Positions 1 through 44,977 of a stretch of DNA of 44,977 nt are shown one piece after another. The stretch comes from a virus, in IMG/VR virus record IMGVR_UViG_3300048929_000312, positions 1 through 44,977 of that record; one strand, given 5' to 3'. The first letter of the stretch is position 1. Every line of letters begins with the position of its first letter. The translations under genes were made by a program, and so were the position numbers. The notes beneath the pieces are model-generated. The model worked only from the letters and a program-made list of their open reading frames with translations, ran no database searches and was not told the origin of the DNA.

Positions 1-48
1 GCGTTCGGGACGCAGGGGTCGCAGGTTCGAATCCTGCCGCTCCGACCA
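1..48 (+). tRNA. 3' part of tRNA-Pro(CGG); probable attachment-site core
   Basis: The first 48 bases fold as the 3' half of a tRNA. They give the end of an anticodon stem, a TTCGGGA loop (anticodon CGG, proline), a 5-nt variable loop, a T-arm with GCAGG/CCTGC around TTCGAAT, the acceptor strand CGCTCCG, discriminator A and an encoded CCA at 46-48. The 5' half lies outside the window. Phage genes begin directly after it, and integrases often use tRNA 3' ends, so this is probably attL/attR. That is inference, because the matching repeat is not in the window. Confidence 0.85.
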
Positions 49-96
49 GCACTTAGCAGATTTCCCGATTGCTACCGCCAACAATCCCGCCAATGA

Positions 97-390
97 TTAA
101 AACGGTCCCGCCGGATCCGCTTCAGTGGCGCCGCGCGACGCACCAGGATAGCCGGCCCAATGAATGCCCGGCACCTCATCTTCCCAAGTGAAGCTGAAGC
201 CTTCTTTTTCAAAGAACTGATGGAGCCTACCGAGAAGATCGAGCGTAACGCTCGGGAGACCGAACCCTTGTTCAGCTCGACGTATTGAGCTTTCGCTAAC
301 TTGCGATTCGCGTGCAAGTCGAGCGATCGTGTAGCCCATCATGGCCCGCGCTGCTCTAACTTGGCAGCTCGTCAGCCTCAAGACGGCCAT
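97..390 (-). CDS. XRE-family (lambda repressor-like) HTH regulator
   Basis: A 97-aa DNA-binding protein. A Cro/C1-type helix-turn-helix covers residues about 6-60, with the pattern LTSCQVRAARAMMG..IARLARES.VS.SSIRRAEQG, the short single-domain form common in alphaproteobacterial genomes. A hydrophobic GFSFTWEDEVPGIHW segment follows. The start is placed at 390 rather than 441 because GGGGGAA sits about 7 nt upstream. It lies beside the tRNA/att end and is transcribed divergently from the 600-773 gene, so a role in lysogeny control is plausible but not shown. It is one of three HTH candidates for binding the dispersed operator described below. Confidence 0.75.
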   Translation of the reverse strand: MAVLRLTSCQVRAARAMMGYTIARLARESQVSESSIRRAEQGFGLPSVTLDLLGRLHQFFEKEGFSFTWEDEVPGIHWAGYPGASRGATEADPAGPF

Positions 391-518
391 TTTCAAATTC
401 CCCCGATTAACCCAAGTATTTGTGTCCCTTGAAATATCCATATCAGTTTCCCCCGCAATTAGATTAGGTGCAAATCAGGTGCCGTATTTCTACTGCTGTG
501 AACTCTTTGCGTTCTTGC

Positions 519-547
519 TTGACCGCTTTCCGTTCAAACAATATGGT
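519..547 (+). promoter_or_regulatory. sigma70-like promoter for the 600-773 gene
   Basis: TTGACC at 519-524 and TATGGT at 542-547 are 17 nt apart. Transcription would start near 554, about 45 nt before the GTG at 600. It lies in the divergent region shared with the XRE regulator. Confidence 0.5.
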
Positions 548-599
548 TAAATTGCGAGTGGCAATCGGGCCACCTCTCAACCAGTGCGGGGATGGGGCA

Positions 600-773
600 G
601 TGCGTGAAAGGTCAAAAAAGCAAAAAGACGACGGGTTGAATGCTCGGATGGTCATGGCCATGGCGGATGAAATGGCCGCGTCCAAACGTAACGTAGAAAG
701 GGCTTGCATAATATTCCAAGCCCTTGCGAAGTCCATCGGGGTCAACGTAGCACACGTATTTACAGCGGAATAA
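600..773 (+). CDS. small hypothetical protein, 57 aa
   Basis: Not recognised. It is a basic then helical protein with no membrane segment; its N-terminus is RSKKQKDD-like and its C-terminal helix is ACIIFQALAKSIGV. I chose the GTG at 600 because a GGGGAT ribosome-binding sequence precedes it and the promoter at 519-547 would make the upstream ATG (543) lie within the -10 element. The ORF is open further upstream. A terminator-like hairpin follows 21 bases after the stop. It is transcribed divergently from the XRE regulator. Confidence 0.5.
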   Translation: MRERSKKQKDDGLNARMVMAMADEMAASKRNVERACIIFQALAKSIGVNVAHVFTAE

Positions 774-793
774 GCGGTTCAAACGGCAATCTG

Positions 794-819
794 AAAGGGC
801 AGCGCGAATGCTGCCTTTT
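794..819 (+). terminator. Rho-independent terminator
   Basis: GGCAGC (798-803) pairs with GCTGCC (810-815) around a 6-nt loop. A-T pairs extend the stem and a TTTT run ends it. It lies directly after the 600-773 gene. Confidence 0.6.
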
Positions 820-891
820 CACGTTGCGTTCTCCCCGCAAATCAGTTCAATGAATCGACTCCTTGAAACCTTCATCCAAGGAGTTTCCCCG

Positions 892-1047
892 ATGCCCAAG
901 AATGATGTCGATACCCGCGCGCTGATGGTCCTGGAGCGGGAGTCCGCTCGCATGCACGATGCCGCCGAACGCGTGCGCCTGGTAGTGCGCGCGATGGCGC
1001 TACGCCGGGGAATCAGGCCCGAGCCCCACGCGGCAGCGGAAGATTGA
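892..1047 (+). CDS. small hypothetical protein, 51 aa
   Basis: Not recognised. Start MPKNDVDTRAL is preceded by AAGGAG at a good spacing, so the longer ORF from 808 is not used. It is predicted to be one amphipathic helical region (VLERESARMHDAAERVRLVVRAMALRRG) with a charged tail. It is convergent with the leftward diphosphohydrolase-like gene and overlaps its 3' end by 35 bases, so one tail may be cut back by the other. It could be a small regulator beside the lysogeny module. Confidence 0.55.
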   Translation: MPKNDVDTRALMVLERESARMHDAAERVRLVVRAMALRRGIRPEPHAAAED

Positions 1048-1360
1048 ACTCTTGCTCTAACTCTTCCTGCAACAACGCGAGCGCTCGCCAAGCCAAGGCG
1101 GCGCTCTCTCGCATATCGCCATCGAAGCCGCCGCGGCCTACAAGATGGCGGATGATGCAATCGGCGTGATCCATGGACTTGCCGCGTGCGTGGTGCATCG
1201 GCTCGCCGGGGTTGTGCTTCTCGTTGCCCATATGTGAGACGCGCGCCACTTCGGCCAAGGCGTCCGGAAAGTAGTCGAGCAGCCCCATTGCCATTGGATA
1301 GGTTTTGCGAGTGGCGCTATCGGCGTCAATGACGCGCTTGCGAGTTGGATTGGTCGTCAC
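1013..1360 (-). CDS. dATP/dGTP diphosphohydrolase-like protein (DUF5664 family)
   Basis: A 115-aa protein resembling the N-terminal dATP/dGTP diphosphohydrolase (DUF5664, MazG-like) family of phages. Characteristic patches are YPMAMGLLDYFPDALAEVARVSHMGNEKHNPGEP and a following HHARGKSMDHADCIIRHL helix holding conserved His and Asp (quoted in parts; central residues about 22-72). Relatives hydrolyse purine dNTPs and can shift the nucleotide pool during infection. It is the last gene of the lysis operon and its start overlaps the phosphoesterase stop (ATGA), so it is translationally coupled. No PurZ- or DatZ-like genes, which would suggest 2-aminoadenine DNA, are seen here. Substrate is inferred from the family only. 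Confidence 0.7.
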   Translation of the reverse strand: MTTNPTRKRVIDADSATRKTYPMAMGLLDYFPDALAEVARVSHMGNEKHNPGEPMHHARGKSMDHADCIIRHLVGRGGFDGDMRESAALAWRALALLQEELEQEFNLPLPRGARA

Positions 1361-2646
1361 CCCGTCGCTCCATATACTGGCAGAATCATATTGTGCGAGC
1401 CGCTGTAAATCGTGCCTTCGTCAGGAGAGCCCATCCCGATTTTGTGCCACCGCAGCATGCCGTAGCGCTCGTGGAACACGACCATGTTCTGCTGTGCTGG
1501 CTCTGGATCCGCGCGCAGTGACTTGGCGAATTCGCCATATCCGACACCCGAGCCGTTGGCGAAGCCGAACGGTGTTACGCCTGTCGTATGGAAGTGGCCG
1601 GAGAACACCCACCGCACCGGTCGGCGCTGGCGATACTCGGTATCGACGATCTTGCGATGCCCTTTGATGATCGTGGCCATGGGGCCGATAAAGCCCGTTC
1701 CGCCGCCCGATCCCATCCGATCACCGTGCGTAAGCAACACTGGCCAGCCTGCCACGTCGAAATAGGCGTCAAAGCCTTCGGGCTGGAAGTGGCGAATGGT
1801 CGGGATATGACGCAGTGCCGCCTCGACAAAGTCGGCGACCAGGGTGTCGTATGACTGAAGCGTCACGAGCTTTGTGCGCGGCTTACCCGGCGTCGATCGA
1901 CCGTGATTACCGACAACCGAAATGACCCAGATTTCCACGGGTTTTTTGAAGCGGGCGCGCAGCGCTTCGTGGAGTCGCAAAATGCCGCCCGAGATGTATT
2001 CGGCGGCCCATTTCACTTGCTCGAATGCCGTCCCGCCGTCCGTTTCGGCGTGTTCCGGGTGCAGACCGGCACCAGAAATCAAATCGCCACCGAGCAGAAC
2101 ATTGACGCGTTCAGGAGCGCCGTCGCTCGCCGGCCACGCGGACGTCGTAAGAACGCTTGCGCTCTCGAACAGGCGTCCAATGCGCTTTTGAGCGATTTCC
2201 TTGTTGTAGCTGTTGACGCCCGAGACTTCGGTTTTCTTGACCGTCTCGCCGACGTGTAAATCTGAGAGGTGCAGCACTACGGACTGGCGCCCGTGACCTT
2301 TTCCGGTCACGGTGCGAATGAAGCGGGGTTGAAGCTTGGCCGGTTCGCGTGGGAGTCCCAAAATACCTTCGCGATGATTCTCCGCATCGACGGCGCGGCG
2401 TTCGGCTTCTTTCAGCGCCAGGCGCAGCCGGTGATTTTCGTCTTGCGCCGCCCGCAGCTTGATCGGATCGGAATTGTCGACCCGGCGCGGCGTCTTGGCG
2501 CGCTTCTCGCCTTCTCGTATGAGATTGTTGAAAGCCCCTCGAGATTTCCCCATCGCCTCCGCAGCGCGTGTGGCGTTGCCTTTGTGCTCAAGGAGAACGG
2601 CTTGCGCGGCGGCGATTTGCGCGTCTGTAGCGGGAGGCGTTCCCAT
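1357..2646 (-). CDS. HTH-metallophosphoesterase fusion (calcineurin-like)
   Basis: A 429-aa protein. Residues 9-45 form a helix-turn-helix-like segment (NATRAAEAMGKSRGAFNNLI), followed by a charged coiled linker (about 60-95) and a calcineurin-like phosphoesterase domain. Metal and catalytic motifs are present in order: SDLHVG (D129, H131), GGDLIS (187-188), VVGNHGR (246-250), LTHGDR (H307) and SGHFHTT (H351, H353). GNHGR replaces the commoner GNHD/E. These enzymes cleave phosphodiesters or phosphomonoesters; the HTH suggests a nucleic-acid target, which is inference. It shares one base with the upstream stop (TGATG) and overlaps the next start. Confidence 0.85.
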   Translation of the reverse strand: MGTPPATDAQIAAAQAVLLEHKGNATRAAEAMGKSRGAFNNLIREGEKRAKTPRRVDNSDPIKLRAAQDENHRLRLALKEAERRAVDAENHREGILGLPREPAKLQPRFIRTVTGKGHGRQSVVLHLSDLHVGETVKKTEVSGVNSYNKEIAQKRIGRLFESASVLTTSAWPASDGAPERVNVLLGGDLISGAGLHPEHAETDGGTAFEQVKWAAEYISGGILRLHEALRARFKKPVEIWVISVVGNHGRSTPGKPRTKLVTLQSYDTLVADFVEAALRHIPTIRHFQPEGFDAYFDVAGWPVLLTHGDRMGSGGGTGFIGPMATIIKGHRKIVDTEYRQRRPVRWVFSGHFHTTGVTPFGFANGSGVGYGEFAKSLRADPEPAQQNMVVFHERYGMLRWHKIGMGSPDEGTIYSGSHNMILPVYGATG

Positions 2647-2993
2647 CAGTGGTTCGCCGTCGAGGCCAAGCTGCGGTCTATGCGCTGGCTCAGTTGTTGA
2701 ATGGCCTCGATCACGCGCGACTCCAACTTGTCCAGCGTCTCCTTGGAAACGTACTCTTTGGCAACCGCGACGCGATGCTCGACGTGCTCGGCTTTGAGAC
2801 GATCGATTTCCAAGTGAAGCGCTGCGGTTTGAATGTTTGCGTTGCCGGCGGCTGTTTCGGCCGCTTTCGCCTTCGCATCAGCTTCAGTGATGCGATCTGA
2901 CAGATGCATCCAGAACTTGACTACCGCGAAGCCTGAAACACATATGCCCAATAATCCGCCGACGGTCGCAATGAGGGTGGAGGTGTCCATCAC
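2646..2993 (-). CDS. membrane-anchored coiled-coil protein
   Basis: A 115-aa protein. It has an N-terminal membrane helix (residues 6-27, LIATVGGLLGICVSGFAVVKFW) followed by a long charged coiled coil (about 30-110, with LEIDRLKAEHVEHRV and LDKLESRVIEAIQQL). The architecture resembles small phage membrane proteins placed in lysis cassettes, but no named family is certain. Its start overlaps the lipoprotein gene end and its stop shares one base with the phosphoesterase start. It may be a third spanin-like or holin-modulating part, which is inference from position and topology. Confidence 0.7.
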   Translation of the reverse strand: MMDTSTLIATVGGLLGICVSGFAVVKFWMHLSDRITEADAKAKAAETAAGNANIQTAALHLEIDRLKAEHVEHRVAVAKEYVSKETLDKLESRVIEAIQQLSQRIDRSLASTANH

Positions 2994-3490
2994 CGCACCG
3001 GACTCAGCAATTCGTCGATCGCGCTACGGGGCGCGGGCGCGTCGGGTTCGGCTGGGAGTACCGTCAACGTCGGCGATGCTTCTGTGGGAGCGGCCGGCGG
3101 CGCGGACTTTCTCCAATGCAGCATGCGAACCCACAGCGGATTTTTCTTCGGCTTGACTGTGGCTACCTTTGGCTTGGCGGCGCGTGGCGGCGTATCCAAT
3201 TCGGCCGGGCGAGCGGCGGGGCGTTGCCATTTGCATGCACCGACGCCACCTTCCACGGTGCTGTCGATCCAATCCTGGTCATAGGGGCGGGCACCCTTGA
3301 CGGCATAGCGCGGCGCTTCGAACACCTTGCATTCGCCAGTGGCGACCGAGCCCGGTCCCGGTGCGGTGGCGCAACCGCCGAGCAAAAGCGGCGCTGGAAT
3401 CAATAATAGCCAAAGCAGCGAAGGGTGTGACCGATGCGTGGGAGCGGTTGCGACGCGCCGCTGACGGATTGGAAAAGGAATGACGGTCAC
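2990..3490 (-). CDS. lipoprotein of the lysis cassette (possible o-spanin)
   Basis: A 166-aa protein with a type II signal: a basic N-terminus, a hydrophobic SLLWLLLIPAPLLL stretch and the lipobox LGGC about 40 residues in. The rest is Pro/Ala/Lys-rich. I chose the GTG at 3490 because it overlaps the stop of the Rz-like gene (GTGA), the junction type used throughout this operon; the ATG at 3547 lies deep within that gene. An outer-membrane lipoprotein encoded just after an Rz-like protein fits an outer spanin subunit, but it is longer than usual (Rz1 is typically under 100 aa) and has two Cys further on. Confidence 0.65.
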   Translation of the reverse strand: MTVIPFPIRQRRVATAPTHRSHPSLLWLLLIPAPLLLGGCATAPGPGSVATGECKVFEAPRYAVKGARPYDQDWIDSTVEGGVGACKWQRPAARPAELDTPPRAAKPKVATVKPKKNPLWVRMLHWRKSAPPAAPTEASPTLTVLPAEPDAPAPRSAIDELLSPVR

Positions 3491-3840
3491 TTGCAGTCTC
3501 CCGTGGTCTGGTCCCATTCGCCATCGCGCGCTTTGCAGTCTTTCCAAGCGGCGCGCTTCTCCACGGCTTGTTTCAGCGCGTGCTCGTTCTCGGCGGCAAT
3601 TTCAGCGATGGCCGCGTTGTAGCCTCTGTCGTACTGACCGTCGCGGCCGTACCAGAAGCTTCCGAGACTGCACGCGACGAGCGCCGCAACGACGAGGCAC
3701 GTTTTGCAGGCGAGTACCGCCGCAGTGACCTTTTCCAGGATCGGCGTCGCGACGGCTGGAAAGAAGATGAAGGCTGCGATTGCGCCGCCGACGCCAAGGA
3801 CGCTGACGATAGAGAGGACCCACGTAGCAATTACGAACAT
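3487..3840 (-). CDS. Rz-like inner-membrane lysis protein
   Basis: A 117-aa protein. Two hydrophobic stretches (FVIATWVLSIVSVLGVGG.. and CLVVAALVACSLGSFWYG) precede a short periplasmic helix YNAAIAEIAAENEHALKQAVEK and a Cys-containing tail (WKDCKARDGEWDQTTGDC). Membrane helix plus short coiled coil is the Rz pattern; two membrane segments are more than classical Rz has. Start MFVIATW at 3840 is chosen over 3900 because it lies 2 bases after the stop of the 25-aa gene. It probably works with the downstream lipoprotein to fuse inner and outer membranes at lysis (inference). Confidence 0.65.
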   Translation of the reverse strand: MFVIATWVLSIVSVLGVGGAIAAFIFFPAVATPILEKVTAAVLACKTCLVVAALVACSLGSFWYGRDGQYDRGYNAAIAEIAAENEHALKQAVEKRAAWKDCKARDGEWDQTTGDCK

Positions 3841-3841
3841 G

Positions 3842-3919
3842 TCAGAAGTCCCAAAACAGAGAGATGAAACCGGCAGCGAGCACGGCAGCGGCGAGTGCAT
3901 AGAGGGGCCAAGGGTTCAT
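3842..3919 (-). CDS. 25-aa membrane micropeptide in the lysis operon
   Basis: A tiny gene encoding MNPWPLYALAAAVLAAGFIS plus LFWDF. It is essentially one membrane helix flanked by Trp/Tyr interface residues. Its ATG overlaps the endolysin stop (ATGA) and its TGA ends 1 base before the Rz-like start, so it exactly fills the space between two real genes. This packing and the hydrophobic, non-random composition are the evidence for coding. It may be a pinholin or holin partner. No family is recognised. Confidence 0.6.
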   Translation of the reverse strand: MNPWPLYALAAAVLAAGFISLFWDF

Positions 3920-4749
3920 ATACCGGCCTGCGCATGTTGGCGGCGCCAGTACCAAGCGCACGCAGCGATACCGACGATGGCAATTGCCAGCCAGAACATC
4001 GGATTGGTCGCAACAGCGCCGAGTATGTCGAACACGCCTAAATCCTTGACGCCCTGCTTCATTGAGTTGGCTTGGTCGACGGCGTCTTTGATCTTACTGG
4101 CGGCCTCTGCCGCGCCAGCCACGCCAATGGCAATCTGGCCATTGCCGATCTTGGAGGTCGTCATCGGCTTGACGCTGCCTTCTGCTACGTCCACGCCTTG
4201 CGGCATAGGGTCGAGCGCATCGGGAGCAGCACGCTTCTCGGCGTGATATTGGGTCTGCACTGCGGTGTGGTTGCCTTCAGCGAAAAGCCGCGCTTCGGCC
4301 GCGCGACGGCGCGTCAGGCCTGCGAGAACGCGACCGCCGCCGCGATTCCATTTGGCGAATTCGCCGACCGCGCCTTCGAAGTCCTTCGCGTTGACCTTGC
4401 GCAGCAGACTCGACTTGGCCAGATTGCCTTCGCCGCAGTTATAGGTGAACGAGACCAGCGCATCGAATTCGTGCTGCGTCAGCTCGACTTTGACGCGGCG
4501 TCTGACGGCATCTTCGAACCGGCGCATATCGGCGCGAAACTCCGCGTCGCATTCGCCCTTTGTCCAAATGTCTTTAGGACCGAACTTGCGCCCATTGTCG
4601 TTTGTGTGGCCCCAGCCGATCGTCAGAACTCCAGCCGGGCATACGTAGGGGCGATATTGCGAGCGGGCGGCGTCAATGGGGTGCAAGCAGCCCTCGAACG
4701 ACCGCACGAGCGCGCCGCCTTCCGGACTGAGGCGCAGACCGTCGTTCAT
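3916..4749 (-). CDS. GH24 (T4-lysozyme-type) endolysin with C-terminal membrane tail
   Basis: A 277-aa endolysin that cleaves the MurNAc-GlcNAc bond of peptidoglycan. The GH24 domain spans about residues 5-165. The catalytic Glu lies in RSFEGC (E19), and VLTIGWGHT (41-49) carries the conserved Thr; a helical lobe includes LTQHEFDALVSFTYNCG. After a linker, residues about 200-277 hold two weakly hydrophobic stretches and a strong membrane helix (MFWLAIAIVGIAACAWYW) with a basic end. There is no N-terminal signal or SAR segment. The start at 4749 overlaps the stop of the 32-aa gene (ATGA); the longer reading to 5001 would run through the promoter element and the fibre gene. Confidence 0.88.
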   Translation of the reverse strand: MNDGLRLSPEGGALVRSFEGCLHPIDAARSQYRPYVCPAGVLTIGWGHTNDNGRKFGPKDIWTKGECDAEFRADMRRFEDAVRRRVKVELTQHEFDALVSFTYNCGEGNLAKSSLLRKVNAKDFEGAVGEFAKWNRGGGRVLAGLTRRRAAEARLFAEGNHTAVQTQYHAEKRAAPDALDPMPQGVDVAEGSVKPMTTSKIGNGQIAIGVAGAAEAASKIKDAVDQANSMKQGVKDLGVFDILGAVATNPMFWLAIAIVGIAACAWYWRRQHAQAGI

Positions 4750-4844
4750 TGCAGCAGCCCAAACAGCACGACGAGGCACGTAGCGGTCAGGATCCCCAGC
4801 CGCGGGTGGTCCTCTAGCCAGGATGCTACTACGTATAGGGCCAT
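4746..4844 (-). CDS. 32-aa membrane micropeptide heading the lysis operon (holin candidate)
   Basis: Encodes MALYVVASWLEDHPRLGILT followed by ATCLVVLFGLLQ: a short amphipathic head and one membrane helix. AAAGGTG lies 8 nt before the ATG, and the TGA overlaps the endolysin ATG (ATGA). It is the first gene after the promoter element at 4859-4881. First position, membrane helix and coupling to endolysin are what a minimal holin would show; at 32 aa it is shorter than known pinholins. Coding status is inferred from signals and packing, not homology. Confidence 0.65.
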   Translation of the reverse strand: MALYVVASWLEDHPRLGILTATCLVVLFGLLQ

Positions 4845-4858
4845 AAGACGCACCTTTA

Positions 4859-4881
4859 CACGTTAAATACGAAATGTCAAC
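4859..4881 (-). promoter_or_regulatory. dispersed promoter/operator element, lysis operon copy
   Basis: Reading leftward: TTGACA TT TCGT ATT TAACG TG, a full match to the consensus TTGACAnnTCGTnnnTAACG. TTGACA (4880-4875) lies 31 nt before the 32-aa gene, so transcription would begin almost at its ATG if this hexamer is the -35 box. Confidence 0.75.
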
Positions 4882-4888
4882 ATTAAGG

Positions 4889-5809
4889 CTAGTTTGATTC
4901 CATGATGATCCAGTTGGTGCCGTCCGACTGAAGCCTCGCCCATTTACCCGCTGTGCCAGCAAGAATCGCAGTTCCCGCAGCGCCGCCGATCTGGGGCACA
5001 ACGTTCGAAGAGGCGCTGACGACCGTCTGGGCCGCGATCGTTTTGACGGTGAGCCACTGACCAGGGACGCTGGATGCAGCCAAGAGCGTCAAAGTCAGCG
5101 AAGCTGCGCCATTGAAGATCAGCGAACCGTCAAGCGCGGTTTGCGTGTAATTAGCAGTTTTGGTGGTCGGAATCGCAGTAGCGATCGGGCCACCTACGGT
5201 CAGAAGCGTCGCACCGGCAGGGCCGGCACTCGTATAAGGTGTTCCCGGCGAACCTGCTTGACCGCCAATGGAGACGTTTCCACCGTTCGGATTAAGCACC
5301 TGGCCGAAATTACTCGCCAAATTCGAGATAAGCGAAGGCTGGAGCCAAACTGCGCCGCTGGCGTAAACACCGAAACGCATTTCAACGGTACCATTGCCGA
5401 ACGCAAAGCTTTGAGATGCATCGGTAGTGCCGGAGGTCGCAGGAACGCCTGCGCCTACTGATGTTTGAAGATTGGGTGGTACTGTCCCCGTTGTTGAGAG
5501 GCCGCCAGTAAACGCCTGCGCACCTGAAAAGGTGTTGACGCCGTTCAATAGCGGAACATTTGCGCCGCTCGTGCCGATACTAGTAAAAGCGGAAGTTCCG
5601 AGCGTGCCGCCTGTTCCGACGTTTAAAGTACTTCCGTCCGTTCCAGCGAGCGTCAAAGAGTTATTGAATTTAGCTACTTTGCCGACCGCGACCGCACAAA
5701 CCGCCGTCGCCGCAAGTGCTCGCACCCCCGTCGCTCCGTCGATCAGGAAGATATCGCCAGCTTGAACAGCAGTTGCGGCAGGCTCGGCATTGGGACGGAT
5801 CGAGGCCAT
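4889..5809 (-). CDS. fibre-like virion protein
   Basis: A 306-aa Gly/Ser/Thr/Ala-rich protein with beta-repeat composition typical of phage fibres. It has short NVPLLNGVNTFSGAQAFTGG-type and GTVEMRFGVYASG segments, and it ends in a compact beta region (ANYTQTALDGSLIFNGAASL..WLTVKTIAAQTV..WARLQSDGTNWIIMES) common at the C-terminal ends of phage fibre and spike proteins. It lies downstream of the collar gene in the same direction, with an 18-base gap. It is probably a receptor-side or capping component; the receptor is unknown. Confidence 0.65.
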   Translation of the reverse strand: MASIRPNAEPAATAVQAGDIFLIDGATGVRALAATAVCAVAVGKVAKFNNSLTLAGTDGSTLNVGTGGTLGTSAFTSIGTSGANVPLLNGVNTFSGAQAFTGGLSTTGTVPPNLQTSVGAGVPATSGTTDASQSFAFGNGTVEMRFGVYASGAVWLQPSLISNLASNFGQVLNPNGGNVSIGGQAGSPGTPYTSAGPAGATLLTVGGPIATAIPTTKTANYTQTALDGSLIFNGAASLTLTLLAASSVPGQWLTVKTIAAQTVVSASSNVVPQIGGAAGTAILAGTAGKWARLQSDGTNWIIMESN

Positions 5810-5827
5810 TGTAACTCCCTAGAGGGC

Positions 5828-6724
5828 TTACGCCCCTGCAAACAGAAGATAATTCGTAACCAGAACAGGCGGCATGTTGTTGGTAAGAGTTTGCGTCACG
5901 CCGCCATTGAGGCTTTGAACTGTGCCTTGCGGTACGACGTGGCCAGTCATGGAGCCCCCGCTTGCCGCAGGGTATGCTCCACCAGAACTGAATCCGGAAC
6001 CTGAACTACCGCTCAAAAGAGTTGCGTTGAAGCTGTCGACCACGAGTGGGCTTGATATGCCGGAGAACGTCGGTGCGACATTCGGCAAATCAGTCCTCAA
6101 GATTGTATAGGTCTGCGAGCCGCCCGCGCTTCCCAAGGTCGTGCCATCCACACCCGAGCCGGCCGTGGTCAGACGTCCCGAAGCCGTGCCGCCCATCTTG
6201 TCCCACGCAACCGGGATTCGGCCGCGCACATCCATGATGCCGAATGTCGTCGAACCGTCGCCGTTGTTATAGAGCGTACTGCCGGCGGCGATTTCGATCT
6301 GCGCCTGTGCCCAAAGCGCGGCGTATGTGATCCGATTCAACGTTTGGCCAAACGGCATCACTGTGAGCGCAGGCGCTGCAATGCAAGTATACGCAATCAA
6401 TTCGCCAATGAAGCGCGCGCCGATCAAGCCGCCCGCGAGGAATTCCGCAATCTTTACCCCGCCGATTGCAACGCCGATGCCCGACGTGGTCTTATAGAAT
6501 CCGGATGAAAGATCGGTCGAGAACACTGCACCAGGCACATTGACCGTACCGGGAGCGAATTGAATGGCACCCGACATCGCTGCTGTGCCATCCCGGCTCA
6601 GTCGAGCGGTGAGCGCCGCAGCGATATCCTCCAACGGCGGGTTGTGCTGGCTGGCCTGAATCGTCGCACCCGTAACGGCCAGATAGCCCGCCGGGAGGGA
6701 ATAGACGCCATTGGATGAGGGCAT
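5828..6724 (-). CDS. tail-collar domain protein
   Basis: A 298-aa protein. The N-terminal part (1-90) is fibre-like (DIAAALTARLSRDGTAAMSGAIQF). Residues about 105-185 match the phage collar / microcystin-dependent-protein fold: GELIAYTCIAAPALTVMPFGQ, then ALWAQAQIE, then DGSTTFGIMDVRGRIPVAWDKMGG. The remainder is Gly/Ser-rich up to a VTNYLLFAG end, also usual for this family. It probably forms part of the distal fibre or tip. It lies between the ejection-protein genes and the other fibre gene. Confidence 0.8.
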   Translation of the reverse strand: MPSSNGVYSLPAGYLAVTGATIQASQHNPPLEDIAAALTARLSRDGTAAMSGAIQFAPGTVNVPGAVFSTDLSSGFYKTTSGIGVAIGGVKIAEFLAGGLIGARFIGELIAYTCIAAPALTVMPFGQTLNRITYAALWAQAQIEIAAGSTLYNNGDGSTTFGIMDVRGRIPVAWDKMGGTASGRLTTAGSGVDGTTLGSAGGSQTYTILRTDLPNVAPTFSGISSPLVVDSFNATLLSGSSGSGFSSGGAYPAASGGSMTGHVVPQGTVQSLNGGVTQTLTNNMPPVLVTNYLLFAGA

Positions 6725-6764
6725 GCTAGTTGACCTTTACGGGTAGGTACGCTAGTAGTTGCAA

Positions 6765-7019
6765 ATGGTTCGGTATGTCGCGTGTCTCGGCGCGCTATTC
6801 GGCGTGGTGCTGATCGTCAAAAGCGGATTGAATACCGCTTTGGCTGCATACGGCTTTTGGCCATACATGATGATTTGCGCGGCGGCGGTTACCTTCATGG
6901 TCGCTGCTGCTTTCGCATGGGACCGCCATGAAGCCCGGCATTCGCCAAAAGCGCTGCCACCACAGCCCCCGAATTTCCCACCTGCGGCGCCGCTGCGGCG
7001 TTACCCCGGCGAGAATTGA
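6765..7019 (+). CDS. possible two-helix membrane protein on the opposite strand
   Basis: An 84-aa ORF encoding two convincing membrane helices (VACLGALFGVVLIV and YMMICAAAVTFMVAAAFAW) and a Pro-rich basic tail. It fills the 170-base gap between two leftward virion genes and its 3' half overlaps the end of the ejection-protein gene antisense. TTGACC (6730-6735) and TAGTAG (6753-6758), 17 nt apart, sit just upstream and would give a nearly leaderless mRNA. No clear ribosome-binding site. It could be a cargo membrane protein such as an exclusion factor, or chance. Confidence 0.4.
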   Translation: MVRYVACLGALFGVVLIVKSGLNTALAAYGFWPYMMICAAAVTFMVAAAFAWDRHEARHSPKALPPQPPNFPPAAPLRRYPGEN

Positions 7020-8973
7020 TCGCATCCACCACGGCGGCAAGTCGCGCGTCACGCGCCGCGCCTTGTTCAGTCAGCGCTCGCGCGACTTCTCCGTAATGAC
7101 GCGTCGGATCGCTCCTTAGAAGGGCATTGACCACGGCGGACGCGCCCTTCTTGGCACCGGTCGCGAGCAGTCCCGCCATGCTCATATTCGGATTCACCAG
7201 CGGCGTTTCGCTCGACGGGTCCGGCTTCATTTCTTTGCGCGCAGCGTCACGCAATTGGGTCTGCGCGCCTTCGGAGACTTTAGTATGCGTGTCACGAAAC
7301 TTTAAATTGCGATTGACACTGCTAATCAGTTCATCCGCTGCATCTTGGCCGTGAACTGTCGCCAGTTTAGCGGTATTCCATCCGCCTTCACCCTGTAAAT
7401 CGCGTCGCAGAGATTGAAGATCGTTCGCCTGAGTCCCTAAATGGCGATCAATCTCGCCTCGGCTGCCTTTGGCAAAGGCGATTTTCTCACCCTGTGAGAG
7501 AGGATCGAACGCTGCCGCGAAACGCTCGGGTGACGCTGTCGTCTTACCTGAACCGAGGTATTGCGTGCCGAGATTGACCGCTTCACTGCGCTTGGCCAAG
7601 GCAGCGGAGACCGCATTCGCATTCGCGTATCCGGGGACTTGATCTTCGAGTGCTTGGTTGATCGCGCCGCGCATTTGCTTGAGCGCGCCTTGCTGACGCT
7701 GCAATGCCCCGGCAGGAACGCCAAGACCGGGAGCGTCGTACTCGATAACATTGTCGAGTTCGCCTTTTACCTTATGCAGGATATTCGCGTCGTCGTGAGA
7801 GACCTTCACGTCCTGCCAACGGGGCCGCCCCAAGTTGTCATATTGCGGATATCCCGCAGAATCCAGAAGCGGACGCTTTTCCGTCTTGGTCAGCATCTCT
7901 TGCAGATTGGAGAGCGCTTTGTGCTCCATGCTGCCGGCGGGCGTTTGATGAATGCGGTCGATCAGCTCCGTCATAATTGGAGCAATCTTGACCGCCGGAG
8001 CGCTATCCAAGGCCGCAGGGTAGTTGACTGCATCGACCGCGGTCCGATGCGCTTTGATCGCATCTGTAACGAGTTGCGGATCTTCAGCAGGACCGAGCGC
8101 GCGGTTCACGTCGCCCATCACGCGAGCGTTCGTGCCCTCATCTCTGGTTTTCAGCCTCCCCATGAGAATAGAGCGGCCTTCATCGGAGCTTGTCGCAGCT
8201 CCTTGCGCTTTTCCGAGAAGGGCATATCCTCCATCGGCCAACATCGCATCAGGACCGAGTTCGGCGAGGCGAGCTTGAACGGCCGCAGGGCCGTCGGCCT
8301 CCACTGCTTTGACCAGGTGCGAACCTGCGCCGCGGGACATGCCGTCGACTTTGCCGGTTACGGCGTTGGCGACTTTTTCAAAACCCGCGCCGATAACCTT
8401 TGAGGCGCCGGGAATAAGTCCGCCGATAACCGCACCGCCGCCGCCGCCGATCGCCGCATCCTTGGCGACTTGCGGCAAATCGGTCCAATCCTTGCTGCTA
8501 AGCGCGCCTTGCGTGGCACCGATACCAGCACCCGCGCCAGCGCCAGCGAGCGTTTTTCCGCCGAGCGTTGCAGGTGCAGCGGCGGCCTTGACCACCGCGA
8601 GCGGCGCAATGACGCCGCCGGCCGCTTCGAGAACCGGCGACGCAACGGGATGCGCCTTGGCGAAATCTTCGGTATCGCCCTGTTCTTTCTTGAGGTTGGC
8701 GCTGTAATTCCAGCCATTGCCGCCAATCGCATCGGCCGCAGAATCCACGACGGCCCGCGCACGATCGCCAAGCCCAAGAAAAGCGCCGTTTTCCAGGGCG
8801 CGCGTTGGCGCGTGGATCGCCTCACGGATTGTTTGCAGCGTGCTCTTGGGTTCTTCGGCCTTAGGCGGCGGATACGCCTTCGCCATCGCCGATCGGATCA
8901 CGTCATCCGACGTGCCTGCAGGAAACGCGACCACTGAGCCGTCAGGTGCGCCGATATGGATATCGTCGGCCAT
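6895..8973 (-). CDS. internal virion / DNA-ejection protein
   Basis: A 692-aa protein. The N-terminus has the short VAFPAGTSDDVIRSAMAKAYP module shared by many podovirus internal proteins. Gly/Ala-rich hydrophobic tracts follow (about 118-200, with GAGAGAGIGATQGAL and AIGGGGGAVIGGLIPG), which could insert in membrane, and then a long helical region to the end. Position and size match ejected inner-head proteins that form a channel across the envelope. The start ATG shares one base with the stop of the 676-aa gene (TAATG). Function is inferred from composition and place. Confidence 0.7.
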   Translation of the reverse strand: MADDIHIGAPDGSVVAFPAGTSDDVIRSAMAKAYPPPKAEEPKSTLQTIREAIHAPTRALENGAFLGLGDRARAVVDSAADAIGGNGWNYSANLKKEQGDTEDFAKAHPVASPVLEAAGGVIAPLAVVKAAAAPATLGGKTLAGAGAGAGIGATQGALSSKDWTDLPQVAKDAAIGGGGGAVIGGLIPGASKVIGAGFEKVANAVTGKVDGMSRGAGSHLVKAVEADGPAAVQARLAELGPDAMLADGGYALLGKAQGAATSSDEGRSILMGRLKTRDEGTNARVMGDVNRALGPAEDPQLVTDAIKAHRTAVDAVNYPAALDSAPAVKIAPIMTELIDRIHQTPAGSMEHKALSNLQEMLTKTEKRPLLDSAGYPQYDNLGRPRWQDVKVSHDDANILHKVKGELDNVIEYDAPGLGVPAGALQRQQGALKQMRGAINQALEDQVPGYANANAVSAALAKRSEAVNLGTQYLGSGKTTASPERFAAAFDPLSQGEKIAFAKGSRGEIDRHLGTQANDLQSLRRDLQGEGGWNTAKLATVHGQDAADELISSVNRNLKFRDTHTKVSEGAQTQLRDAARKEMKPDPSSETPLVNPNMSMAGLLATGAKKGASAVVNALLRSDPTRHYGEVARALTEQGAARDARLAAVVDAINSRRGNAAAAPQVGNSGAVVAALLANAGLHGGPMRKQQRP

Positions 8974-11003
8974 TACTCAATCGCCCCCGTCACGGGATTG
9001 AACCGACGAATCTTGTTGATGTTAGCGCCATGATCCGCCGCAAGTGCCGGATTGTTCGCCTGCGTCTGAAATTCAGGCAGCGCGTAGCTCTGCGTCAAAT
9101 CTTGGCCCGTCGTCGGGTCTTGGATGTGATGCGCCTTGTCGTAATCCGTGATGATGTTCTGCACCGTGACAGGGTCGATCTTCTTGCCCTGCGAAATGGC
9201 CGCAGCGGTCGCGTCGCGGATCGCACCGCCAACGGCGATATTACGCTGCTCGATCTGTGCCTGAATGCCGAGCAGGCGTTGATTGCCCGTGATGGACATA
9301 TCCAGGCCGGGATTGGCCTTGAGGAAATTCGACATTTCGAAGTTCGTCACGCGCGAGCCGACGGCGTTCTTCGCTTGTGCGCCGGCCATCGAGCGATTGA
9401 ACTTGGTCAAGAACTCCTTGTCGGAGATGTCATCCTCGCTAAACGGCTTCTCGATGCCGAGCGCAGCGGCACCCGCATTGATGCTCTTTTGCAATTCGAG
9501 CCGCGTAGCCGGAGCCATGCCGCCAGTCGTGCCGTTGTTCTTCTGAATGGCGTCGACTGCTCCTTGCATCGCAGCAATGTCGCGGGCACGCGTCTGAGCA
9601 TCTTCCACGCCATTGGCCAGTGAAGCATGAGCCTTGCCGAGACCTTCGGCGAGCTGCTTGTCGTAGGTCTGCCCCGAATTCATGTCGATATTGTTCGATA
9701 CGTTGGTCGCGCCGGCTCGCGCCTTTTGCGTGGACCAAGTCGCGTAATCCATGACCGGCTGACCGCCAGCGTTCTTCTTGTAATATTCGTATTCGCGAAC
9801 CGAGGTCGGATCTTCCGTGGCCTTGATCGGCACATGAAGCAACCCGTCAGGGCCAACCTGCAACAGGTTGCCATCGGCGTCCTTGTACGGGGCAGCCGCC
9901 TTCGGCTTCATTTCCTGCGCGAGAACGGACGTAGCCAATTGCTTGGTGGTCGCATCCGTATACGGAGACGTGATGGCCTCCATTGCGGCGCGTACCTTGG
10001 CGGTTCCGGGCGTTGGCGCAGCAGCGGCAGCCGCCACGGGCGTAGGCGCGGGAGTGCCACTAGCCGCAGCCGTCACAGCAGCGACGCCGGGGCTCGGTAC
10101 CGCTGCGGTCGGCGCGTAAGCTACTGGTCCCGCAGAGGCGACTTTGACAGGCGCGGGTGTGGCGTCGTCGGGCGAATTGAATACGTGGCCACCGATCGTG
10201 ACGCTTTCGCCACCGGCCCACGCGGGCGGCGCGCGACCCATCGCGGCTTGACCGGCCGGTGAGTAGAAATGCGTCATACCTTCGGTCGGATCTTCCGGCG
10301 CTTTGCCACCCTCACCGTAGGCAGACCGGATCGCGGCATCGGCCTGCGCAGCCAGGGCCGGGTTCGCAGCGGCTGCGGCCATACGATCGCGACCGGCTTG
10401 CGTATTCCACGGCTCGAATTGATTTGGCGCGGTAACGACAGCCGACGGCGTGTTGCCGCCGTATCCACCATCCACGGCGCGCGTGCGGATGACCGAAGCG
10501 ACGGCATTTTTGCCGAGCTGGGGTTCGTTGCCAGCCTCGCCAAGAATCGTCGCAATCATCTTCTTGCGATCCTCGCCGGACGGAGGGTCAAGCGGGGAGG
10601 GCTCATCGTTGGAGTAAATCTTGCCGCTCGTGTCGGGCACCGCAATCGGTGCCGTGGTCGGCGTGGCAACTGCAGCGGCCGGAGCGGCTGCAACTGGCGC
10701 CTCGGCAGCGACCGGCGCACCGCCGAGCAGCGCCGCAATTCGAGTTGCGTTCTCCGACGCATTGGCTTTCGCCGCCTCGTCGGCTTCGCGGTAGTCGAAA
10801 CCGGCCGACACACCTTTGGCTACTCGCGCGAGACCCTGCGTTAGCAGACCCGCGCCGCGCGTCCCGGTCGGAAAGGCACTTTGGTCGCCGGCCTGCAATG
10901 CCAGTGCGTCCGCGACCTTGCGGCGTTCTGCGATTTGGTCGGGCGTCAGCCGCGCGCCGTTAGAGCCCCAAGTGAAAGCCGGTGCTGCTTCGTCGAGAGC
11001 CAT
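8973..11003 (-). CDS. virion protein with SleB-type cell wall hydrolase domain
   Basis: A 676-aa protein. Residues about 148-255 resemble the Hydrolase_2 / SleB cell wall hydrolase domain: MIATILGEAGNEPQLGKNAV with the likely catalytic Glu (E156), then VIRTRA, then APNQFEPWN and a THFYSP segment. Ala/Pro-rich linkers flank it, and the C-terminal half is helical and Gln/Asn-rich. It is probably an ejected protein that opens peptidoglycan at entry, like other podovirus virion lysins. It is coupled by a one-base overlap to the ejection protein, and its start sits at the stop of the 343-aa gene. Confidence 0.75.
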   Translation of the reverse strand: MALDEAAPAFTWGSNGARLTPDQIAERRKVADALALQAGDQSAFPTGTRGAGLLTQGLARVAKGVSAGFDYREADEAAKANASENATRIAALLGGAPVAAEAPVAAAPAAAVATPTTAPIAVPDTSGKIYSNDEPSPLDPPSGEDRKKMIATILGEAGNEPQLGKNAVASVIRTRAVDGGYGGNTPSAVVTAPNQFEPWNTQAGRDRMAAAAANPALAAQADAAIRSAYGEGGKAPEDPTEGMTHFYSPAGQAAMGRAPPAWAGGESVTIGGHVFNSPDDATPAPVKVASAGPVAYAPTAAVPSPGVAAVTAAASGTPAPTPVAAAAAAPTPGTAKVRAAMEAITSPYTDATTKQLATSVLAQEMKPKAAAPYKDADGNLLQVGPDGLLHVPIKATEDPTSVREYEYYKKNAGGQPVMDYATWSTQKARAGATNVSNNIDMNSGQTYDKQLAEGLGKAHASLANGVEDAQTRARDIAAMQGAVDAIQKNNGTTGGMAPATRLELQKSINAGAAALGIEKPFSEDDISDKEFLTKFNRSMAGAQAKNAVGSRVTNFEMSNFLKANPGLDMSITGNQRLLGIQAQIEQRNIAVGGAIRDATAAAISQGKKIDPVTVQNIITDYDKAHHIQDPTTGQDLTQSYALPEFQTQANNPALAADHGANINKIRRFNPVTGAIE

Positions 11004-12034
11004 TAGCGCGCCCTCGCTGCGGCGGTGTAGTTGACACCCCGGAAGCCGAACGCGTCACCCATAACGGCCTCGGGGACTTTTTTCTCTACGTCGTCGGCCA
11101 TCAAACCGATTTCAGGCGGCCCGCCGGATTTGTATTTGTAGAGATAGACCGGGAGCCCGTTGTCCAGTTCGCCAACCTTTTCACGGCCGTCGGTGTCCAG
11201 TTCGCCAACCTTTTCACGGCCGTCGGCATCCACGCCTTCCTTGAGGGACGGATCGGAATACTTGATCGCGGCCGTCGCGCCCGTGCCAGCGAGACTGAAT
11301 AGGCCGCCCATCATCGCGTTATTGGCCGCGACGCTCTGCTGTGCCTGCTGATTGGCATCGAGATAAGAGTTCTGCGTAATACCGGCGACGTCCGTGCCAG
11401 CGACGCTCGTTTGCGGCGTCGACTGGAATGTCGGCGTATTGACCTGAGAACCCGAGAGAAGCGCCCCAAGCGTGTTGACGTCTGAATTGCGATTGGCAAG
11501 TGCTTCGGATTGCGCCTGTGCATCGCCCTGCAAATAGAGCTGATTATACGCGCTGTTCTTCGCCGCGTTGTAGCTCGTCATCGCGTTATTATAGGCTTCC
11601 GAACCGGGCGTAATGCCCTGGTTGGCCAGCATTGCTGCTTGCTTGGAATCGTTAGCGGCCCACTGTGGGTCGAGCTGCGTCTTACCAATCGAATCGATTT
11701 TATTTGCAATCGCCTGATCGGCATTGAATGGCGTACTCATCTCTGCCGCCGTGTTGGCCGACAAAGACTTCGCGGTGTTCGCTATATTTTGCTCGGTATC
11801 CTGACCCGTGTTGAAAATTGCCTGCTGGGGCGCGGATAGCGCTGTCGTCTGCTGATAGTGCGGCGTGCCGTCGGCATTGGTGCCGACTTGAGTCCACGTC
11901 GAAGTACCAGTGGGGTTCGTCTGGTCGACCTGATTGAGTTCGGCCTGCGTAATGGCCGTCTCTTTATTCGACGCAGTTTGCGCAGCGGCAGTGGTCGTCG
12001 GATCAGGCGCGGCGACGGTGGGGGCGGATTCCAT
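11003..12034 (-). CDS. virion protein with C-terminal S74-type intramolecular chaperone
   Basis: A 343-aa protein. Residues 1-250 are Gln/Asn/Ala-rich and helical. Residues 259-343 match the intramolecular chaperone autoprocessing domain (peptidase S74): YSDPSLKEGV with the presumed Ser-Lys pair, then GLPVYLYKYKSGGPPEIGLM, then ADDVEKKVPEAV and a GFRGVNYT end. Such domains trimerise fibres and then cleave themselves off. A perfect 33-bp tandem duplication lies inside this domain. It overlaps the 676-aa gene at 11003. Its place among internal proteins rather than spikes is unusual for this domain. Confidence 0.75.
   Translation of the reverse strand: MESAPTVAAPDPTTTAAAQTASNKETAITQAELNQVDQTNPTGTSTWTQVGTNADGTPHYQQTTALSAPQQAIFNTGQDTEQNIANTAKSLSANTAAEMSTPFNADQAIANKIDSIGKTQLDPQWAANDSKQAAMLANQGITPGSEAYNNAMTSYNAAKNSAYNQLYLQGDAQAQSEALANRNSDVNTLGALLSGSQVNTPTFQSTPQTSVAGTDVAGITQNSYLDANQQAQQSVAANNAMMGGLFSLAGTGATAAIKYSDPSLKEGVDADGREKVGELDTDGREKVGELDNGLPVYLYKYKSGGPPEIGLMADDVEKKVPEAVMGDAFGFRGVNYTAAARAR
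11161..11226. repeat. perfect 33-bp tandem duplication inside the S74-type domain
   Basis: 11161-11193 and 11194-11226 are identical over 33 bases. They add 11 residues in frame (unit read as VGELDTDGREK in the leftward protein) just before the conserved GLPVYLYKYK strand. Exact identity points to recent slippage or duplication. Confidence 0.95.
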
Positions 12035-12037
12035 GCA

Positions 12038-12472
12038 TCAGACACCTGTTTGAAGCGGGTCTGAGCCACCTCGTTTCGTCTTAAACGGCCAATCTCGCGC
12101 GAGTACGCCGAGCATCGTGGCATCCCGACCGGGACCGAATGCGTCGCGCTTGATGCCTTCGATTTTTGCTCCCGCACGCTGCATCAAATCAACAACGTGG
12201 GGCTGTTCTGTCGTCACAGAAAATCGCGAGCAACCAAGTTCTTCAAATAGGTATACGCCCACGCGAACTAAAAATGTCTTAGTAAAGGCTTTGGGGTGAG
12301 CCACAGCGGCTGTAACGTGAACGTCCGTCCCCGTGTAATGGTTAAAAACGACGCCGGCCGTTACCTGACCATCTTGAACAACGCCGAGTTGGGTGTGGTC
12401 TTGGCCAAGGGCGATCCCCGTCTTTCGCGCCACAAAGGCGGCAATTCGGGCGTCTGAGACGAATTCGCGCAT
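12038..12472 (-). CDS. GNAT-type acetyltransferase-like protein
   Basis: A 144-aa protein resembling the small GNATs encoded near virion genes in podoviruses. It has [20 protein letters not shown] strands, an [21 protein letters not shown] helix-strand region, and the end [19 protein letters not shown]. The consensus acetyl-CoA loop is weak. I placed the start at MREFVSD (12472), because the longer reading to 12538 would run back through the rightward promoter element at 12495. Four bases separate it from the 343-aa gene. Its substrate, perhaps a virion or host protein, is unknown. Confidence 0.6.
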
Positions 12473-12494
12473 GTTGCGAATGTGCCGAACTAAA

Positions 12495-12517
12495 GTTGAC
12501 AAATCGTTTTTAAATGG
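12495..12517 (+). promoter_or_regulatory. dispersed promoter/operator element, reductase copy
   Basis: TTGACA AA TCGT TTT TAAAT GG: the first 15 positions and the following TAA match the consensus, while the end diverges (AAT for ACG). It points right, 133 nt before the aldo/keto reductase ATG, and sits in the gap between the divergent GNAT and reductase genes. Confidence 0.6.
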
Positions 12518-12633
12518 TAAATCACAGGTCAAGAGCAAAATCTTTTCATCTGCTCCCCTTTTGTTAGATAGCCGCTTCCATGAGGCGGGAGGTCGGTGTA
12601 TCGTCTGCGAATTACAACCAAAGAGACAGATGC

Positions 12634-13542
12634 ATGAAATATCGCGATTTTCACGGCACTAAGGTGTCGGAGATCGGATTCGGATCATCCGGATTTTGGG
12701 GAGACCGACGCTTTCCTGAAACGAGCGCCGAGCGCCTCGTTCATGAGGCCTATTTCGATCACGGCATCAACCATTTCGACACCGGTCACAATTACTGCAA
12801 TTATAATTCAGAGCCTCGACTCGGTCGCGCGCTTCAGCCCTTATGCCGCTCCGATATCCTCATTTCCAGCAAAGCGGGAACGCTTCGGCGCAAATTCGGA
12901 GGTGCTAACCACTCCACAACTGATTTTTCTCCCGATTATATAGAAACGGCCTGCGCACAATCGCTCGCCAATCTAAAAACCGACTATCTCGACATTTTCT
13001 ATCTGCACGGCATTCCGGTCGAAAAAATAACTGACGAACTGGTCAAGCGCCTACACCGCATGAAGCGCTGCGGCATGGTGCGTTTCGTCGGCATCAACAC
13101 TCACAAAGATGAGGTAATGAAGCACATCGTCGGAATGCCGGACGTATTCGACGTGGCGCTGATCGACTTCAACATGGCCCAGCCGGAGCGCATGGACGCT
13201 ATCCGCATGCTGCGCCGCGCCGGCATCAGTGTCATGGTAGGGAATGTCCTTGCCCAAGGCCACCTAATCCCCGGCAAGATTGGCCGCATCCGCAGTCGCG
13301 CCGATCTGTTCTACTTGCTGCGCGCCCTGATCAAGAAGGACAGCCGCCGCCTCGCTGCCATCGCCAAGGCTGCCCGCTCCGCTGGCGGTAATGGCCTGTC
13401 TCCGGCCCAAGCCGCTATGGCGTATGCTCTTAACGTCCCTGAAATAACGTCGTGCATCTTCGGCACCACGAATGCCATGAATCTCGCCGATATCGCCGAG
13501 ACATCCGAGCGCCTAGCAGCGAATCACGTCCCCACATCGTAA
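12634..13542 (+). CDS. aldo/keto reductase (cargo gene)
   Basis: A 302-aa NAD(P)H-dependent oxidoreductase of the aldo/keto reductase superfamily. The catalytic tetrad is intact: D49 and Y54 in HFDTGHNY, K80 in ISSKAG, and H125 in FYLHG. Later segments ([38 protein letters not shown]) follow the barrel in the usual order. The start [10 protein letters not shown] at 12634 is chosen because family homology begins there. It lies on the strand opposite to the virion genes under its own copy of the phage promoter element. Its 3' end overlaps a remnant of the virion gene end. The substrate cannot be told; a sugar or surface-glycan precursor is only a guess. Confidence 0.85.
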
Positions 13543-13592
13543 GTTAGGTCAGTCGACACAAGTTCTACGTCTGGCGCGCTTAAGTTGCCGCT
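13524..13592 (-). pseudogene. orphan 3' end of the virion stabilisation gene
   Basis: Read leftward, these 69 bases encode [18 protein letters not shown] followed by DVGT and a stop. This is the same ending as the intact gene at 14027-15700, which has one extra DVG. Every shared residue is identical, while about half of the codons differ synonymously (for example TTA/CTC, CTA/TTG, stop TGA/TAG). Upstream of it the frame is closed. It is a diverged relic, overlapped at its stop end by the reductase gene. Confidence 0.9.
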
Positions 13593-13691
13593 CGCGTAGG
13601 GCAAACGTGCGCCGCGCTGCTACGCCACGCAACGATTGGTTTTATCAATTTACCCTCGCTACTATTCGCTTCTCAACACGTCGCAACGATC

Positions 13692-14030
13692 ATGAATGAC
13701 GAAACAGACCTAACCCAGTGGTTTAAAGAGGATGTCAATCGGTGGCACTCTCTCTCACCTCTTTTGAAGAAGGCATGGGCAAAACACAGCCCTTTTCCAC
13801 CGGAGCCAATAATCAAGAACCCTCGGGGTGGCTATTCAAAAGAGCGAAAAATAAAGAAAGCACAACATTACGCAAAGATTCTCTCGGCCCTGCGAAGAGG
13901 CTGGAAAACAGAGACAATCGCGAAATATTTTGGCGTCAGCACGCCCACTATTTACAGAATCGCTAGAGTATACGGAGTAAAAACAAACGGACTTACACCC
14001 GGCGCAAAGATGGGACGCCCTCGACACTAA
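13692..14030 (+). CDS. HTH protein (resolvase/homeodomain-like), cargo gene
   Basis: A 112-aa basic protein. A C-terminal helix-turn-helix covers residues about 64-96 (ILSALRRGWKTETIAKYFGV, then STPTIYRIARVYGV) and resembles the DNA-binding end of Hin-type recombinases, but there is no catalytic domain. The coding sequence is visibly richer in A/T-ending and AGA/AAA codons than its neighbours, suggesting separate transfer. Its TAA (14028-14030) interlocks with the TAG of the convergent virion gene (14029-14027). No copy of the dispersed promoter precedes it; the 92 bases upstream hold only AT-rich sequence. Confidence 0.65.
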   Translation: MNDETDLTQWFKEDVNRWHSLSPLLKKAWAKHSPFPPEPIIKNPRGGYSKERKIKKAQHYAKILSALRRGWKTETIAKYFGVSTPTIYRIARVYGVKTNGLTPGAKMGRPRH

Positions 14031-15700
14031 GTCCCCACGTCGCCCACGTCATAGGTCAAATCAGTCGACACAAGTTCCACGTCCGGCGCGCTGAGGTTGC
14101 CCGATGTGATCTGCGTCGCCGGACTCAGGCTATAGCCGGCGCCCGGCGTTGATTCCCATGCCTGGACAGTGATCGATGCGGCGGCCGTACCCCACTGCGC
14201 CTGCCCCCAAATGCCGGTTCCCCACGTATTCGCTGCTGCGATCGTCGTATCATCGGGAGCCGCAGGCAAATTGACCGTGTAATCTGCCTGTAGCGACATC
14301 TTGGGTGTTGGCTGCGACGTCGCGCGCAGGACGGCGCGAGCCTCCAAACCGGTCTTAAGCGCCGCCGGGCTCTTTAGTGGATCAAACAACGGGACGCATG
14401 TGCAGGTATAGGCGCTTCCCTGATCCGATCCCGTGACTTCGGCCTCGACGATCTTTCCGGAATCGGAGCCGAAAAACAGGCGGTCATTGAAAACTGCCAT
14501 GCAGAACACGTTCCAGCCGGTAAACGAAGCCCATGCGCCTGTGCGCGCGTTCGCAGCGAACAATTTCGGCACCGCACCGTCGGGATTGGGCGGCGCGACG
14601 AGCATCATCTGCTTGGTCGGCCACAGTGCTACTTGCCACGACGGATCCGGAGATGCCGCAACGGCAGCGTTCCATTCAATTTCGATCGAATAGGAGACAG
14701 CCACGGGCGACAGTGCCGCGACGTCACGCTGAAATGCCGTTGAAAGCGGAATGAGTCCAATCGTCGTCGAAATGATCATATCGCCGCCGGCACGGATAAA
14801 CGCTTTCGGCCCTAGCGGCTTACCGATCCGAAAAACGCCTTGCCGAGACCAATTCGTCGCGTCGCTCGGATCGCTTCCAGTATAGGTCGCAACTTCGCCC
14901 TCTGTCGTGACGAACACGGTCTGTTCGGATGGCCCGTCACCCGATTCAATTGACCAGGTGCCTCCGAACAGCAGCGCGCCTCCGAGCGTGAAAATACCGC
15001 CCAAGGGGAGCAGCGTTGCCGCGCCGCCGATCGCGTTTGGTGCCAGATAGTAAATATTGAGCGTGTCTTTCTGGACGAACCACAGTCGAAACTTGGAAGC
15101 GAACACGTAGGAAAGCGTGGTCGGATCAACCCCGGTGATCGCGGGCGATGTGCTCCAGTTCGTGCCATCGAACACCAGCGGCGTATCGACGCCGTTGACG
15201 CATCGCAGGAACGTACCGCCTGGTGTGGAAAATTGAACAACGGACCAATCGCCACTCGCCAGAAGGTCGACGTCAGGGGCCAAAATGGAGCTTTGCCCGA
15301 GGATCAGATTGCCGTTTTGATCAACGATGTTGTTGCCGCTTTGGTCAACCAAGTCGACATCAAACGGCACCTCGGGACTTGTGATGTCGTAAATCTCGGA
15401 CGGCGTCGCCGCGAACAGGTTTGCTGCGTTGCCGTTGAGATAGGAAAACATCGAGACGACGTTGTCGACTTCATTTCCGATCGTCGCGAACAAGTCGGAA
15501 CCGCCGCGCATGCGGATCCCGGTCGCGGTCGGAAACCAGTTTTCCAGCATCGCCGCGCCCATGACCACGCTGCCGTCGGGCTTGCGAGCATTCGGCGTGA
15601 GTAGGTTTTGGTTGGCAATCCAGCCCGAAACCGGCGCCGGGAACGTTTTGAGCTGCGCGGCGCGTGGCTTGGGATTGGTGCGGGCGGCGGGGACTCTCAT
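14027..15700 (-). CDS. head-completion / packaged-DNA stabilisation protein (P22 gp10-like)
   Basis: A 557-aa beta-rich protein of the podovirus portal-plug / stabilisation class. It has repeated strand blocks (WFPTATGIRMRGGSDLFATI, VFASKFRLWFVQKDTLNIYY, GRTGAWASFTGWNVFCMAVF) that resemble a beta-propeller. It lies immediately after the gp4-like adaptor gene (4-base ATGA overlap), the same order as in P22. The C-terminal 25 residues are duplicated in diverged form at 13524-13592. Assignment rests on size, composition and gene order, not on a decisive motif. Confidence 0.7.
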   Translation of the reverse strand: MRVPAARTNPKPRAAQLKTFPAPVSGWIANQNLLTPNARKPDGSVVMGAAMLENWFPTATGIRMRGGSDLFATIGNEVDNVVSMFSYLNGNAANLFAATPSEIYDITSPEVPFDVDLVDQSGNNIVDQNGNLILGQSSILAPDVDLLASGDWSVVQFSTPGGTFLRCVNGVDTPLVFDGTNWSTSPAITGVDPTTLSYVFASKFRLWFVQKDTLNIYYLAPNAIGGAATLLPLGGIFTLGGALLFGGTWSIESGDGPSEQTVFVTTEGEVATYTGSDPSDATNWSRQGVFRIGKPLGPKAFIRAGGDMIISTTIGLIPLSTAFQRDVAALSPVAVSYSIEIEWNAAVAASPDPSWQVALWPTKQMMLVAPPNPDGAVPKLFAANARTGAWASFTGWNVFCMAVFNDRLFFGSDSGKIVEAEVTGSDQGSAYTCTCVPLFDPLKSPAALKTGLEARAVLRATSQPTPKMSLQADYTVNLPAAPDDTTIAAANTWGTGIWGQAQWGTAAASITVQAWESTPGAGYSLSPATQITSGNLSAPDVELVSTDLTYDVGDVGT

Positions 15701-16416
15701 GGGCCAAGCATCGCCGGATATGCCACGCTATTGCTGCGCGAGACGCGCTGACGCCCCACCACTATCACTTGGCTCCCCTTGTCCTTACCCATCGCCGCTT
15801 GCTTGGCGATTTCGTAGTTCTTCAAATCCTCGGCGTATTCGAGCCGCTTTGACGCGCGCCACCGCCAAATGATGCCGAGCCGCAGCAACCGCTCATCGAG
15901 CGCGAACGTGTCCGTATCGGCGAGGAAGGCCGCCTGTGGCGTGCCGCCGCCAGACAGCGCGTAATAATTCGAAATATAGTAAAAGCGCGCCGTATCGTTG
16001 ACGGGCATCGGCGGGAAAATCTGCACTGATCGATTGAGAATCACCCAATTGCCGGGCGACCCGACGAGCAGGTTATCCTTGAGGAACAGCCACTCGTCCA
16101 AGTCCTTCGCGGCGCGGAAAGTGGCGTTCTTGAAGCGCAACGAATGCAGCTTTGCGCCTTTGATGAGCCGTTCGTAGTCCGGCGCAAGCGACGGCGCGAA
16201 GGGAAACACAACGGTCGTACCGTCACCCTGGCATGTTGCCAGAATGGTCAGATCGCGCCAGTCGTGCTCTTCCTTGATGAGCGACTCGGCCGTGTCTTTC
16301 GCGGCCAGAAGCAATTCAGCCGCGAAAGCAGCGTCAGATGTCGGGGAAAACACTGACGTCGGCCGTGGCCGATTGAGACTAACCGCCGCGTCTTGGCATG
16401 CTGTAAGAATAGTCAT
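15697..16416 (-). CDS. short-tail adaptor / head completion protein (P22 gp4-like)
   Basis: A 239-aa protein of the phage head-tail adaptor class. Its N-terminus pairs an ACQDAAVSL helix with a ELLLAAKDTAESLIKEEHDW helix. Then come beta strands LTILATCQGDGTTVVFPFAP, LRFKNATF, WLFLKDNLLVGSPGNWVILN, and a FPPMPVNDTARFYYISNYYA segment. The C-terminal helix includes LGIIWRWRASKRLEYAEDLKNYE, which is typical of this family. It bridges the portal and the tail machine. It is coupled by ATGA to the stabilisation gene. Confidence 0.8.
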   Translation of the reverse strand: MTILTACQDAAVSLNRPRPTSVFSPTSDAAFAAELLLAAKDTAESLIKEEHDWRDLTILATCQGDGTTVVFPFAPSLAPDYERLIKGAKLHSLRFKNATFRAAKDLDEWLFLKDNLLVGSPGNWVILNRSVQIFPPMPVNDTARFYYISNYYALSGGGTPQAAFLADTDTFALDERLLRLGIIWRWRASKRLEYAEDLKNYEIAKQAAMGKDKGSQVIVVGRQRVSRSNSVAYPAMLGP

Positions 16417-16449
16417 GACGCGGCGGGACTCCTATCTGAACCGGGACGC

Positions 16450-16496
16450 GGGGTGCTAAGTGTACCTGCGCGCACGCAAGCCTCGGTTAGCACCCC
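16450..16496. other. 10-bp inverted repeat in an intergenic gap
   Basis: GGGGTGCTAA (16450-16459) and TTAGCACCCC (16487-16496) are exact inverted copies separated by 27 bases. They lie in the 98-base gap between two leftward head genes. No T-run follows on either strand, so it is more likely an mRNA processing or attenuation hairpin than a simple terminator. Confidence 0.6.
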
Positions 16497-16514
16497 TGAC
16501 CCGGCCGGGGCTTC

Positions 16515-17285
16515 TTAGGCGGCGGCCTGTTCTCGCTTGGCCTTGATCGCAGCATTCACCTCGTCGGCCTTGGCGACCAGCGTGGCGTGGCTCGGGTTGC
16601 CCTTCGGACGCTCGCCCGTGGCTTCCTGAATCCAGTTCTTGATGTCGTCTGCACCCATGCTGAAGAACGGCGAGGCGTTGGGGTTTTCGGGACCAGCAAG
16701 CGCCGGGGCCTCTTCAAGTTCCGGTGCCGGTTCGCCCTTGACCATGGCTTCGAGCTGCTTGATGCGAAGATCCTGCGCGGCAACCAAGCCGGCCATCTGA
16801 ACGACGTCGGCGCTGCCCTTGGCGTTCTCCAAGTAGGTCTGCGCCTGCACCTTCAACTCGCGGCCGCCCATGCCGAGCATCTTGAGATTGGCTCCGTCGA
16901 GCGCGGCGAGCGCTTCGGCGGTATGAATGTTGAGCGCCTTAAGTTCGAGCCGCTTCGAGGCGGTCAAGAAGGGCAGTTCGGACGTCGGCGTACCGCGGAG
17001 GGTCTGCGCGTCACCGGCTTTGAAGGCGCGATACTGCTCGTTGTAGGCGATCGCGTAGGTGATATCGGTGACGTTGCCCTCGATGTCGCGTTCCTGCTTG
17101 AACACTTCATGCGCCGGGGCGTGAATGACTTTTTCGCGATTGCCGGAGAAGCGAACCTCGCACACCTCGACATCGTTGAAGATCGGGCGACCGGCCTTTT
17201 TGCTCGCCAACTCGTCTTTGATTGGCATCAGGAAGAAGCGCGGAATGGTCAGGCTGGCGTTGGCGACTTTTTGGTCGTTGGACAT
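16515..17285 (-). CDS. virion-associated protein, function unknown
   Basis: A 256-aa protein. The first 75 residues form a compact beta-type region (PRFFLMPIKDELASKKAGRP, VCEVRFSGNREKVIHAPAHE). Next comes a helical segment with a helix-hairpin-helix-like pattern (LKALNIHTAEALAALDG), a coiled stretch (LRIKQLEAMVKG) and a charged end (MGADDIKNWIQEATGERPKG). It is the first gene after a terminator and a copy of the promoter element, and it heads the run of adaptor, stabilisation and ejection genes. I do not recognise a named family with certainty. Confidence 0.6.
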   Translation of the reverse strand: MSNDQKVANASLTIPRFFLMPIKDELASKKAGRPIFNDVEVCEVRFSGNREKVIHAPAHEVFKQERDIEGNVTDITYAIAYNEQYRAFKAGDAQTLRGTPTSELPFLTASKRLELKALNIHTAEALAALDGANLKMLGMGGRELKVQAQTYLENAKGSADVVQMAGLVAAQDLRIKQLEAMVKGEPAPELEEAPALAGPENPNASPFFSMGADDIKNWIQEATGERPKGNPSHATLVAKADEVNAAIKAKREQAAA

Positions 17286-17330
17286 AGTGGTTCCTTGTTC
17301 CGTCTGAGGGATTGAGGCAGTGTACCCCGC

Positions 17331-17352
17331 ACGTTATAAACGAATTGTCAAC
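17331..17352 (-). promoter_or_regulatory. dispersed promoter/operator element, head-operon copy
   Basis: Reading leftward: TTGACA AT TCGT TTA TAACG TG, a full consensus match with a perfect CGTT-TAT-AACG dyad. TTGACA (17351-17346) is 61 nt before the 256-aa gene. It directly abuts the upstream terminator, so one unit ends and the next begins here. Confidence 0.8.
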
Positions 17353-17382
17353 AAAAAGCCACGGGAGCGAACCCCCGTGGCT
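17353..17382 (-). terminator. Rho-independent terminator after the 194-aa virion gene
   Basis: Leftward strand: AGCCACGGG (17382-17374) pairs perfectly with CCCGTGGCT (17365-17357) around an 8-nt loop, followed by TTTTT (17357-17353). It lies 27 bases past the stop of the 17409-17993 gene. Confidence 0.9.
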
Positions 17383-17408
17383 GATTTGGAACGTCCGAGA
17401 AGATGCTA

Positions 17409-17993
17409 TTAGGTGATCGCACCCTGAGCGAACGGGCGGTTGATTTCGACCACCGCGAGACCAGCCGACGGCGTACCGGTGGCAGTCACGTTGACGGCGT
17501 TGACGACTTCTTCGCCAGCGGCAGCGGTTGAAGTGACCTGGCCCGAACCGGCCAGATAGACCTTGCCGGGACCGGCCGCCAGCGTGCCGTTGGTCGCAAC
17601 TACGGCATTACCGGAAATCTGATACCAGCCGTACTGGCCGGCAACGTTCGCCGACATGGCGACCGCAAGAGGTGCACCCTGATTAGCGGTCGCGGCGGCG
17701 AGCGCCGTTTGCCAAGTCGGCTTGCCGGAAGTGTTGCCGTTATAGGTCACAACGGAGCCCACGACGGTCGAAGCGACGCCGAGCAGGTAGATGAACTCGC
17801 CTTCGCCATAGGTCGGGTCGTATGCCTTGGCAATGCAGCCGAGGCGGCCGGGGGTCGAGTTGCCAGCGGGGCCACGAGTGCTGCCAAGAGTACCGGCCGC
17901 AACAGTGCTGGTATTGACGGTCGTGGTGGGCGCCGGAAGAGTCGCGGCGATCGGCGTCTGGCCAAGAGTCGGTTCGCGGAAAACGTAAGTCAT
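17409..17993 (-). CDS. capsid decoration / head-fibre-like protein
   Basis: A 194-aa Ala/Gly/Thr/Val-rich beta protein. Residues about 45-120 include PGRLGCIAKAYDPTYGEGEF, a IYLLGVASTVVGSVVTYNG strand pair and APLAVAMSANVAGQYGWYQI, a pattern common in small proteins encoded just after a coat gene. No enzyme motifs. It probably decorates the capsid. It is the last gene of the scaffold-coat unit, being followed by a strong terminator. Confidence 0.65.
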   Translation of the reverse strand: MTYVFREPTLGQTPIAATLPAPTTTVNTSTVAAGTLGSTRGPAGNSTPGRLGCIAKAYDPTYGEGEFIYLLGVASTVVGSVVTYNGNTSGKPTWQTALAAATANQGAPLAVAMSANVAGQYGWYQISGNAVVATNGTLAAGPGKVYLAGSGQVTSTAAAGEEVVNAVNVTATGTPSAGLAVVEINRPFAQGAIT

Positions 17994-18086
17994 AGAGAAT
18001 CCTCCAATGCGGCGCTTTCGGCGACCGTGGGGTTTCGGGGAAACGGGTGCGATTCGGGCCGCGTCTGAGGCGGCAGATAGCGTAGC

Positions 18087-18111
18087 GGCGCGCGGGGTTG
18101 AGCCGCGCGCC
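18087..18111. other. GC-rich hairpin 9 bases after the coat gene
   Basis: GGCGCGCGG (18087-18095) and CCGCGCGCC (18103-18111) are exact inverted copies around a 7-nt loop. It is transcribed between coat and decoration genes. With no T-run it is unlikely to be a full terminator and may tune or protect the abundant coat mRNA. Confidence 0.65.
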
Positions 18112-18120
18112 TCGCCCGGC

Positions 18121-19125
18121 TTACGCCGAGGTGAATTTCCAGGTAAAAAGCGGATTGTTCAAGGTCAGCTCGCCCATGAATCCGATGTACTGGACCACTG
18201 CGTCCTGGTTGATCGGCATCATCGAGCGGCCGATCTTGTCGAAGTTCCGTTCCGGATGGTAACGCATCTTGAGCGCGTCGGTATCCAGGCCGTAGGTGGT
18301 GCCGGTCGGCATGTTCGATCCGATGCCGCCGTCCTGCACGATTTCCGCCGAGCGACCAGCACCGAAGTACTTGAGGCTCTGGAAACCGAGCTTGCCGAGG
18401 CTGGTCTCGTTCTCGATCTTCTGGATCGCAACGGTCGCAGCGTCGTATGCGGCGTAGTGATCGGCCGACATGAGCAGCAAGTCGGCGCCCTTTTTGTTAC
18501 GAGACCGCTTCGTCATGATCTCGTTCAGGAACGGGCGAATGGTCGTGCTGGTGACGGTCGTGCCGATGTTGGTGTCCATGTTCGTCGCGGAGAAGTACGA
18601 CGTACGCCAGATCGGGTTCGCGGCGCGATCGATGCCGGCATAGACGCCGGTCGTGTTCAGGGTCGGAACCGCGAGCTGGAGGCCCGAGAATTCCTTGCCG
18701 CCAAAGTTCGTGCCGTTGGACTGGAGCGACGCGTCGCAGATGTCCTGCAACTCGTTCTCGGCTGCGGTGATGTGCGCTTCCATCACATCTTCGAGCTGGT
18801 TCGGCCCGGAGTTGTTCAGGATTTCTTCGTTGGTCAGCGTCACGGCGACGGCGACCATCTTCGGCAGATACTCGGCGTCGTTGAACAGTTCCGTCGGGAT
18901 GGACTGCAACAGGTCGAAACCGTTGTAGAAAACGCCCGAGCCGGTCTTGTTGTAAAGCAAACGCTCGCGAATTCGCGGACCCGAATAGGTCTGCCAATTC
19001 TTCTTCTTCTGAATGATGTGCAGCAGCGCGTTGCTGTTGCTCACCAAGTCCTGGTAGCCGGCGGAACGATCTTCGAGCGCCAGCGAAAGAATTTCCTGGT
19101 TCTTTTCGACTGCGGTAAGAGACAC
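18121..19125 (-). CDS. major capsid (coat) protein
   Basis: A 334-aa protein with the features of an HK97-fold coat protein of short-tailed phages. It has an N-terminal helical arm (EKNQEILSLALEDRSAGYQD), then IRERLLYNKTGSGVFYNGFD, a long spine-helix segment NQLEDVMEAHITAAENELQD, and a late beta region (SLKYFGAGRSAEIVQDGGIG, then MRYHPERNFDKIGRSMMPIN). It sits directly after a scaffold-like gene in the usual head-gene order. It is moderately sized and has no decoration insertion that I can see. Confidence 0.85.
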   Translation of the reverse strand: MSLTAVEKNQEILSLALEDRSAGYQDLVSNSNALLHIIQKKKNWQTYSGPRIRERLLYNKTGSGVFYNGFDLLQSIPTELFNDAEYLPKMVAVAVTLTNEEILNNSGPNQLEDVMEAHITAAENELQDICDASLQSNGTNFGGKEFSGLQLAVPTLNTTGVYAGIDRAANPIWRTSYFSATNMDTNIGTTVTSTTIRPFLNEIMTKRSRNKKGADLLLMSADHYAAYDAATVAIQKIENETSLGKLGFQSLKYFGAGRSAEIVQDGGIGSNMPTGTTYGLDTDALKMRYHPERNFDKIGRSMMPINQDAVVQYIGFMGELTLNNPLFTWKFTSA

Positions 19126-19154
19126 GTCGGTCCCCTCCTAAAATGTAAGGCAGC

Positions 19155-20480
19155 CTACCCGGCGCGAGCCGCGGCTTTACGGATGGCCTCTTTGATTGAC
19201 GAGGATGGCTGCCGTTGAACCGGGTCTGAGCCAGCGGTGGGCGTGCCTGCGATGGAGCGAGTTCCGGCGTCGGATGAGGGCGCGGGAGGAACGAGTTTCA
19301 GAGCCGGCGCGGCTGCGGATGAGGCGGCAGCGACCGTTTCGGTAGTGGCTTCCACCTTCGCGGGGGCTGGAGCGGGGTTGAGCCGTTCCGCCAGCTTGTA
19401 GGCTTCAGCAAGGTCTTTGGTGCGTCCTGACTTGAGGAAGAACGCAATGTCGTCGGCCAATTCCTCGAAGCGAGGATTTTCGGCCGCGAATTTCGTGACG
19501 GCTTCCGTCGTGGTGTCCGTCGCGGCGCGCTGGCGCTCGGCTTGGATCCCACCGAAACCCTTCTTGAGTTCGAGGATTTCGTTTTCCAGGGCCGCGACGC
19601 GCTTTTCAGCGGCGCTCTGCACCTGGTCGGCCGGTTGATTCAAAATCTTGGCGGCAACGTCGCGCAGTGAAAGGCCGACGTTCTTGGCGATCTCGTTAAG
19701 ACCCGCAATCGGGTCTTTCCGGATCAAATCCTCCATGGCCACATACTTGGAGAGCGCTTCCTTGACGGTCGTGCCGCCCTTGGTCGCGCGCTCGTGGAAT
19801 TCGCCAAGGGACGCATCGCGCTCGGCGGCGTCCTTGTACTTGGCGAAGCCGGCCGTGAATTCCTTCTCCATGCGCTTGACTTCAGCGCGGGATTCCTCGG
19901 GAAGCGCGGCCCATTCTTCCTTGGCCTTCGCCGACATGCGCGCCGGGGGCGGCTCGGCGGTGTGGCTCGGCTTCGAAGCTTGGGCCGCAACAGGTGCCGG
20001 AGCATCTTTGTCGGCGGGGGAGGCGACCTTCGCGCCCGCGGCATCTGTTGCGGTTTTGGTATCGACCTTGCCCTCAGCAGCGGGCTTGGTCGAAACGAAT
20101 TTGCCGTCCTCGCCGCGCGCAACGGCGGCCGGTTCAGCGGCTTTGGTATCCTTCGCAGCCGCCACCGGCTCGGCCGCTTTCGCATCGGCTGGAGCGTCCT
20201 TGGCCGCAACCGAAATCGCCTTGGCCGGCGTCGGGTCAGCTTCAATCTTGGCGCGGGCCTTGGCAAGCGATTCCTTGATGCTGCCGGAAGGCTTCTTCGT
20301 GTCGTCCTTGGCAGGCTCGGTCTTGACCGGCGCATCCTTGGCGACGCGAGCTTCGTCCGCCTGGCGCGCAATCTCAGTGGCTTCGCCGGCCGGCGCAACG
20401 CGTGGTTCAACCGAAATCGGCGTGGGAAGCGCTGCAACTACTGGTTCGTTCGATACTGCGGCGCCAGAAACTTCGGTCAT
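19155..20480 (-). CDS. scaffolding protein
   Basis: A 441-aa, very Ala/Lys/Glu/Pro-rich protein. It has a long low-complexity N-terminal half (SVAAKDAPADAKAAEPVAAA and similar), a charged helical middle (AKAKEEWAALPEESRAEVKR, FHERATKGGTTVKEALSKYV), a coiled coil (EKRVAALENEILELKKGFGG) and a basic end SSSIKEAIRKAAARAG. Composition, place upstream of the coat gene and a basic C-terminus are typical of capsid scaffolds. I chose the ATG at 20480 (MTEVSG); the longer reading would cross the promoter element at 20539. No protease signature is visible. Confidence 0.75.
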   Translation of the reverse strand: MTEVSGAAVSNEPVVAALPTPISVEPRVAPAGEATEIARQADEARVAKDAPVKTEPAKDDTKKPSGSIKESLAKARAKIEADPTPAKAISVAAKDAPADAKAAEPVAAAKDTKAAEPAAVARGEDGKFVSTKPAAEGKVDTKTATDAAGAKVASPADKDAPAPVAAQASKPSHTAEPPPARMSAKAKEEWAALPEESRAEVKRMEKEFTAGFAKYKDAAERDASLGEFHERATKGGTTVKEALSKYVAMEDLIRKDPIAGLNEIAKNVGLSLRDVAAKILNQPADQVQSAAEKRVAALENEILELKKGFGGIQAERQRAATDTTTEAVTKFAAENPRFEELADDIAFFLKSGRTKDLAEAYKLAERLNPAPAPAKVEATTETVAAASSAAAPALKLVPPAPSSDAGTRSIAGTPTAGSDPVQRQPSSSIKEAIRKAAARAG

Positions 20481-20538
20481 AAGCCTGCCTGTCTGAGAGG
20501 ACACCCCTGAGGGGATTGGGCAATATGACACTATTGGT

Positions 20539-20561
20539 GTTGACAAATCGTATATAACGTG
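20539..20561 (+). promoter_or_regulatory. dispersed promoter/operator element, cargo-operon copy
   Basis: TTGACA AA TCGT ATA TAACG TG, a full consensus match, pointing right. It is 115 nt before the 75-aa gene and divergent from the scaffold gene. A GCCGGG-GAAAG-CCCGGC hairpin (20613-20629) lies in the leader between. Confidence 0.8.
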
Positions 20562-20659
20562 GAAGCTTCCAGAACTGCTCCAGTAGCGCAGGGGAATGAC
20601 CATGGAAACAGGCCGGGGAAAGCCCGGCTGACTGGCATATAGGGAAAAGGTAGCGAGAT

Positions 20660-20887
20660 ATGGCAGATGCAACGTGCCAGTTCTGTAAGTGGTGGGCACC
20701 CGGTGATTACCAGGGCAATGCTACTGTCGAAAGTCGCGAGAATATCGGCAGACACATGAATGTTGATTGTCGGCGACATGCGCCCATAGTTCGCGAAATA
20801 CGGAGTGGAAACTACATTCAGTTCCAGAATTGGCCGCAGACAAATGGAGCGAGTTGGTGCGGGGATTTCGAACAGGTGCCCGAATGA
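20660..20887 (+). CDS. Cys-rich small protein, probable zinc binder
   Basis: A 75-aa protein with CQFCKWW near the start, a central VDCRRHAP and a late GASWCGDFE, giving four Cys plus His able to bind one metal ion. AGGTAG lies 7 nt before the ATG. It is the first gene of a three-gene rightward operon embedded in leftward virion genes; its stop overlaps the next start (ATGA). The pattern resembles small phage zinc proteins of unknown role. Confidence 0.65.
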   Translation: MADATCQFCKWWAPGDYQGNATVESRENIGRHMNVDCRRHAPIVREIRSGNYIQFQNWPQTNGASWCGDFEQVPE

Positions 20888-21129
20888 CCAGCCCGTTCCG
20901 CGTAGACGCCCACAAAAACCTGCCGTCCTATTGGGAAGCGCACTGCGCCGCGTTCCTCGGTGAGACGGCACCCGCTGCGCGCACGGCGCGAGATCAATTC
21001 GCGATCGATCGAGGAACGGAGGATGGTCTCGCAGCAAGGAAACAGCGCGGCAAAATCATCCGGTTGAAGAATGGCGCGACATGGCGTCTAATCAACTCGG
21101 GCGCCGAGCCTTTCCGGAGCGTGGGATGA
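20884..21129 (+). CDS. hypothetical protein, 81 aa
   Basis: Not recognised. Starts MTSPFRVDAHKNLPSYWEAH and ends with a basic beta-like part GKIIRLKNGATWRLINSGAE. It is coupled on both sides by ATGA overlaps (20884 and 21126), so it belongs to the same transcript as its neighbours. It has no membrane segment or Cys cluster. Translation coupling is the main support. Confidence 0.6.
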   Translation: MTSPFRVDAHKNLPSYWEAHCAAFLGETAPAARTARDQFAIDRGTEDGLAARKQRGKIIRLKNGATWRLINSGAEPFRSVG

Positions 21130-21410
21130 GCGAACTAGTCGAGGGCGTGGCAGAAGCCATTGCATTGAGCGGAAACGGCGGAACTTGGGATAACTGGTAC
21201 ACGCCCGAGCAGAAAGAGTTTCATAGACGCCGCGCTCGCGCCGCCATCGCAGCAATGCGTATACCCACGGAAGAAATGATCTATATCGGCGAATACATGC
21301 TTGATGGAGCCAACCCGACCGAGGCATGGCAACGCATGATCGACGAGGCCCTTAGCGCCCCATCACCGAGCCCATCGCGGGCTGACGCGGCTTCGGCACC
21401 ACGGCCATAG
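21126..21410 (+). CDS. hypothetical protein, 94 aa, with a tail antisense to a virion gene
   Basis: Residues 1-75 look like a folded helical protein (ELVEGVAEAIALSGNGGTWD, FHRRRARAAIAAMRIPTEEM, EAWQRMIDEALS) similar to small phage proteins that pair an N-terminal helix with a RARAAIAAM segment. The last 18 residues (SAPSPSPSRADAASAPRP) are low complexity and lie antisense to the probable original end of the leftward Pro-rich gene. This suggests that the cargo operon ran into that gene and borrowed a stop codon. Confidence 0.6.
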   Translation: MSELVEGVAEAIALSGNGGTWDNWYTPEQKEFHRRRARAAIAAMRIPTEEMIYIGEYMLDGANPTEAWQRMIDEALSAPSPSPSRADAASAPRP

Positions 21411-21437
21411 CGCCAAGCGGCGTCACGGGCGGCGGGG

Positions 21438-21707
21438 TCATCGTCGGCGACGCAGGCACCCAATCGTCCTCTTTGGACCTCGCCGGGACAGGGCGGCAAA
21501 CGCTGCGGCCGGATGAATGTCCATCGGTGGTGCTGCTCCGGGATCGGCCGCCGGCACCACGTATGTCATCGTCGGAGTCACTTCAGGCGCGGGCATAATG
21601 CCAACCGGCGCGGCTGCGGCCGGCGGGCTCTGCGGCGAAAGGGACGCCACGATGTCGCGGATCTGCTGATCGCTATAGCCGCCCGAGGTATCGCCGTAAT
21701 CGGCCAT
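21438..21707 (-). CDS. Pro/Ala-rich small virion-side protein, probably frameshifted
   Basis: An 89-aa protein: MADYGDTSGGYSDQQIRDIV, then Pro/Ala-rich PQSPPAAAAPVGIMPAPEVT and onward. AAAGGA precedes the ATG. The final residues (RRGPKRTIGCLRRRR) are unlike the rest. In the -1 frame, reading stays open to a TAA at 21354-21352 and gives ARSKEDDWVPASPTMTPPPV and PLGAMAVVPKPRQPAMGSVM, matching the earlier Pro-rich style. The original protein was thus probably about 118 aa, with a frame change near 21484. No consensus slippery heptamer is evident. Confidence 0.6.
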   Translation of the reverse strand: MADYGDTSGGYSDQQIRDIVASLSPQSPPAAAAPVGIMPAPEVTPTMTYVVPAADPGAAPPMDIHPAAAFAALSRRGPKRTIGCLRRRR

Positions 21708-21726
21708 TACTTTGTTCCTTTGGGGC

Positions 21727-21852
21727 TCACTTGCACCCTTCCCATTCCGCCGCGCGCTTCAGCCACACCAATGCCGCAGCCAATTCCTCATCGCGGAGAT
21801 GCTTCCGGACGGCCTTGACGATCGCTTTCTGCGTGGCGTCGGGCTTCGGCAT
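21727..21852 (-). CDS. 41-aa helical protein
   Basis: Encodes MPKPDATQKAIVKAVRKHLR then DEELAAALVWLKRAAEWEGC and K: two amphipathic helices. Its ATG shares a base with the stop of the peptidase-like gene (TGATG), and the next gene follows after a 19-base gap that holds its ribosome-binding site. Composition and exact packing support it as real, though no family is known. Confidence 0.65.
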   Translation of the reverse strand: MPKPDATQKAIVKAVRKHLRDEELAAALVWLKRAAEWEGCK

Positions 21853-22325
21853 CACGTTGCCACCAATGCGCCCGCTGCGCTGCATGCGAGAGCACATCCC
21901 ACGGGGGTAATCTTGTTGGCCGCTAGATAGAGCGGGGGAGTGATCCCTGCTACCTCACACGCAGCGGCCTGAAGTTCCGAACAAATCCAACTGTCGGGCG
22001 CGCGCCAGTCGCGATTAAACATAAACGCAAAAATTGCGGTCGTGTCATAGGGCTTGCCGACTTGAGACTGCAAGAAACCATAGAAAGCGGCATCTTGCGC
22101 GGGAGTCGCAGGAAGGTTCATCACGACACGGCGCGAAAACTTCGCGTAATTGGGTGGCCGGATCTGGACACCCGGCGGCTTGCCACCGACCGAATCGGAG
22201 CGCGCGCCTAAAAGGTTGCTATCGGGTAGAATCGCGTCGACGTGACTGAAATGGCCCTGACTAAACCACGCAATCAATTGCGAGGAAATGGCATCTTGGC
22301 AAACGAACTGGAGCGCGGCCATCAT
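21852..22325 (-). CDS. permuted NlpC/P60 (YiiX-like) cysteine peptidase-like protein
   Basis: A 157-aa protein with the permuted papain-fold order: an early His in GHFSHVDAILPD (H28), a middle VMNLPATPAQDAAFYGFLQS, then GKPYD, and a late Cys in DSWICSELQAAACE (C115). Such enzymes act on acyl, amide or peptidoglycan-peptide bonds. Here it is expressed with small virion genes, so it may be a virion-associated wall or lipid hydrolase (inference). It overlaps the upstream gene by ATGA. Confidence 0.7.
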   Translation of the reverse strand: MMAALQFVCQDAISSQLIAWFSQGHFSHVDAILPDSNLLGARSDSVGGKPPGVQIRPPNYAKFSRRVVMNLPATPAQDAAFYGFLQSQVGKPYDTTAIFAFMFNRDWRAPDSWICSELQAAACEVAGITPPLYLAANKITPVGCALACSAAGALVAT

Positions 22326-22669
22326 TTGCCCTTGTGGATGTTGCGCTCGCCGCGCTCGACGCGCGCCGCCGCCTTGCGCACCGTCTCGCGGATGACATGG
22401 CGCGGAGTGCGGGGCATTTTCCAGGGTGGCCGTTTGTCGTTGCCTTTTTCGATATAGCCAAGCCGCTTGTATTCGGCCCGGATAGCCGATTTCGAATCAT
22501 ACACGACACCCGTTGCCTGCGACTGCACCGGGTCCATGATGTCGGACGCCAGGCGCGGACAAGGCAAATCGGAACGCTTCGGCGCCTCTCGCTCGGGCTT
22601 GGGAGGCAGCACGATCTCCTTGGAGAAGTCGATCAGCCCGAAGTTTTCCGAATAGGCGCGTCGAGCCAT
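22322..22669 (-). CDS. conserved phage protein, 115 aa
   Basis: Not assigned. A basic protein with a conserved-looking centre, LASDIMDPVQSQATGVVYDS followed by KSAIRAEYKRLGYIEKGND, and a basic C-terminal helix (ETVRKAAARVERGERNIHKG). The AIRAEYKRLGYIE region resembles short domains seen in many phage small proteins near structural genes. It is coupled by ATGA to the peptidase-like gene. Confidence 0.65.
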   Translation of the reverse strand: MARRAYSENFGLIDFSKEIVLPPKPEREAPKRSDLPCPRLASDIMDPVQSQATGVVYDSKSAIRAEYKRLGYIEKGNDKRPPWKMPRTPRHVIRETVRKAAARVERGERNIHKGK

Positions 22670-22672
22670 AGA

Positions 22673-22918
22673 TCAGTGCCCGCTCGTCTTTTTGATCTGC
22701 GTTGCGGCCTCGGCATGGAAACCCGCCTTTGCCAGCGCATCCGAGCTAAAGGACACTGCGTTGATTTGCTTGGCCAACTCCGTCGCCGCCTGCGGGTGAA
22801 TACACGCGTTGACGAGCTGCGTGGCGTTCCCGACGCCCGAGTTCATTTGCTTGGCAATTTCGATCGCCTGGGGATAGGAAATGCCGGACTGGCAAAGGGT
22901 GGCGGCGGAAACGGTCAT
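22673..22918 (-). CDS. hypothetical protein, 81 aa, two related halves
   Basis: Not recognised. It contains two similar helical blocks, SYPQAIEIAKQMNSG and HPQAATELAKQINAV, and a third weaker one (HAEAATQIKKTSG), so it appears to be built from a repeated roughly 30-residue helix-turn unit. Three bases separate it from the next gene. It may bind another virion part through these repeats. Confidence 0.65.
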   Translation of the reverse strand: MTVSAATLCQSGISYPQAIEIAKQMNSGVGNATQLVNACIHPQAATELAKQINAVSFSSDALAKAGFHAEAATQIKKTSGH

Positions 22919-22932
22919 GAATGCCTCTCAGT

Positions 22933-23409
22933 TCAGGCGGGGTTGAGGATACGGGGGCCACCGTTGGGGCCGGGCGGCGGCGTGGGCTCCATAGGGAGCA
23001 CACTGGCGACTGATCCCACCTCCGCAGCCGTTACGGTAACTGTCTCCGCACCGGGCAGCGGGCCGGGAGGTGCGCCATTCGAGGGTTCGAGCATCCCCTG
23101 AATCGTCGACATCAAATCCTGGCCGTACTTTTCCAGCTCGGGCGCGTGTGTCTCCAAAACTCCCACACCGGTCTCGATCACGTCCAAGGCCGCATCGAGC
23201 CGCGGCCCGGCCACGGCTGCCCGCTTTTCGAGCCCCTTCGCGCGCTGAAGTCGCGACTTAAGGCCGGCGAACTCCATGGGAGCGGGCAGGGTGGGAGTCG
23301 TCGGGCCCGTGGCCATTTCCAGATACTCCGGATGCTTTTGCAGGATCTCAAGCCGGAGCTTCAGATGCGCTATCGCAACGAAGGCGGTGAGGCGGTCCAT
23401 TTTCCCCAC
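22933..23409 (-). CDS. hypothetical protein, 158 aa
   Basis: Not recognised. The N-terminal half is helical and basic (RLTAFVAIAHLKLRLEILQK, LKSRLQRAKGLEKRAA), the middle is an amphipathic helix (VIETGVGVLETHAPELEKYG), and the end is Pro/Gly-rich (PMEPTPPPGPNGGPRI). It starts 16 bases before the degenerate rightward promoter element at 23425, with which it is divergent. The first (MGKM) or second Met may be used. Confidence 0.6.
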   Translation of the reverse strand: MGKMDRLTAFVAIAHLKLRLEILQKHPEYLEMATGPTTPTLPAPMEFAGLKSRLQRAKGLEKRAAVAGPRLDAALDVIETGVGVLETHAPELEKYGQDLMSTIQGMLEPSNGAPPGPLPGAETVTVTAAEVGSVASVLPMEPTPPPGPNGGPRILNPA

Positions 23410-23424
23410 GATAGGACCGGAAAG

Positions 23425-23446
23425 GTAACATTTCGTTTATATGGTG
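23425..23446 (+). promoter_or_regulatory. dispersed promoter/operator element, degenerate methyltransferase copy
   Basis: GTAACA TT TCGT TTA TATGG TG. The TCGT core and AT-rich centre are kept; the -35-like hexamer has two changes and the final half-site is altered. It points right, 92 nt before the 28-aa/methyltransferase pair. Confidence 0.45.
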
Positions 23447-23537
23447 TCGGGTTCGGCGTGGCGTTTGCCAAAGTCAAGTCTCTCTGAAAGACATTTTTCG
23501 CTTGGAGGTTGCGGTGGGGAGAGGTAGCGTGCGCGGT

Positions 23538-23624
23538 ATGACCGATTGGATCGTATTCGCCGTCTGCTTCACGATGTCGGCTATTGGAGCCATAACCGTC
23601 TACTCGCTTGCAAAGAAAACCTGA
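23538..23624 (+). CDS. 28-aa membrane micropeptide ahead of the methyltransferase
   Basis: Encodes MTDWIVFAVCFTMSAIGAIT then VYSLAKKT: one membrane helix with a basic cytoplasmic end. GAGAGG lies upstream, and its TGA shares a base with the methyltransferase ATG (TGATG), so the two are translated together. It could tether or regulate the enzyme, or act as an exclusion peptide. Confidence 0.6.
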   Translation: MTDWIVFAVCFTMSAIGAITVYSLAKKT

Positions 23625-24361
23625 TGCCCACACCGACCTATGATCCAGCGTTCTTCGAAATGGTTCGCCGCGACTCCAGACAATCCGCACAGCTCGTTGT
23701 CCCCAAGATCCTCGAACTATTTCAACCAACGTCGTTACTAGACGTTGGCTGCGGTACCGGCGAGTGGTTGGATGAGTTCAGCAAGCAAGGTGTCACGAAT
23801 TACCTCGGCATTGACGGGGACTACGTCGATTCCGGTCAACTTTCCATTCCAAAAGACAGGTACAAGCCCGTCGATCTGCGCCAACCATTCGACGTCGGTC
23901 GATTTGATATGGTGTGCTCGTTTGAGGTCGGCGAGCACCTGTCGGACGCTTGCTCCGATGGCTTTGTAGCCAGCTTGACGGCCGCCGCGCCCGTGGTGAT
24001 CTTCTCTGCCGCCATTCCCTACCAAGGGGGCGTCGATCACATCAACGAACGCTGGCAGTCTTATTGGGGACGAAAGTTTCAGGATCGCGGCTACATCGCC
24101 TTTGACCCGCTGCGGCCGGCGATTAAGCACAATAAAGAGATTGGTGTGTGGTATCGGCAAAACACCTTGGTCTACTGCATCCCATCCTCCGCACCGAAAA
24201 CGCTTCAACCGTGCGCAATAGAGGACCTAGATTTCGTGCATCCCGAACTCCACGAAATGATCATGGAGAACGTCCGAAACGCAATTCCCAATGGTACTAA
24301 ATCCGTTCAAGGGTTATTGAACGTCGCCAAGAGACGCATCGGCATCCGCCGGGCGAATTAA
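23624..24361 (+). CDS. class I SAM-dependent methyltransferase (cargo gene)
   Basis: A 245-aa enzyme. Motif I is SLLDVGCGTGEWLD (37-50), the acidic end of strand 2 is LGIDGDYVD (61-69), and motif IV-like FDMVCSFEVGEHL follows. The later part (FSAAIPYQGGVDHINERWQS, YWGRKFQDRGY, then WYRQNTLVYC) resembles methyltransferases found in surface-glycan clusters, so sugar or lipopolysaccharide methylation is a reasonable guess. It is not a DNA methyltransferase by motif: no DPPY or NPPY. It is convergent with the spike gene and their TAA stops interlock in TTAA (24358-24361). Lysogenic conversion of the receptor would fit this context. Confidence 0.8.
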   Translation: MPTPTYDPAFFEMVRRDSRQSAQLVVPKILELFQPTSLLDVGCGTGEWLDEFSKQGVTNYLGIDGDYVDSGQLSIPKDRYKPVDLRQPFDVGRFDMVCSFEVGEHLSDACSDGFVASLTAAAPVVIFSAAIPYQGGVDHINERWQSYWGRKFQDRGYIAFDPLRPAIKHNKEIGVWYRQNTLVYCIPSSAPKTLQPCAIEDLDFVHPELHEMIMENVRNAIPNGTKSVQGLLNVAKRRIGIRRAN

Positions 24362-27294
24362 CTGTTATATTGAACAACACCTTCCCATTGCGGAAGAGGC
24401 GCGTTGTATATGTTATAAAAGTGTGACGTCCAAATCCCATCGTAGCCAAAGGTGTAGAACGAGGGAAATTCTCCACCCTGAGTATTCAAAATCATATCGT
24501 CACAGCATTGCTTGTAGATAGCAGTTTGTTGCGGAGCATTCATAGAAGCACGACGCAGCGAGTTGACGATCCACCAAGGTTCTAAGAAAAATTGCGCGGA
24601 GATAGAAGCCGTCGTCGATCCGAACACTTCGTAAGTACCGTTACCTCCGGTGCCGCTAAGATATCTAGAGACCTTCGTGAAGCCATTTGCCCCGCCGAAT
24701 GGTGAACCCGACCAATAGACGGTTTCGCCAATCTGGATGGGATCCCCCGTGTGACCCGAAACCGTCATCGTACCGCTGCCATCCGCATTGCCGGTAATCG
24801 TTACGGTGCCGGTGCCATAACTGAAGAAATATTCAATGGTCTGGGTCGCCACGTAGTTCGACGCCATCGAGCTCGCATCGAGCGCGAGAGTAAGTGCCGT
24901 ATCACTGCCAGATGTGACCTTGTAGACCCCCGACAGTCCAGCCCACGCACCCGTGAAGTTGACTTGAACCCACGTCAGCGACGGATAGGTCTGAACGTTT
25001 TGTTGACCGCCATTGCCAAAGCAATTTGTCGAATTTGACTGAATCGTCACAACGCAGGGATTGGTGTTAGTCGCCTGCGTCATATTGACGGTCATGTGAC
25101 CTTGGGGATCATTATCGCCGTTATAATCCGTCGACCAGGCACCTTCGTAATTACAAATGCGGACGATCGGATTCGCCCACTTACGCCCCCAAGCCGCCCA
25201 ATCTTGAAATGAAGTGAGAAGCCCTTCGAGCTTCATCTCTACCGGACCGACCGATTGACTCGGCGTTACCGTCCAAGTGCTCCCGGAACCACCGGTAACC
25301 TGCGTCCCATACGTCAACCCCGCGCCGACAAGAATAGGCGGCTGAGTATCGGTGCGTAACGCGCCGAACTTCACGGAACTGACCGTCAACGTTGTGCCCG
25401 AAATCGTTCCAATGAAATCGGCATAGGTTATATATTGGGTTAAGAAATAGGTTTCAGCAATTTGCTGCTGTTGTGTAGCATTTCCAGCATAGGTCACGCT
25501 ATAATCGTAAGCGTTCAGCACTTCAGAAGTCGCACCAAGTACAGTCGTGCCATAGTAATTCGTGCAACAAACGGTTGTCGCCCAATTGTAAGCTGGACTA
25601 GCATTCGATTTGATAGCAACAACAGAGCTGCCGGCACTGCTGAAGGTCATTGCTGCACCGCCCTGCGTAGCAGAGACAGTGATCGTTGACCCAATCGTCT
25701 TAACATAGACGACTTGCGCATAGATATATCCACCTGGCAAAGATGACGGTGACGCGAAGGAAACCGCGTCATTCACCGCAAAAGTGTTGCCAGGAATGGA
25801 AATATTCGACGAACCGCCTCCTGCAAATGCCGCGGCAAGATATCCCGGCGTACGCACGCTCGCTGCGCGCGGATCACTAAAGTTCGTGCCAGATTTGTAG
25901 GTGCCGCTCTGAACGCCGAGTACAATCTGGTACTGCGTCTGCGTCTTTGAATTTGGACTGCCGTAGATCGCGTTGATGGCCTGACCTAGATTCGAAAGGC
26001 CGTATCCATACCAATAGTTGTCGCTTCCTCCGGCACCCCCATCAGGAGACGACCACCACACGGTGGCCTTCGCATTGGCATAAGGTCCGGCAGTGAATCC
26101 TTGAGCAGTATTCCAACTTTCGTTTGGCCCCTCATACCGCGGGACCATCCACGAAGCTTTACCTGTGTCTTGATACGTCGCTTTGACGTAGCTGGCGAGG
26201 CTGGTCATATAATCCGTCAGCGGCGTAAACGTGAGCCATGGCGTGACGAAATATGGATGAGCGCCTATTTCATAAGCAAGCGCTGCCATCACTTCCGGCG
26301 GCCATTCGTCAGCAACGCCCGATATGTTCGGGATGACTATCCAAGCCGCAAGGTCGGCATCGTAAATGCACTGCGACCAGCCCGCCGATACAGTATACGC
26401 AGCCGACGTTTGATAGTGAAACATCGGTCGTCCAGTGGTGCCGTTCAAACTTAGTGTATTCGCGTTGGTAGAACCGTTGCGGTCAAATTTGACCAGCAAC
26501 ACCATCTTGTCGGTCGGACCACCTGATGCGGAGACCCCCGTGCCATTTCCAGAGATGGTAAAGCTATCTCCGGATCCGGAGGTTAATCCAAGCGCCAAAT
26601 TCGAAAAAACGATCGGCCCGGAAAAACAAAGATAACTAGTTGGTCGACGCAACGCCCACGTTGTTATTCCGCCGGAAGGATCCTGCATGTTTAGAAACCT
26701 AATTACACCAGGGCGTCCGCGCTTGAGCTGGTTGATAAACTGCTGTCCAAAACCTCCCCAACTATACCCCTTTGCAATCGCTGCGGCTCGCGCCGCCGTA
26801 TCGTCATTGTGAAAGAAATGCAGATTGCTAACGCCTACCGTCGTAACGCGCATGTCGACGCGACATTGAATGTATCGACCCTGAAAATCGAAACTCGTAA
26901 AATTGAGCTGCGCTGCTAGAGTGGCACCTGACACCGCGAACGACTGAGGACCGGAAGACACCGCCGCGTAAGTGCCGACACCAGCAATCACGACTGTCGC
27001 GCCCGCGGAGGCCGCGTTAAAGGTCAGCGTGTAATCGCCCGGCCTTTCTGCCTGCGTCGGGATCGTGAAAACAAAAAATATGCCCCCGTCCTCGACAGTC
27101 GTCGGATAACCATTGGAGTCGTAGTTTCTCGGATCAATCTGAAAGCCGGAATTGGCAGTCCCACTTACGCTGGCGGTAAGTACGTTGTTTATGAACGGAA
27201 ACATCCCGAGATAGGAAAAACTGAGATTAACCTGAGTCTTGCCCCCATTATGGGATGATGAGCCGTTACCTGAAATCGACGACAAACCCAGCAT
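24358..27294 (-). CDS. tail spike with clan GH-A-like glycosidase region
   Basis: A 978-aa protein. The N-terminal 150 residues are beta-rich (GDYTLTFNAASAGATVVIAG). Residues about 195-730 look like a glycosidase barrel interrupted by beta inserts: GVIRFLNMQDP, WPPEVMAALAYEIGAHPYFV, then WMVPRYEGPNESWN with the Asn-Glu pair typical of the clan GH-A acid/base (N391, E392), and PIVRICNYEGAW with a second Glu (E717) suited as nucleophile. The C-terminus is again barrel-like or helical. It is probably a polysaccharide depolymerase that reaches the receptor. The coding region looks less GC-rich than neighbouring head genes. Family number cannot be fixed by eye. Confidence 0.7.
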   Translation of the reverse strand: MLGLSSISGNGSSSHNGGKTQVNLSFSYLGMFPFINNVLTASVSGTANSGFQIDPRNYDSNGYPTTVEDGGIFFVFTIPTQAERPGDYTLTFNAASAGATVVIAGVGTYAAVSSGPQSFAVSGATLAAQLNFTSFDFQGRYIQCRVDMRVTTVGVSNLHFFHNDDTAARAAAIAKGYSWGGFGQQFINQLKRGRPGVIRFLNMQDPSGGITTWALRRPTSYLCFSGPIVFSNLALGLTSGSGDSFTISGNGTGVSASGGPTDKMVLLVKFDRNGSTNANTLSLNGTTGRPMFHYQTSAAYTVSAGWSQCIYDADLAAWIVIPNISGVADEWPPEVMAALAYEIGAHPYFVTPWLTFTPLTDYMTSLASYVKATYQDTGKASWMVPRYEGPNESWNTAQGFTAGPYANAKATVWWSSPDGGAGGSDNYWYGYGLSNLGQAINAIYGSPNSKTQTQYQIVLGVQSGTYKSGTNFSDPRAASVRTPGYLAAAFAGGGSSNISIPGNTFAVNDAVSFASPSSLPGGYIYAQVVYVKTIGSTITVSATQGGAAMTFSSAGSSVVAIKSNASPAYNWATTVCCTNYYGTTVLGATSEVLNAYDYSVTYAGNATQQQQIAETYFLTQYITYADFIGTISGTTLTVSSVKFGALRTDTQPPILVGAGLTYGTQVTGGSGSTWTVTPSQSVGPVEMKLEGLLTSFQDWAAWGRKWANPIVRICNYEGAWSTDYNGDNDPQGHMTVNMTQATNTNPCVVTIQSNSTNCFGNGGQQNVQTYPSLTWVQVNFTGAWAGLSGVYKVTSGSDTALTLALDASSMASNYVATQTIEYFFSYGTGTVTITGNADGSGTMTVSGHTGDPIQIGETVYWSGSPFGGANGFTKVSRYLSGTGGNGTYEVFGSTTASISAQFFLEPWWIVNSLRRASMNAPQQTAIYKQCCDDMILNTQGGEFPSFYTFGYDGIWTSHFYNIYNAPLPQWEGVVQYNS

Positions 27295-28103
27295 CAGTAC
27301 ACATTTATCCCAATATCCGTCATGTATCGATTCAACCGAGCAGACACGTTGGCAGCATTGATGGAGCCACCAATGAAAGCAGCCGAAAGCTGATCACCAC
27401 AGAAGAAGCTTGGCGAGCCGCTCTGAACATTCAAGGCGAACACAGAAAGATCAATACTGGCGGGACCATCGCTTGTCGGTGTATCCGTCGCAACCGAAAC
27501 GCCATTGCGAAATAGAGCAGCAGAAGTAGTCCCATTTCGCGTTGCGATTGTCAGACCTTGACCATTGGCAACGGTCGCGGACGCACCTCCACCATTGCCA
27601 AACTGCCCGAAAGCACCACCTGAAAACTTCGTAAAGATATCTGACTTATTGTTTCCACCGACTAAATTAGAGCCGATTTGACACCACGTCTGATCTGCTG
27701 TGCGAGAGTTTAATTGGTATACACCCAATGAAGCATTCGCTGTCGTAAAATTGGGGGACGGTGCGGTCGTTGGATTAAAGCCAGTATCAAGATAGAACGT
27801 TGAAGCGTCACCGGTGTAGCCCTGATCTGCTGCGAAGCTCACAGTTCCGTTCTCGGTCGCTGCGAAATTGGTCGAGATGAGATTAAGTTTGGCAGTCGTG
27901 CGAGAGTTAGTGCCAAAAATGTAGAGCACATCCAGCTTTGAGAAGTCGCCATCTGCGACCAGCCCATTGATCAGACGAATGTACGCGTTCTGTTCTGTAG
28001 CGCTTAAGCCGGACGTCCGCGCGAGAAAAGCCGCGGCCTGCGCACTAGGCACAAGTCCGGATTTTTTCGCACTCAACAACGATCGACGTGCACCGATAAA
28101 CAT
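27294..28103 (-). CDS. spike-side virion protein with lectin-like beta region
   Basis: A 269-aa protein. A short helical head (ATEQNAYIRLINGLVADGDF, then SKLDVLYIFGTNSRTTAKLN) resembles a module repeated in many phage tail proteins. The rest is beta-rich with ATFYLDTGFNP-like, GVYQLNSRTADQTWCQIGSN and LTIATRNGTTSAALFRNGVS strands, suggestive of a concanavalin/LamG-type jelly roll. The end is LNRYMTDIGINVY. It abuts the spike gene, so both probably belong to one host-recognition unit. Confidence 0.65.
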   Translation of the reverse strand: MFIGARRSLLSAKKSGLVPSAQAAAFLARTSGLSATEQNAYIRLINGLVADGDFSKLDVLYIFGTNSRTTAKLNLISTNFAATENGTVSFAADQGYTGDASTFYLDTGFNPTTAPSPNFTTANASLGVYQLNSRTADQTWCQIGSNLVGGNNKSDIFTKFSGGAFGQFGNGGGASATVANGQGLTIATRNGTTSAALFRNGVSVATDTPTSDGPASIDLSVFALNVQSGSPSFFCGDQLSAAFIGGSINAANVSARLNRYMTDIGINVY

Positions 28104-28106
28104 AAG

Positions 28107-29342
28107 TTACCCCGGTAGGAGAGACAATTCTAACGTGAAGTCGGATGTGCTCGCCGGGGTCGGCGTTCCATCAACAATCGTGACAGCCCAAAGGCTAGTT
28201 GCCGTTCCGACTAGCGCTTTCCCGATGCCATCGAGGTTATAGACGGTCATCGTTCCGAGCTTCGAATTGGGAGCACTGAGGGTATAAATGCCTAGTAGGT
28301 TGGCCATATCGGCCACGTTCCACGTCGGCGCGGTCTTGTCAGTATAGGTGCCGTTTGATGGATTAGCCTTGAAGATCGCCACTTCGATCGAACCCGTGAC
28401 TGCAGTTCCTTTGAATTTTGCCGTGATACTCTGCAAAATTCCGTTGTTGCCAACCGAAAGAAGAGCGCCGGCAAACTGCATTACGCCGCCGATGACGTTC
28501 CCGGCCGAATAAGCGCTGGCAGTGACGGCTGGCGTAACAGAGACATCCGTGGTTGTCGGAGCAATAACGACGGGCGCGGAATTTGCAGGGAGCGCAAGGC
28601 CGTTCGCGTTCGAATCGCGGTTGGTGACCACAACGGCCGTATCGGACGCCGCCGGCAAGCTCGAACCGGCTCGCACTGTGGCAGTGTTGGTGCCATCCGT
28701 AATTTTTGCGATCGATCGGAGATCGCCGGCCGTGGTCAGTGAAAGCGGGCTCGTCTGCGCCGTGGTGTAAGTCGGTGCCCCAGTCGTTACGGCGGCTTGC
28801 GTCAACCCACCGCTTTGACCGGAGGTTGTCGAACCCTGCGCGACCGCGCCCGATGAGGACCCGGCCTTAATATTGACCAGCAAGTTACCCGCGTTGTCGA
28901 GCTGAAGCGGCGAGACGTTGCCTGACGTGATGGTGGTCGGCGTGGTGTTGAACTGACCAAGGACCAGCTCGCCGTTGGTCGGCGTGGCGCTGTTCTGCGT
29001 CGCGACCTGCAAGCCCCAACTGCCGATGGTGTTCGGGTCGACCTTGCCAATCGCCGTGGTCGCGCTCGCTTGAAGCGTGGCCTGCACCGCGAAGGTTCCA
29101 GTACCAACCACAGTCGCATTCAAGCTCGCCGCTGTTGCCTGCGCCGCAGTCACCGTGCCGCTAACAGGCTGCGTCACACCCGATCCGTCGACCTTCAGCG
29201 GCGTCATTGACGTGATGCCCTGAACGGTCAAGACGTTCGTCGTGGGCGAGCCCGCCGTGCCCAGCAGCATGCCGAGCGTGGTAATCGTACCCGTCCCCGA
29301 TGTGGGAACGCCGTTCGTAATGCCTACAACTGGATCGGCCAT
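28107..29342 (-). CDS. fibre-like virion protein, 411 aa
   Basis: A Thr/Ala/Ser/Gly-rich beta protein. It has repeated VSGTVTAAQATAASLNATVV-type strands and a QLDNAGNLLVNIKAG segment seen in many phage fibre or connector proteins. A C-terminal domain (from about 265) includes SAGNVIGGVMQFAGALLSVG, ITAKFKGTAVTGSIEVAIFK, and ends DFTLELSLLPG, which looks like a beta-sandwich. No catalytic motif. It lies between spike-side and portal-side genes, so it is probably part of the tail or head surface. Confidence 0.65.
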   Translation of the reverse strand: MADPVVGITNGVPTSGTGTITTLGMLLGTAGSPTTNVLTVQGITSMTPLKVDGSGVTQPVSGTVTAAQATAASLNATVVGTGTFAVQATLQASATTAIGKVDPNTIGSWGLQVATQNSATPTNGELVLGQFNTTPTTITSGNVSPLQLDNAGNLLVNIKAGSSSGAVAQGSTTSGQSGGLTQAAVTTGAPTYTTAQTSPLSLTTAGDLRSIAKITDGTNTATVRAGSSLPAASDTAVVVTNRDSNANGLALPANSAPVVIAPTTTDVSVTPAVTASAYSAGNVIGGVMQFAGALLSVGNNGILQSITAKFKGTAVTGSIEVAIFKANPSNGTYTDKTAPTWNVADMANLLGIYTLSAPNSKLGTMTVYNLDGIGKALVGTATSLWAVTIVDGTPTPASTSDFTLELSLLPG

Positions 29343-29345
29343 GAT

Positions 29346-29792
29346 TTAAAACCCGTACAGATAGAAGGTTGGAACGTAGGCGCCATTAATCACTGTGATC
29401 AGAAACGCCATGTTGAGGACCGAACCCGCGCCATTGTCGGCGTGGATTGTGATCGGGTCTGAGCCGACCGAGAGCGCAGCGGCAACGTTGAGGTTTGAAC
29501 CGCTAATGGAGAACAAGCCGCCAGGATTGCTAGTCAGCGTGTAGGTGTACGAGCCCGAGCCGTTGAGCACCGAGAGCACGCCGATAGTTGTTCCGACGGT
29601 TGCGGTGCTCAAAACGGTGGCGCTGGACAACTGAATCTGTTGCGAGCCAACGACGGGCATGCCGCCGCTCGACACAACAGTGACAGCCGTTCCCATGCCG
29701 TTAGCGGCGACGGAGACCGGCGTGCCGAGGCCATTCGCTGCTTCGGTTACGGGAATGCCGCCGGACGCGACGATGACGATCGGAAGGCTCAT
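29346..29792 (-). CDS. small Ig/cadherin-like virion protein
   Basis: A 148-aa protein. The first 50 residues are repeats of the form VASGGIPVTEAANGLGTPVS. The rest looks like one Ig/cadherin-like domain: TATVGTTIGVLSVLNGSGSY, then GLFSISGSNLNVAAAL, then PITIHADNGAGSVLNMAFLI. Such domains decorate phage surfaces and bind sugars weakly. Its start overlaps the portal stop by ATGA. Confidence 0.65.
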   Translation of the reverse strand: MSLPIVIVASGGIPVTEAANGLGTPVSVAANGMGTAVTVVSSGGMPVVGSQQIQLSSATVLSTATVGTTIGVLSVLNGSGSYTYTLTSNPGGLFSISGSNLNVAAALSVGSDPITIHADNGAGSVLNMAFLITVINGAYVPTFYLYGF

Positions 29793-32332
29793 TTCGTGGC
29801 CTCCGCAGCGGGCTTGGACTTGGCGGCCTGCGCTGCCGCGTCATGTGCGGCGACAGCGGCTTCGGCCACCTTGGCGTCGCGCGCTTCTTTAGCGGCAGCG
29901 GCGGCCATATCCTGTTCGTGCTTCTGCTGGCGAAGCTCCATCTCCTGCGCGTGCTTCTCTTCCTGCTGCTTGATTTGCAGCGCGGCGACTGTCGCCTTGT
30001 TTTCCAAATCGAATTGGCGCGCAGCGGAGGCGTCGAGTTCGCGCTGCTCGTCTATTTTGCGCTTGGTCTCGGCGTCAGCTGCCTTGGTGCGCGCGTCCAG
30101 CAACGCTTGCTCAGCTTCCACCTGGCGTGTCTGCGCGGCGTCGGCCTCCTGCTGCTCGGCAATGCGGCGTTCTAAGTCGGCGTCCTTCGCCTTGGTATCG
30201 GCTTCGGCCGCAATCGCCTGCGCTTCGGCCTGATCCTTAGCGGCTTGCGCGGCCTTGGCCTGTGCATCGGCCTGCGCCGCGGCGTTGTCCCGTTCGGTTT
30301 TCGCCTTTGTCTCAGCGGCGTCCGCTTCGGCCTTGATTTGGGCTGGATTCGGCGGGGGCGGCTGTTGTGCCTTCTGCTCCATCGCATTGGCGAACTTGTC
30401 GATCACGCCCTGCAACTCGCGGCCGGCGCGGAATTGGGCGTTGATAAACTTCATGGTTTCGGCGACGACCGGGGCCGCTTGCGGATTCGTTTCCACCAAG
30501 GGGAGCGCGCTCTTAAGGAACCCGCCCATTGCGGTCACGTATTCGGTCGCGCGCTGCTTGGCCAAGTTCTCATCGGGCGTGATGGTCGAATCGGTCTCGA
30601 TGTCCAGCACGAACGGCCGCAGCTTCTTCTCACGCAAAAGCTTCAGCACCGCATCGATCGTGACGGTTGCTTCGAGCGCCTGAAGCTGCTGCTCTGCCTG
30701 CTGACCAGACTGCTGCATCGCTTGCAGCTTTGCCTGACTCTCCTGCATCTGTTGCTGGACGGCGCCGAGCACCTGTTGCGCCTGCTGCGGGTTCTGCTGC
30801 GCAAGCTGCGCGACTTCCGGATCCTGTTGCGCCTGCTGCACCTCTCGCTGGAGGCCGGCGAGGTGCTGTTGAAGTTGCGGCGCTTCCGCCTGGACCTTCG
30901 CCAAGGTGGCCTTCAGCGGCGCGGCCTTGGCGGCAATCTCGGCGTCGGACGGAAGCCGCATCTGCGACATTTCCATCAGCGATTCGCCGTCGAAGTATTG
31001 CGCCATGATCTCGGCGGAAATCCGCGTGATGTCACGGGCGACGCGCGTCAACTCGTCCTGACGATCCTTGATACGCACCGAGCCATATTGGCTTTTCATC
31101 TGCTGCGCGCCGAGCGTTTCGCTCGCATCGGTGGTGCCGCGCATGATGTCGGACAGGCCGGTGACTTCGTAGACGTCCTGAATCAGTTCCTTGCGCGTCT
31201 CGATCAGCGCGGTAATGGTTTGCGTGACCATCTCAAGTGGCCACCAGACAATCATGTCCTTGGCCGCGCCGCCGCCGAGACCCGCCCAATTCGAGATGGG
31301 AACCAATACCTGGTTGTTCGAGGTATTCTTGACGGCCGCTTCGATCGCGTCGCCAACTTCGCCAACGCCGGACGGATAGAAGCCGCGGACGCGAACCGCT
31401 TCGGTCAGGGCGGCCAAGCGATCTGTGATTTCGTTAATTTCTTCAAGCTGGTCCTTGTAGAACAGCATGTCCGGCACGGGAACGAGAGAACGCCGCTCCA
31501 AGGTGCCGAAAGCGGGACGCGGGCAGGGGAAGAAATCCTCCAGATCGAGGTGCGGCGGACCTTGGTCGAGGCACACGTTCGCGCCTTCCGAGACCCAAAC
31601 GACCGTATTCTGAGACTTGCACCACAATTCCCAGATGCCGGCCTTGGACGCGCCGTCATCCGCATCCGATTCGGCATCCTTGCGGACGGAATACTGGAGC
31701 GTTTTGTATGCATCGCCGCTATACTTGCGGAAGCGCTTGCCGGCGGCCGCTTCGGTCAGCCACGAGCGCTTGGCGACCCAATCGCAATCTTTCCAGTTGC
31801 GCGCCGGCTCGTAGAGGAAATCCTTGCGATCCGCATGGTCGATACACGAGCGCGTGCCCTTCTTGCCGGTTTCGAGCCGCAACCACGCGGCGCCGCGCGC
31901 CAGAATGACGAGGTCGTCGCGGATCAGCCGCATTACCCCGTCAATACCCTCTTTCTCGAACGTGATAATGGTGGCGCGTTCGAGCATTTCCGACGCGGTG
32001 CGGGGCAATTCCTGGTCTTTGTTCCAACGCGCGGTGACGACGGGAACGGGCGGCCGCGAATAACACGACGGCGCCATGACCGAGATATTGGCCCAAAACA
32101 GTTGGATCTCGCGGTCGCGCGTGGTGTTGGCGAGCCGTTCGAGATTGGCATACTGCTTGTCGATGTTGTCGGCTTTGATCTGATATTCGTGGAACGCCTT
32201 CTCGGCGTCCTTGATCATCTTTAACCAGCCGCGGGACGCCTTCGGCTCGCCCGGCGTCGCGCCGGGGGTATCGGTGCTGGAGCCGCCGTCAAGGCCGGGG
32301 ACCGACGTGTCGAGGCTGGTGCTATCTGCCAA
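29789..32332 (-). CDS. portal protein (P22-like)
   Basis: An 847-aa portal. The core (about 35-480) has the ordered features of podovirus portals: LERLANTTRDREIQLFWANI, DDLVILARGAAWLRLETG, a wing/stem region with LVPVPDMLFYKDQLEEINEI and LIETRKELIQDVYEVTGLSD followed by IMRGTTDASETLGAQQMKSQ. After about 480 there is a very long Gln/Ala/Glu/Lys-rich coiled coil, matching the barrel that P22 portals extend into the head, here with additional EAQAIAAEADTKAKDADLER-type repeats. It forms the DNA entry ring. A copy of the promoter element lies upstream. Confidence 0.85.
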   Translation of the reverse strand: MADSTSLDTSVPGLDGGSSTDTPGATPGEPKASRGWLKMIKDAEKAFHEYQIKADNIDKQYANLERLANTTRDREIQLFWANISVMAPSCYSRPPVPVVTARWNKDQELPRTASEMLERATIITFEKEGIDGVMRLIRDDLVILARGAAWLRLETGKKGTRSCIDHADRKDFLYEPARNWKDCDWVAKRSWLTEAAAGKRFRKYSGDAYKTLQYSVRKDAESDADDGASKAGIWELWCKSQNTVVWVSEGANVCLDQGPPHLDLEDFFPCPRPAFGTLERRSLVPVPDMLFYKDQLEEINEITDRLAALTEAVRVRGFYPSGVGEVGDAIEAAVKNTSNNQVLVPISNWAGLGGGAAKDMIVWWPLEMVTQTITALIETRKELIQDVYEVTGLSDIMRGTTDASETLGAQQMKSQYGSVRIKDRQDELTRVARDITRISAEIMAQYFDGESLMEMSQMRLPSDAEIAAKAAPLKATLAKVQAEAPQLQQHLAGLQREVQQAQQDPEVAQLAQQNPQQAQQVLGAVQQQMQESQAKLQAMQQSGQQAEQQLQALEATVTIDAVLKLLREKKLRPFVLDIETDSTITPDENLAKQRATEYVTAMGGFLKSALPLVETNPQAAPVVAETMKFINAQFRAGRELQGVIDKFANAMEQKAQQPPPPNPAQIKAEADAAETKAKTERDNAAAQADAQAKAAQAAKDQAEAQAIAAEADTKAKDADLERRIAEQQEADAAQTRQVEAEQALLDARTKAADAETKRKIDEQRELDASAARQFDLENKATVAALQIKQQEEKHAQEMELRQQKHEQDMAAAAAKEARDAKVAEAAVAAHDAAAQAAKSKPAAEATK

Positions 32333-32445
32333 GGGAATGCCCCACGGTCTCGGCGTCCCGAGCGCGACCTGTCAATTCAGGTGCCGTGCATCGTTGAGAG
32401 GCGGCGGGGGCAATGAGCACCGGGCGGATTCCTTGCGTGAACCGA

Positions 32446-32468
32446 CACGATACAAACGAAATGTCAAC
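32446..32468 (-). promoter_or_regulatory. dispersed promoter/operator element, portal copy
   Basis: Reading leftward: TTGACA TT TCGT TTG TATCG TG, one mismatch to the consensus (TATCG for TAACG). It lies between the terminase stop and the portal start, 130 nt before the portal ATG. Confidence 0.7.
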
Positions 32469-32479
32469 GAAGCGTTGCG

Positions 32480-33862
32480 CTACAGCCGAATCCGCTTCCC
32501 CGCGCGTTCCTGGTAATCCGGCGGCGGCGGGAGCATTGTCTGCCCGGCCTTCGGCACCGGCAGCGATATATCGATATGCACCGGTATAGTCCGCCATACC
32601 ATACTGAGATACCTAAATGCATCGGCCAAATTTGAGGTCCAATCGTGTACCTCATTGGCTTTAAAGCACTTTTTCTCATCATCCCATTCGCGGCGGTACT
32701 GCTCCATTGCGGCGATACCGACGTCCTCGGTGCGCGGGTGGAATAGGCATTTGGGCAATGTCACCCGCACCGCATTGATACCGTCGAGTTTGCCAGCGAG
32801 TGGCACCACGATCGGCTTTAGGCCCAGCATCGTCATCGTCTCGACGCGCGTCCGGCCGGTGCCCCATTCCTTCACCTTGGCGTCATGCGGCACGTAATCG
32901 TTACCATCCACGAAGCCGTGCTCATCGCGCCGCTTCTGGATGATCTCCGCATAGTGGTCGACGCCAACGCCCGAAGCCGTATAGCAATCAAGGATATAGA
33001 TACGATTGCCGACGACCTGAAACCACCAGATCGACGTATCGTCGCGCACGCCAATATCCCATGCGCGATGCACCGGCCGCCCCGGTATCGGCTGCACATT
33101 GCATATGCGCCCCGTGGCGCGCACCGCGGTCATCTCGCGCGCATAGAAGGCGCCGAGAATAGCGGCATTGAAGGAGACTTCGTATTCCTGCGCGAATTGC
33201 GCGTTGCCGATATCCTCGCCGTAGAGCGCTATGTATTCGCTACGGCTTTCCTCGATCTGCTCCGCAGTGAGCGCGCCAGTGTCGTGAATGGATAGGGTCT
33301 GCGCGAACCATGTCTCGGGCCGCTTCGCCGCCAGCTCCAACATGCTTTTGAAATGGTTACGACCGCGCGGCGTCGAAATGAACGCAGCCCACCCGCTGTT
33401 TTCCTCCAGCATTGGCCGGATGTAGCCCCACGCCGACGGGTTGGCCAAGGCGAACTCGGAAAACGTCACGCCGGCCACGCCCGCGCCGACCAGGCTATTA
33501 TAGCGATCGGATCCTACGAGCTGCCACGTCGAGCCATTGTGGAACCGAATGAACATCTCCTGTTCATTGGTCGAGGCGCGCAGCTCCTGCGGAAATGCCT
33601 CATCAATGCGGCGTTTGCCTGTGTGGGGATTGACCGCGGCCCATAGCGCTTTCCGCGCCTGCGCATATTCAGGTAGGGCCGTCCAGTAGGTCGCCGGCCG
33701 CTCGAACGCCGCGACGCAGGTGCGATGCAACAGCACATCGTCTTTGCCCGCGCGCCGATGCCACGCACCGATAGCGCGCTTGCCGCCGCGCTCCAGGTAA
33801 TCCCACATGGCTTGCTGATATGGTCGGGGGCGCCAGCCGCCGTTAGGCAGTTGGATTCGCAT
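32480..33862 (-). CDS. terL: terminase large subunit
   Basis: A 460-aa packaging motor. The ATPase has a variant Walker A, HRRAGKDD (35-42), a Walker B-like GVTFSEFALA (131-140), and the coupling motif STPRGRNH (163-170). The nuclease domain has RAWDIGVRDDTSIWW (D269, D274) and a late DWTSNLADAFRYL, which provide the metal-binding acids. The start MRIQLPNGGW (33862) is used because the family begins there with the adenine-binding PRPYQQAMW; the ORF is open slightly further. It overlaps the small subunit gene by 20 bases. Confidence 0.93.
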   Translation of the reverse strand: MRIQLPNGGWRPRPYQQAMWDYLERGGKRAIGAWHRRAGKDDVLLHRTCVAAFERPATYWTALPEYAQARKALWAAVNPHTGKRRIDEAFPQELRASTNEQEMFIRFHNGSTWQLVGSDRYNSLVGAGVAGVTFSEFALANPSAWGYIRPMLEENSGWAAFISTPRGRNHFKSMLELAAKRPETWFAQTLSIHDTGALTAEQIEESRSEYIALYGEDIGNAQFAQEYEVSFNAAILGAFYAREMTAVRATGRICNVQPIPGRPVHRAWDIGVRDDTSIWWFQVVGNRIYILDCYTASGVGVDHYAEIIQKRRDEHGFVDGNDYVPHDAKVKEWGTGRTRVETMTMLGLKPIVVPLAGKLDGINAVRVTLPKCLFHPRTEDVGIAAMEQYRREWDDEKKCFKANEVHDWTSNLADAFRYLSMVWRTIPVHIDISLPVPKAGQTMLPPPPDYQERAGKRIRL

Positions 33863-34196
33863 TGCGCACCAAGAGGCCGCCATCGGAAGCGAGCTTCACG
33901 ATCTCAACGGTAATCGCGCCGCCTTCGCCCTCACCCTTGAGAGTGGTCGGCAAGACGCGCCCGAGCAGGCCGCAAAATGCCTTGACGTCGCAGCGCGCGA
34001 CCATTTCTAGGTAGCCCATGAGACCGTCGGGGCGTGTCTCGCCCCTCGCCGCCGCAGTATCGGCCATCTCATCGCCGACGTATTCCGCCGCTAGCAGGAT
34101 CGCCTTGTGCAGCGTGTCCTTCTTGCTCAGCAGTTCCGCATTCAGCGGCTTGCGCGGCCGGATCGGCGCCGGATAGGGGAGGGGCGGAAGAGTCAC
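33843..34196 (-). CDS. probable terminase small subunit
   Basis: A 117-aa protein encoded directly before terL and overlapping it. Helices KDTLHKAILLAAEYVGDEMA and GLMGYLEMVARCDVKAFCGL followed by LGRVLPTTLKGEG match the short proteins that precede terL in many podovirus-like phages. Start is a GTG at 34196 overlapping the upstream stop (GTGA). The N-terminus LPPLPYP echoes the C-terminal PPLPY of two other proteins in this window. Assignment as DNA-recognition subunit is from place and family resemblance; no HTH is obvious. Confidence 0.65.
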   Translation of the reverse strand: MTLPPLPYPAPIRPRKPLNAELLSKKDTLHKAILLAAEYVGDEMADTAAARGETRPDGLMGYLEMVARCDVKAFCGLLGRVLPTTLKGEGEGGAITVEIVKLASDGGLLVRNANPTA

Positions 34197-34486
34197 GACC
34201 CAAGCGTCTCCCGAAGTACACTGATCGCCTTGTTGGCCTCGGGGCTACGCGGCGTATCGTCAACGATCTCATAAGGCGCTATTTGAAAAGTATCGGGGCC
34301 GCGCGTGGCCACGGGGCCGGTTGCCGGCACGCGCTGCACCAGCGAATCCACCAAGGGATGAGCCTGAGGCGCGGCGATGCCGGTGGGACCGATACGATGC
34401 GCGGCGAGCGCGGCGCGGTGCGCTTCCAGCGTGGCAGCGAATGCCTTGGGATCGCCGATCTGAGACAAGAGAACCTGTTTTACCAT
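34193..34486 (-). CDS. hypothetical protein, 97 aa
   Basis: Not recognised. Begins MVKQVLLSQIGDPKAFAATL with a helix rich in Ala/His (EAHRAALAAHRIGPTG); the second half is Pro-rich then helical (PEANKAISVLRETLGS). The start at 34486 is preceded by GAGG and lies just inside the stop end of the 34-aa gene. It is coupled to the small terminase gene (GTGA). It may be a packaging accessory by position. Confidence 0.55.
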   Translation of the reverse strand: MVKQVLLSQIGDPKAFAATLEAHRAALAAHRIGPTGIAAPQAHPLVDSLVQRVPATGPVATRGPDTFQIAPYEIVDDTPRSPEANKAISVLRETLGS

Positions 34487-34584
34487 GGCAACCTCGGCGG
34501 GGTGTTCACAACAGCCCAAATGATGAAAGCGGCGCCGATCGCCGCGCCCGCCGCAAGCAATCCAACCGCCGCGAGGAAGGTCAC
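34480..34584 (-). CDS. 34-aa membrane micropeptide
   Basis: GTG start overlapping the stop of the secreted 67-aa gene (GTGA). Encodes a TFLAAVGLLAAGAAIGAAFI helix followed by IWAVVNTPPRLPW. It is one membrane helix, and its stop overlaps the next start by 7 bases, so it fills the gap exactly. No family known. Confidence 0.55.
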   Translation of the reverse strand: MTFLAAVGLLAAGAAIGAAFIIWAVVNTPPRLPW

Positions 34585-34784
34585 GCGGGATCCGCCTTCT
34601 TACCGGTCAGCTCGCAGCCGACGAGGAATTTGTATTGCTCGCCCTCGTGCTCCTTGACCGCTTCAAGCACCTCGGCAACGCGCGCCTGGCACGCTTCAAG
34701 CGAGTCCATTGGCTCGCGCGTGTCGATCTGCGCCGGCATACCGGGCAGCAACAAAAACGCCACGAACATGTAGGTGGTGAGCAT
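34581..34784 (-). CDS. small exported protein, 67 aa
   Basis: An N-terminal signal-type stretch (MLTTYMFVAFLLLPGMPAQI) precedes a short soluble part with two Cys (EACQARVAEVLEAVKEHEGE and VGCELTGKK) that could form a disulphide in the periplasm. It is coupled to the 34-aa gene. Exported small proteins in temperate phages often alter the envelope or block superinfection, but nothing here shows that directly. Confidence 0.6.
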   Translation of the reverse strand: MLTTYMFVAFLLLPGMPAQIDTREPMDSLEACQARVAEVLEAVKEHEGEQYKFLVGCELTGKKADPA

Positions 34785-34789
34785 TGCGC

Positions 34790-35017
34790 CTAGCCCTTCC
34801 CATGGATGGAGGCACTCGCCCGGCGAATGGCAATGCGCGTCGGATGCTTGTCCAGCTTGGCTTCGGCCTTGCGCTTGATGACCTCAGCATCAGGACCGTG
34901 CGCATCCAGAATGGCGGCCTCTTGATGGGCTCGATCCTCGATCGGATAGGTGCGATCCGGCCCGGCGAATTCGCTGTCCGGTATCTTCTTGCGTTCCGCC
35001 GCGCTCAGTTTCGCCAC
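34790..35017 (-). CDS. DUF6582-like phage protein
   Basis: A 75-aa protein whose N-terminal part AKLSAAERKKIPDSEFAGPD followed by RTYPIEDRAHQEAAI is the pattern of the short domain often annotated DUF6582 near phage capsid or terminase genes. The start is the GTG at 35017, which has GGAGGA 7 nt upstream; the ORF extends to 35083 without such a signal. The C-terminus is basic. Role unknown. Confidence 0.7.
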   Translation of the reverse strand: MAKLSAAERKKIPDSEFAGPDRTYPIEDRAHQEAAILDAHGPDAEVIKRKAEAKLDKHPTRIAIRRASASIHGKG

Positions 35018-35180
35018 GCTGCCGTCCTCCAATTCTGGCGCGGCATGCCGAAGCACGCCGCGCTCCGCACCGAATGGGGCCAATCCTCGTGTCAGCCCAT
35101 GTGCACATGGAGCTACTGACTTGGTGACGCGGTGGCCGCGACGGGCGGGGACAGGCAGGATAGGGCCGTGGTGGTGAATG

Positions 35181-35203
35181 TTACGTTAAATACGAAATGA
35201 CCG
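35181..35203 (-). promoter_or_regulatory. dispersed promoter/operator element, degenerate terminase-side copy
   Basis: Reading leftward: CGGTCA TT TCGT ATT TAACG TA. The operator-like part is intact but the TTGACA hexamer keeps only three of six positions. It overhangs the 190-base leader of the DUF6582-like gene, in which I see nothing else. Confidence 0.5.
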
Positions 35204-35207
35204 CAGA

Positions 35208-35531
35208 TCAGTATGGAAGGGGTGGACTCACCGGCTTAAAGGCCGACATCGTTTCAGCCCGTCTCACTGCCGCCTCCCTCATTTCATTCAAAATCGCTTG
35301 CGTCTTTTGCTCTTTCACAAATCGCGCTTCACGCTTGGCCATCAAACGCGCGTTGAGAGCAGAGATTTTTGCATTGCGACCGGTTTCCTCAACTAGCCAT
35401 GCAGCGCGTCTAGCTTCGAGATGACTTTGAATGCGCGCTTCTTCGGCGAGCCAATTTGCCAGGCGGGCATCCTGCATGGCTTTCAACGTAGCGAGTTTGG
35501 CTTCAAGTTTGATTTCAATATCAATGAGCAT
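35208..35531 (-). CDS. coiled-coil protein, 107 aa
   Basis: Almost wholly helical and charged, with heptad-like LEAKLATLKAMQDARLANWL and RMAKREARFVKEQKTQAILN-type segments (the latter read as RLMAKREARFVKEQKTQAI) and repeated EARR/AAW elements. It ends in SPPLPY. GGAGAA lies upstream of the ATG. It is the first leftward gene from the divergent control region, under the 35551-35578 promoter, so it may be a regulator or early-late switch protein. No family recognised. Confidence 0.65.
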   Translation of the reverse strand: MLIDIEIKLEAKLATLKAMQDARLANWLAEEARIQSHLEARRAAWLVEETGRNAKISALNARLMAKREARFVKEQKTQAILNEMREAAVRRAETMSAFKPVSPPLPY

Positions 35532-35550
35532 GTCAGTTCTCCGTTATGCG

Positions 35551-35578
35551 AACATATCGCAAATAAGGAAAAAGACAA
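35551..35578 (-). promoter_or_regulatory. leftward promoter of the divergent control region, with dyad
   Basis: Leftward: TTGTCT (35578-35573), 16 nt, TATGTT (35556-35551). Spacing and -10 are the same as for the rightward promoter at 35918. A TGCGA-N5-TCGCA inverted repeat (35547-35561) overlaps the -10, an apt operator position. Confidence 0.55.
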
Positions 35579-35626
35579 GAGGGTGTATGGGGGAGGGCCA
35601 TTTTCCAGTGAGCGAGAGACGCTTTT

Positions 35627-35846
35627 GGTCTAGTTCTACTCTTGGTCTACTGCCATCGTTGATTTTACTGCTATATCCCAGCTTTAGAATAGAACATCAA
35701 ATCAAAGAACTAAGTCTCACAGTGTATTTGTAAAAGACGAAGAGGGGGAGGGGTGGGGGACTATGATAGTGTCTACTACACCGGGAGTAACAATAGAAAA
35801 ACACCGGTCTGTGCCGGTCTATGGTCTGCCGTGGTCTATGGTCTAC
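35627..35846. repeat. GGTCTA iterons on a 17-bp phase in the control region
   Basis: GGTCT followed by A or G occurs at 35627, 35644, 35806, 35816, 35823, 35833 and 35840, with a near copy TGTCTAC at 35771. Distances 35627-35644, 35806-35823, 35816-35833 and 35823-35840 are all 17 bases. The region 35532-35975 has no convincing gene and is AT-richer than its surroundings. Candidate replication origin, packaging site or regulator-binding array. Confidence 0.8.
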
Positions 35847-35917
35847 GGAAATCGCTTCGAAGGACCGCTGAAATCGTTGAATAATTTTACAAAGTGCAAC
35901 GGAACCGTAGACAGAGT

Positions 35918-35946
35918 GTTGACAATTCGTAAATATCGCGTATGTT
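35918..35946 (+). promoter_or_regulatory. dispersed promoter/operator element, main early copy
   Basis: TTGACA AT TCGT AAA TATCG CG, one mismatch to the consensus, followed 16 nt after TTGACA by TATGTT (35941-35946), a fair -10. It points right, 52 nt before the first early gene. The leader TATGTTCGTAT..ACGGAG resembles that of the opposite promoter. Confidence 0.75.
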
Positions 35947-35975
35947 CGTATTTACCGAAACGGAGCGCAACGCAA

Positions 35976-36242
35976 ATGACCAACGAACAGATGAAGGTAG
36001 GCCGCTTCCTCGCTCTCCACAAAGCGCGCCGCATGTTTCGTTTCATCACTGCAAACCTGGCGGCAGGCAACGAAATCCAGCTGACCACTTCGACCCGCTC
36101 GACCATCTACAAGGCGAAGCACATCGATATGTTCCGGATCAAAGGTTCCAGCGTCTACGTGCAGCGCGGCAAAGCTTGGGATTGCATCAACTACACTCAC
36201 GTTCGCGCGCTCGGCGACGTTAACAAGCTGGTGGCAGCATGA
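35976..36242 (+). CDS. first early gene, hypothetical 88 aa
   Basis: Not recognised. A basic protein with an N-terminal helix (MKVGRFLALHKARRMFRFIT) and a beta-type second half (AGNEIQLTTSTRSTIYKAKH, FRIKGSSVYVQRGKAWDCIN). GGAGCG precedes the ATG; the longer reading to 35763 would cross the promoter and iterons. As the leading early gene it may be an immediate-early takeover or regulatory protein. It is coupled to the next gene by ATGA. Confidence 0.7.
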   Translation: MTNEQMKVGRFLALHKARRMFRFITANLAAGNEIQLTTSTRSTIYKAKHIDMFRIKGSSVYVQRGKAWDCINYTHVRALGDVNKLVAA

Positions 36243-36496
36243 AATCAGAGCGCGATAAGATCGCAGCTAAAGCGCGCAAAATGTGCGCCGATCCCGCTAC
36301 TGCTGCTGAATGGCGTTCTGCATGGAACCGTGTCTTAGCGCGATTGGAGCCAATCTATACAGCGCGACGACCTGTAATGAAGTCGTTCGAGGTTCACCAT
36401 TCCAACGAGAAAGCACGCGAAGCAATGCTGCGCGGTCTCGTAGCGGGAAAGACGACTGCGGAATGCGAGCAATTAGCGTTCGAATCGGTGCAGTAG
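36239..36496 (+). CDS. hypothetical protein, 85 aa
   Basis: Not recognised. Helical and basic: KIAAKARKMCADPATAAEWR, then LARLEPIYTARRPVMKSFEV, then a EKAREAMLRGLVAGKTTAEC end. Coupled to the first early gene by ATGA. The 64 bases after it hold only a ribosome-binding site for the next gene. Confidence 0.65.
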   Translation: MKSERDKIAAKARKMCADPATAAEWRSAWNRVLARLEPIYTARRPVMKSFEVHHSNEKAREAMLRGLVAGKTTAECEQLAFESVQ

Positions 36497-36560
36497 GAAA
36501 ACGCCGGGCGCCGCAAGGCTACCCGGCTCGGGGCGGTAGAGAAACCAATAGGAGCAGCCG

Positions 36561-36755
36561 ATGTACGACCCCTCAGTATTCTCTCGCGGTCAAAGATATC
36601 GCCAAGAGGTCATCCGCAAGCTCGCTGCGGAACGCATAGACTTCTATCGACTACCCTCCGAAATCGATGCGGGCGAGGTTGTGCGGCGCTGCTTTTATCA
36701 GCCGATGAGCGCGGACTATTGCGTCGACGCGATCAAGGGCGCGATTGGGCTGTGA
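36561..36755 (+). CDS. hypothetical protein, 64 aa
   Basis: Not recognised. Starts MYDPSVFSRGQRYRQEVIRK after AGGAG at ideal spacing, and ends YCVDAIKGAIGL. It has two short helices and two Cys. Its stop overlaps the GTG of the next gene. Confidence 0.65.
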   Translation: MYDPSVFSRGQRYRQEVIRKLAAERIDFYRLPSEIDAGEVVRRCFYQPMSADYCVDAIKGAIGL

Positions 36756-36904
36756 CCACCAGAATCACAAGCACCTCGACCGGCGGCAAGACGACATTCT
36801 TCGTTTGGGAGCGATGCCCGCTGAGCGGCATCTATCAATGCCTCAGCTCGCACGAGACAATGGAAGCGGCCGAGACTGCCGAGGCGGAATTGAAGGGAGA
36901 GTGA
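36752..36904 (+). CDS. hypothetical protein, 50 aa
   Basis: GTG start overlapping the previous stop (GTGA). Encodes a small beta then helix protein: STGGKTTFFVWERCPLSGIY, then LSSHETMEAAETAEAELKGE. It resembles short phage proteins of unknown role; no motif is diagnostic. Confidence 0.6.
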   Translation: MTTRITSTSTGGKTTFFVWERCPLSGIYQCLSSHETMEAAETAEAELKGE

Positions 36905-36905
36905 T

Positions 36906-37073
36906 ATGCAGTGTCCGGAATGCGGCGCCCCATGCTGGCGAAATGAAGTTGACGTCGGTGTCGGAATCGTCTCGGACGAATGGAAGTGCACCGAATGCTC
37001 GTGGGATGAAGACCAAGCTTTTCCAATGAGCGACAGTAATTGGGAGGATTTCTTGAGAGCGGACGACGCATGA
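36906..37073 (+). CDS. zinc-ribbon protein, 55 aa
   Basis: Encodes MQCPECGAPCWRNEVDVGVG and, later, DEWKCTECSWDEDQAF: two CxxC knuckles separated by about 22 residues, the classical zinc ribbon. The acidic C-terminus ends NWEDFLRADDA. It begins one base after the previous stop and overlaps the next start (ATGA). Zinc ribbons in early phage genes often bind nucleic acid or host transcription proteins. Confidence 0.7.
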   Translation: MQCPECGAPCWRNEVDVGVGIVSDEWKCTECSWDEDQAFPMSDSNWEDFLRADDA

Positions 37074-37552
37074 CCCACCATGCCCTCCTAGCCAAAATCC
37101 GCGCGCTCGACTGGTCGCGCGTCCCTTTGGAATACCAGCTCGCCGCTGCGCTGCTCATCGAACTCATACTGGAAAAGGAAACTTCCGTGACCCAAACCTT
37201 GCCCCTCGCACCCGCCACGCCCGCCGCCAACTCCAACGTCACGCCATTCCCGCTCCCGAAGCGCACCTGCTGGACTTCCATATGCCATCTGGACGGTCGG
37301 CGCTGGGCGACAGCCAGCCACTTCGGCCCGTCGGGAGCGTGGGAGTGGATCGTGGAGAGCGTCTGTGCAGAAGAGGGTGTCGGTGAGGACCAGGTCGACT
37401 GCCGCGAGGATCCGGAAGGCGGCGACGATTTCGTGACGGTGGCCGGAAAGCCGGTGTACCGGATCGAGCATTGGAGCACTTCCTCGCTGCGGAAGTCATC
37501 GGCGCGTTCCTCGACGCCGAAAAAGACCACGCTGCCACCACTGCCGTACTAA
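37070..37552 (+). CDS. hypothetical protein, 160 aa
   Basis: Two parts: an N-terminal helical part (MTHHALLAKIRALDWSRVPL, EYQLAAALLIELILEKE), then a Pro-rich linker, then an alpha-beta part (TCWTSICHLDGRRWATASHF, WEWIVESVCAEEGVGEDQVD, CREDPEGGDDFVTVAGKPVY). The end is basic, finishing in LPPLPY. It is not recognised. A relic encoding the same LPPLPY-stop in other codons lies 5 bases downstream. Confidence 0.65.
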   Translation: MTHHALLAKIRALDWSRVPLEYQLAAALLIELILEKETSVTQTLPLAPATPAANSNVTPFPLPKRTCWTSICHLDGRRWATASHFGPSGAWEWIVESVCAEEGVGEDQVDCREDPEGGDDFVTVAGKPVYRIEHWSTSSLRKSSARSSTPKKTTLPPLPY

Positions 37553-37557
37553 AAAAG

Positions 37558-37578
37558 TTGCCGCCACTCCCATATTAG
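37558..37578 (+). pseudogene. relic copy of the LPPLPY-stop gene end
   Basis: TTG CCG CCA CTC CCA TAT TAG encodes LPPLPY-stop, as does the intact end at 37532-37552 (CTG CCA CCA CTG CCG TAC TAA). All six base differences are synonymous and the two are out of frame with each other. It is probably the leftover tail of a related gene at a recombination seam. Confidence 0.55.
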
Positions 37579-37581
37579 ATG

Positions 37582-37610
37582 TTGACAGGCAGGGCCAATG
37601 GCCCTATAAG
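37582..37610 (+). promoter_or_regulatory. strong sigma70 promoter with GGGCC dyad operator
   Basis: TTGACA (37582-37587), a 17-nt spacer and TATAAG (37605-37610), the best sigma70 match in the window. The spacer contains AGGGCC-AAT-GGCCCT (37591-37605), a perfect palindrome ending at the -10, so a repressor could sit there. It differs from the dispersed element and serves the 37654-38288 genes. Confidence 0.8.
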
Positions 37611-37653
37611 GGATACATCGCAAGGGCAATCCTGCCCGGTGATGGAGAGCAAA

Positions 37654-37869
37654 ATGACCTTCTATCGCATTGAATATCCGGCTTACTTCTGCGCCAAGGA
37701 CAACGCCGACCGCCCCGCTAATACCTTGCACGTCAACGGTGCGGCATCCCGCGACCTTCACATCGCTCAGATCGCCGACAAGGGCTGCACTGAGTTTACA
37801 GTCACGGAATTGACCGCTGTCGAATATCGCGCTGTTGCGCGGGCCATGCTGCCGAAGTTTGGAGTCTGA
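37654..37869 (+). CDS. hypothetical protein, 71 aa
   Basis: Not recognised. MTFYRIEYPAYFCAKDNADR opens a beta-rich fold, followed by LHVNGAASRDLHIAQIADKG and a helical end VEYRAVARAMLPKFGV. GGAGAG is 6 nt before the ATG at 37654. It is the first gene after the strong promoter. Confidence 0.65.
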   Translation: MTFYRIEYPAYFCAKDNADRPANTLHVNGAASRDLHIAQIADKGCTEFTVTELTAVEYRAVARAMLPKFGV

Positions 37870-37872
37870 GTC

Positions 37873-38085
37873 ATGAACGTATTTTATCAATACATCGGCG
37901 AACCCGGAACGTTCACCACGCTTGCCAACCTTCTCCAACACAAACACTTCGCGCATCCGAGCCGACGCTGGCACTTGGATGATCTGAAGGACAGCTTGGC
38001 AGGAAAGGGCTGGTACGAAAATTATGACGATAGCGGGCACTATCTGGTGCTCAACATCGACATGCTGTCGTTGGCGCCCAAATGA
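37873..38085 (+). CDS. hypothetical protein, 70 aa
   Basis: Not recognised. MNVFYQYIGEPGTFTTLANL, then HPSRRWHLDDLKDSLAGKGW, then a beta-like YENYDDSGHYLVLNIDML. It is three bases after the previous gene and overlaps the next by ATGA, so it shares the transcript with the HTH gene. Confidence 0.65.
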   Translation: MNVFYQYIGEPGTFTTLANLLQHKHFAHPSRRWHLDDLKDSLAGKGWYENYDDSGHYLVLNIDMLSLAPK

Positions 38086-38288
38086 CCCCCGATGAATACC
38101 GCGCCGCGCTTGAAGCCCTCGGCTTAACCCAAGCCGGAGGCGCACGATTACTTGGCGTCGACGAGAGGACATCGCGTCGATGGGCATGCGGCGAGCGAGA
38201 AATTCCGCCGCCAGCGCAACGCTTTCTGCGCTATTTGATAGCGACTGGTAAGTCTGGCGAATATGCGATGGCGCGTTTGACTGATTAG
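38082..38288 (+). CDS. XRE-type HTH protein (Cro-like)
   Basis: A 68-aa single-domain helix-turn-helix protein: MTPDEYRAALEALGLTQAGG then ARLLGVDERTSRRWACGERE and IPPPAQRFLRYLIAT. This pattern is common in alphaproteobacterial phages. It is the last gene of the unit driven by the dyad promoter at 37582 and could autoregulate that promoter or bind the dispersed operator (inference). The next promoter element begins 27 bases later. Confidence 0.75.
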   Translation: MTPDEYRAALEALGLTQAGGARLLGVDERTSRRWACGEREIPPPAQRFLRYLIATGKSGEYAMARLTD

Positions 38289-38314
38289 CTTGGACGGGTA
38301 TTTTACCAATTACT

Positions 38315-38337
38315 GTTGACAATTCGTTTTTAACGTG
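38315..38337 (+). promoter_or_regulatory. dispersed promoter/operator element, second early copy
   Basis: TTGACA AT TCGT TTT TAACG TG, a full match with a CGTT-TTT-AACG dyad. It points right, 46 nt before the 80-aa coiled-coil gene. It lies in the 78-base gap after the HTH gene. Confidence 0.8.
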
Positions 38338-38366
38338 TAGCGATATGGGCAGAGCAGGAGCGGGGA

Positions 38367-38609
38367 ATGCCTTTCGAGCCCGAATACCGGACACTTGGAA
38401 AACCGAATCCAGAAGCTATAGCGGCACAGCTTCGTGACGTAGCGGAGAAAGATACTCTGCGCCGCGAGCGGGATGCGTGGCGCGCGAAGTGCGACCAGCT
38501 ACAGGTAAAGTGCGACGCCCTGCTGCAAGAGATAAACGGTCTCACTGTCGATGTGCTGACACTGACCGCCGAGCGCGATGAAGCCCGCGCTTTGGGGCGA
38601 ACATGCTGA
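38367..38609 (+). CDS. coiled-coil protein, 80 aa
   Basis: After a short head (MPFEPEYRTLGKPNPEAIAA), nearly all residues form heptads: LRRERDAWRAKCDQLQVKCD then ALLQEINGLTVDVLTLTAER. It has three Cys. GGGGA lies upstream of the ATG. It overlaps the next micro-gene by 7 bases. It probably dimerises; its partner is unknown. Confidence 0.65.
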   Translation: MPFEPEYRTLGKPNPEAIAAQLRDVAEKDTLRRERDAWRAKCDQLQVKCDALLQEINGLTVDVLTLTAERDEARALGRTC

Positions 38610-38755
38610 ACCAGCGCGGCGCCGCTATCGTGGCCCTCGTGGCAACTGCCGCGCTCGCTGCGTATGGCATCGGTAAAGCCAAGGAGCGCACCGCTTGGTC
38701 GTCATGGACGTTCGAGAGCGTCGCATTCGATACGAAGGGGGACCGGCAGAAGTGA
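38603..38755 (+). CDS. 50-aa membrane or exported protein
   Basis: MLNQRGAAIVALVATAALAA then YGIGKAKERTAWSSWTFESV: an N-terminal membrane or signal helix followed by a short polar domain. The ATG lies inside the end of the coiled-coil gene and its TGA overlaps the next GTG start (GTGA). Coding is supported by this double coupling. Confidence 0.6.
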   Translation: MLNQRGAAIVALVATAALAAYGIGKAKERTAWSSWTFESVAFDTKGDRQK

Positions 38756-38997
38756 CTCTCAACGCCAGCCAGCGCCTCTTTCTCCAATTCCACGTCCGCC
38801 ACCGGCCGATGCAATGGCAATGGCACTTCCTCTATACGCAACTGCGCGTCAAGTCGGAGCACGGGCAGGGCGCGACCATCTGGAAAGACGACCTTGAGAG
38901 CCTGGTGGCCGCTGGTCTGATGCATAGGGGCATCGGCGAGATTGTCGAGATCACGGACTTGGGCCGAGCTGCGGCCATGGAAAAGGAGCCGGCATGA
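38752..38997 (+). CDS. winged-helix-like protein, 81 aa
   Basis: GTG start overlapping the upstream stop. TLNASQRLFLQFHVRHRPMQ, then ATIWKDDLESLVAAGLMHRG, then EIVEITDLGRAAAME gives the helix, recognition helix and wing spacing of a small winged-helix domain; similar ITEAGK-type ends appear in the genes at 42806 and 44028. It probably binds DNA or acts as a protein adaptor. It is coupled to the next gene by ATGA. Confidence 0.6.
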   Translation: MTLNASQRLFLQFHVRHRPMQWQWHFLYTQLRVKSEHGQGATIWKDDLESLVAAGLMHRGIGEIVEITDLGRAAAMEKEPA

Positions 38998-39164
38998 GAC
39001 AGACGAGGGACGCAGCGCGTGACTGCCTGGTCGTGCAGTCCCGACGGGGTGCGAGCTGCCGCGTGTGCGGTGAAGGGCCATGCCGCATCGTTCCGCCGGC
39101 AGCGGATCTGGTGCCGAATCGATTGAAGGGCGTAACCATCAACCACGAAGGAGATGCAGTGTGA
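38994..39164 (+). CDS. small CxxC protein, 56 aa
   Basis: MRQTRDAARDCLVVQSRRGA, then SCRVCGEGPCRIVPPAADLV: a basic N-terminus and a CRVCGEGPC cluster that may hold a metal with the earlier Cys. It is stop-start coupled at both ends (ATGA at 38994, GTGA at 39161). No family recognised. Confidence 0.6.
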   Translation: MRQTRDAARDCLVVQSRRGASCRVCGEGPCRIVPPAADLVPNRLKGVTINHEGDAV

Positions 39165-39514
39165 AAATCTACGTAGCCGGCCCGATGCGCGGGATTCCCG
39201 AATTCAATTTCCCAGCTTTTTACGCCGCGGCGGCGAAATTGGAGGCGGAAGGGCATGAGGTGTTCAATCCCGCCGCACGCGACAATGAGAAACACGGCAC
39301 GGACATTTCCGTGGGCAACGCAACTGGCGATGAGTCCTTGGCGACTGCACAGCACGGCTTCAATCTTCGCGAAGCGCTAGGCGCCGATCTCGCATGGATT
39401 TGTGCCGAAGCCGACGCAATCGGGCTTTTACCAGGATGGGAAAATTCCAAGGGCGCAACGGCCGAACGTGCAACCGCTCTGGCACTCGGGTTGCAAGTCC
39501 TGATTCTGGAATAG
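39161..39514 (+). CDS. DUF4406 protein (nucleoside deoxyribosyltransferase-like)
   Basis: A 117-aa protein. KIYVAGPMRGIPEFNFPAFY then AAAAKLEAEGHEVFNPAARD is the signature of DUF4406, related to nucleoside 2-deoxyribosyltransferases. The later LAWICAEADAIGLLPGWENS then KGATAERATALALG is also typical. GTG start with AAGGAG upstream, overlapping the previous stop. It may take part in nucleotide salvage or in removing bases from nucleotide signals (family-based inference). Confidence 0.8.
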   Translation: MKIYVAGPMRGIPEFNFPAFYAAAAKLEAEGHEVFNPAARDNEKHGTDISVGNATGDESLATAQHGFNLREALGADLAWICAEADAIGLLPGWENSKGATAERATALALGLQVLILE

Positions 39515-39539
39515 CGCTGCTGGCGCGGGGAGAGAAGTC

Positions 39540-39608
39540 ATGCGCTTCATTTACACGAGGGCCGTCGGCGCCGCGTGTTGGCTGCCGCTGGTGTGGTGGC
39601 TCACATGA
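39540..39608 (+). CDS. 22-aa hydrophobic micropeptide
   Basis: MRFIYTRAVGAACWLPLVWW then LT. GGGGAGAG precedes the ATG, and its TGA overlaps the exonuclease ATG (ATGA). It could be a leader that couples translation of the exonuclease or a tiny membrane peptide. It is too short for certainty. Confidence 0.45.
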   Translation: MRFIYTRAVGAACWLPLVWWLT

Positions 39609-40153
39609 CCCACATCATGGTCGATATCGAAACTTTGGGCACGCGTCCCGGCGCGATCATCCTCTCTGCTGCGTTCGTTCGTTTTTCGGACGAGGCGCAA
39701 ATGACCCTGAACTTGAGCATTCCGGATCAGGAAGCGCTCGGGCTTGAGCGCGACCCCGGCACGATGTCGTGGTGGATTGACCAGGAAGCGCAGCACCCCG
39801 GCGCGTGGGCAGCCGCTACGCGCGACGCGCTCCCGCTCGTGCCTGCGCTTGAATACATCAGCCAGTGGCTCGATTGGGCTGAGCCGGATGCTTTCCAGCG
39901 GATGATCTGGTGCCATGGCGCGACATTCGACGCGCCGCTGCTTGGCGAGGTGTTCCGCCGAGCTGCGGTTCCGGTGCCGTGGAAGTTCTGGAACATCCAA
40001 TGCACGCGCACGCTCTACAATCTGGCGGGGATCGACAATAAGGCATATGCCGTGCCGCCGCCGCACGTCGCACTTAACGATGCGATCGGGCAGACCCGTG
40101 CCGCGAACGCTGCTCTAGCGGTGCTGGCTCGGGTGAGGGGAGTGGCAGCCTAA
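39605..40153 (+). CDS. DEDDh 3'-5' exonuclease (Rv2179c-like)
   Basis: A 182-aa exonuclease. Motif I is IMVDIETLGTRPGAII (D7, E9), motif II MIWCHGATFDAPLL (D109), motif III HVALNDAIGQT (H154, D159), giving the DEDDh set. The early FVRFSDEAQMTLNLSIPDQE and SWWIDQEAQ segments are typical of the phage/Rv2179c 3'-5' exoribonuclease family. It removes nucleotides from RNA or single-stranded DNA ends. It is flanked by two micropeptide genes with overlapping stops and starts. Confidence 0.85.
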   Translation: MTHIMVDIETLGTRPGAIILSAAFVRFSDEAQMTLNLSIPDQEALGLERDPGTMSWWIDQEAQHPGAWAAATRDALPLVPALEYISQWLDWAEPDAFQRMIWCHGATFDAPLLGEVFRRAAVPVPWKFWNIQCTRTLYNLAGIDNKAYAVPPPHVALNDAIGQTRAANAALAVLARVRGVAA

Positions 40154-40242
40154 TGGCTCACTGGCCCGCACTCATCTTTTTGTTGCCTTACGTGCTCGGG
40201 GCGGCATTGCTGCTCGGCGCGCTGGTGTGGGCGATGCAATGA
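40153..40242 (+). CDS. 29-aa membrane micropeptide
   Basis: MAHWPALIFLLPYVLGAALL then LGALVWAMQ: a single membrane helix. Its ATG shares a base with the exonuclease stop (TAATG) and its TGA overlaps the next ATG. It exactly fills the gap between two recognised genes. Confidence 0.6.
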   Translation: MAHWPALIFLLPYVLGAALLLGALVWAMQ

Positions 40243-40604
40243 CCCTCCCGCTCACCAAAGAGATGTTGGCGGGCGCTTATGAGTATCTGAAGGCTACGCC
40301 ACCATTCAACAAGTGGCATTTGCCGGAGACGGAAGAAGTCGGTTTCAAGGTGGTTCGTACCAGACAGAAGCAAGGCTGGTATCAGTGGGATGGCCAACGC
40401 CACACCATTACGGGATCCTATGGGCGTGTGGCGCATACGACGACTCTCATGGTGCTAATGGCCCACGAGATGATTCACCTGCATCTCGAAGAAACCGGCA
40501 TGGAAAGTAAGCGCGGATCGAACGACACGCATAATGCCGCGTTTCGCATTCTGGCTGCGCGAGTCTGCAAATTCCACGGCTTCGACCCGAAAGCGTTTTA
40601 TTGA
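40239..40604 (+). CDS. SprT-like zinc metalloprotein
   Basis: A 121-aa protein. The zinc site is MAHEMIHLHLEE (H76, E77, H80), with a third ligand probably H98 in NDTHNAAFRIL. The N-terminal half, with TRQKQGWYQWDGQRHTITGS, is the usual substrate-side beta region. SprT/Spartan-type proteins cut DNA-protein crosslinks or other DNA-bound proteins; many phages encode short ones of unproved activity. It is coupled to both neighbours (ATGA; TGATG). Confidence 0.8.
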   Translation: MTLPLTKEMLAGAYEYLKATPPFNKWHLPETEEVGFKVVRTRQKQGWYQWDGQRHTITGSYGRVAHTTTLMVLMAHEMIHLHLEETGMESKRGSNDTHNAAFRILAARVCKFHGFDPKAFY

Positions 40605-41056
40605 TGTCCATCAATCTGCACATGGGCGACTACAAGATAACCGAGGTCGTCGGTGTTAAATTCACTGACGAAATCCAGCGATTCAACGGTCTGTTCAAGA
40701 AAGAGTTCTTGCCGTTGAAAGAACGTCACCTCAATGATGGGTATTGGTGGTTAGTGCATCAAGGCGTGCAGCTCGTGGCGTTCGCGGGCATGGTGCCTTT
40801 CGAACCCTTCCCGCGCATCGGATATCTGAAACGAGCGGCAGTCCTCAAAGAGCATAGAGGTAAGGGCATTCAGGCCGCTTTGATCGCGGCGCGCGAGGAA
40901 CGTGCGCGAGTTTCGACCGACTGGACGCACCTCATCACAGAAACGAGCATTGAGAACCCGGCGTCGTCGAACAGCTTTGCTCGCGCCGGCTATCGCCTCG
41001 TAGAAGCCGAACGCCCGTGGGCAAAAGAGACGCTATTCTGGCGCAAAACGCTGTGA
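40604..41056 (+). CDS. GNAT acetyltransferase
   Basis: A 150-aa protein of the GNAT fold: strands WWLVHQGVQLVAFAGMVPFE, then YLKRAAVLKEHRGKGIQAAL with the acetyl-CoA loop (HRGKGIQ), and the end ITETSIENPASSNSFARAGY then RLVEAERPWAKETLFWRK. The N-x-S-S-N-x-x-F-x-x-x-G-Y part is the classical helix 4-strand 7 region. It probably acetylates a small molecule or protein N-terminus; the target is unknown. Start chosen at the ATG sharing a base with the SprT stop. Confidence 0.8.
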   Translation: MSINLHMGDYKITEVVGVKFTDEIQRFNGLFKKEFLPLKERHLNDGYWWLVHQGVQLVAFAGMVPFEPFPRIGYLKRAAVLKEHRGKGIQAALIAAREERARVSTDWTHLITETSIENPASSNSFARAGYRLVEAERPWAKETLFWRKTL

Positions 41057-41226
41057 GTGAGCGGGGCTGCCAGGCTCGCTCAACCCGCGACGGCGGCACG
41101 GAATGCCGCCTCTGCCGCGTCAAGTGGGACCGCGACGACACGCGGGAATGCCCTTTGGTCGAAGTCGAGTCGCCGCCGCTCTACGCCAGCGGCCTAGCGC
41201 CCGATATCTTTTCGAAACAGCGTTGA
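41053..41226 (+). CDS. small Cys-rich protein, 57 aa
   Basis: GTG start overlapping the GNAT stop (GTGA). SERGCQARSTRDGGTECRLC, then VKWDRDDTRECPLVEVES: four Cys (C-x11-C-x2-C and a later C) suit one zinc ion. Its TGA lies inside the TTGACA of the next promoter element, showing how tightly units are packed. Confidence 0.6.
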   Translation: MSERGCQARSTRDGGTECRLCRVKWDRDDTRECPLVEVESPPLYASGLAPDIFSKQR

Positions 41227-41244
41227 CAAATCGTAATTAACGGG
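41222..41244 (+). promoter_or_regulatory. dispersed promoter/operator element, third early copy
   Basis: TTGACA AA TCGT AAT TAACG GG, a full core match pointing right. TTGACA overlaps the stop codon of the previous gene. The next start is 129-144 nt on, leaving a long leader. Confidence 0.8.
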
Positions 41245-41357
41245 TACGGTTGCGATTGAGGTGGGGATATGGTGGTGGCTCACCATACCAGCCACGGGAT
41301 AAGCGTCCGGCCTTCGTACTGCGAAGGGTCGCGAAGTCCCCGCCTGTAAATTTCACC
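41245..41357 (+). other. structured 5' leader with nested hairpins
   Basis: Between the promoter and the next gene lie several inverted repeats: TATGGTG/CACCATA (about 41268-41287), an alternative GTGGCT/AGCCAC pairing that shares bases with it, and CCTTCG/CGAAGG about 30 bases further on. The first two are mutually exclusive, as in an attenuator or a protein-binding leader. No gene is seen here. Confidence 0.45.
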
Positions 41358-41372
41358 ATGCAAGGATTACCC

Positions 41373-41624
41373 ATGCCCACCATCGAACAGTTGCAGGCCA
41401 AGCGCGGCGCGCTCATCGCGAATCTCGAACAGATCGTCGGTCAGGCGAATCGCCTCAACGGCGCCGTGGCCGTTATCGACGAGCTTCTGAAGGAGGCGGC
41501 GGATGAAGCAGAAGCCGCGCCGCCCGCTCCCGCCCCTCCGCTCGCGCCCGAGACGCTGCCCCCTCCCGTAGCGCCCGAGATTCCCCGCGTCTACTCCGCT
41601 CCCGAGCACGAGCGCGCGATATGA
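41373..41624 (+). CDS. coiled-coil plus Pro-rich protein, 83 aa
   Basis: MPTIEQLQAKRGALIANLEQ then IVGQANRLNGAVAVIDELLK forms one helical hairpin or coiled coil, followed by a Pro/Ala-rich tail (APPAPAPPLAPETLPPPVAP). AAGGA lies before the ATG at 41373; an in-frame ATG at 41358 is possible. Similar short proteins occur widely in phages as unknowns. It is coupled to the next gene (ATGA). Confidence 0.65.
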   Translation: MPTIEQLQAKRGALIANLEQIVGQANRLNGAVAVIDELLKEAADEAEAAPPAPAPPLAPETLPPPVAPEIPRVYSAPEHERAI

Positions 41625-41725
41625 CCCGCGCTCCGCGAGACTATAACTATCTCTTTCGCCTCCTGCTCGGTGCCGGGTGTTCCGTTGCCGAAGCTGATGC
41701 GCTTGCCAGGGCGAGCGCGCGGTGA
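41621..41725 (+). CDS. 34-aa hypothetical protein
   Basis: MTRAPRDYNYLFRLLLGAGC then SVAEADALARASAR: one amphipathic helix. It overlaps both neighbours (ATGA at 41621, GTGA at 41722). Coding is supported by coupling only. Confidence 0.5.
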   Translation: MTRAPRDYNYLFRLLLGAGCSVAEADALARASAR

Positions 41726-41811
41726 ACCCGCCGACCGGATGGCGCCTTGCGTTTCTGGTCGTCGCGATATGCGCGGCGGCTGTGGGGCTACTGTTGTGGC
41801 AGGGGTTCTGA
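41722..41811 (+). CDS. 29-aa membrane micropeptide
   Basis: GTG start. NPPTGWRLAFLVVAICAAAV then GLLLWQGF: a single membrane helix. It overlaps the previous stop and ends 2 bases before the next ATG. Same style as the peptide at 40153. Confidence 0.55.
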   Translation: MNPPTGWRLAFLVVAICAAAVGLLLWQGF

Positions 41812-41813
41812 TC

Positions 41814-42011
41814 ATGGCCAAGAAGTCAGGCAGCGTGTTCGTCGTTGCACCAGACGGAGAGCGAATCGGTCCGTTCAAAGATCGGGAGCAGGCATTGGAG
41901 TTCGGCCGCGACAAGTGGCCGGATTTGGTCTGCGGCGATCGAACTGACGGAGAGTGGGAGATTCGCATCTCTACGCGTGACCAGGTGACGGTGCCGGCCG
42001 AAGCGGCCTAA
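41814..42011 (+). CDS. hypothetical protein, 65 aa
   Basis: MAKKSGSVFVVAPDGERIGP then FKDREQALEFGRDKWPDLVC: a small alpha-beta protein in which the strand-helix order suggests a compact nucleic-acid- or protein-binding fold. The end EWEIRISTRDQVTVPAEAA is beta. Not recognised. Confidence 0.6.
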   Translation: MAKKSGSVFVVAPDGERIGPFKDREQALEFGRDKWPDLVCGDRTDGEWEIRISTRDQVTVPAEAA

Positions 42012-42032
42012 TGCACAGACAAGGAACAATCC

Positions 42033-42449
42033 ATGGACCTACAAAAGCTAGTTGACGTGATGAACGAGTCTTCGCGGAAAACCCGTGGCCGCTATCAGAT
42101 GACGCTCGGGAAGATGGTAGACATCCTCAAGGGCTCCGATCCGACCCTCCCAGTCATTTTTGGAGGCGCCGATACTGGCTCGCCTGGGGATGAAGATAGC
42201 TACCGCGGCTACTACAGCGATCTAAGTTTTGGCCGCACGGATATTGAAGTAACCGTCGCTTCGTTCCTAGAGCAGTGCTCAAAGGCGCTTGGAGGCACCT
42301 ACGAAGGATACAAGGGCGGCGACTTCAACATGGCCGCTGATACGCCGATCTGGTGTGCAGCTTACGGATGCTGCGGCAATGCGATCATGGAGGCGATCCA
42401 GAGCGACGGGAAGCTGATCCTGGTCACGCGCGACGTCGAAGCCGATTAG
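42033..42449 (+). CDS. conserved phage protein, 138 aa
   Basis: RYQMTLGKMVDILKGSDPTL then PVIFGGADTGSPGDEDSYRG and YYSDLSFGRT resemble a domain found in unrelated phages, with a later KGGDFNMAADTPIWCAAYGC segment. It has a Gly/Asp-rich centre and two adjacent Cys. Function unknown; it behaves like a folded single-domain protein. AAGGAA lies upstream of the ATG. Confidence 0.65.
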   Translation: MDLQKLVDVMNESSRKTRGRYQMTLGKMVDILKGSDPTLPVIFGGADTGSPGDEDSYRGYYSDLSFGRTDIEVTVASFLEQCSKALGGTYEGYKGGDFNMAADTPIWCAAYGCCGNAIMEAIQSDGKLILVTRDVEAD

Positions 42450-42473
42450 CCTTCATGGCAGCTTAAGGAAACA

Positions 42474-42797
42474 ATGATGACAGCACTTGAAGACATTGCA
42501 GCCGAACGACGCCGGCAGATGGATGTCGAAGGATGGACCCTCGATCATGACGACTGCCATAACAAGGATGAAATGGCTAACGCCGCGGCTTGCTATGCCG
42601 CCAGCGGTCCCGTCTTCAAAGCCGAGCAACTGGCTGGCACCGGATATAAGCCTTACACAAGCTATTTGCCTTTGTGGCCTTGGGCCGACTTTTGGTGGAA
42701 GCCAAAGAATCGACGGCGCGATCTGGTGAAAGCTGGTGCCCTGATTGTTGCCGAGATCGAACGGCTGGATCGAGTAGCAGCCAAAACGGCAAGTTAG
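42474..42797 (+). CDS. conserved phage protein, 107 aa
   Basis: TALEDIAAERRRQMDVEGWT then LDHDDCHNKDEMANAAACYA and PKNRRRDLVKAGALIVAEIE: the opening AERxRQxxxEGWTxxHDD block and the closing RRRDLVKAGALI block are a very common, still unassigned phage family, helical with conserved acidic and His residues that could bind metal. Either of two adjacent Met codons may start it. Confidence 0.7.
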   Translation: MMTALEDIAAERRRQMDVEGWTLDHDDCHNKDEMANAAACYAASGPVFKAEQLAGTGYKPYTSYLPLWPWADFWWKPKNRRRDLVKAGALIVAEIERLDRVAAKTAS

Positions 42798-42805
42798 GAG
42801 CAGAC

Positions 42806-43030
42806 ATGACGATCAAACTTTCAGCCGCAATGCAGCGAGTACTCAAGCGTGCACCGGATGATTGGCGCAAGATCGGTTACGACATCGCGGCCTTTCCAAG
42901 CATCGAAGCGCTGGAAACTCGGTCTCTGGTCAAGGTGAGGTGGCAACCTAACGTCGACAAAGCCAAGGCCCATCTAGAATGGACTATCACCGAGGCCGGC
43001 AAGATCGTTGATGGCCGGATTCCCGCTTAA
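42806..43030 (+). CDS. winged-helix-like protein, 74 aa
   Basis: MTIKLSAAMQRVLKRAPDDW then FPSIEALETRSLVKVRWQPN and a WTITEAGKIVDGRIPA end. Helix, recognition-type helix and a beta wing before ITEAGK are the winged-helix pattern shared with 38752 and 44028. It could bind DNA. GGAG precedes the ATG. Confidence 0.6.
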   Translation: MTIKLSAAMQRVLKRAPDDWRKIGYDIAAFPSIEALETRSLVKVRWQPNVDKAKAHLEWTITEAGKIVDGRIPA

Positions 43031-43052
43031 CGCGCCCTATACGGGAGAGATC

Positions 43053-43295
43053 ATGCCAGAGCCTAGCCGAAAGCCTATTTACGGCACCGACCTATCGAAG
43101 CCCCTCAGCGAACTGATGACCGAATGGCGTTCTCAGGTTGCTACGATACGGGGCCAAATGAGCGACTTTGCATTCGCTCGCGGGTGGCGTGAGGAACTAG
43201 AAACGCTTGAGGGCGGCCTTACCTGCATGCTGATGGCTATGCACAACACGCTTGAGCGCGCCAAAGAGAACGAGAAGCTGAAGGAACCGACCTAA
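43053..43295 (+). CDS. hypothetical protein, 80 aa
   Basis: Not recognised. Helical: PLSELMTEWRSQVATIRGQM, then ARGWREELETLEGGLTCMLM, then NTLERAKENEKLKE. GGGAGAG lies upstream of the ATG. Short gaps on both sides suggest the same transcript. Confidence 0.6.
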   Translation: MPEPSRKPIYGTDLSKPLSELMTEWRSQVATIRGQMSDFAFARGWREELETLEGGLTCMLMAMHNTLERAKENEKLKEPT

Positions 43296-43311
43296 CGCGT
43301 CGGGAACGATC

Positions 43312-43512
43312 ATGGATATTGAAAAAGAGATCGACTATCGGGTTCAATTAAGTGGGCGCCGATTAGGTCAGGAAGACGCGGCGACGCGCTCATGGTACCG
43401 GCAGCAGATCGAGATGGAAGCCGAACGTCGGAAGCATTACGAGCAGCTTGGTCCGCCAACGATAAAGCTGCCAGATTTTACAAAGACAGTTTTAGCCAGG
43501 AGAAAGCCATGA
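43312..43512 (+). CDS. hypothetical protein, 66 aa
   Basis: Not recognised. Highly charged helical protein: MDIEKEIDYRVQLSGRRLGQ, then YRQQIEMEAERRKHYEQLGP, then a LPDFTKTVLARRKP tail. It is coupled to the next gene by ATGA. Confidence 0.6.
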   Translation: MDIEKEIDYRVQLSGRRLGQEDAATRSWYRQQIEMEAERRKHYEQLGPPTIKLPDFTKTVLARRKP

Positions 43513-43793
43513 CTGACCCACTAACGAGCAAGAGCTTCGAGACGGCATGGGCAGAGGTAGTGGAAGCTGAGTCCCAGAATGGCGAAGCCTTCAGGGCCAT
43601 GGCTTCGGACATCTGGGCTGCCGGCGCCTCCTTAGAGGAGGCCGATTTCATCACACGCATGCTAGCAAGGAAGGGCCTCTATCTATTCAAGACTAAGCCT
43701 TGGGATAGTTGCCCTTCGACGCACTGTCGGCGCCGCGGCGAATGCACGTCACCACGGGACTGCACGATCAAGTCGCCGATTGCAACTATATAG
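43509..43793 (+). CDS. hypothetical protein, 94 aa, with Cys tail
   Basis: Helical first part (KSFETAWAEVVEAESQNGEA, FRAMASDIWAAGASLEEADF) and a Cys-containing tail PWDSCPSTHCRRRGECTSPR then DCTIKSPIATI with four Cys, probably a metal knuckle. Coupled to the previous gene. Not recognised. Confidence 0.6.
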   Translation: MTDPLTSKSFETAWAEVVEAESQNGEAFRAMASDIWAAGASLEEADFITRMLARKGLYLFKTKPWDSCPSTHCRRRGECTSPRDCTIKSPIATI

Positions 43794-43808
43794 ACAGGAT
43801 GCTTGCAT

Positions 43809-44015
43809 ATGACGAAGTGGAATCCGATGAGCAGCGCGCCGACCGATGGCACATGGATCAGAGCCCGCGGCCATGATTTTGGCGACCGCAGCCGGAAGAA
43901 ACACACGGCCATCGCCTTCTACCAAGACGAGGTCTGGAATGAGGTCGGCAGCGAAGGTTCGATCCTGTACTATCTCATTGAGTGGCAGCCGTTCGCCGGC
44001 AATGCACGTTCTTAG
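43809..44015 (+). CDS. DUF551-like small phage protein
   Basis: A 68-aa protein: MTKWNPMSSAPTDGTWIRAR opens with the WxPxxxxPxDG motif of DUF551-type proteins, then TAIAFYQDEVWNEVGSEGSI and LIEWQPF. These are common small phage proteins of unknown role. An upstream TTG at 43803 is possible as a start. Confidence 0.65.
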   Translation: MTKWNPMSSAPTDGTWIRARGHDFGDRSRKKHTAIAFYQDEVWNEVGSEGSILYYLIEWQPFAGNARS

Positions 44016-44027
44016 GTAGAATAGTCG

Positions 44028-44258
44028 ATGCCCCGAGCTTTACCCGATAAGGCGATTCCAACTCTACGCGAACTTTCGCGGGGAAACGGGACGTTTCTTG
44101 ATCGAGATTTTATCATCGTTCCAACCCTGGGCCGCACCATTCTGGCGCGGATTGTTGAGCGCGGTTGGATACAGGCCCATGGCCCCGAATTGGGCGGCAC
44201 GAGATATCGGATTACCGAAGCAGGAAAGCTCGCAATTCAGCAGGAAACGCTAAAATGA
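44028..44258 (+). CDS. winged-helix protein, 76 aa
   Basis: AIPTLRELSRGNGTFLDRDF, then TLGRTILARIVERGWIQAHG, then GTRYRITEAGKLAIQQ: a clear winged helix with a recognition helix (GRTILARIVERGWI) and a wing before ITEAGK. It probably binds DNA as a small regulator. Coupled to the next gene by ATGA. Confidence 0.65.
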   Translation: MPRALPDKAIPTLRELSRGNGTFLDRDFIIVPTLGRTILARIVERGWIQAHGPELGGTRYRITEAGKLAIQQETLK

Positions 44259-44458
44259 CTTTTGAACCTGGATGGCTGATGCGGACGTGCCATGAAGCGC
44301 ATATCCGTAGCATGTGCAACAATGGACGGCCCTACCTGAAGCACTATGGGTTCGATCCCGGTCCCGCGTCAGAAAGTGATGCGAAGGAGCTATACGAGAT
44401 GATGGCAGCGAGGTTCATGGCGTGGACCGGCCGCCCAATATCGGACTTCGTGAAATGA
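44255..44458 (+). CDS. hypothetical protein, 67 aa
   Basis: Not recognised. MTFEPGWLMRTCHEAHIRSM, then YLKHYGFDPGPASESDAKEL, then YEMMAARFMAWTGRPISD. Helical with two Cys and several His. Coupled at both ends (ATGA). Confidence 0.55.
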   Translation: MTFEPGWLMRTCHEAHIRSMCNNGRPYLKHYGFDPGPASESDAKELYEMMAARFMAWTGRPISDFVK

Positions 44459-44649
44459 ACGTTTTAGGGGAATGGATTCTGAAGCAGATGCGGGATGATC
44501 GCGTCCGCAAGCTGGTTGCTATGCCAGAAGCCGATCTGAAGGCCCTGTGGGACCGCTACGATGGCTGCAACGCGCCAGACGGTCACGAGGGCGAGGACAT
44601 CCACATGGCCCTCAACATCAAAGGCTGCGGCGAATACTGCGCCGTGTAA
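44455..44649 (+). CDS. hypothetical protein, 64 aa
   Basis: Not recognised. Helix MNVLGEWILKQMRDDRVRKL, then MPEADLKALWDRYDGCNAPD and HEGEDIHMALNIKGCGEYCA. It has three Cys and acidic or His residues near the end that could bind metal. Coupled to the previous gene. Confidence 0.55.
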   Translation: MNVLGEWILKQMRDDRVRKLVAMPEADLKALWDRYDGCNAPDGHEGEDIHMALNIKGCGEYCAV

Positions 44650-44674
44650 CCAAACAGCAGATAAGTGACAAGTC

Positions 44675-44896
44675 ATGAAAAGGTTTGAGGTGTGGATGGA
44701 GGGCTATCAGGCAAGCGGGAATTCGGCGAAGGCTCGAAAAATTGGCGAGACTGAAGCCGAAAGTTTTGTTGATGCCTGCGCGAAACTTATGTCCGTTCCG
44801 CCATGGAATGATGGAAGTTTCAATCCCAAGGGGCCGTCCTATTGGGGATGCGGCCTTTATGACAACGAGATAGCCGCCCGAAAAGTATTCGGGTAA
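44675..44896 (+). CDS. hypothetical protein, 73 aa
   Basis: Opens MKRFEVWMEGYQASGNSAKA then IGETEAESFVDACAKLM, a strand-helix order also seen in other small phage proteins that begin with such a strand, and ends FNPKGPSYWGCGLYDNEIAA. Not assigned to a named family. It is separated from the previous gene by 25 bases. Confidence 0.6.
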   Translation: MKRFEVWMEGYQASGNSAKARKIGETEAESFVDACAKLMSVPPWNDGSFNPKGPSYWGCGLYDNEIAARKVFG

Positions 44897-44920
44897 TTGC
44901 CACTTAGCAGAGAACGATCA

Positions 44921-44977
44921 ATGACACCTAGCTGCGCCAATTGTCGGTTCGGGACATGTATTGAAGGCCGCCAAAAA
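44921..44977 (+). CDS. start of a Cys-rich protein, cut by the window end
   Basis: MTPSCANCRFGTCIEGRQK: an N-terminal CxxC knuckle with a third Cys, probably a zinc-binding phage protein. GAGAACG lies upstream. Only 19 codons are in the window. Confidence 0.5.
   Translation, partial: MTPSCANCRFGTCIEGRQK

Follow-up and report, generated by a model that had tools for sequence, protein, structure and literature searches.

In the virus genome analysed here, two cargo genes lie between two podovirus virion genes, on either side of a second copy of a virion-gene end. This interval is probably a scar left when two sister phages that carried different morons at the same place, the boundary between the stop of the gene gp10 and the start of a GNAT-like gene (GNAT), underwent illegitimate recombination. 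The whole stretch of DNA, referred to as the window, is a virus record of 44,977 bp in IMG/VR, and its minus-strand module of about 1.4-34 kb consists of podovirus virion genes. The features of the interval and its surroundings are the following.

11003-12034, minus strand: next virion gene, a homologue of S74-peptidase-domain structural proteins of Rhizobium phages (PHROG 6121; synteny)
12038-12472, minus strand: GNAT-like virion/assembly gene (PHROG 4470; synteny in 119 loci)
12494-12517, plus strand: promoter-like motif facing the reductase gene, 63 or 117 nt upstream of its possible starts
12634-13542, plus strand: aldo/keto reductase (AKR), 302 aa from the ATG at 12634, with an alternative ATG at 12580 (Pfam Aldo_ket_red, PF00248, E 4e-34)
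13524-13592, minus strand: orphan gp10 3' end, 69 bp, 22 codons and TGA (minus-strand reading, self-BLAST)
13692-14030, plus strand: HTH protein, 112 aa (Pfam HTH_23, E 4e-6)
14027-15700, minus strand: intact virion gene gp10, P22 gp10-like/tubular tail B, 557 aa (PHROG 5107, E 6e-138)
15697-16416, minus strand: tail tubular A-like gene
18121-19125, minus strand: major head protein
29789-32332, minus strand: portal
32480-33883, minus strand: terminase

The assignment of 14027-15700 to the P22 gp10-like/tubular tail B proteins is based on the family match together with podovirus synteny. Its homologue in phiGT1 is annotated as tubular tail B/phage stabilization protein, and the phiGT1 annotation compares the counterpart of GNAT to P22 gp14. 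PHROG 5107 carries the label "amidase", which is probably wrong, since the family members in this analysis are tail/stabilization proteins of the gp10 type. The closest relative found (L003/G001) has about 73% DNA identity to the window and a gp10 that is 75% identical. Named relatives infect Rhizobium, Sulfitobacter, and Bradyrhizobium, among other hosts, and it is only by analogy with them that a host of the window phage may be proposed. Inside the virion module, a crotonase (enoyl-CoA hydratase)-like protein of 157 aa (PHROG 1128) is encoded at 21852-22325 on the minus strand. A stretch of 163 bp in the early region of the window (36907-37069) is 80% identical to a stretch in the virion module of G001 (L153:9467-9629), at a different genome position, and is perhaps a small gene that moved.

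A sequence-only reading of the window had reported that the last 22 codons and the stop of gp10 recur at 13524-13592. Minus-strand reading and self-BLAST of the whole window confirm this repeat, which aligns with the gp10 end over 66 columns at 83.3% DNA identity (E = 2e-11) and is the sole duplicated gene end in the window. A chance match is ruled out, since the alignment scores 67.1 bits and the best among 200 Markov shuffles of the insert reaches 31.0. The orphan encodes the same protein end as the intact gp10, apart from three absent codons. As that reading had also held, the shared residues are identical and the codon differences silent: among the 21 collinear codons, 10 are changed, with 14 substitutions in total, all of them synonymous. 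The first collinear codon (AGC vs TCG) may be the edge of the homology; without it, nine codons differ and 11/11 changes are synonymous. If the orphan had drifted free, the probability of the full pattern would be about 1e-8, assuming that 25-30% of random changes are synonymous. The orphan thus diverged inside a working gene, which means that both copies of the gp10 end evolved within working genes.

The two copies also differ by one 9-bp unit. This difference stands, but it is not a gain by the intact copy. Nearly all relatives have ten residues from a conserved [LVM]TY to the stop (LTYETADIVS, VTYDMGDIVT, etc.), and the intact tail of the window has the same length; thus, it is the orphan that shed one unit of a GACGTGGG-type direct repeat. 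The orphan ends in ACGTGA, which is typical of the family, and the intact copy in ACTTAG. The GTGA-type end of the orphan is what would be expected if the orphan was once joined to GNAT.

The closeness of the donor can be estimated from the gp10 homologues collected in the analysis, in which tail identity was compared with overall identity for all pairs. Tails that are 100% identical occur in 21 of the 76 pairs which are at least 80% identical overall (5/39 at 80-90% and 16/37 above 90%) and in none of more than 3,200 pairs at 40-80%. Since identical tails are confined to pairs of at least 80% identity, the donor of the orphan was a close relative, that is, a sister phage. Together with the synonymous-only divergence, this comparison upholds the earlier view that the orphan is the gene end of a diverged relative and not a recent local duplication. 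A search of IMG/VR with a degenerate pattern of the gp10 tail gave no match.

The normal state of the boundary is known from scans of IMG/VR and of genomes with a gp10 alignment, which yielded more than 110 further loci. GNAT starts directly at the gp10 stop, abutting or overlapping it, in 116 of the 119 loci having both genes. A 4-bp overlap of the gp10 stop with the start codon is present in 96/121 loci, GTGA being the most frequent form (41 loci). In the window, about 1.56 kb of extra DNA, made up of the HTH gene, the orphan, and the AKR gene, shifts GNAT away from the gp10 stop, and the GNAT start codon is new. The usual 4-bp overlap fixes the insertion boundary exactly, as only there could cargo enter without damage. 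The sequence-only reading had expected alternative forms of this interval in related phages. Nearly all have the empty boundary, and L048 and L049, apparently one phage from two metagenomes, carry other cargo there, an HNH_3 + AP2 endonuclease gene; no relative was found with the reductase or the HTH gene alone.

The same reading had called the gp10 stop a hotspot with exchange at a site just past the stop, and neither part of this proposal holds. Inserts longer than 300 bp occur at gp10/GNAT in 3/119 loci and are no commoner there than at neighbouring boundaries: 5/113 at GNAT/S74, 8/93 at S74/next gene, 4/128 at tail A/gp10, and 3/43 further upstream. A second gp10 end was absent from more than 100 other loci and duplicated gene ends from 18 other inserts, so that orphan ends are rejected as a general sign of insertion, and searches of the contig for integrase and resolvase domains gave no match. 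Among the phages compared, only the window phage has a second gene end. Many inserts in the module are HNH endonucleases. In all five cases measured (L004, L048, L054, L092, and L096), convergent inserts end between 5 bp short of the stop of the upstream gene and 50 bp inside that gene. In this module, inserts regularly enter beside a stop codon, as is to be expected if survival needs both neighbours readable. L003 (L153 about 3261-5559) and L023 each have an insert of about 2 kb that contains a large ORF (665-692 codons) and separates two virion genes, at a boundary which corresponds to 17352-17611 of the window.

Each cargo gene lies tail-to-tail with its own virion-gene end, as had been claimed: the stop codons of the HTH gene and of gp10 overlap, and the AKR gene enters the orphan by 19 bp, so that its last codons and stop are antisense gp10. 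The AKR is assigned by its fold family and by the catalytic D, Y, K, and H, and its active-site motifs FDTGHNY, SSKAG, and FYLHG align to perakine reductase. The nearest homologues in phage contigs, L010 (61% identical) and L011 (52%), are about 14 residues longer at the C-terminus in the alignment than the window AKR, which is cut short there. Their AKR genes are convergent on, and abut, the stop of a virion gene (tail-collar type, as judged by eye). A possible 5-bp sequence shared by both AKR borders, ATTCG, is too short to count. Terminator-like sites in the region number 6, vs 2.8 expected by chance, and no convincing one follows the AKR or the HTH gene. Neither cargo gene was found at the thresholds used in 297 genomes of one order (Hyphomicrobiales, as judged from the seed genome, Ensifer), a negative of little weight, since no positive control gave a match either.

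A promoter-like motif of 24 bp, TGTTGACAATTCGTTTATAACGTG, of the TTGACA type, occurs in the window at 9 sites with at most 6 mismatches, vs 0.01 expected (self-comparison). The sites face ORF starts on both strands.

Plus strand, 24 bp each: 12494, 20538, 23423, 35917, 38314, and 41221
Minus strand, 24 bp each: 4859, 17330, and 32446, and perhaps 35182

The relative G001 has seven sites at up to 7 mismatches, and in other, more distant loci the motif is absent at up to 5 mismatches. The motif is a putative promoter, and its conserved spacer suggests a phage-specific regulator or operator. The site at 12494-12517 belongs to the cargo, because the virion genes here run the opposite way; no lineage motif accompanies the HTH gene. 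The site at 23423 faces a methyltransferase gene (Methyltransf_23; 23546-24361, plus strand), whose stop overlaps by 4 bp the stop of a 978-aa minus-strand gene (24358-27294). The methyltransferase gene is thus a second cargo gene with the tail-to-tail arrangement seen for AKR and HTH. That 978-aa gene is one of several large minus-strand genes (978, 269, 411, and 148 aa) that adjoin the portal at 23400-29800, a block without counterpart in the 73%-identical G001, where the matching gap is only about 1.2 kb. At about 20538-21818, another plus-facing copy of the motif lies within the minus-strand virion module and is followed by small candidate ORFs on the plus strand (75, 109, and 101 aa) without Pfam matches.

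The AlphaFold model of the HTH protein, made from a single sequence, is only moderate overall (pLDDT 70), with helices at 50-68, 73-80, and 84-94 and a pLDDT of about 81-91 over the HTH part. The fold search gave weak matches, mostly to HTH domains (best E 0.07). No homologues were found in phages and IMG/VR; an apparent one in L110 (E 1e-4) was dropped as an out-of-context match inside another gene. A serine recombinase or transposase was considered and rejected, as only weak HTH matches to the N-termini of DNA invertase and IS630 were obtained and no catalytic domain is present.

Five features can be read from the DNA: the orphan, the restriction of its divergence to synonymous changes, the emptiness of the site in relatives, the shortened AKR, and the promoter-like motif. 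From them we infer two parents, an order of events, and no dedicated enzyme. One parent (B) would have had the order gp10-AKR-GNAT, with AKR inserted tail-to-tail directly past the gp10 TGA; in this step, AKR would have lost its own last residues and taken its stop from the antisense gp10 tail, and the original start of GNAT would have been removed. The other parent (A) would have had gp10-HTH, tail-to-tail at a TAG. The join would have connected sequence upstream of HTH, near 13593, with a point 22 codons before the end of the gp10 of parent B, giving gp10A-HTH-[69-bp tail of gp10B]-AKR-GNAT. Such a recombinant could survive, as its gp10A is whole, its AKR still has a stop, and its GNAT is provided with a start codon.

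A join of two phages explains the intact protein of the orphan, its synonymous divergence, its GNAT-type stop, the AKR stop inside it, and its uniqueness. It is also supported by the fact that cargo convergent on a virion-gene stop, with its own end a few to 50 bp away, is usual (L004, L048, L054, L092, L096, the AKR of L010/L011, and the methyltransferase at 24361). Against it count the missing parental types, as neither gp10-AKR alone nor gp10-HTH alone was found in any phage; the junction near 13593, which has no recognisable signature; the HTH gene, which has no detectable homologue; and the contig of the closest relative, L003, which stops inside gp10, before its end.

The other explanations differ in how the second end arose. 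A local duplication of the gp10 end within the window phage, followed by decay, is simple and makes a second phage unnecessary, but a non-coding copy would gather non-synonymous changes, of which there are 0 among 14; it is rejected on this ground and has almost no probability left. It is very unlikely that the contig is an assembly chimera of two co-occurring sister phages. In favour of a chimera are the origin of the window, a virus record in IMG/VR, and the fact that just such a pair of sister genomes would be joined in one; however, the longest identical run between the two gp10 ends is 17 bp, shorter than the words with which assemblers usually work. In addition, the new junction near 13593 is not within the repeat, and AKR depends on the orphan for a stop codon.

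The remaining two explanations invoke a mobile element. Many islands integrate at the 3' ends of tRNA and other genes, and an element with its own copy of the gene end could have integrated site-specifically into the gp10 3' end, restoring the gene and leaving the old end downstream. The anatomy fits, with a gene end, an element, and a second end in direct orientation that share a 17-bp identical core. The would-be element, however, would be only about 0.5 kb and has no recombinase. Tyrosine integrase (PF00589) and serine resolvase (PF00239) domains are absent across the contig, in searches whose controls gave matches, and there is neither recurrent use of the site with repeated ends in other loci nor an excess of inserts at gp10/GNAT; integration is thus highly improbable. 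The HTH gene could instead be a free-standing homing element, or be derived from one. A cut near the gp10 3' end of a gp10-AKR phage would have been repaired from a gp10-HTH donor; gp10 sequence on one side would have been co-converted, and the join on the other side would have been imprecise, so that the old end remained as the orphan. Homing endonucleases (HNH_3, in some cases with HTH repeats) are common cargo at the module boundaries, their genes being present at gp10/GNAT in L048/L049 and nearby in L092, L096, L048, L054, L106, and L004 (the last three judged by eye), and a homing transfer with co-conversion of gp10 would leave identical sequence. Genes of this kind are concentrated close to essential phage genes and mark the borders of exchange (PMC10448857). 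On the other hand, Pfam, NCBIfam, PHROGs, and the fold search recognise no nuclease domain in the HTH protein, only the HTH; HNH_3 has no match across the whole contig; and the HNH inserts of relatives left no second gene end. Homing is accordingly unlikely.

Phage mosaicism is usually read from finished, cleaned-up junctions, whereas the 69-bp remnant records an intermediate step: it tells which gene of the other parent was at the join, how close that parent was, and that the two cargo genes were each attached to the same gene end beforehand. It offers a worked example of how cargo is stacked in a virion assembly cluster with the essential gene unbroken. A broader docking mode in these podoviruses is a tentative idea that has only a small chance of being right. 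In it, cargo, some of it with a copy of the lineage promoter, lands with its stop in or next to a virion-gene stop, and the gene end plus cargo travels as a unit. If this is true, one exchange after another would stack cargo genes, with orphan ends left behind as markers.

Among known systems, the interval is an instance of moron accretion with mosaic recombination. Like the morons of lambdoid and P22-like phages (the "ant moron"; PMC2629481), the cargo lies between late genes and is present or absent among relatives; it is an operon insertion, with 1.56 kb extra between genes adjacent in 116/119 loci. Its absence from all relatives found suggests, on comparative grounds, that it is dispensable for virion assembly. 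Those morons are independently expressed (PMC2629481), and AKR has a promoter-like motif of its own. P22-like morons show flux and degraded remnants, and in the P22 group they were seen only beside the tailspike gene and at no other position in the assembly cluster (PMC2629481). The window cargo differs in being inside the assembly cluster, between gp10-like and gp14-like genes, and in having its two genes separated by a second virion-gene end. The AKR of the prophage-type IMG/VR contigs L010 and L011 is similar in being convergent on, and abutting, a virion-gene stop; these contigs have a different virion gene, a complete AKR C-terminus, and no lineage promoter motif. Free-standing homing endonuclease genes (PMC10448857) use the same module boundaries in relatives, in one case gp10/GNAT itself, whereas neither cargo gene of the window has a nuclease domain. 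Integrative elements that restore a gene 3' end likewise leave a direct gene-end repeat flanking the insert; the window differs from them in that its repeats lie only about 0.5 kb apart, no recombinase was found in its contig, and the arrangement does not recur. A duplicated gene end does not by itself imply a site-specific element, and the scar is an ordinary product of illegitimate recombination that is unusually well preserved.
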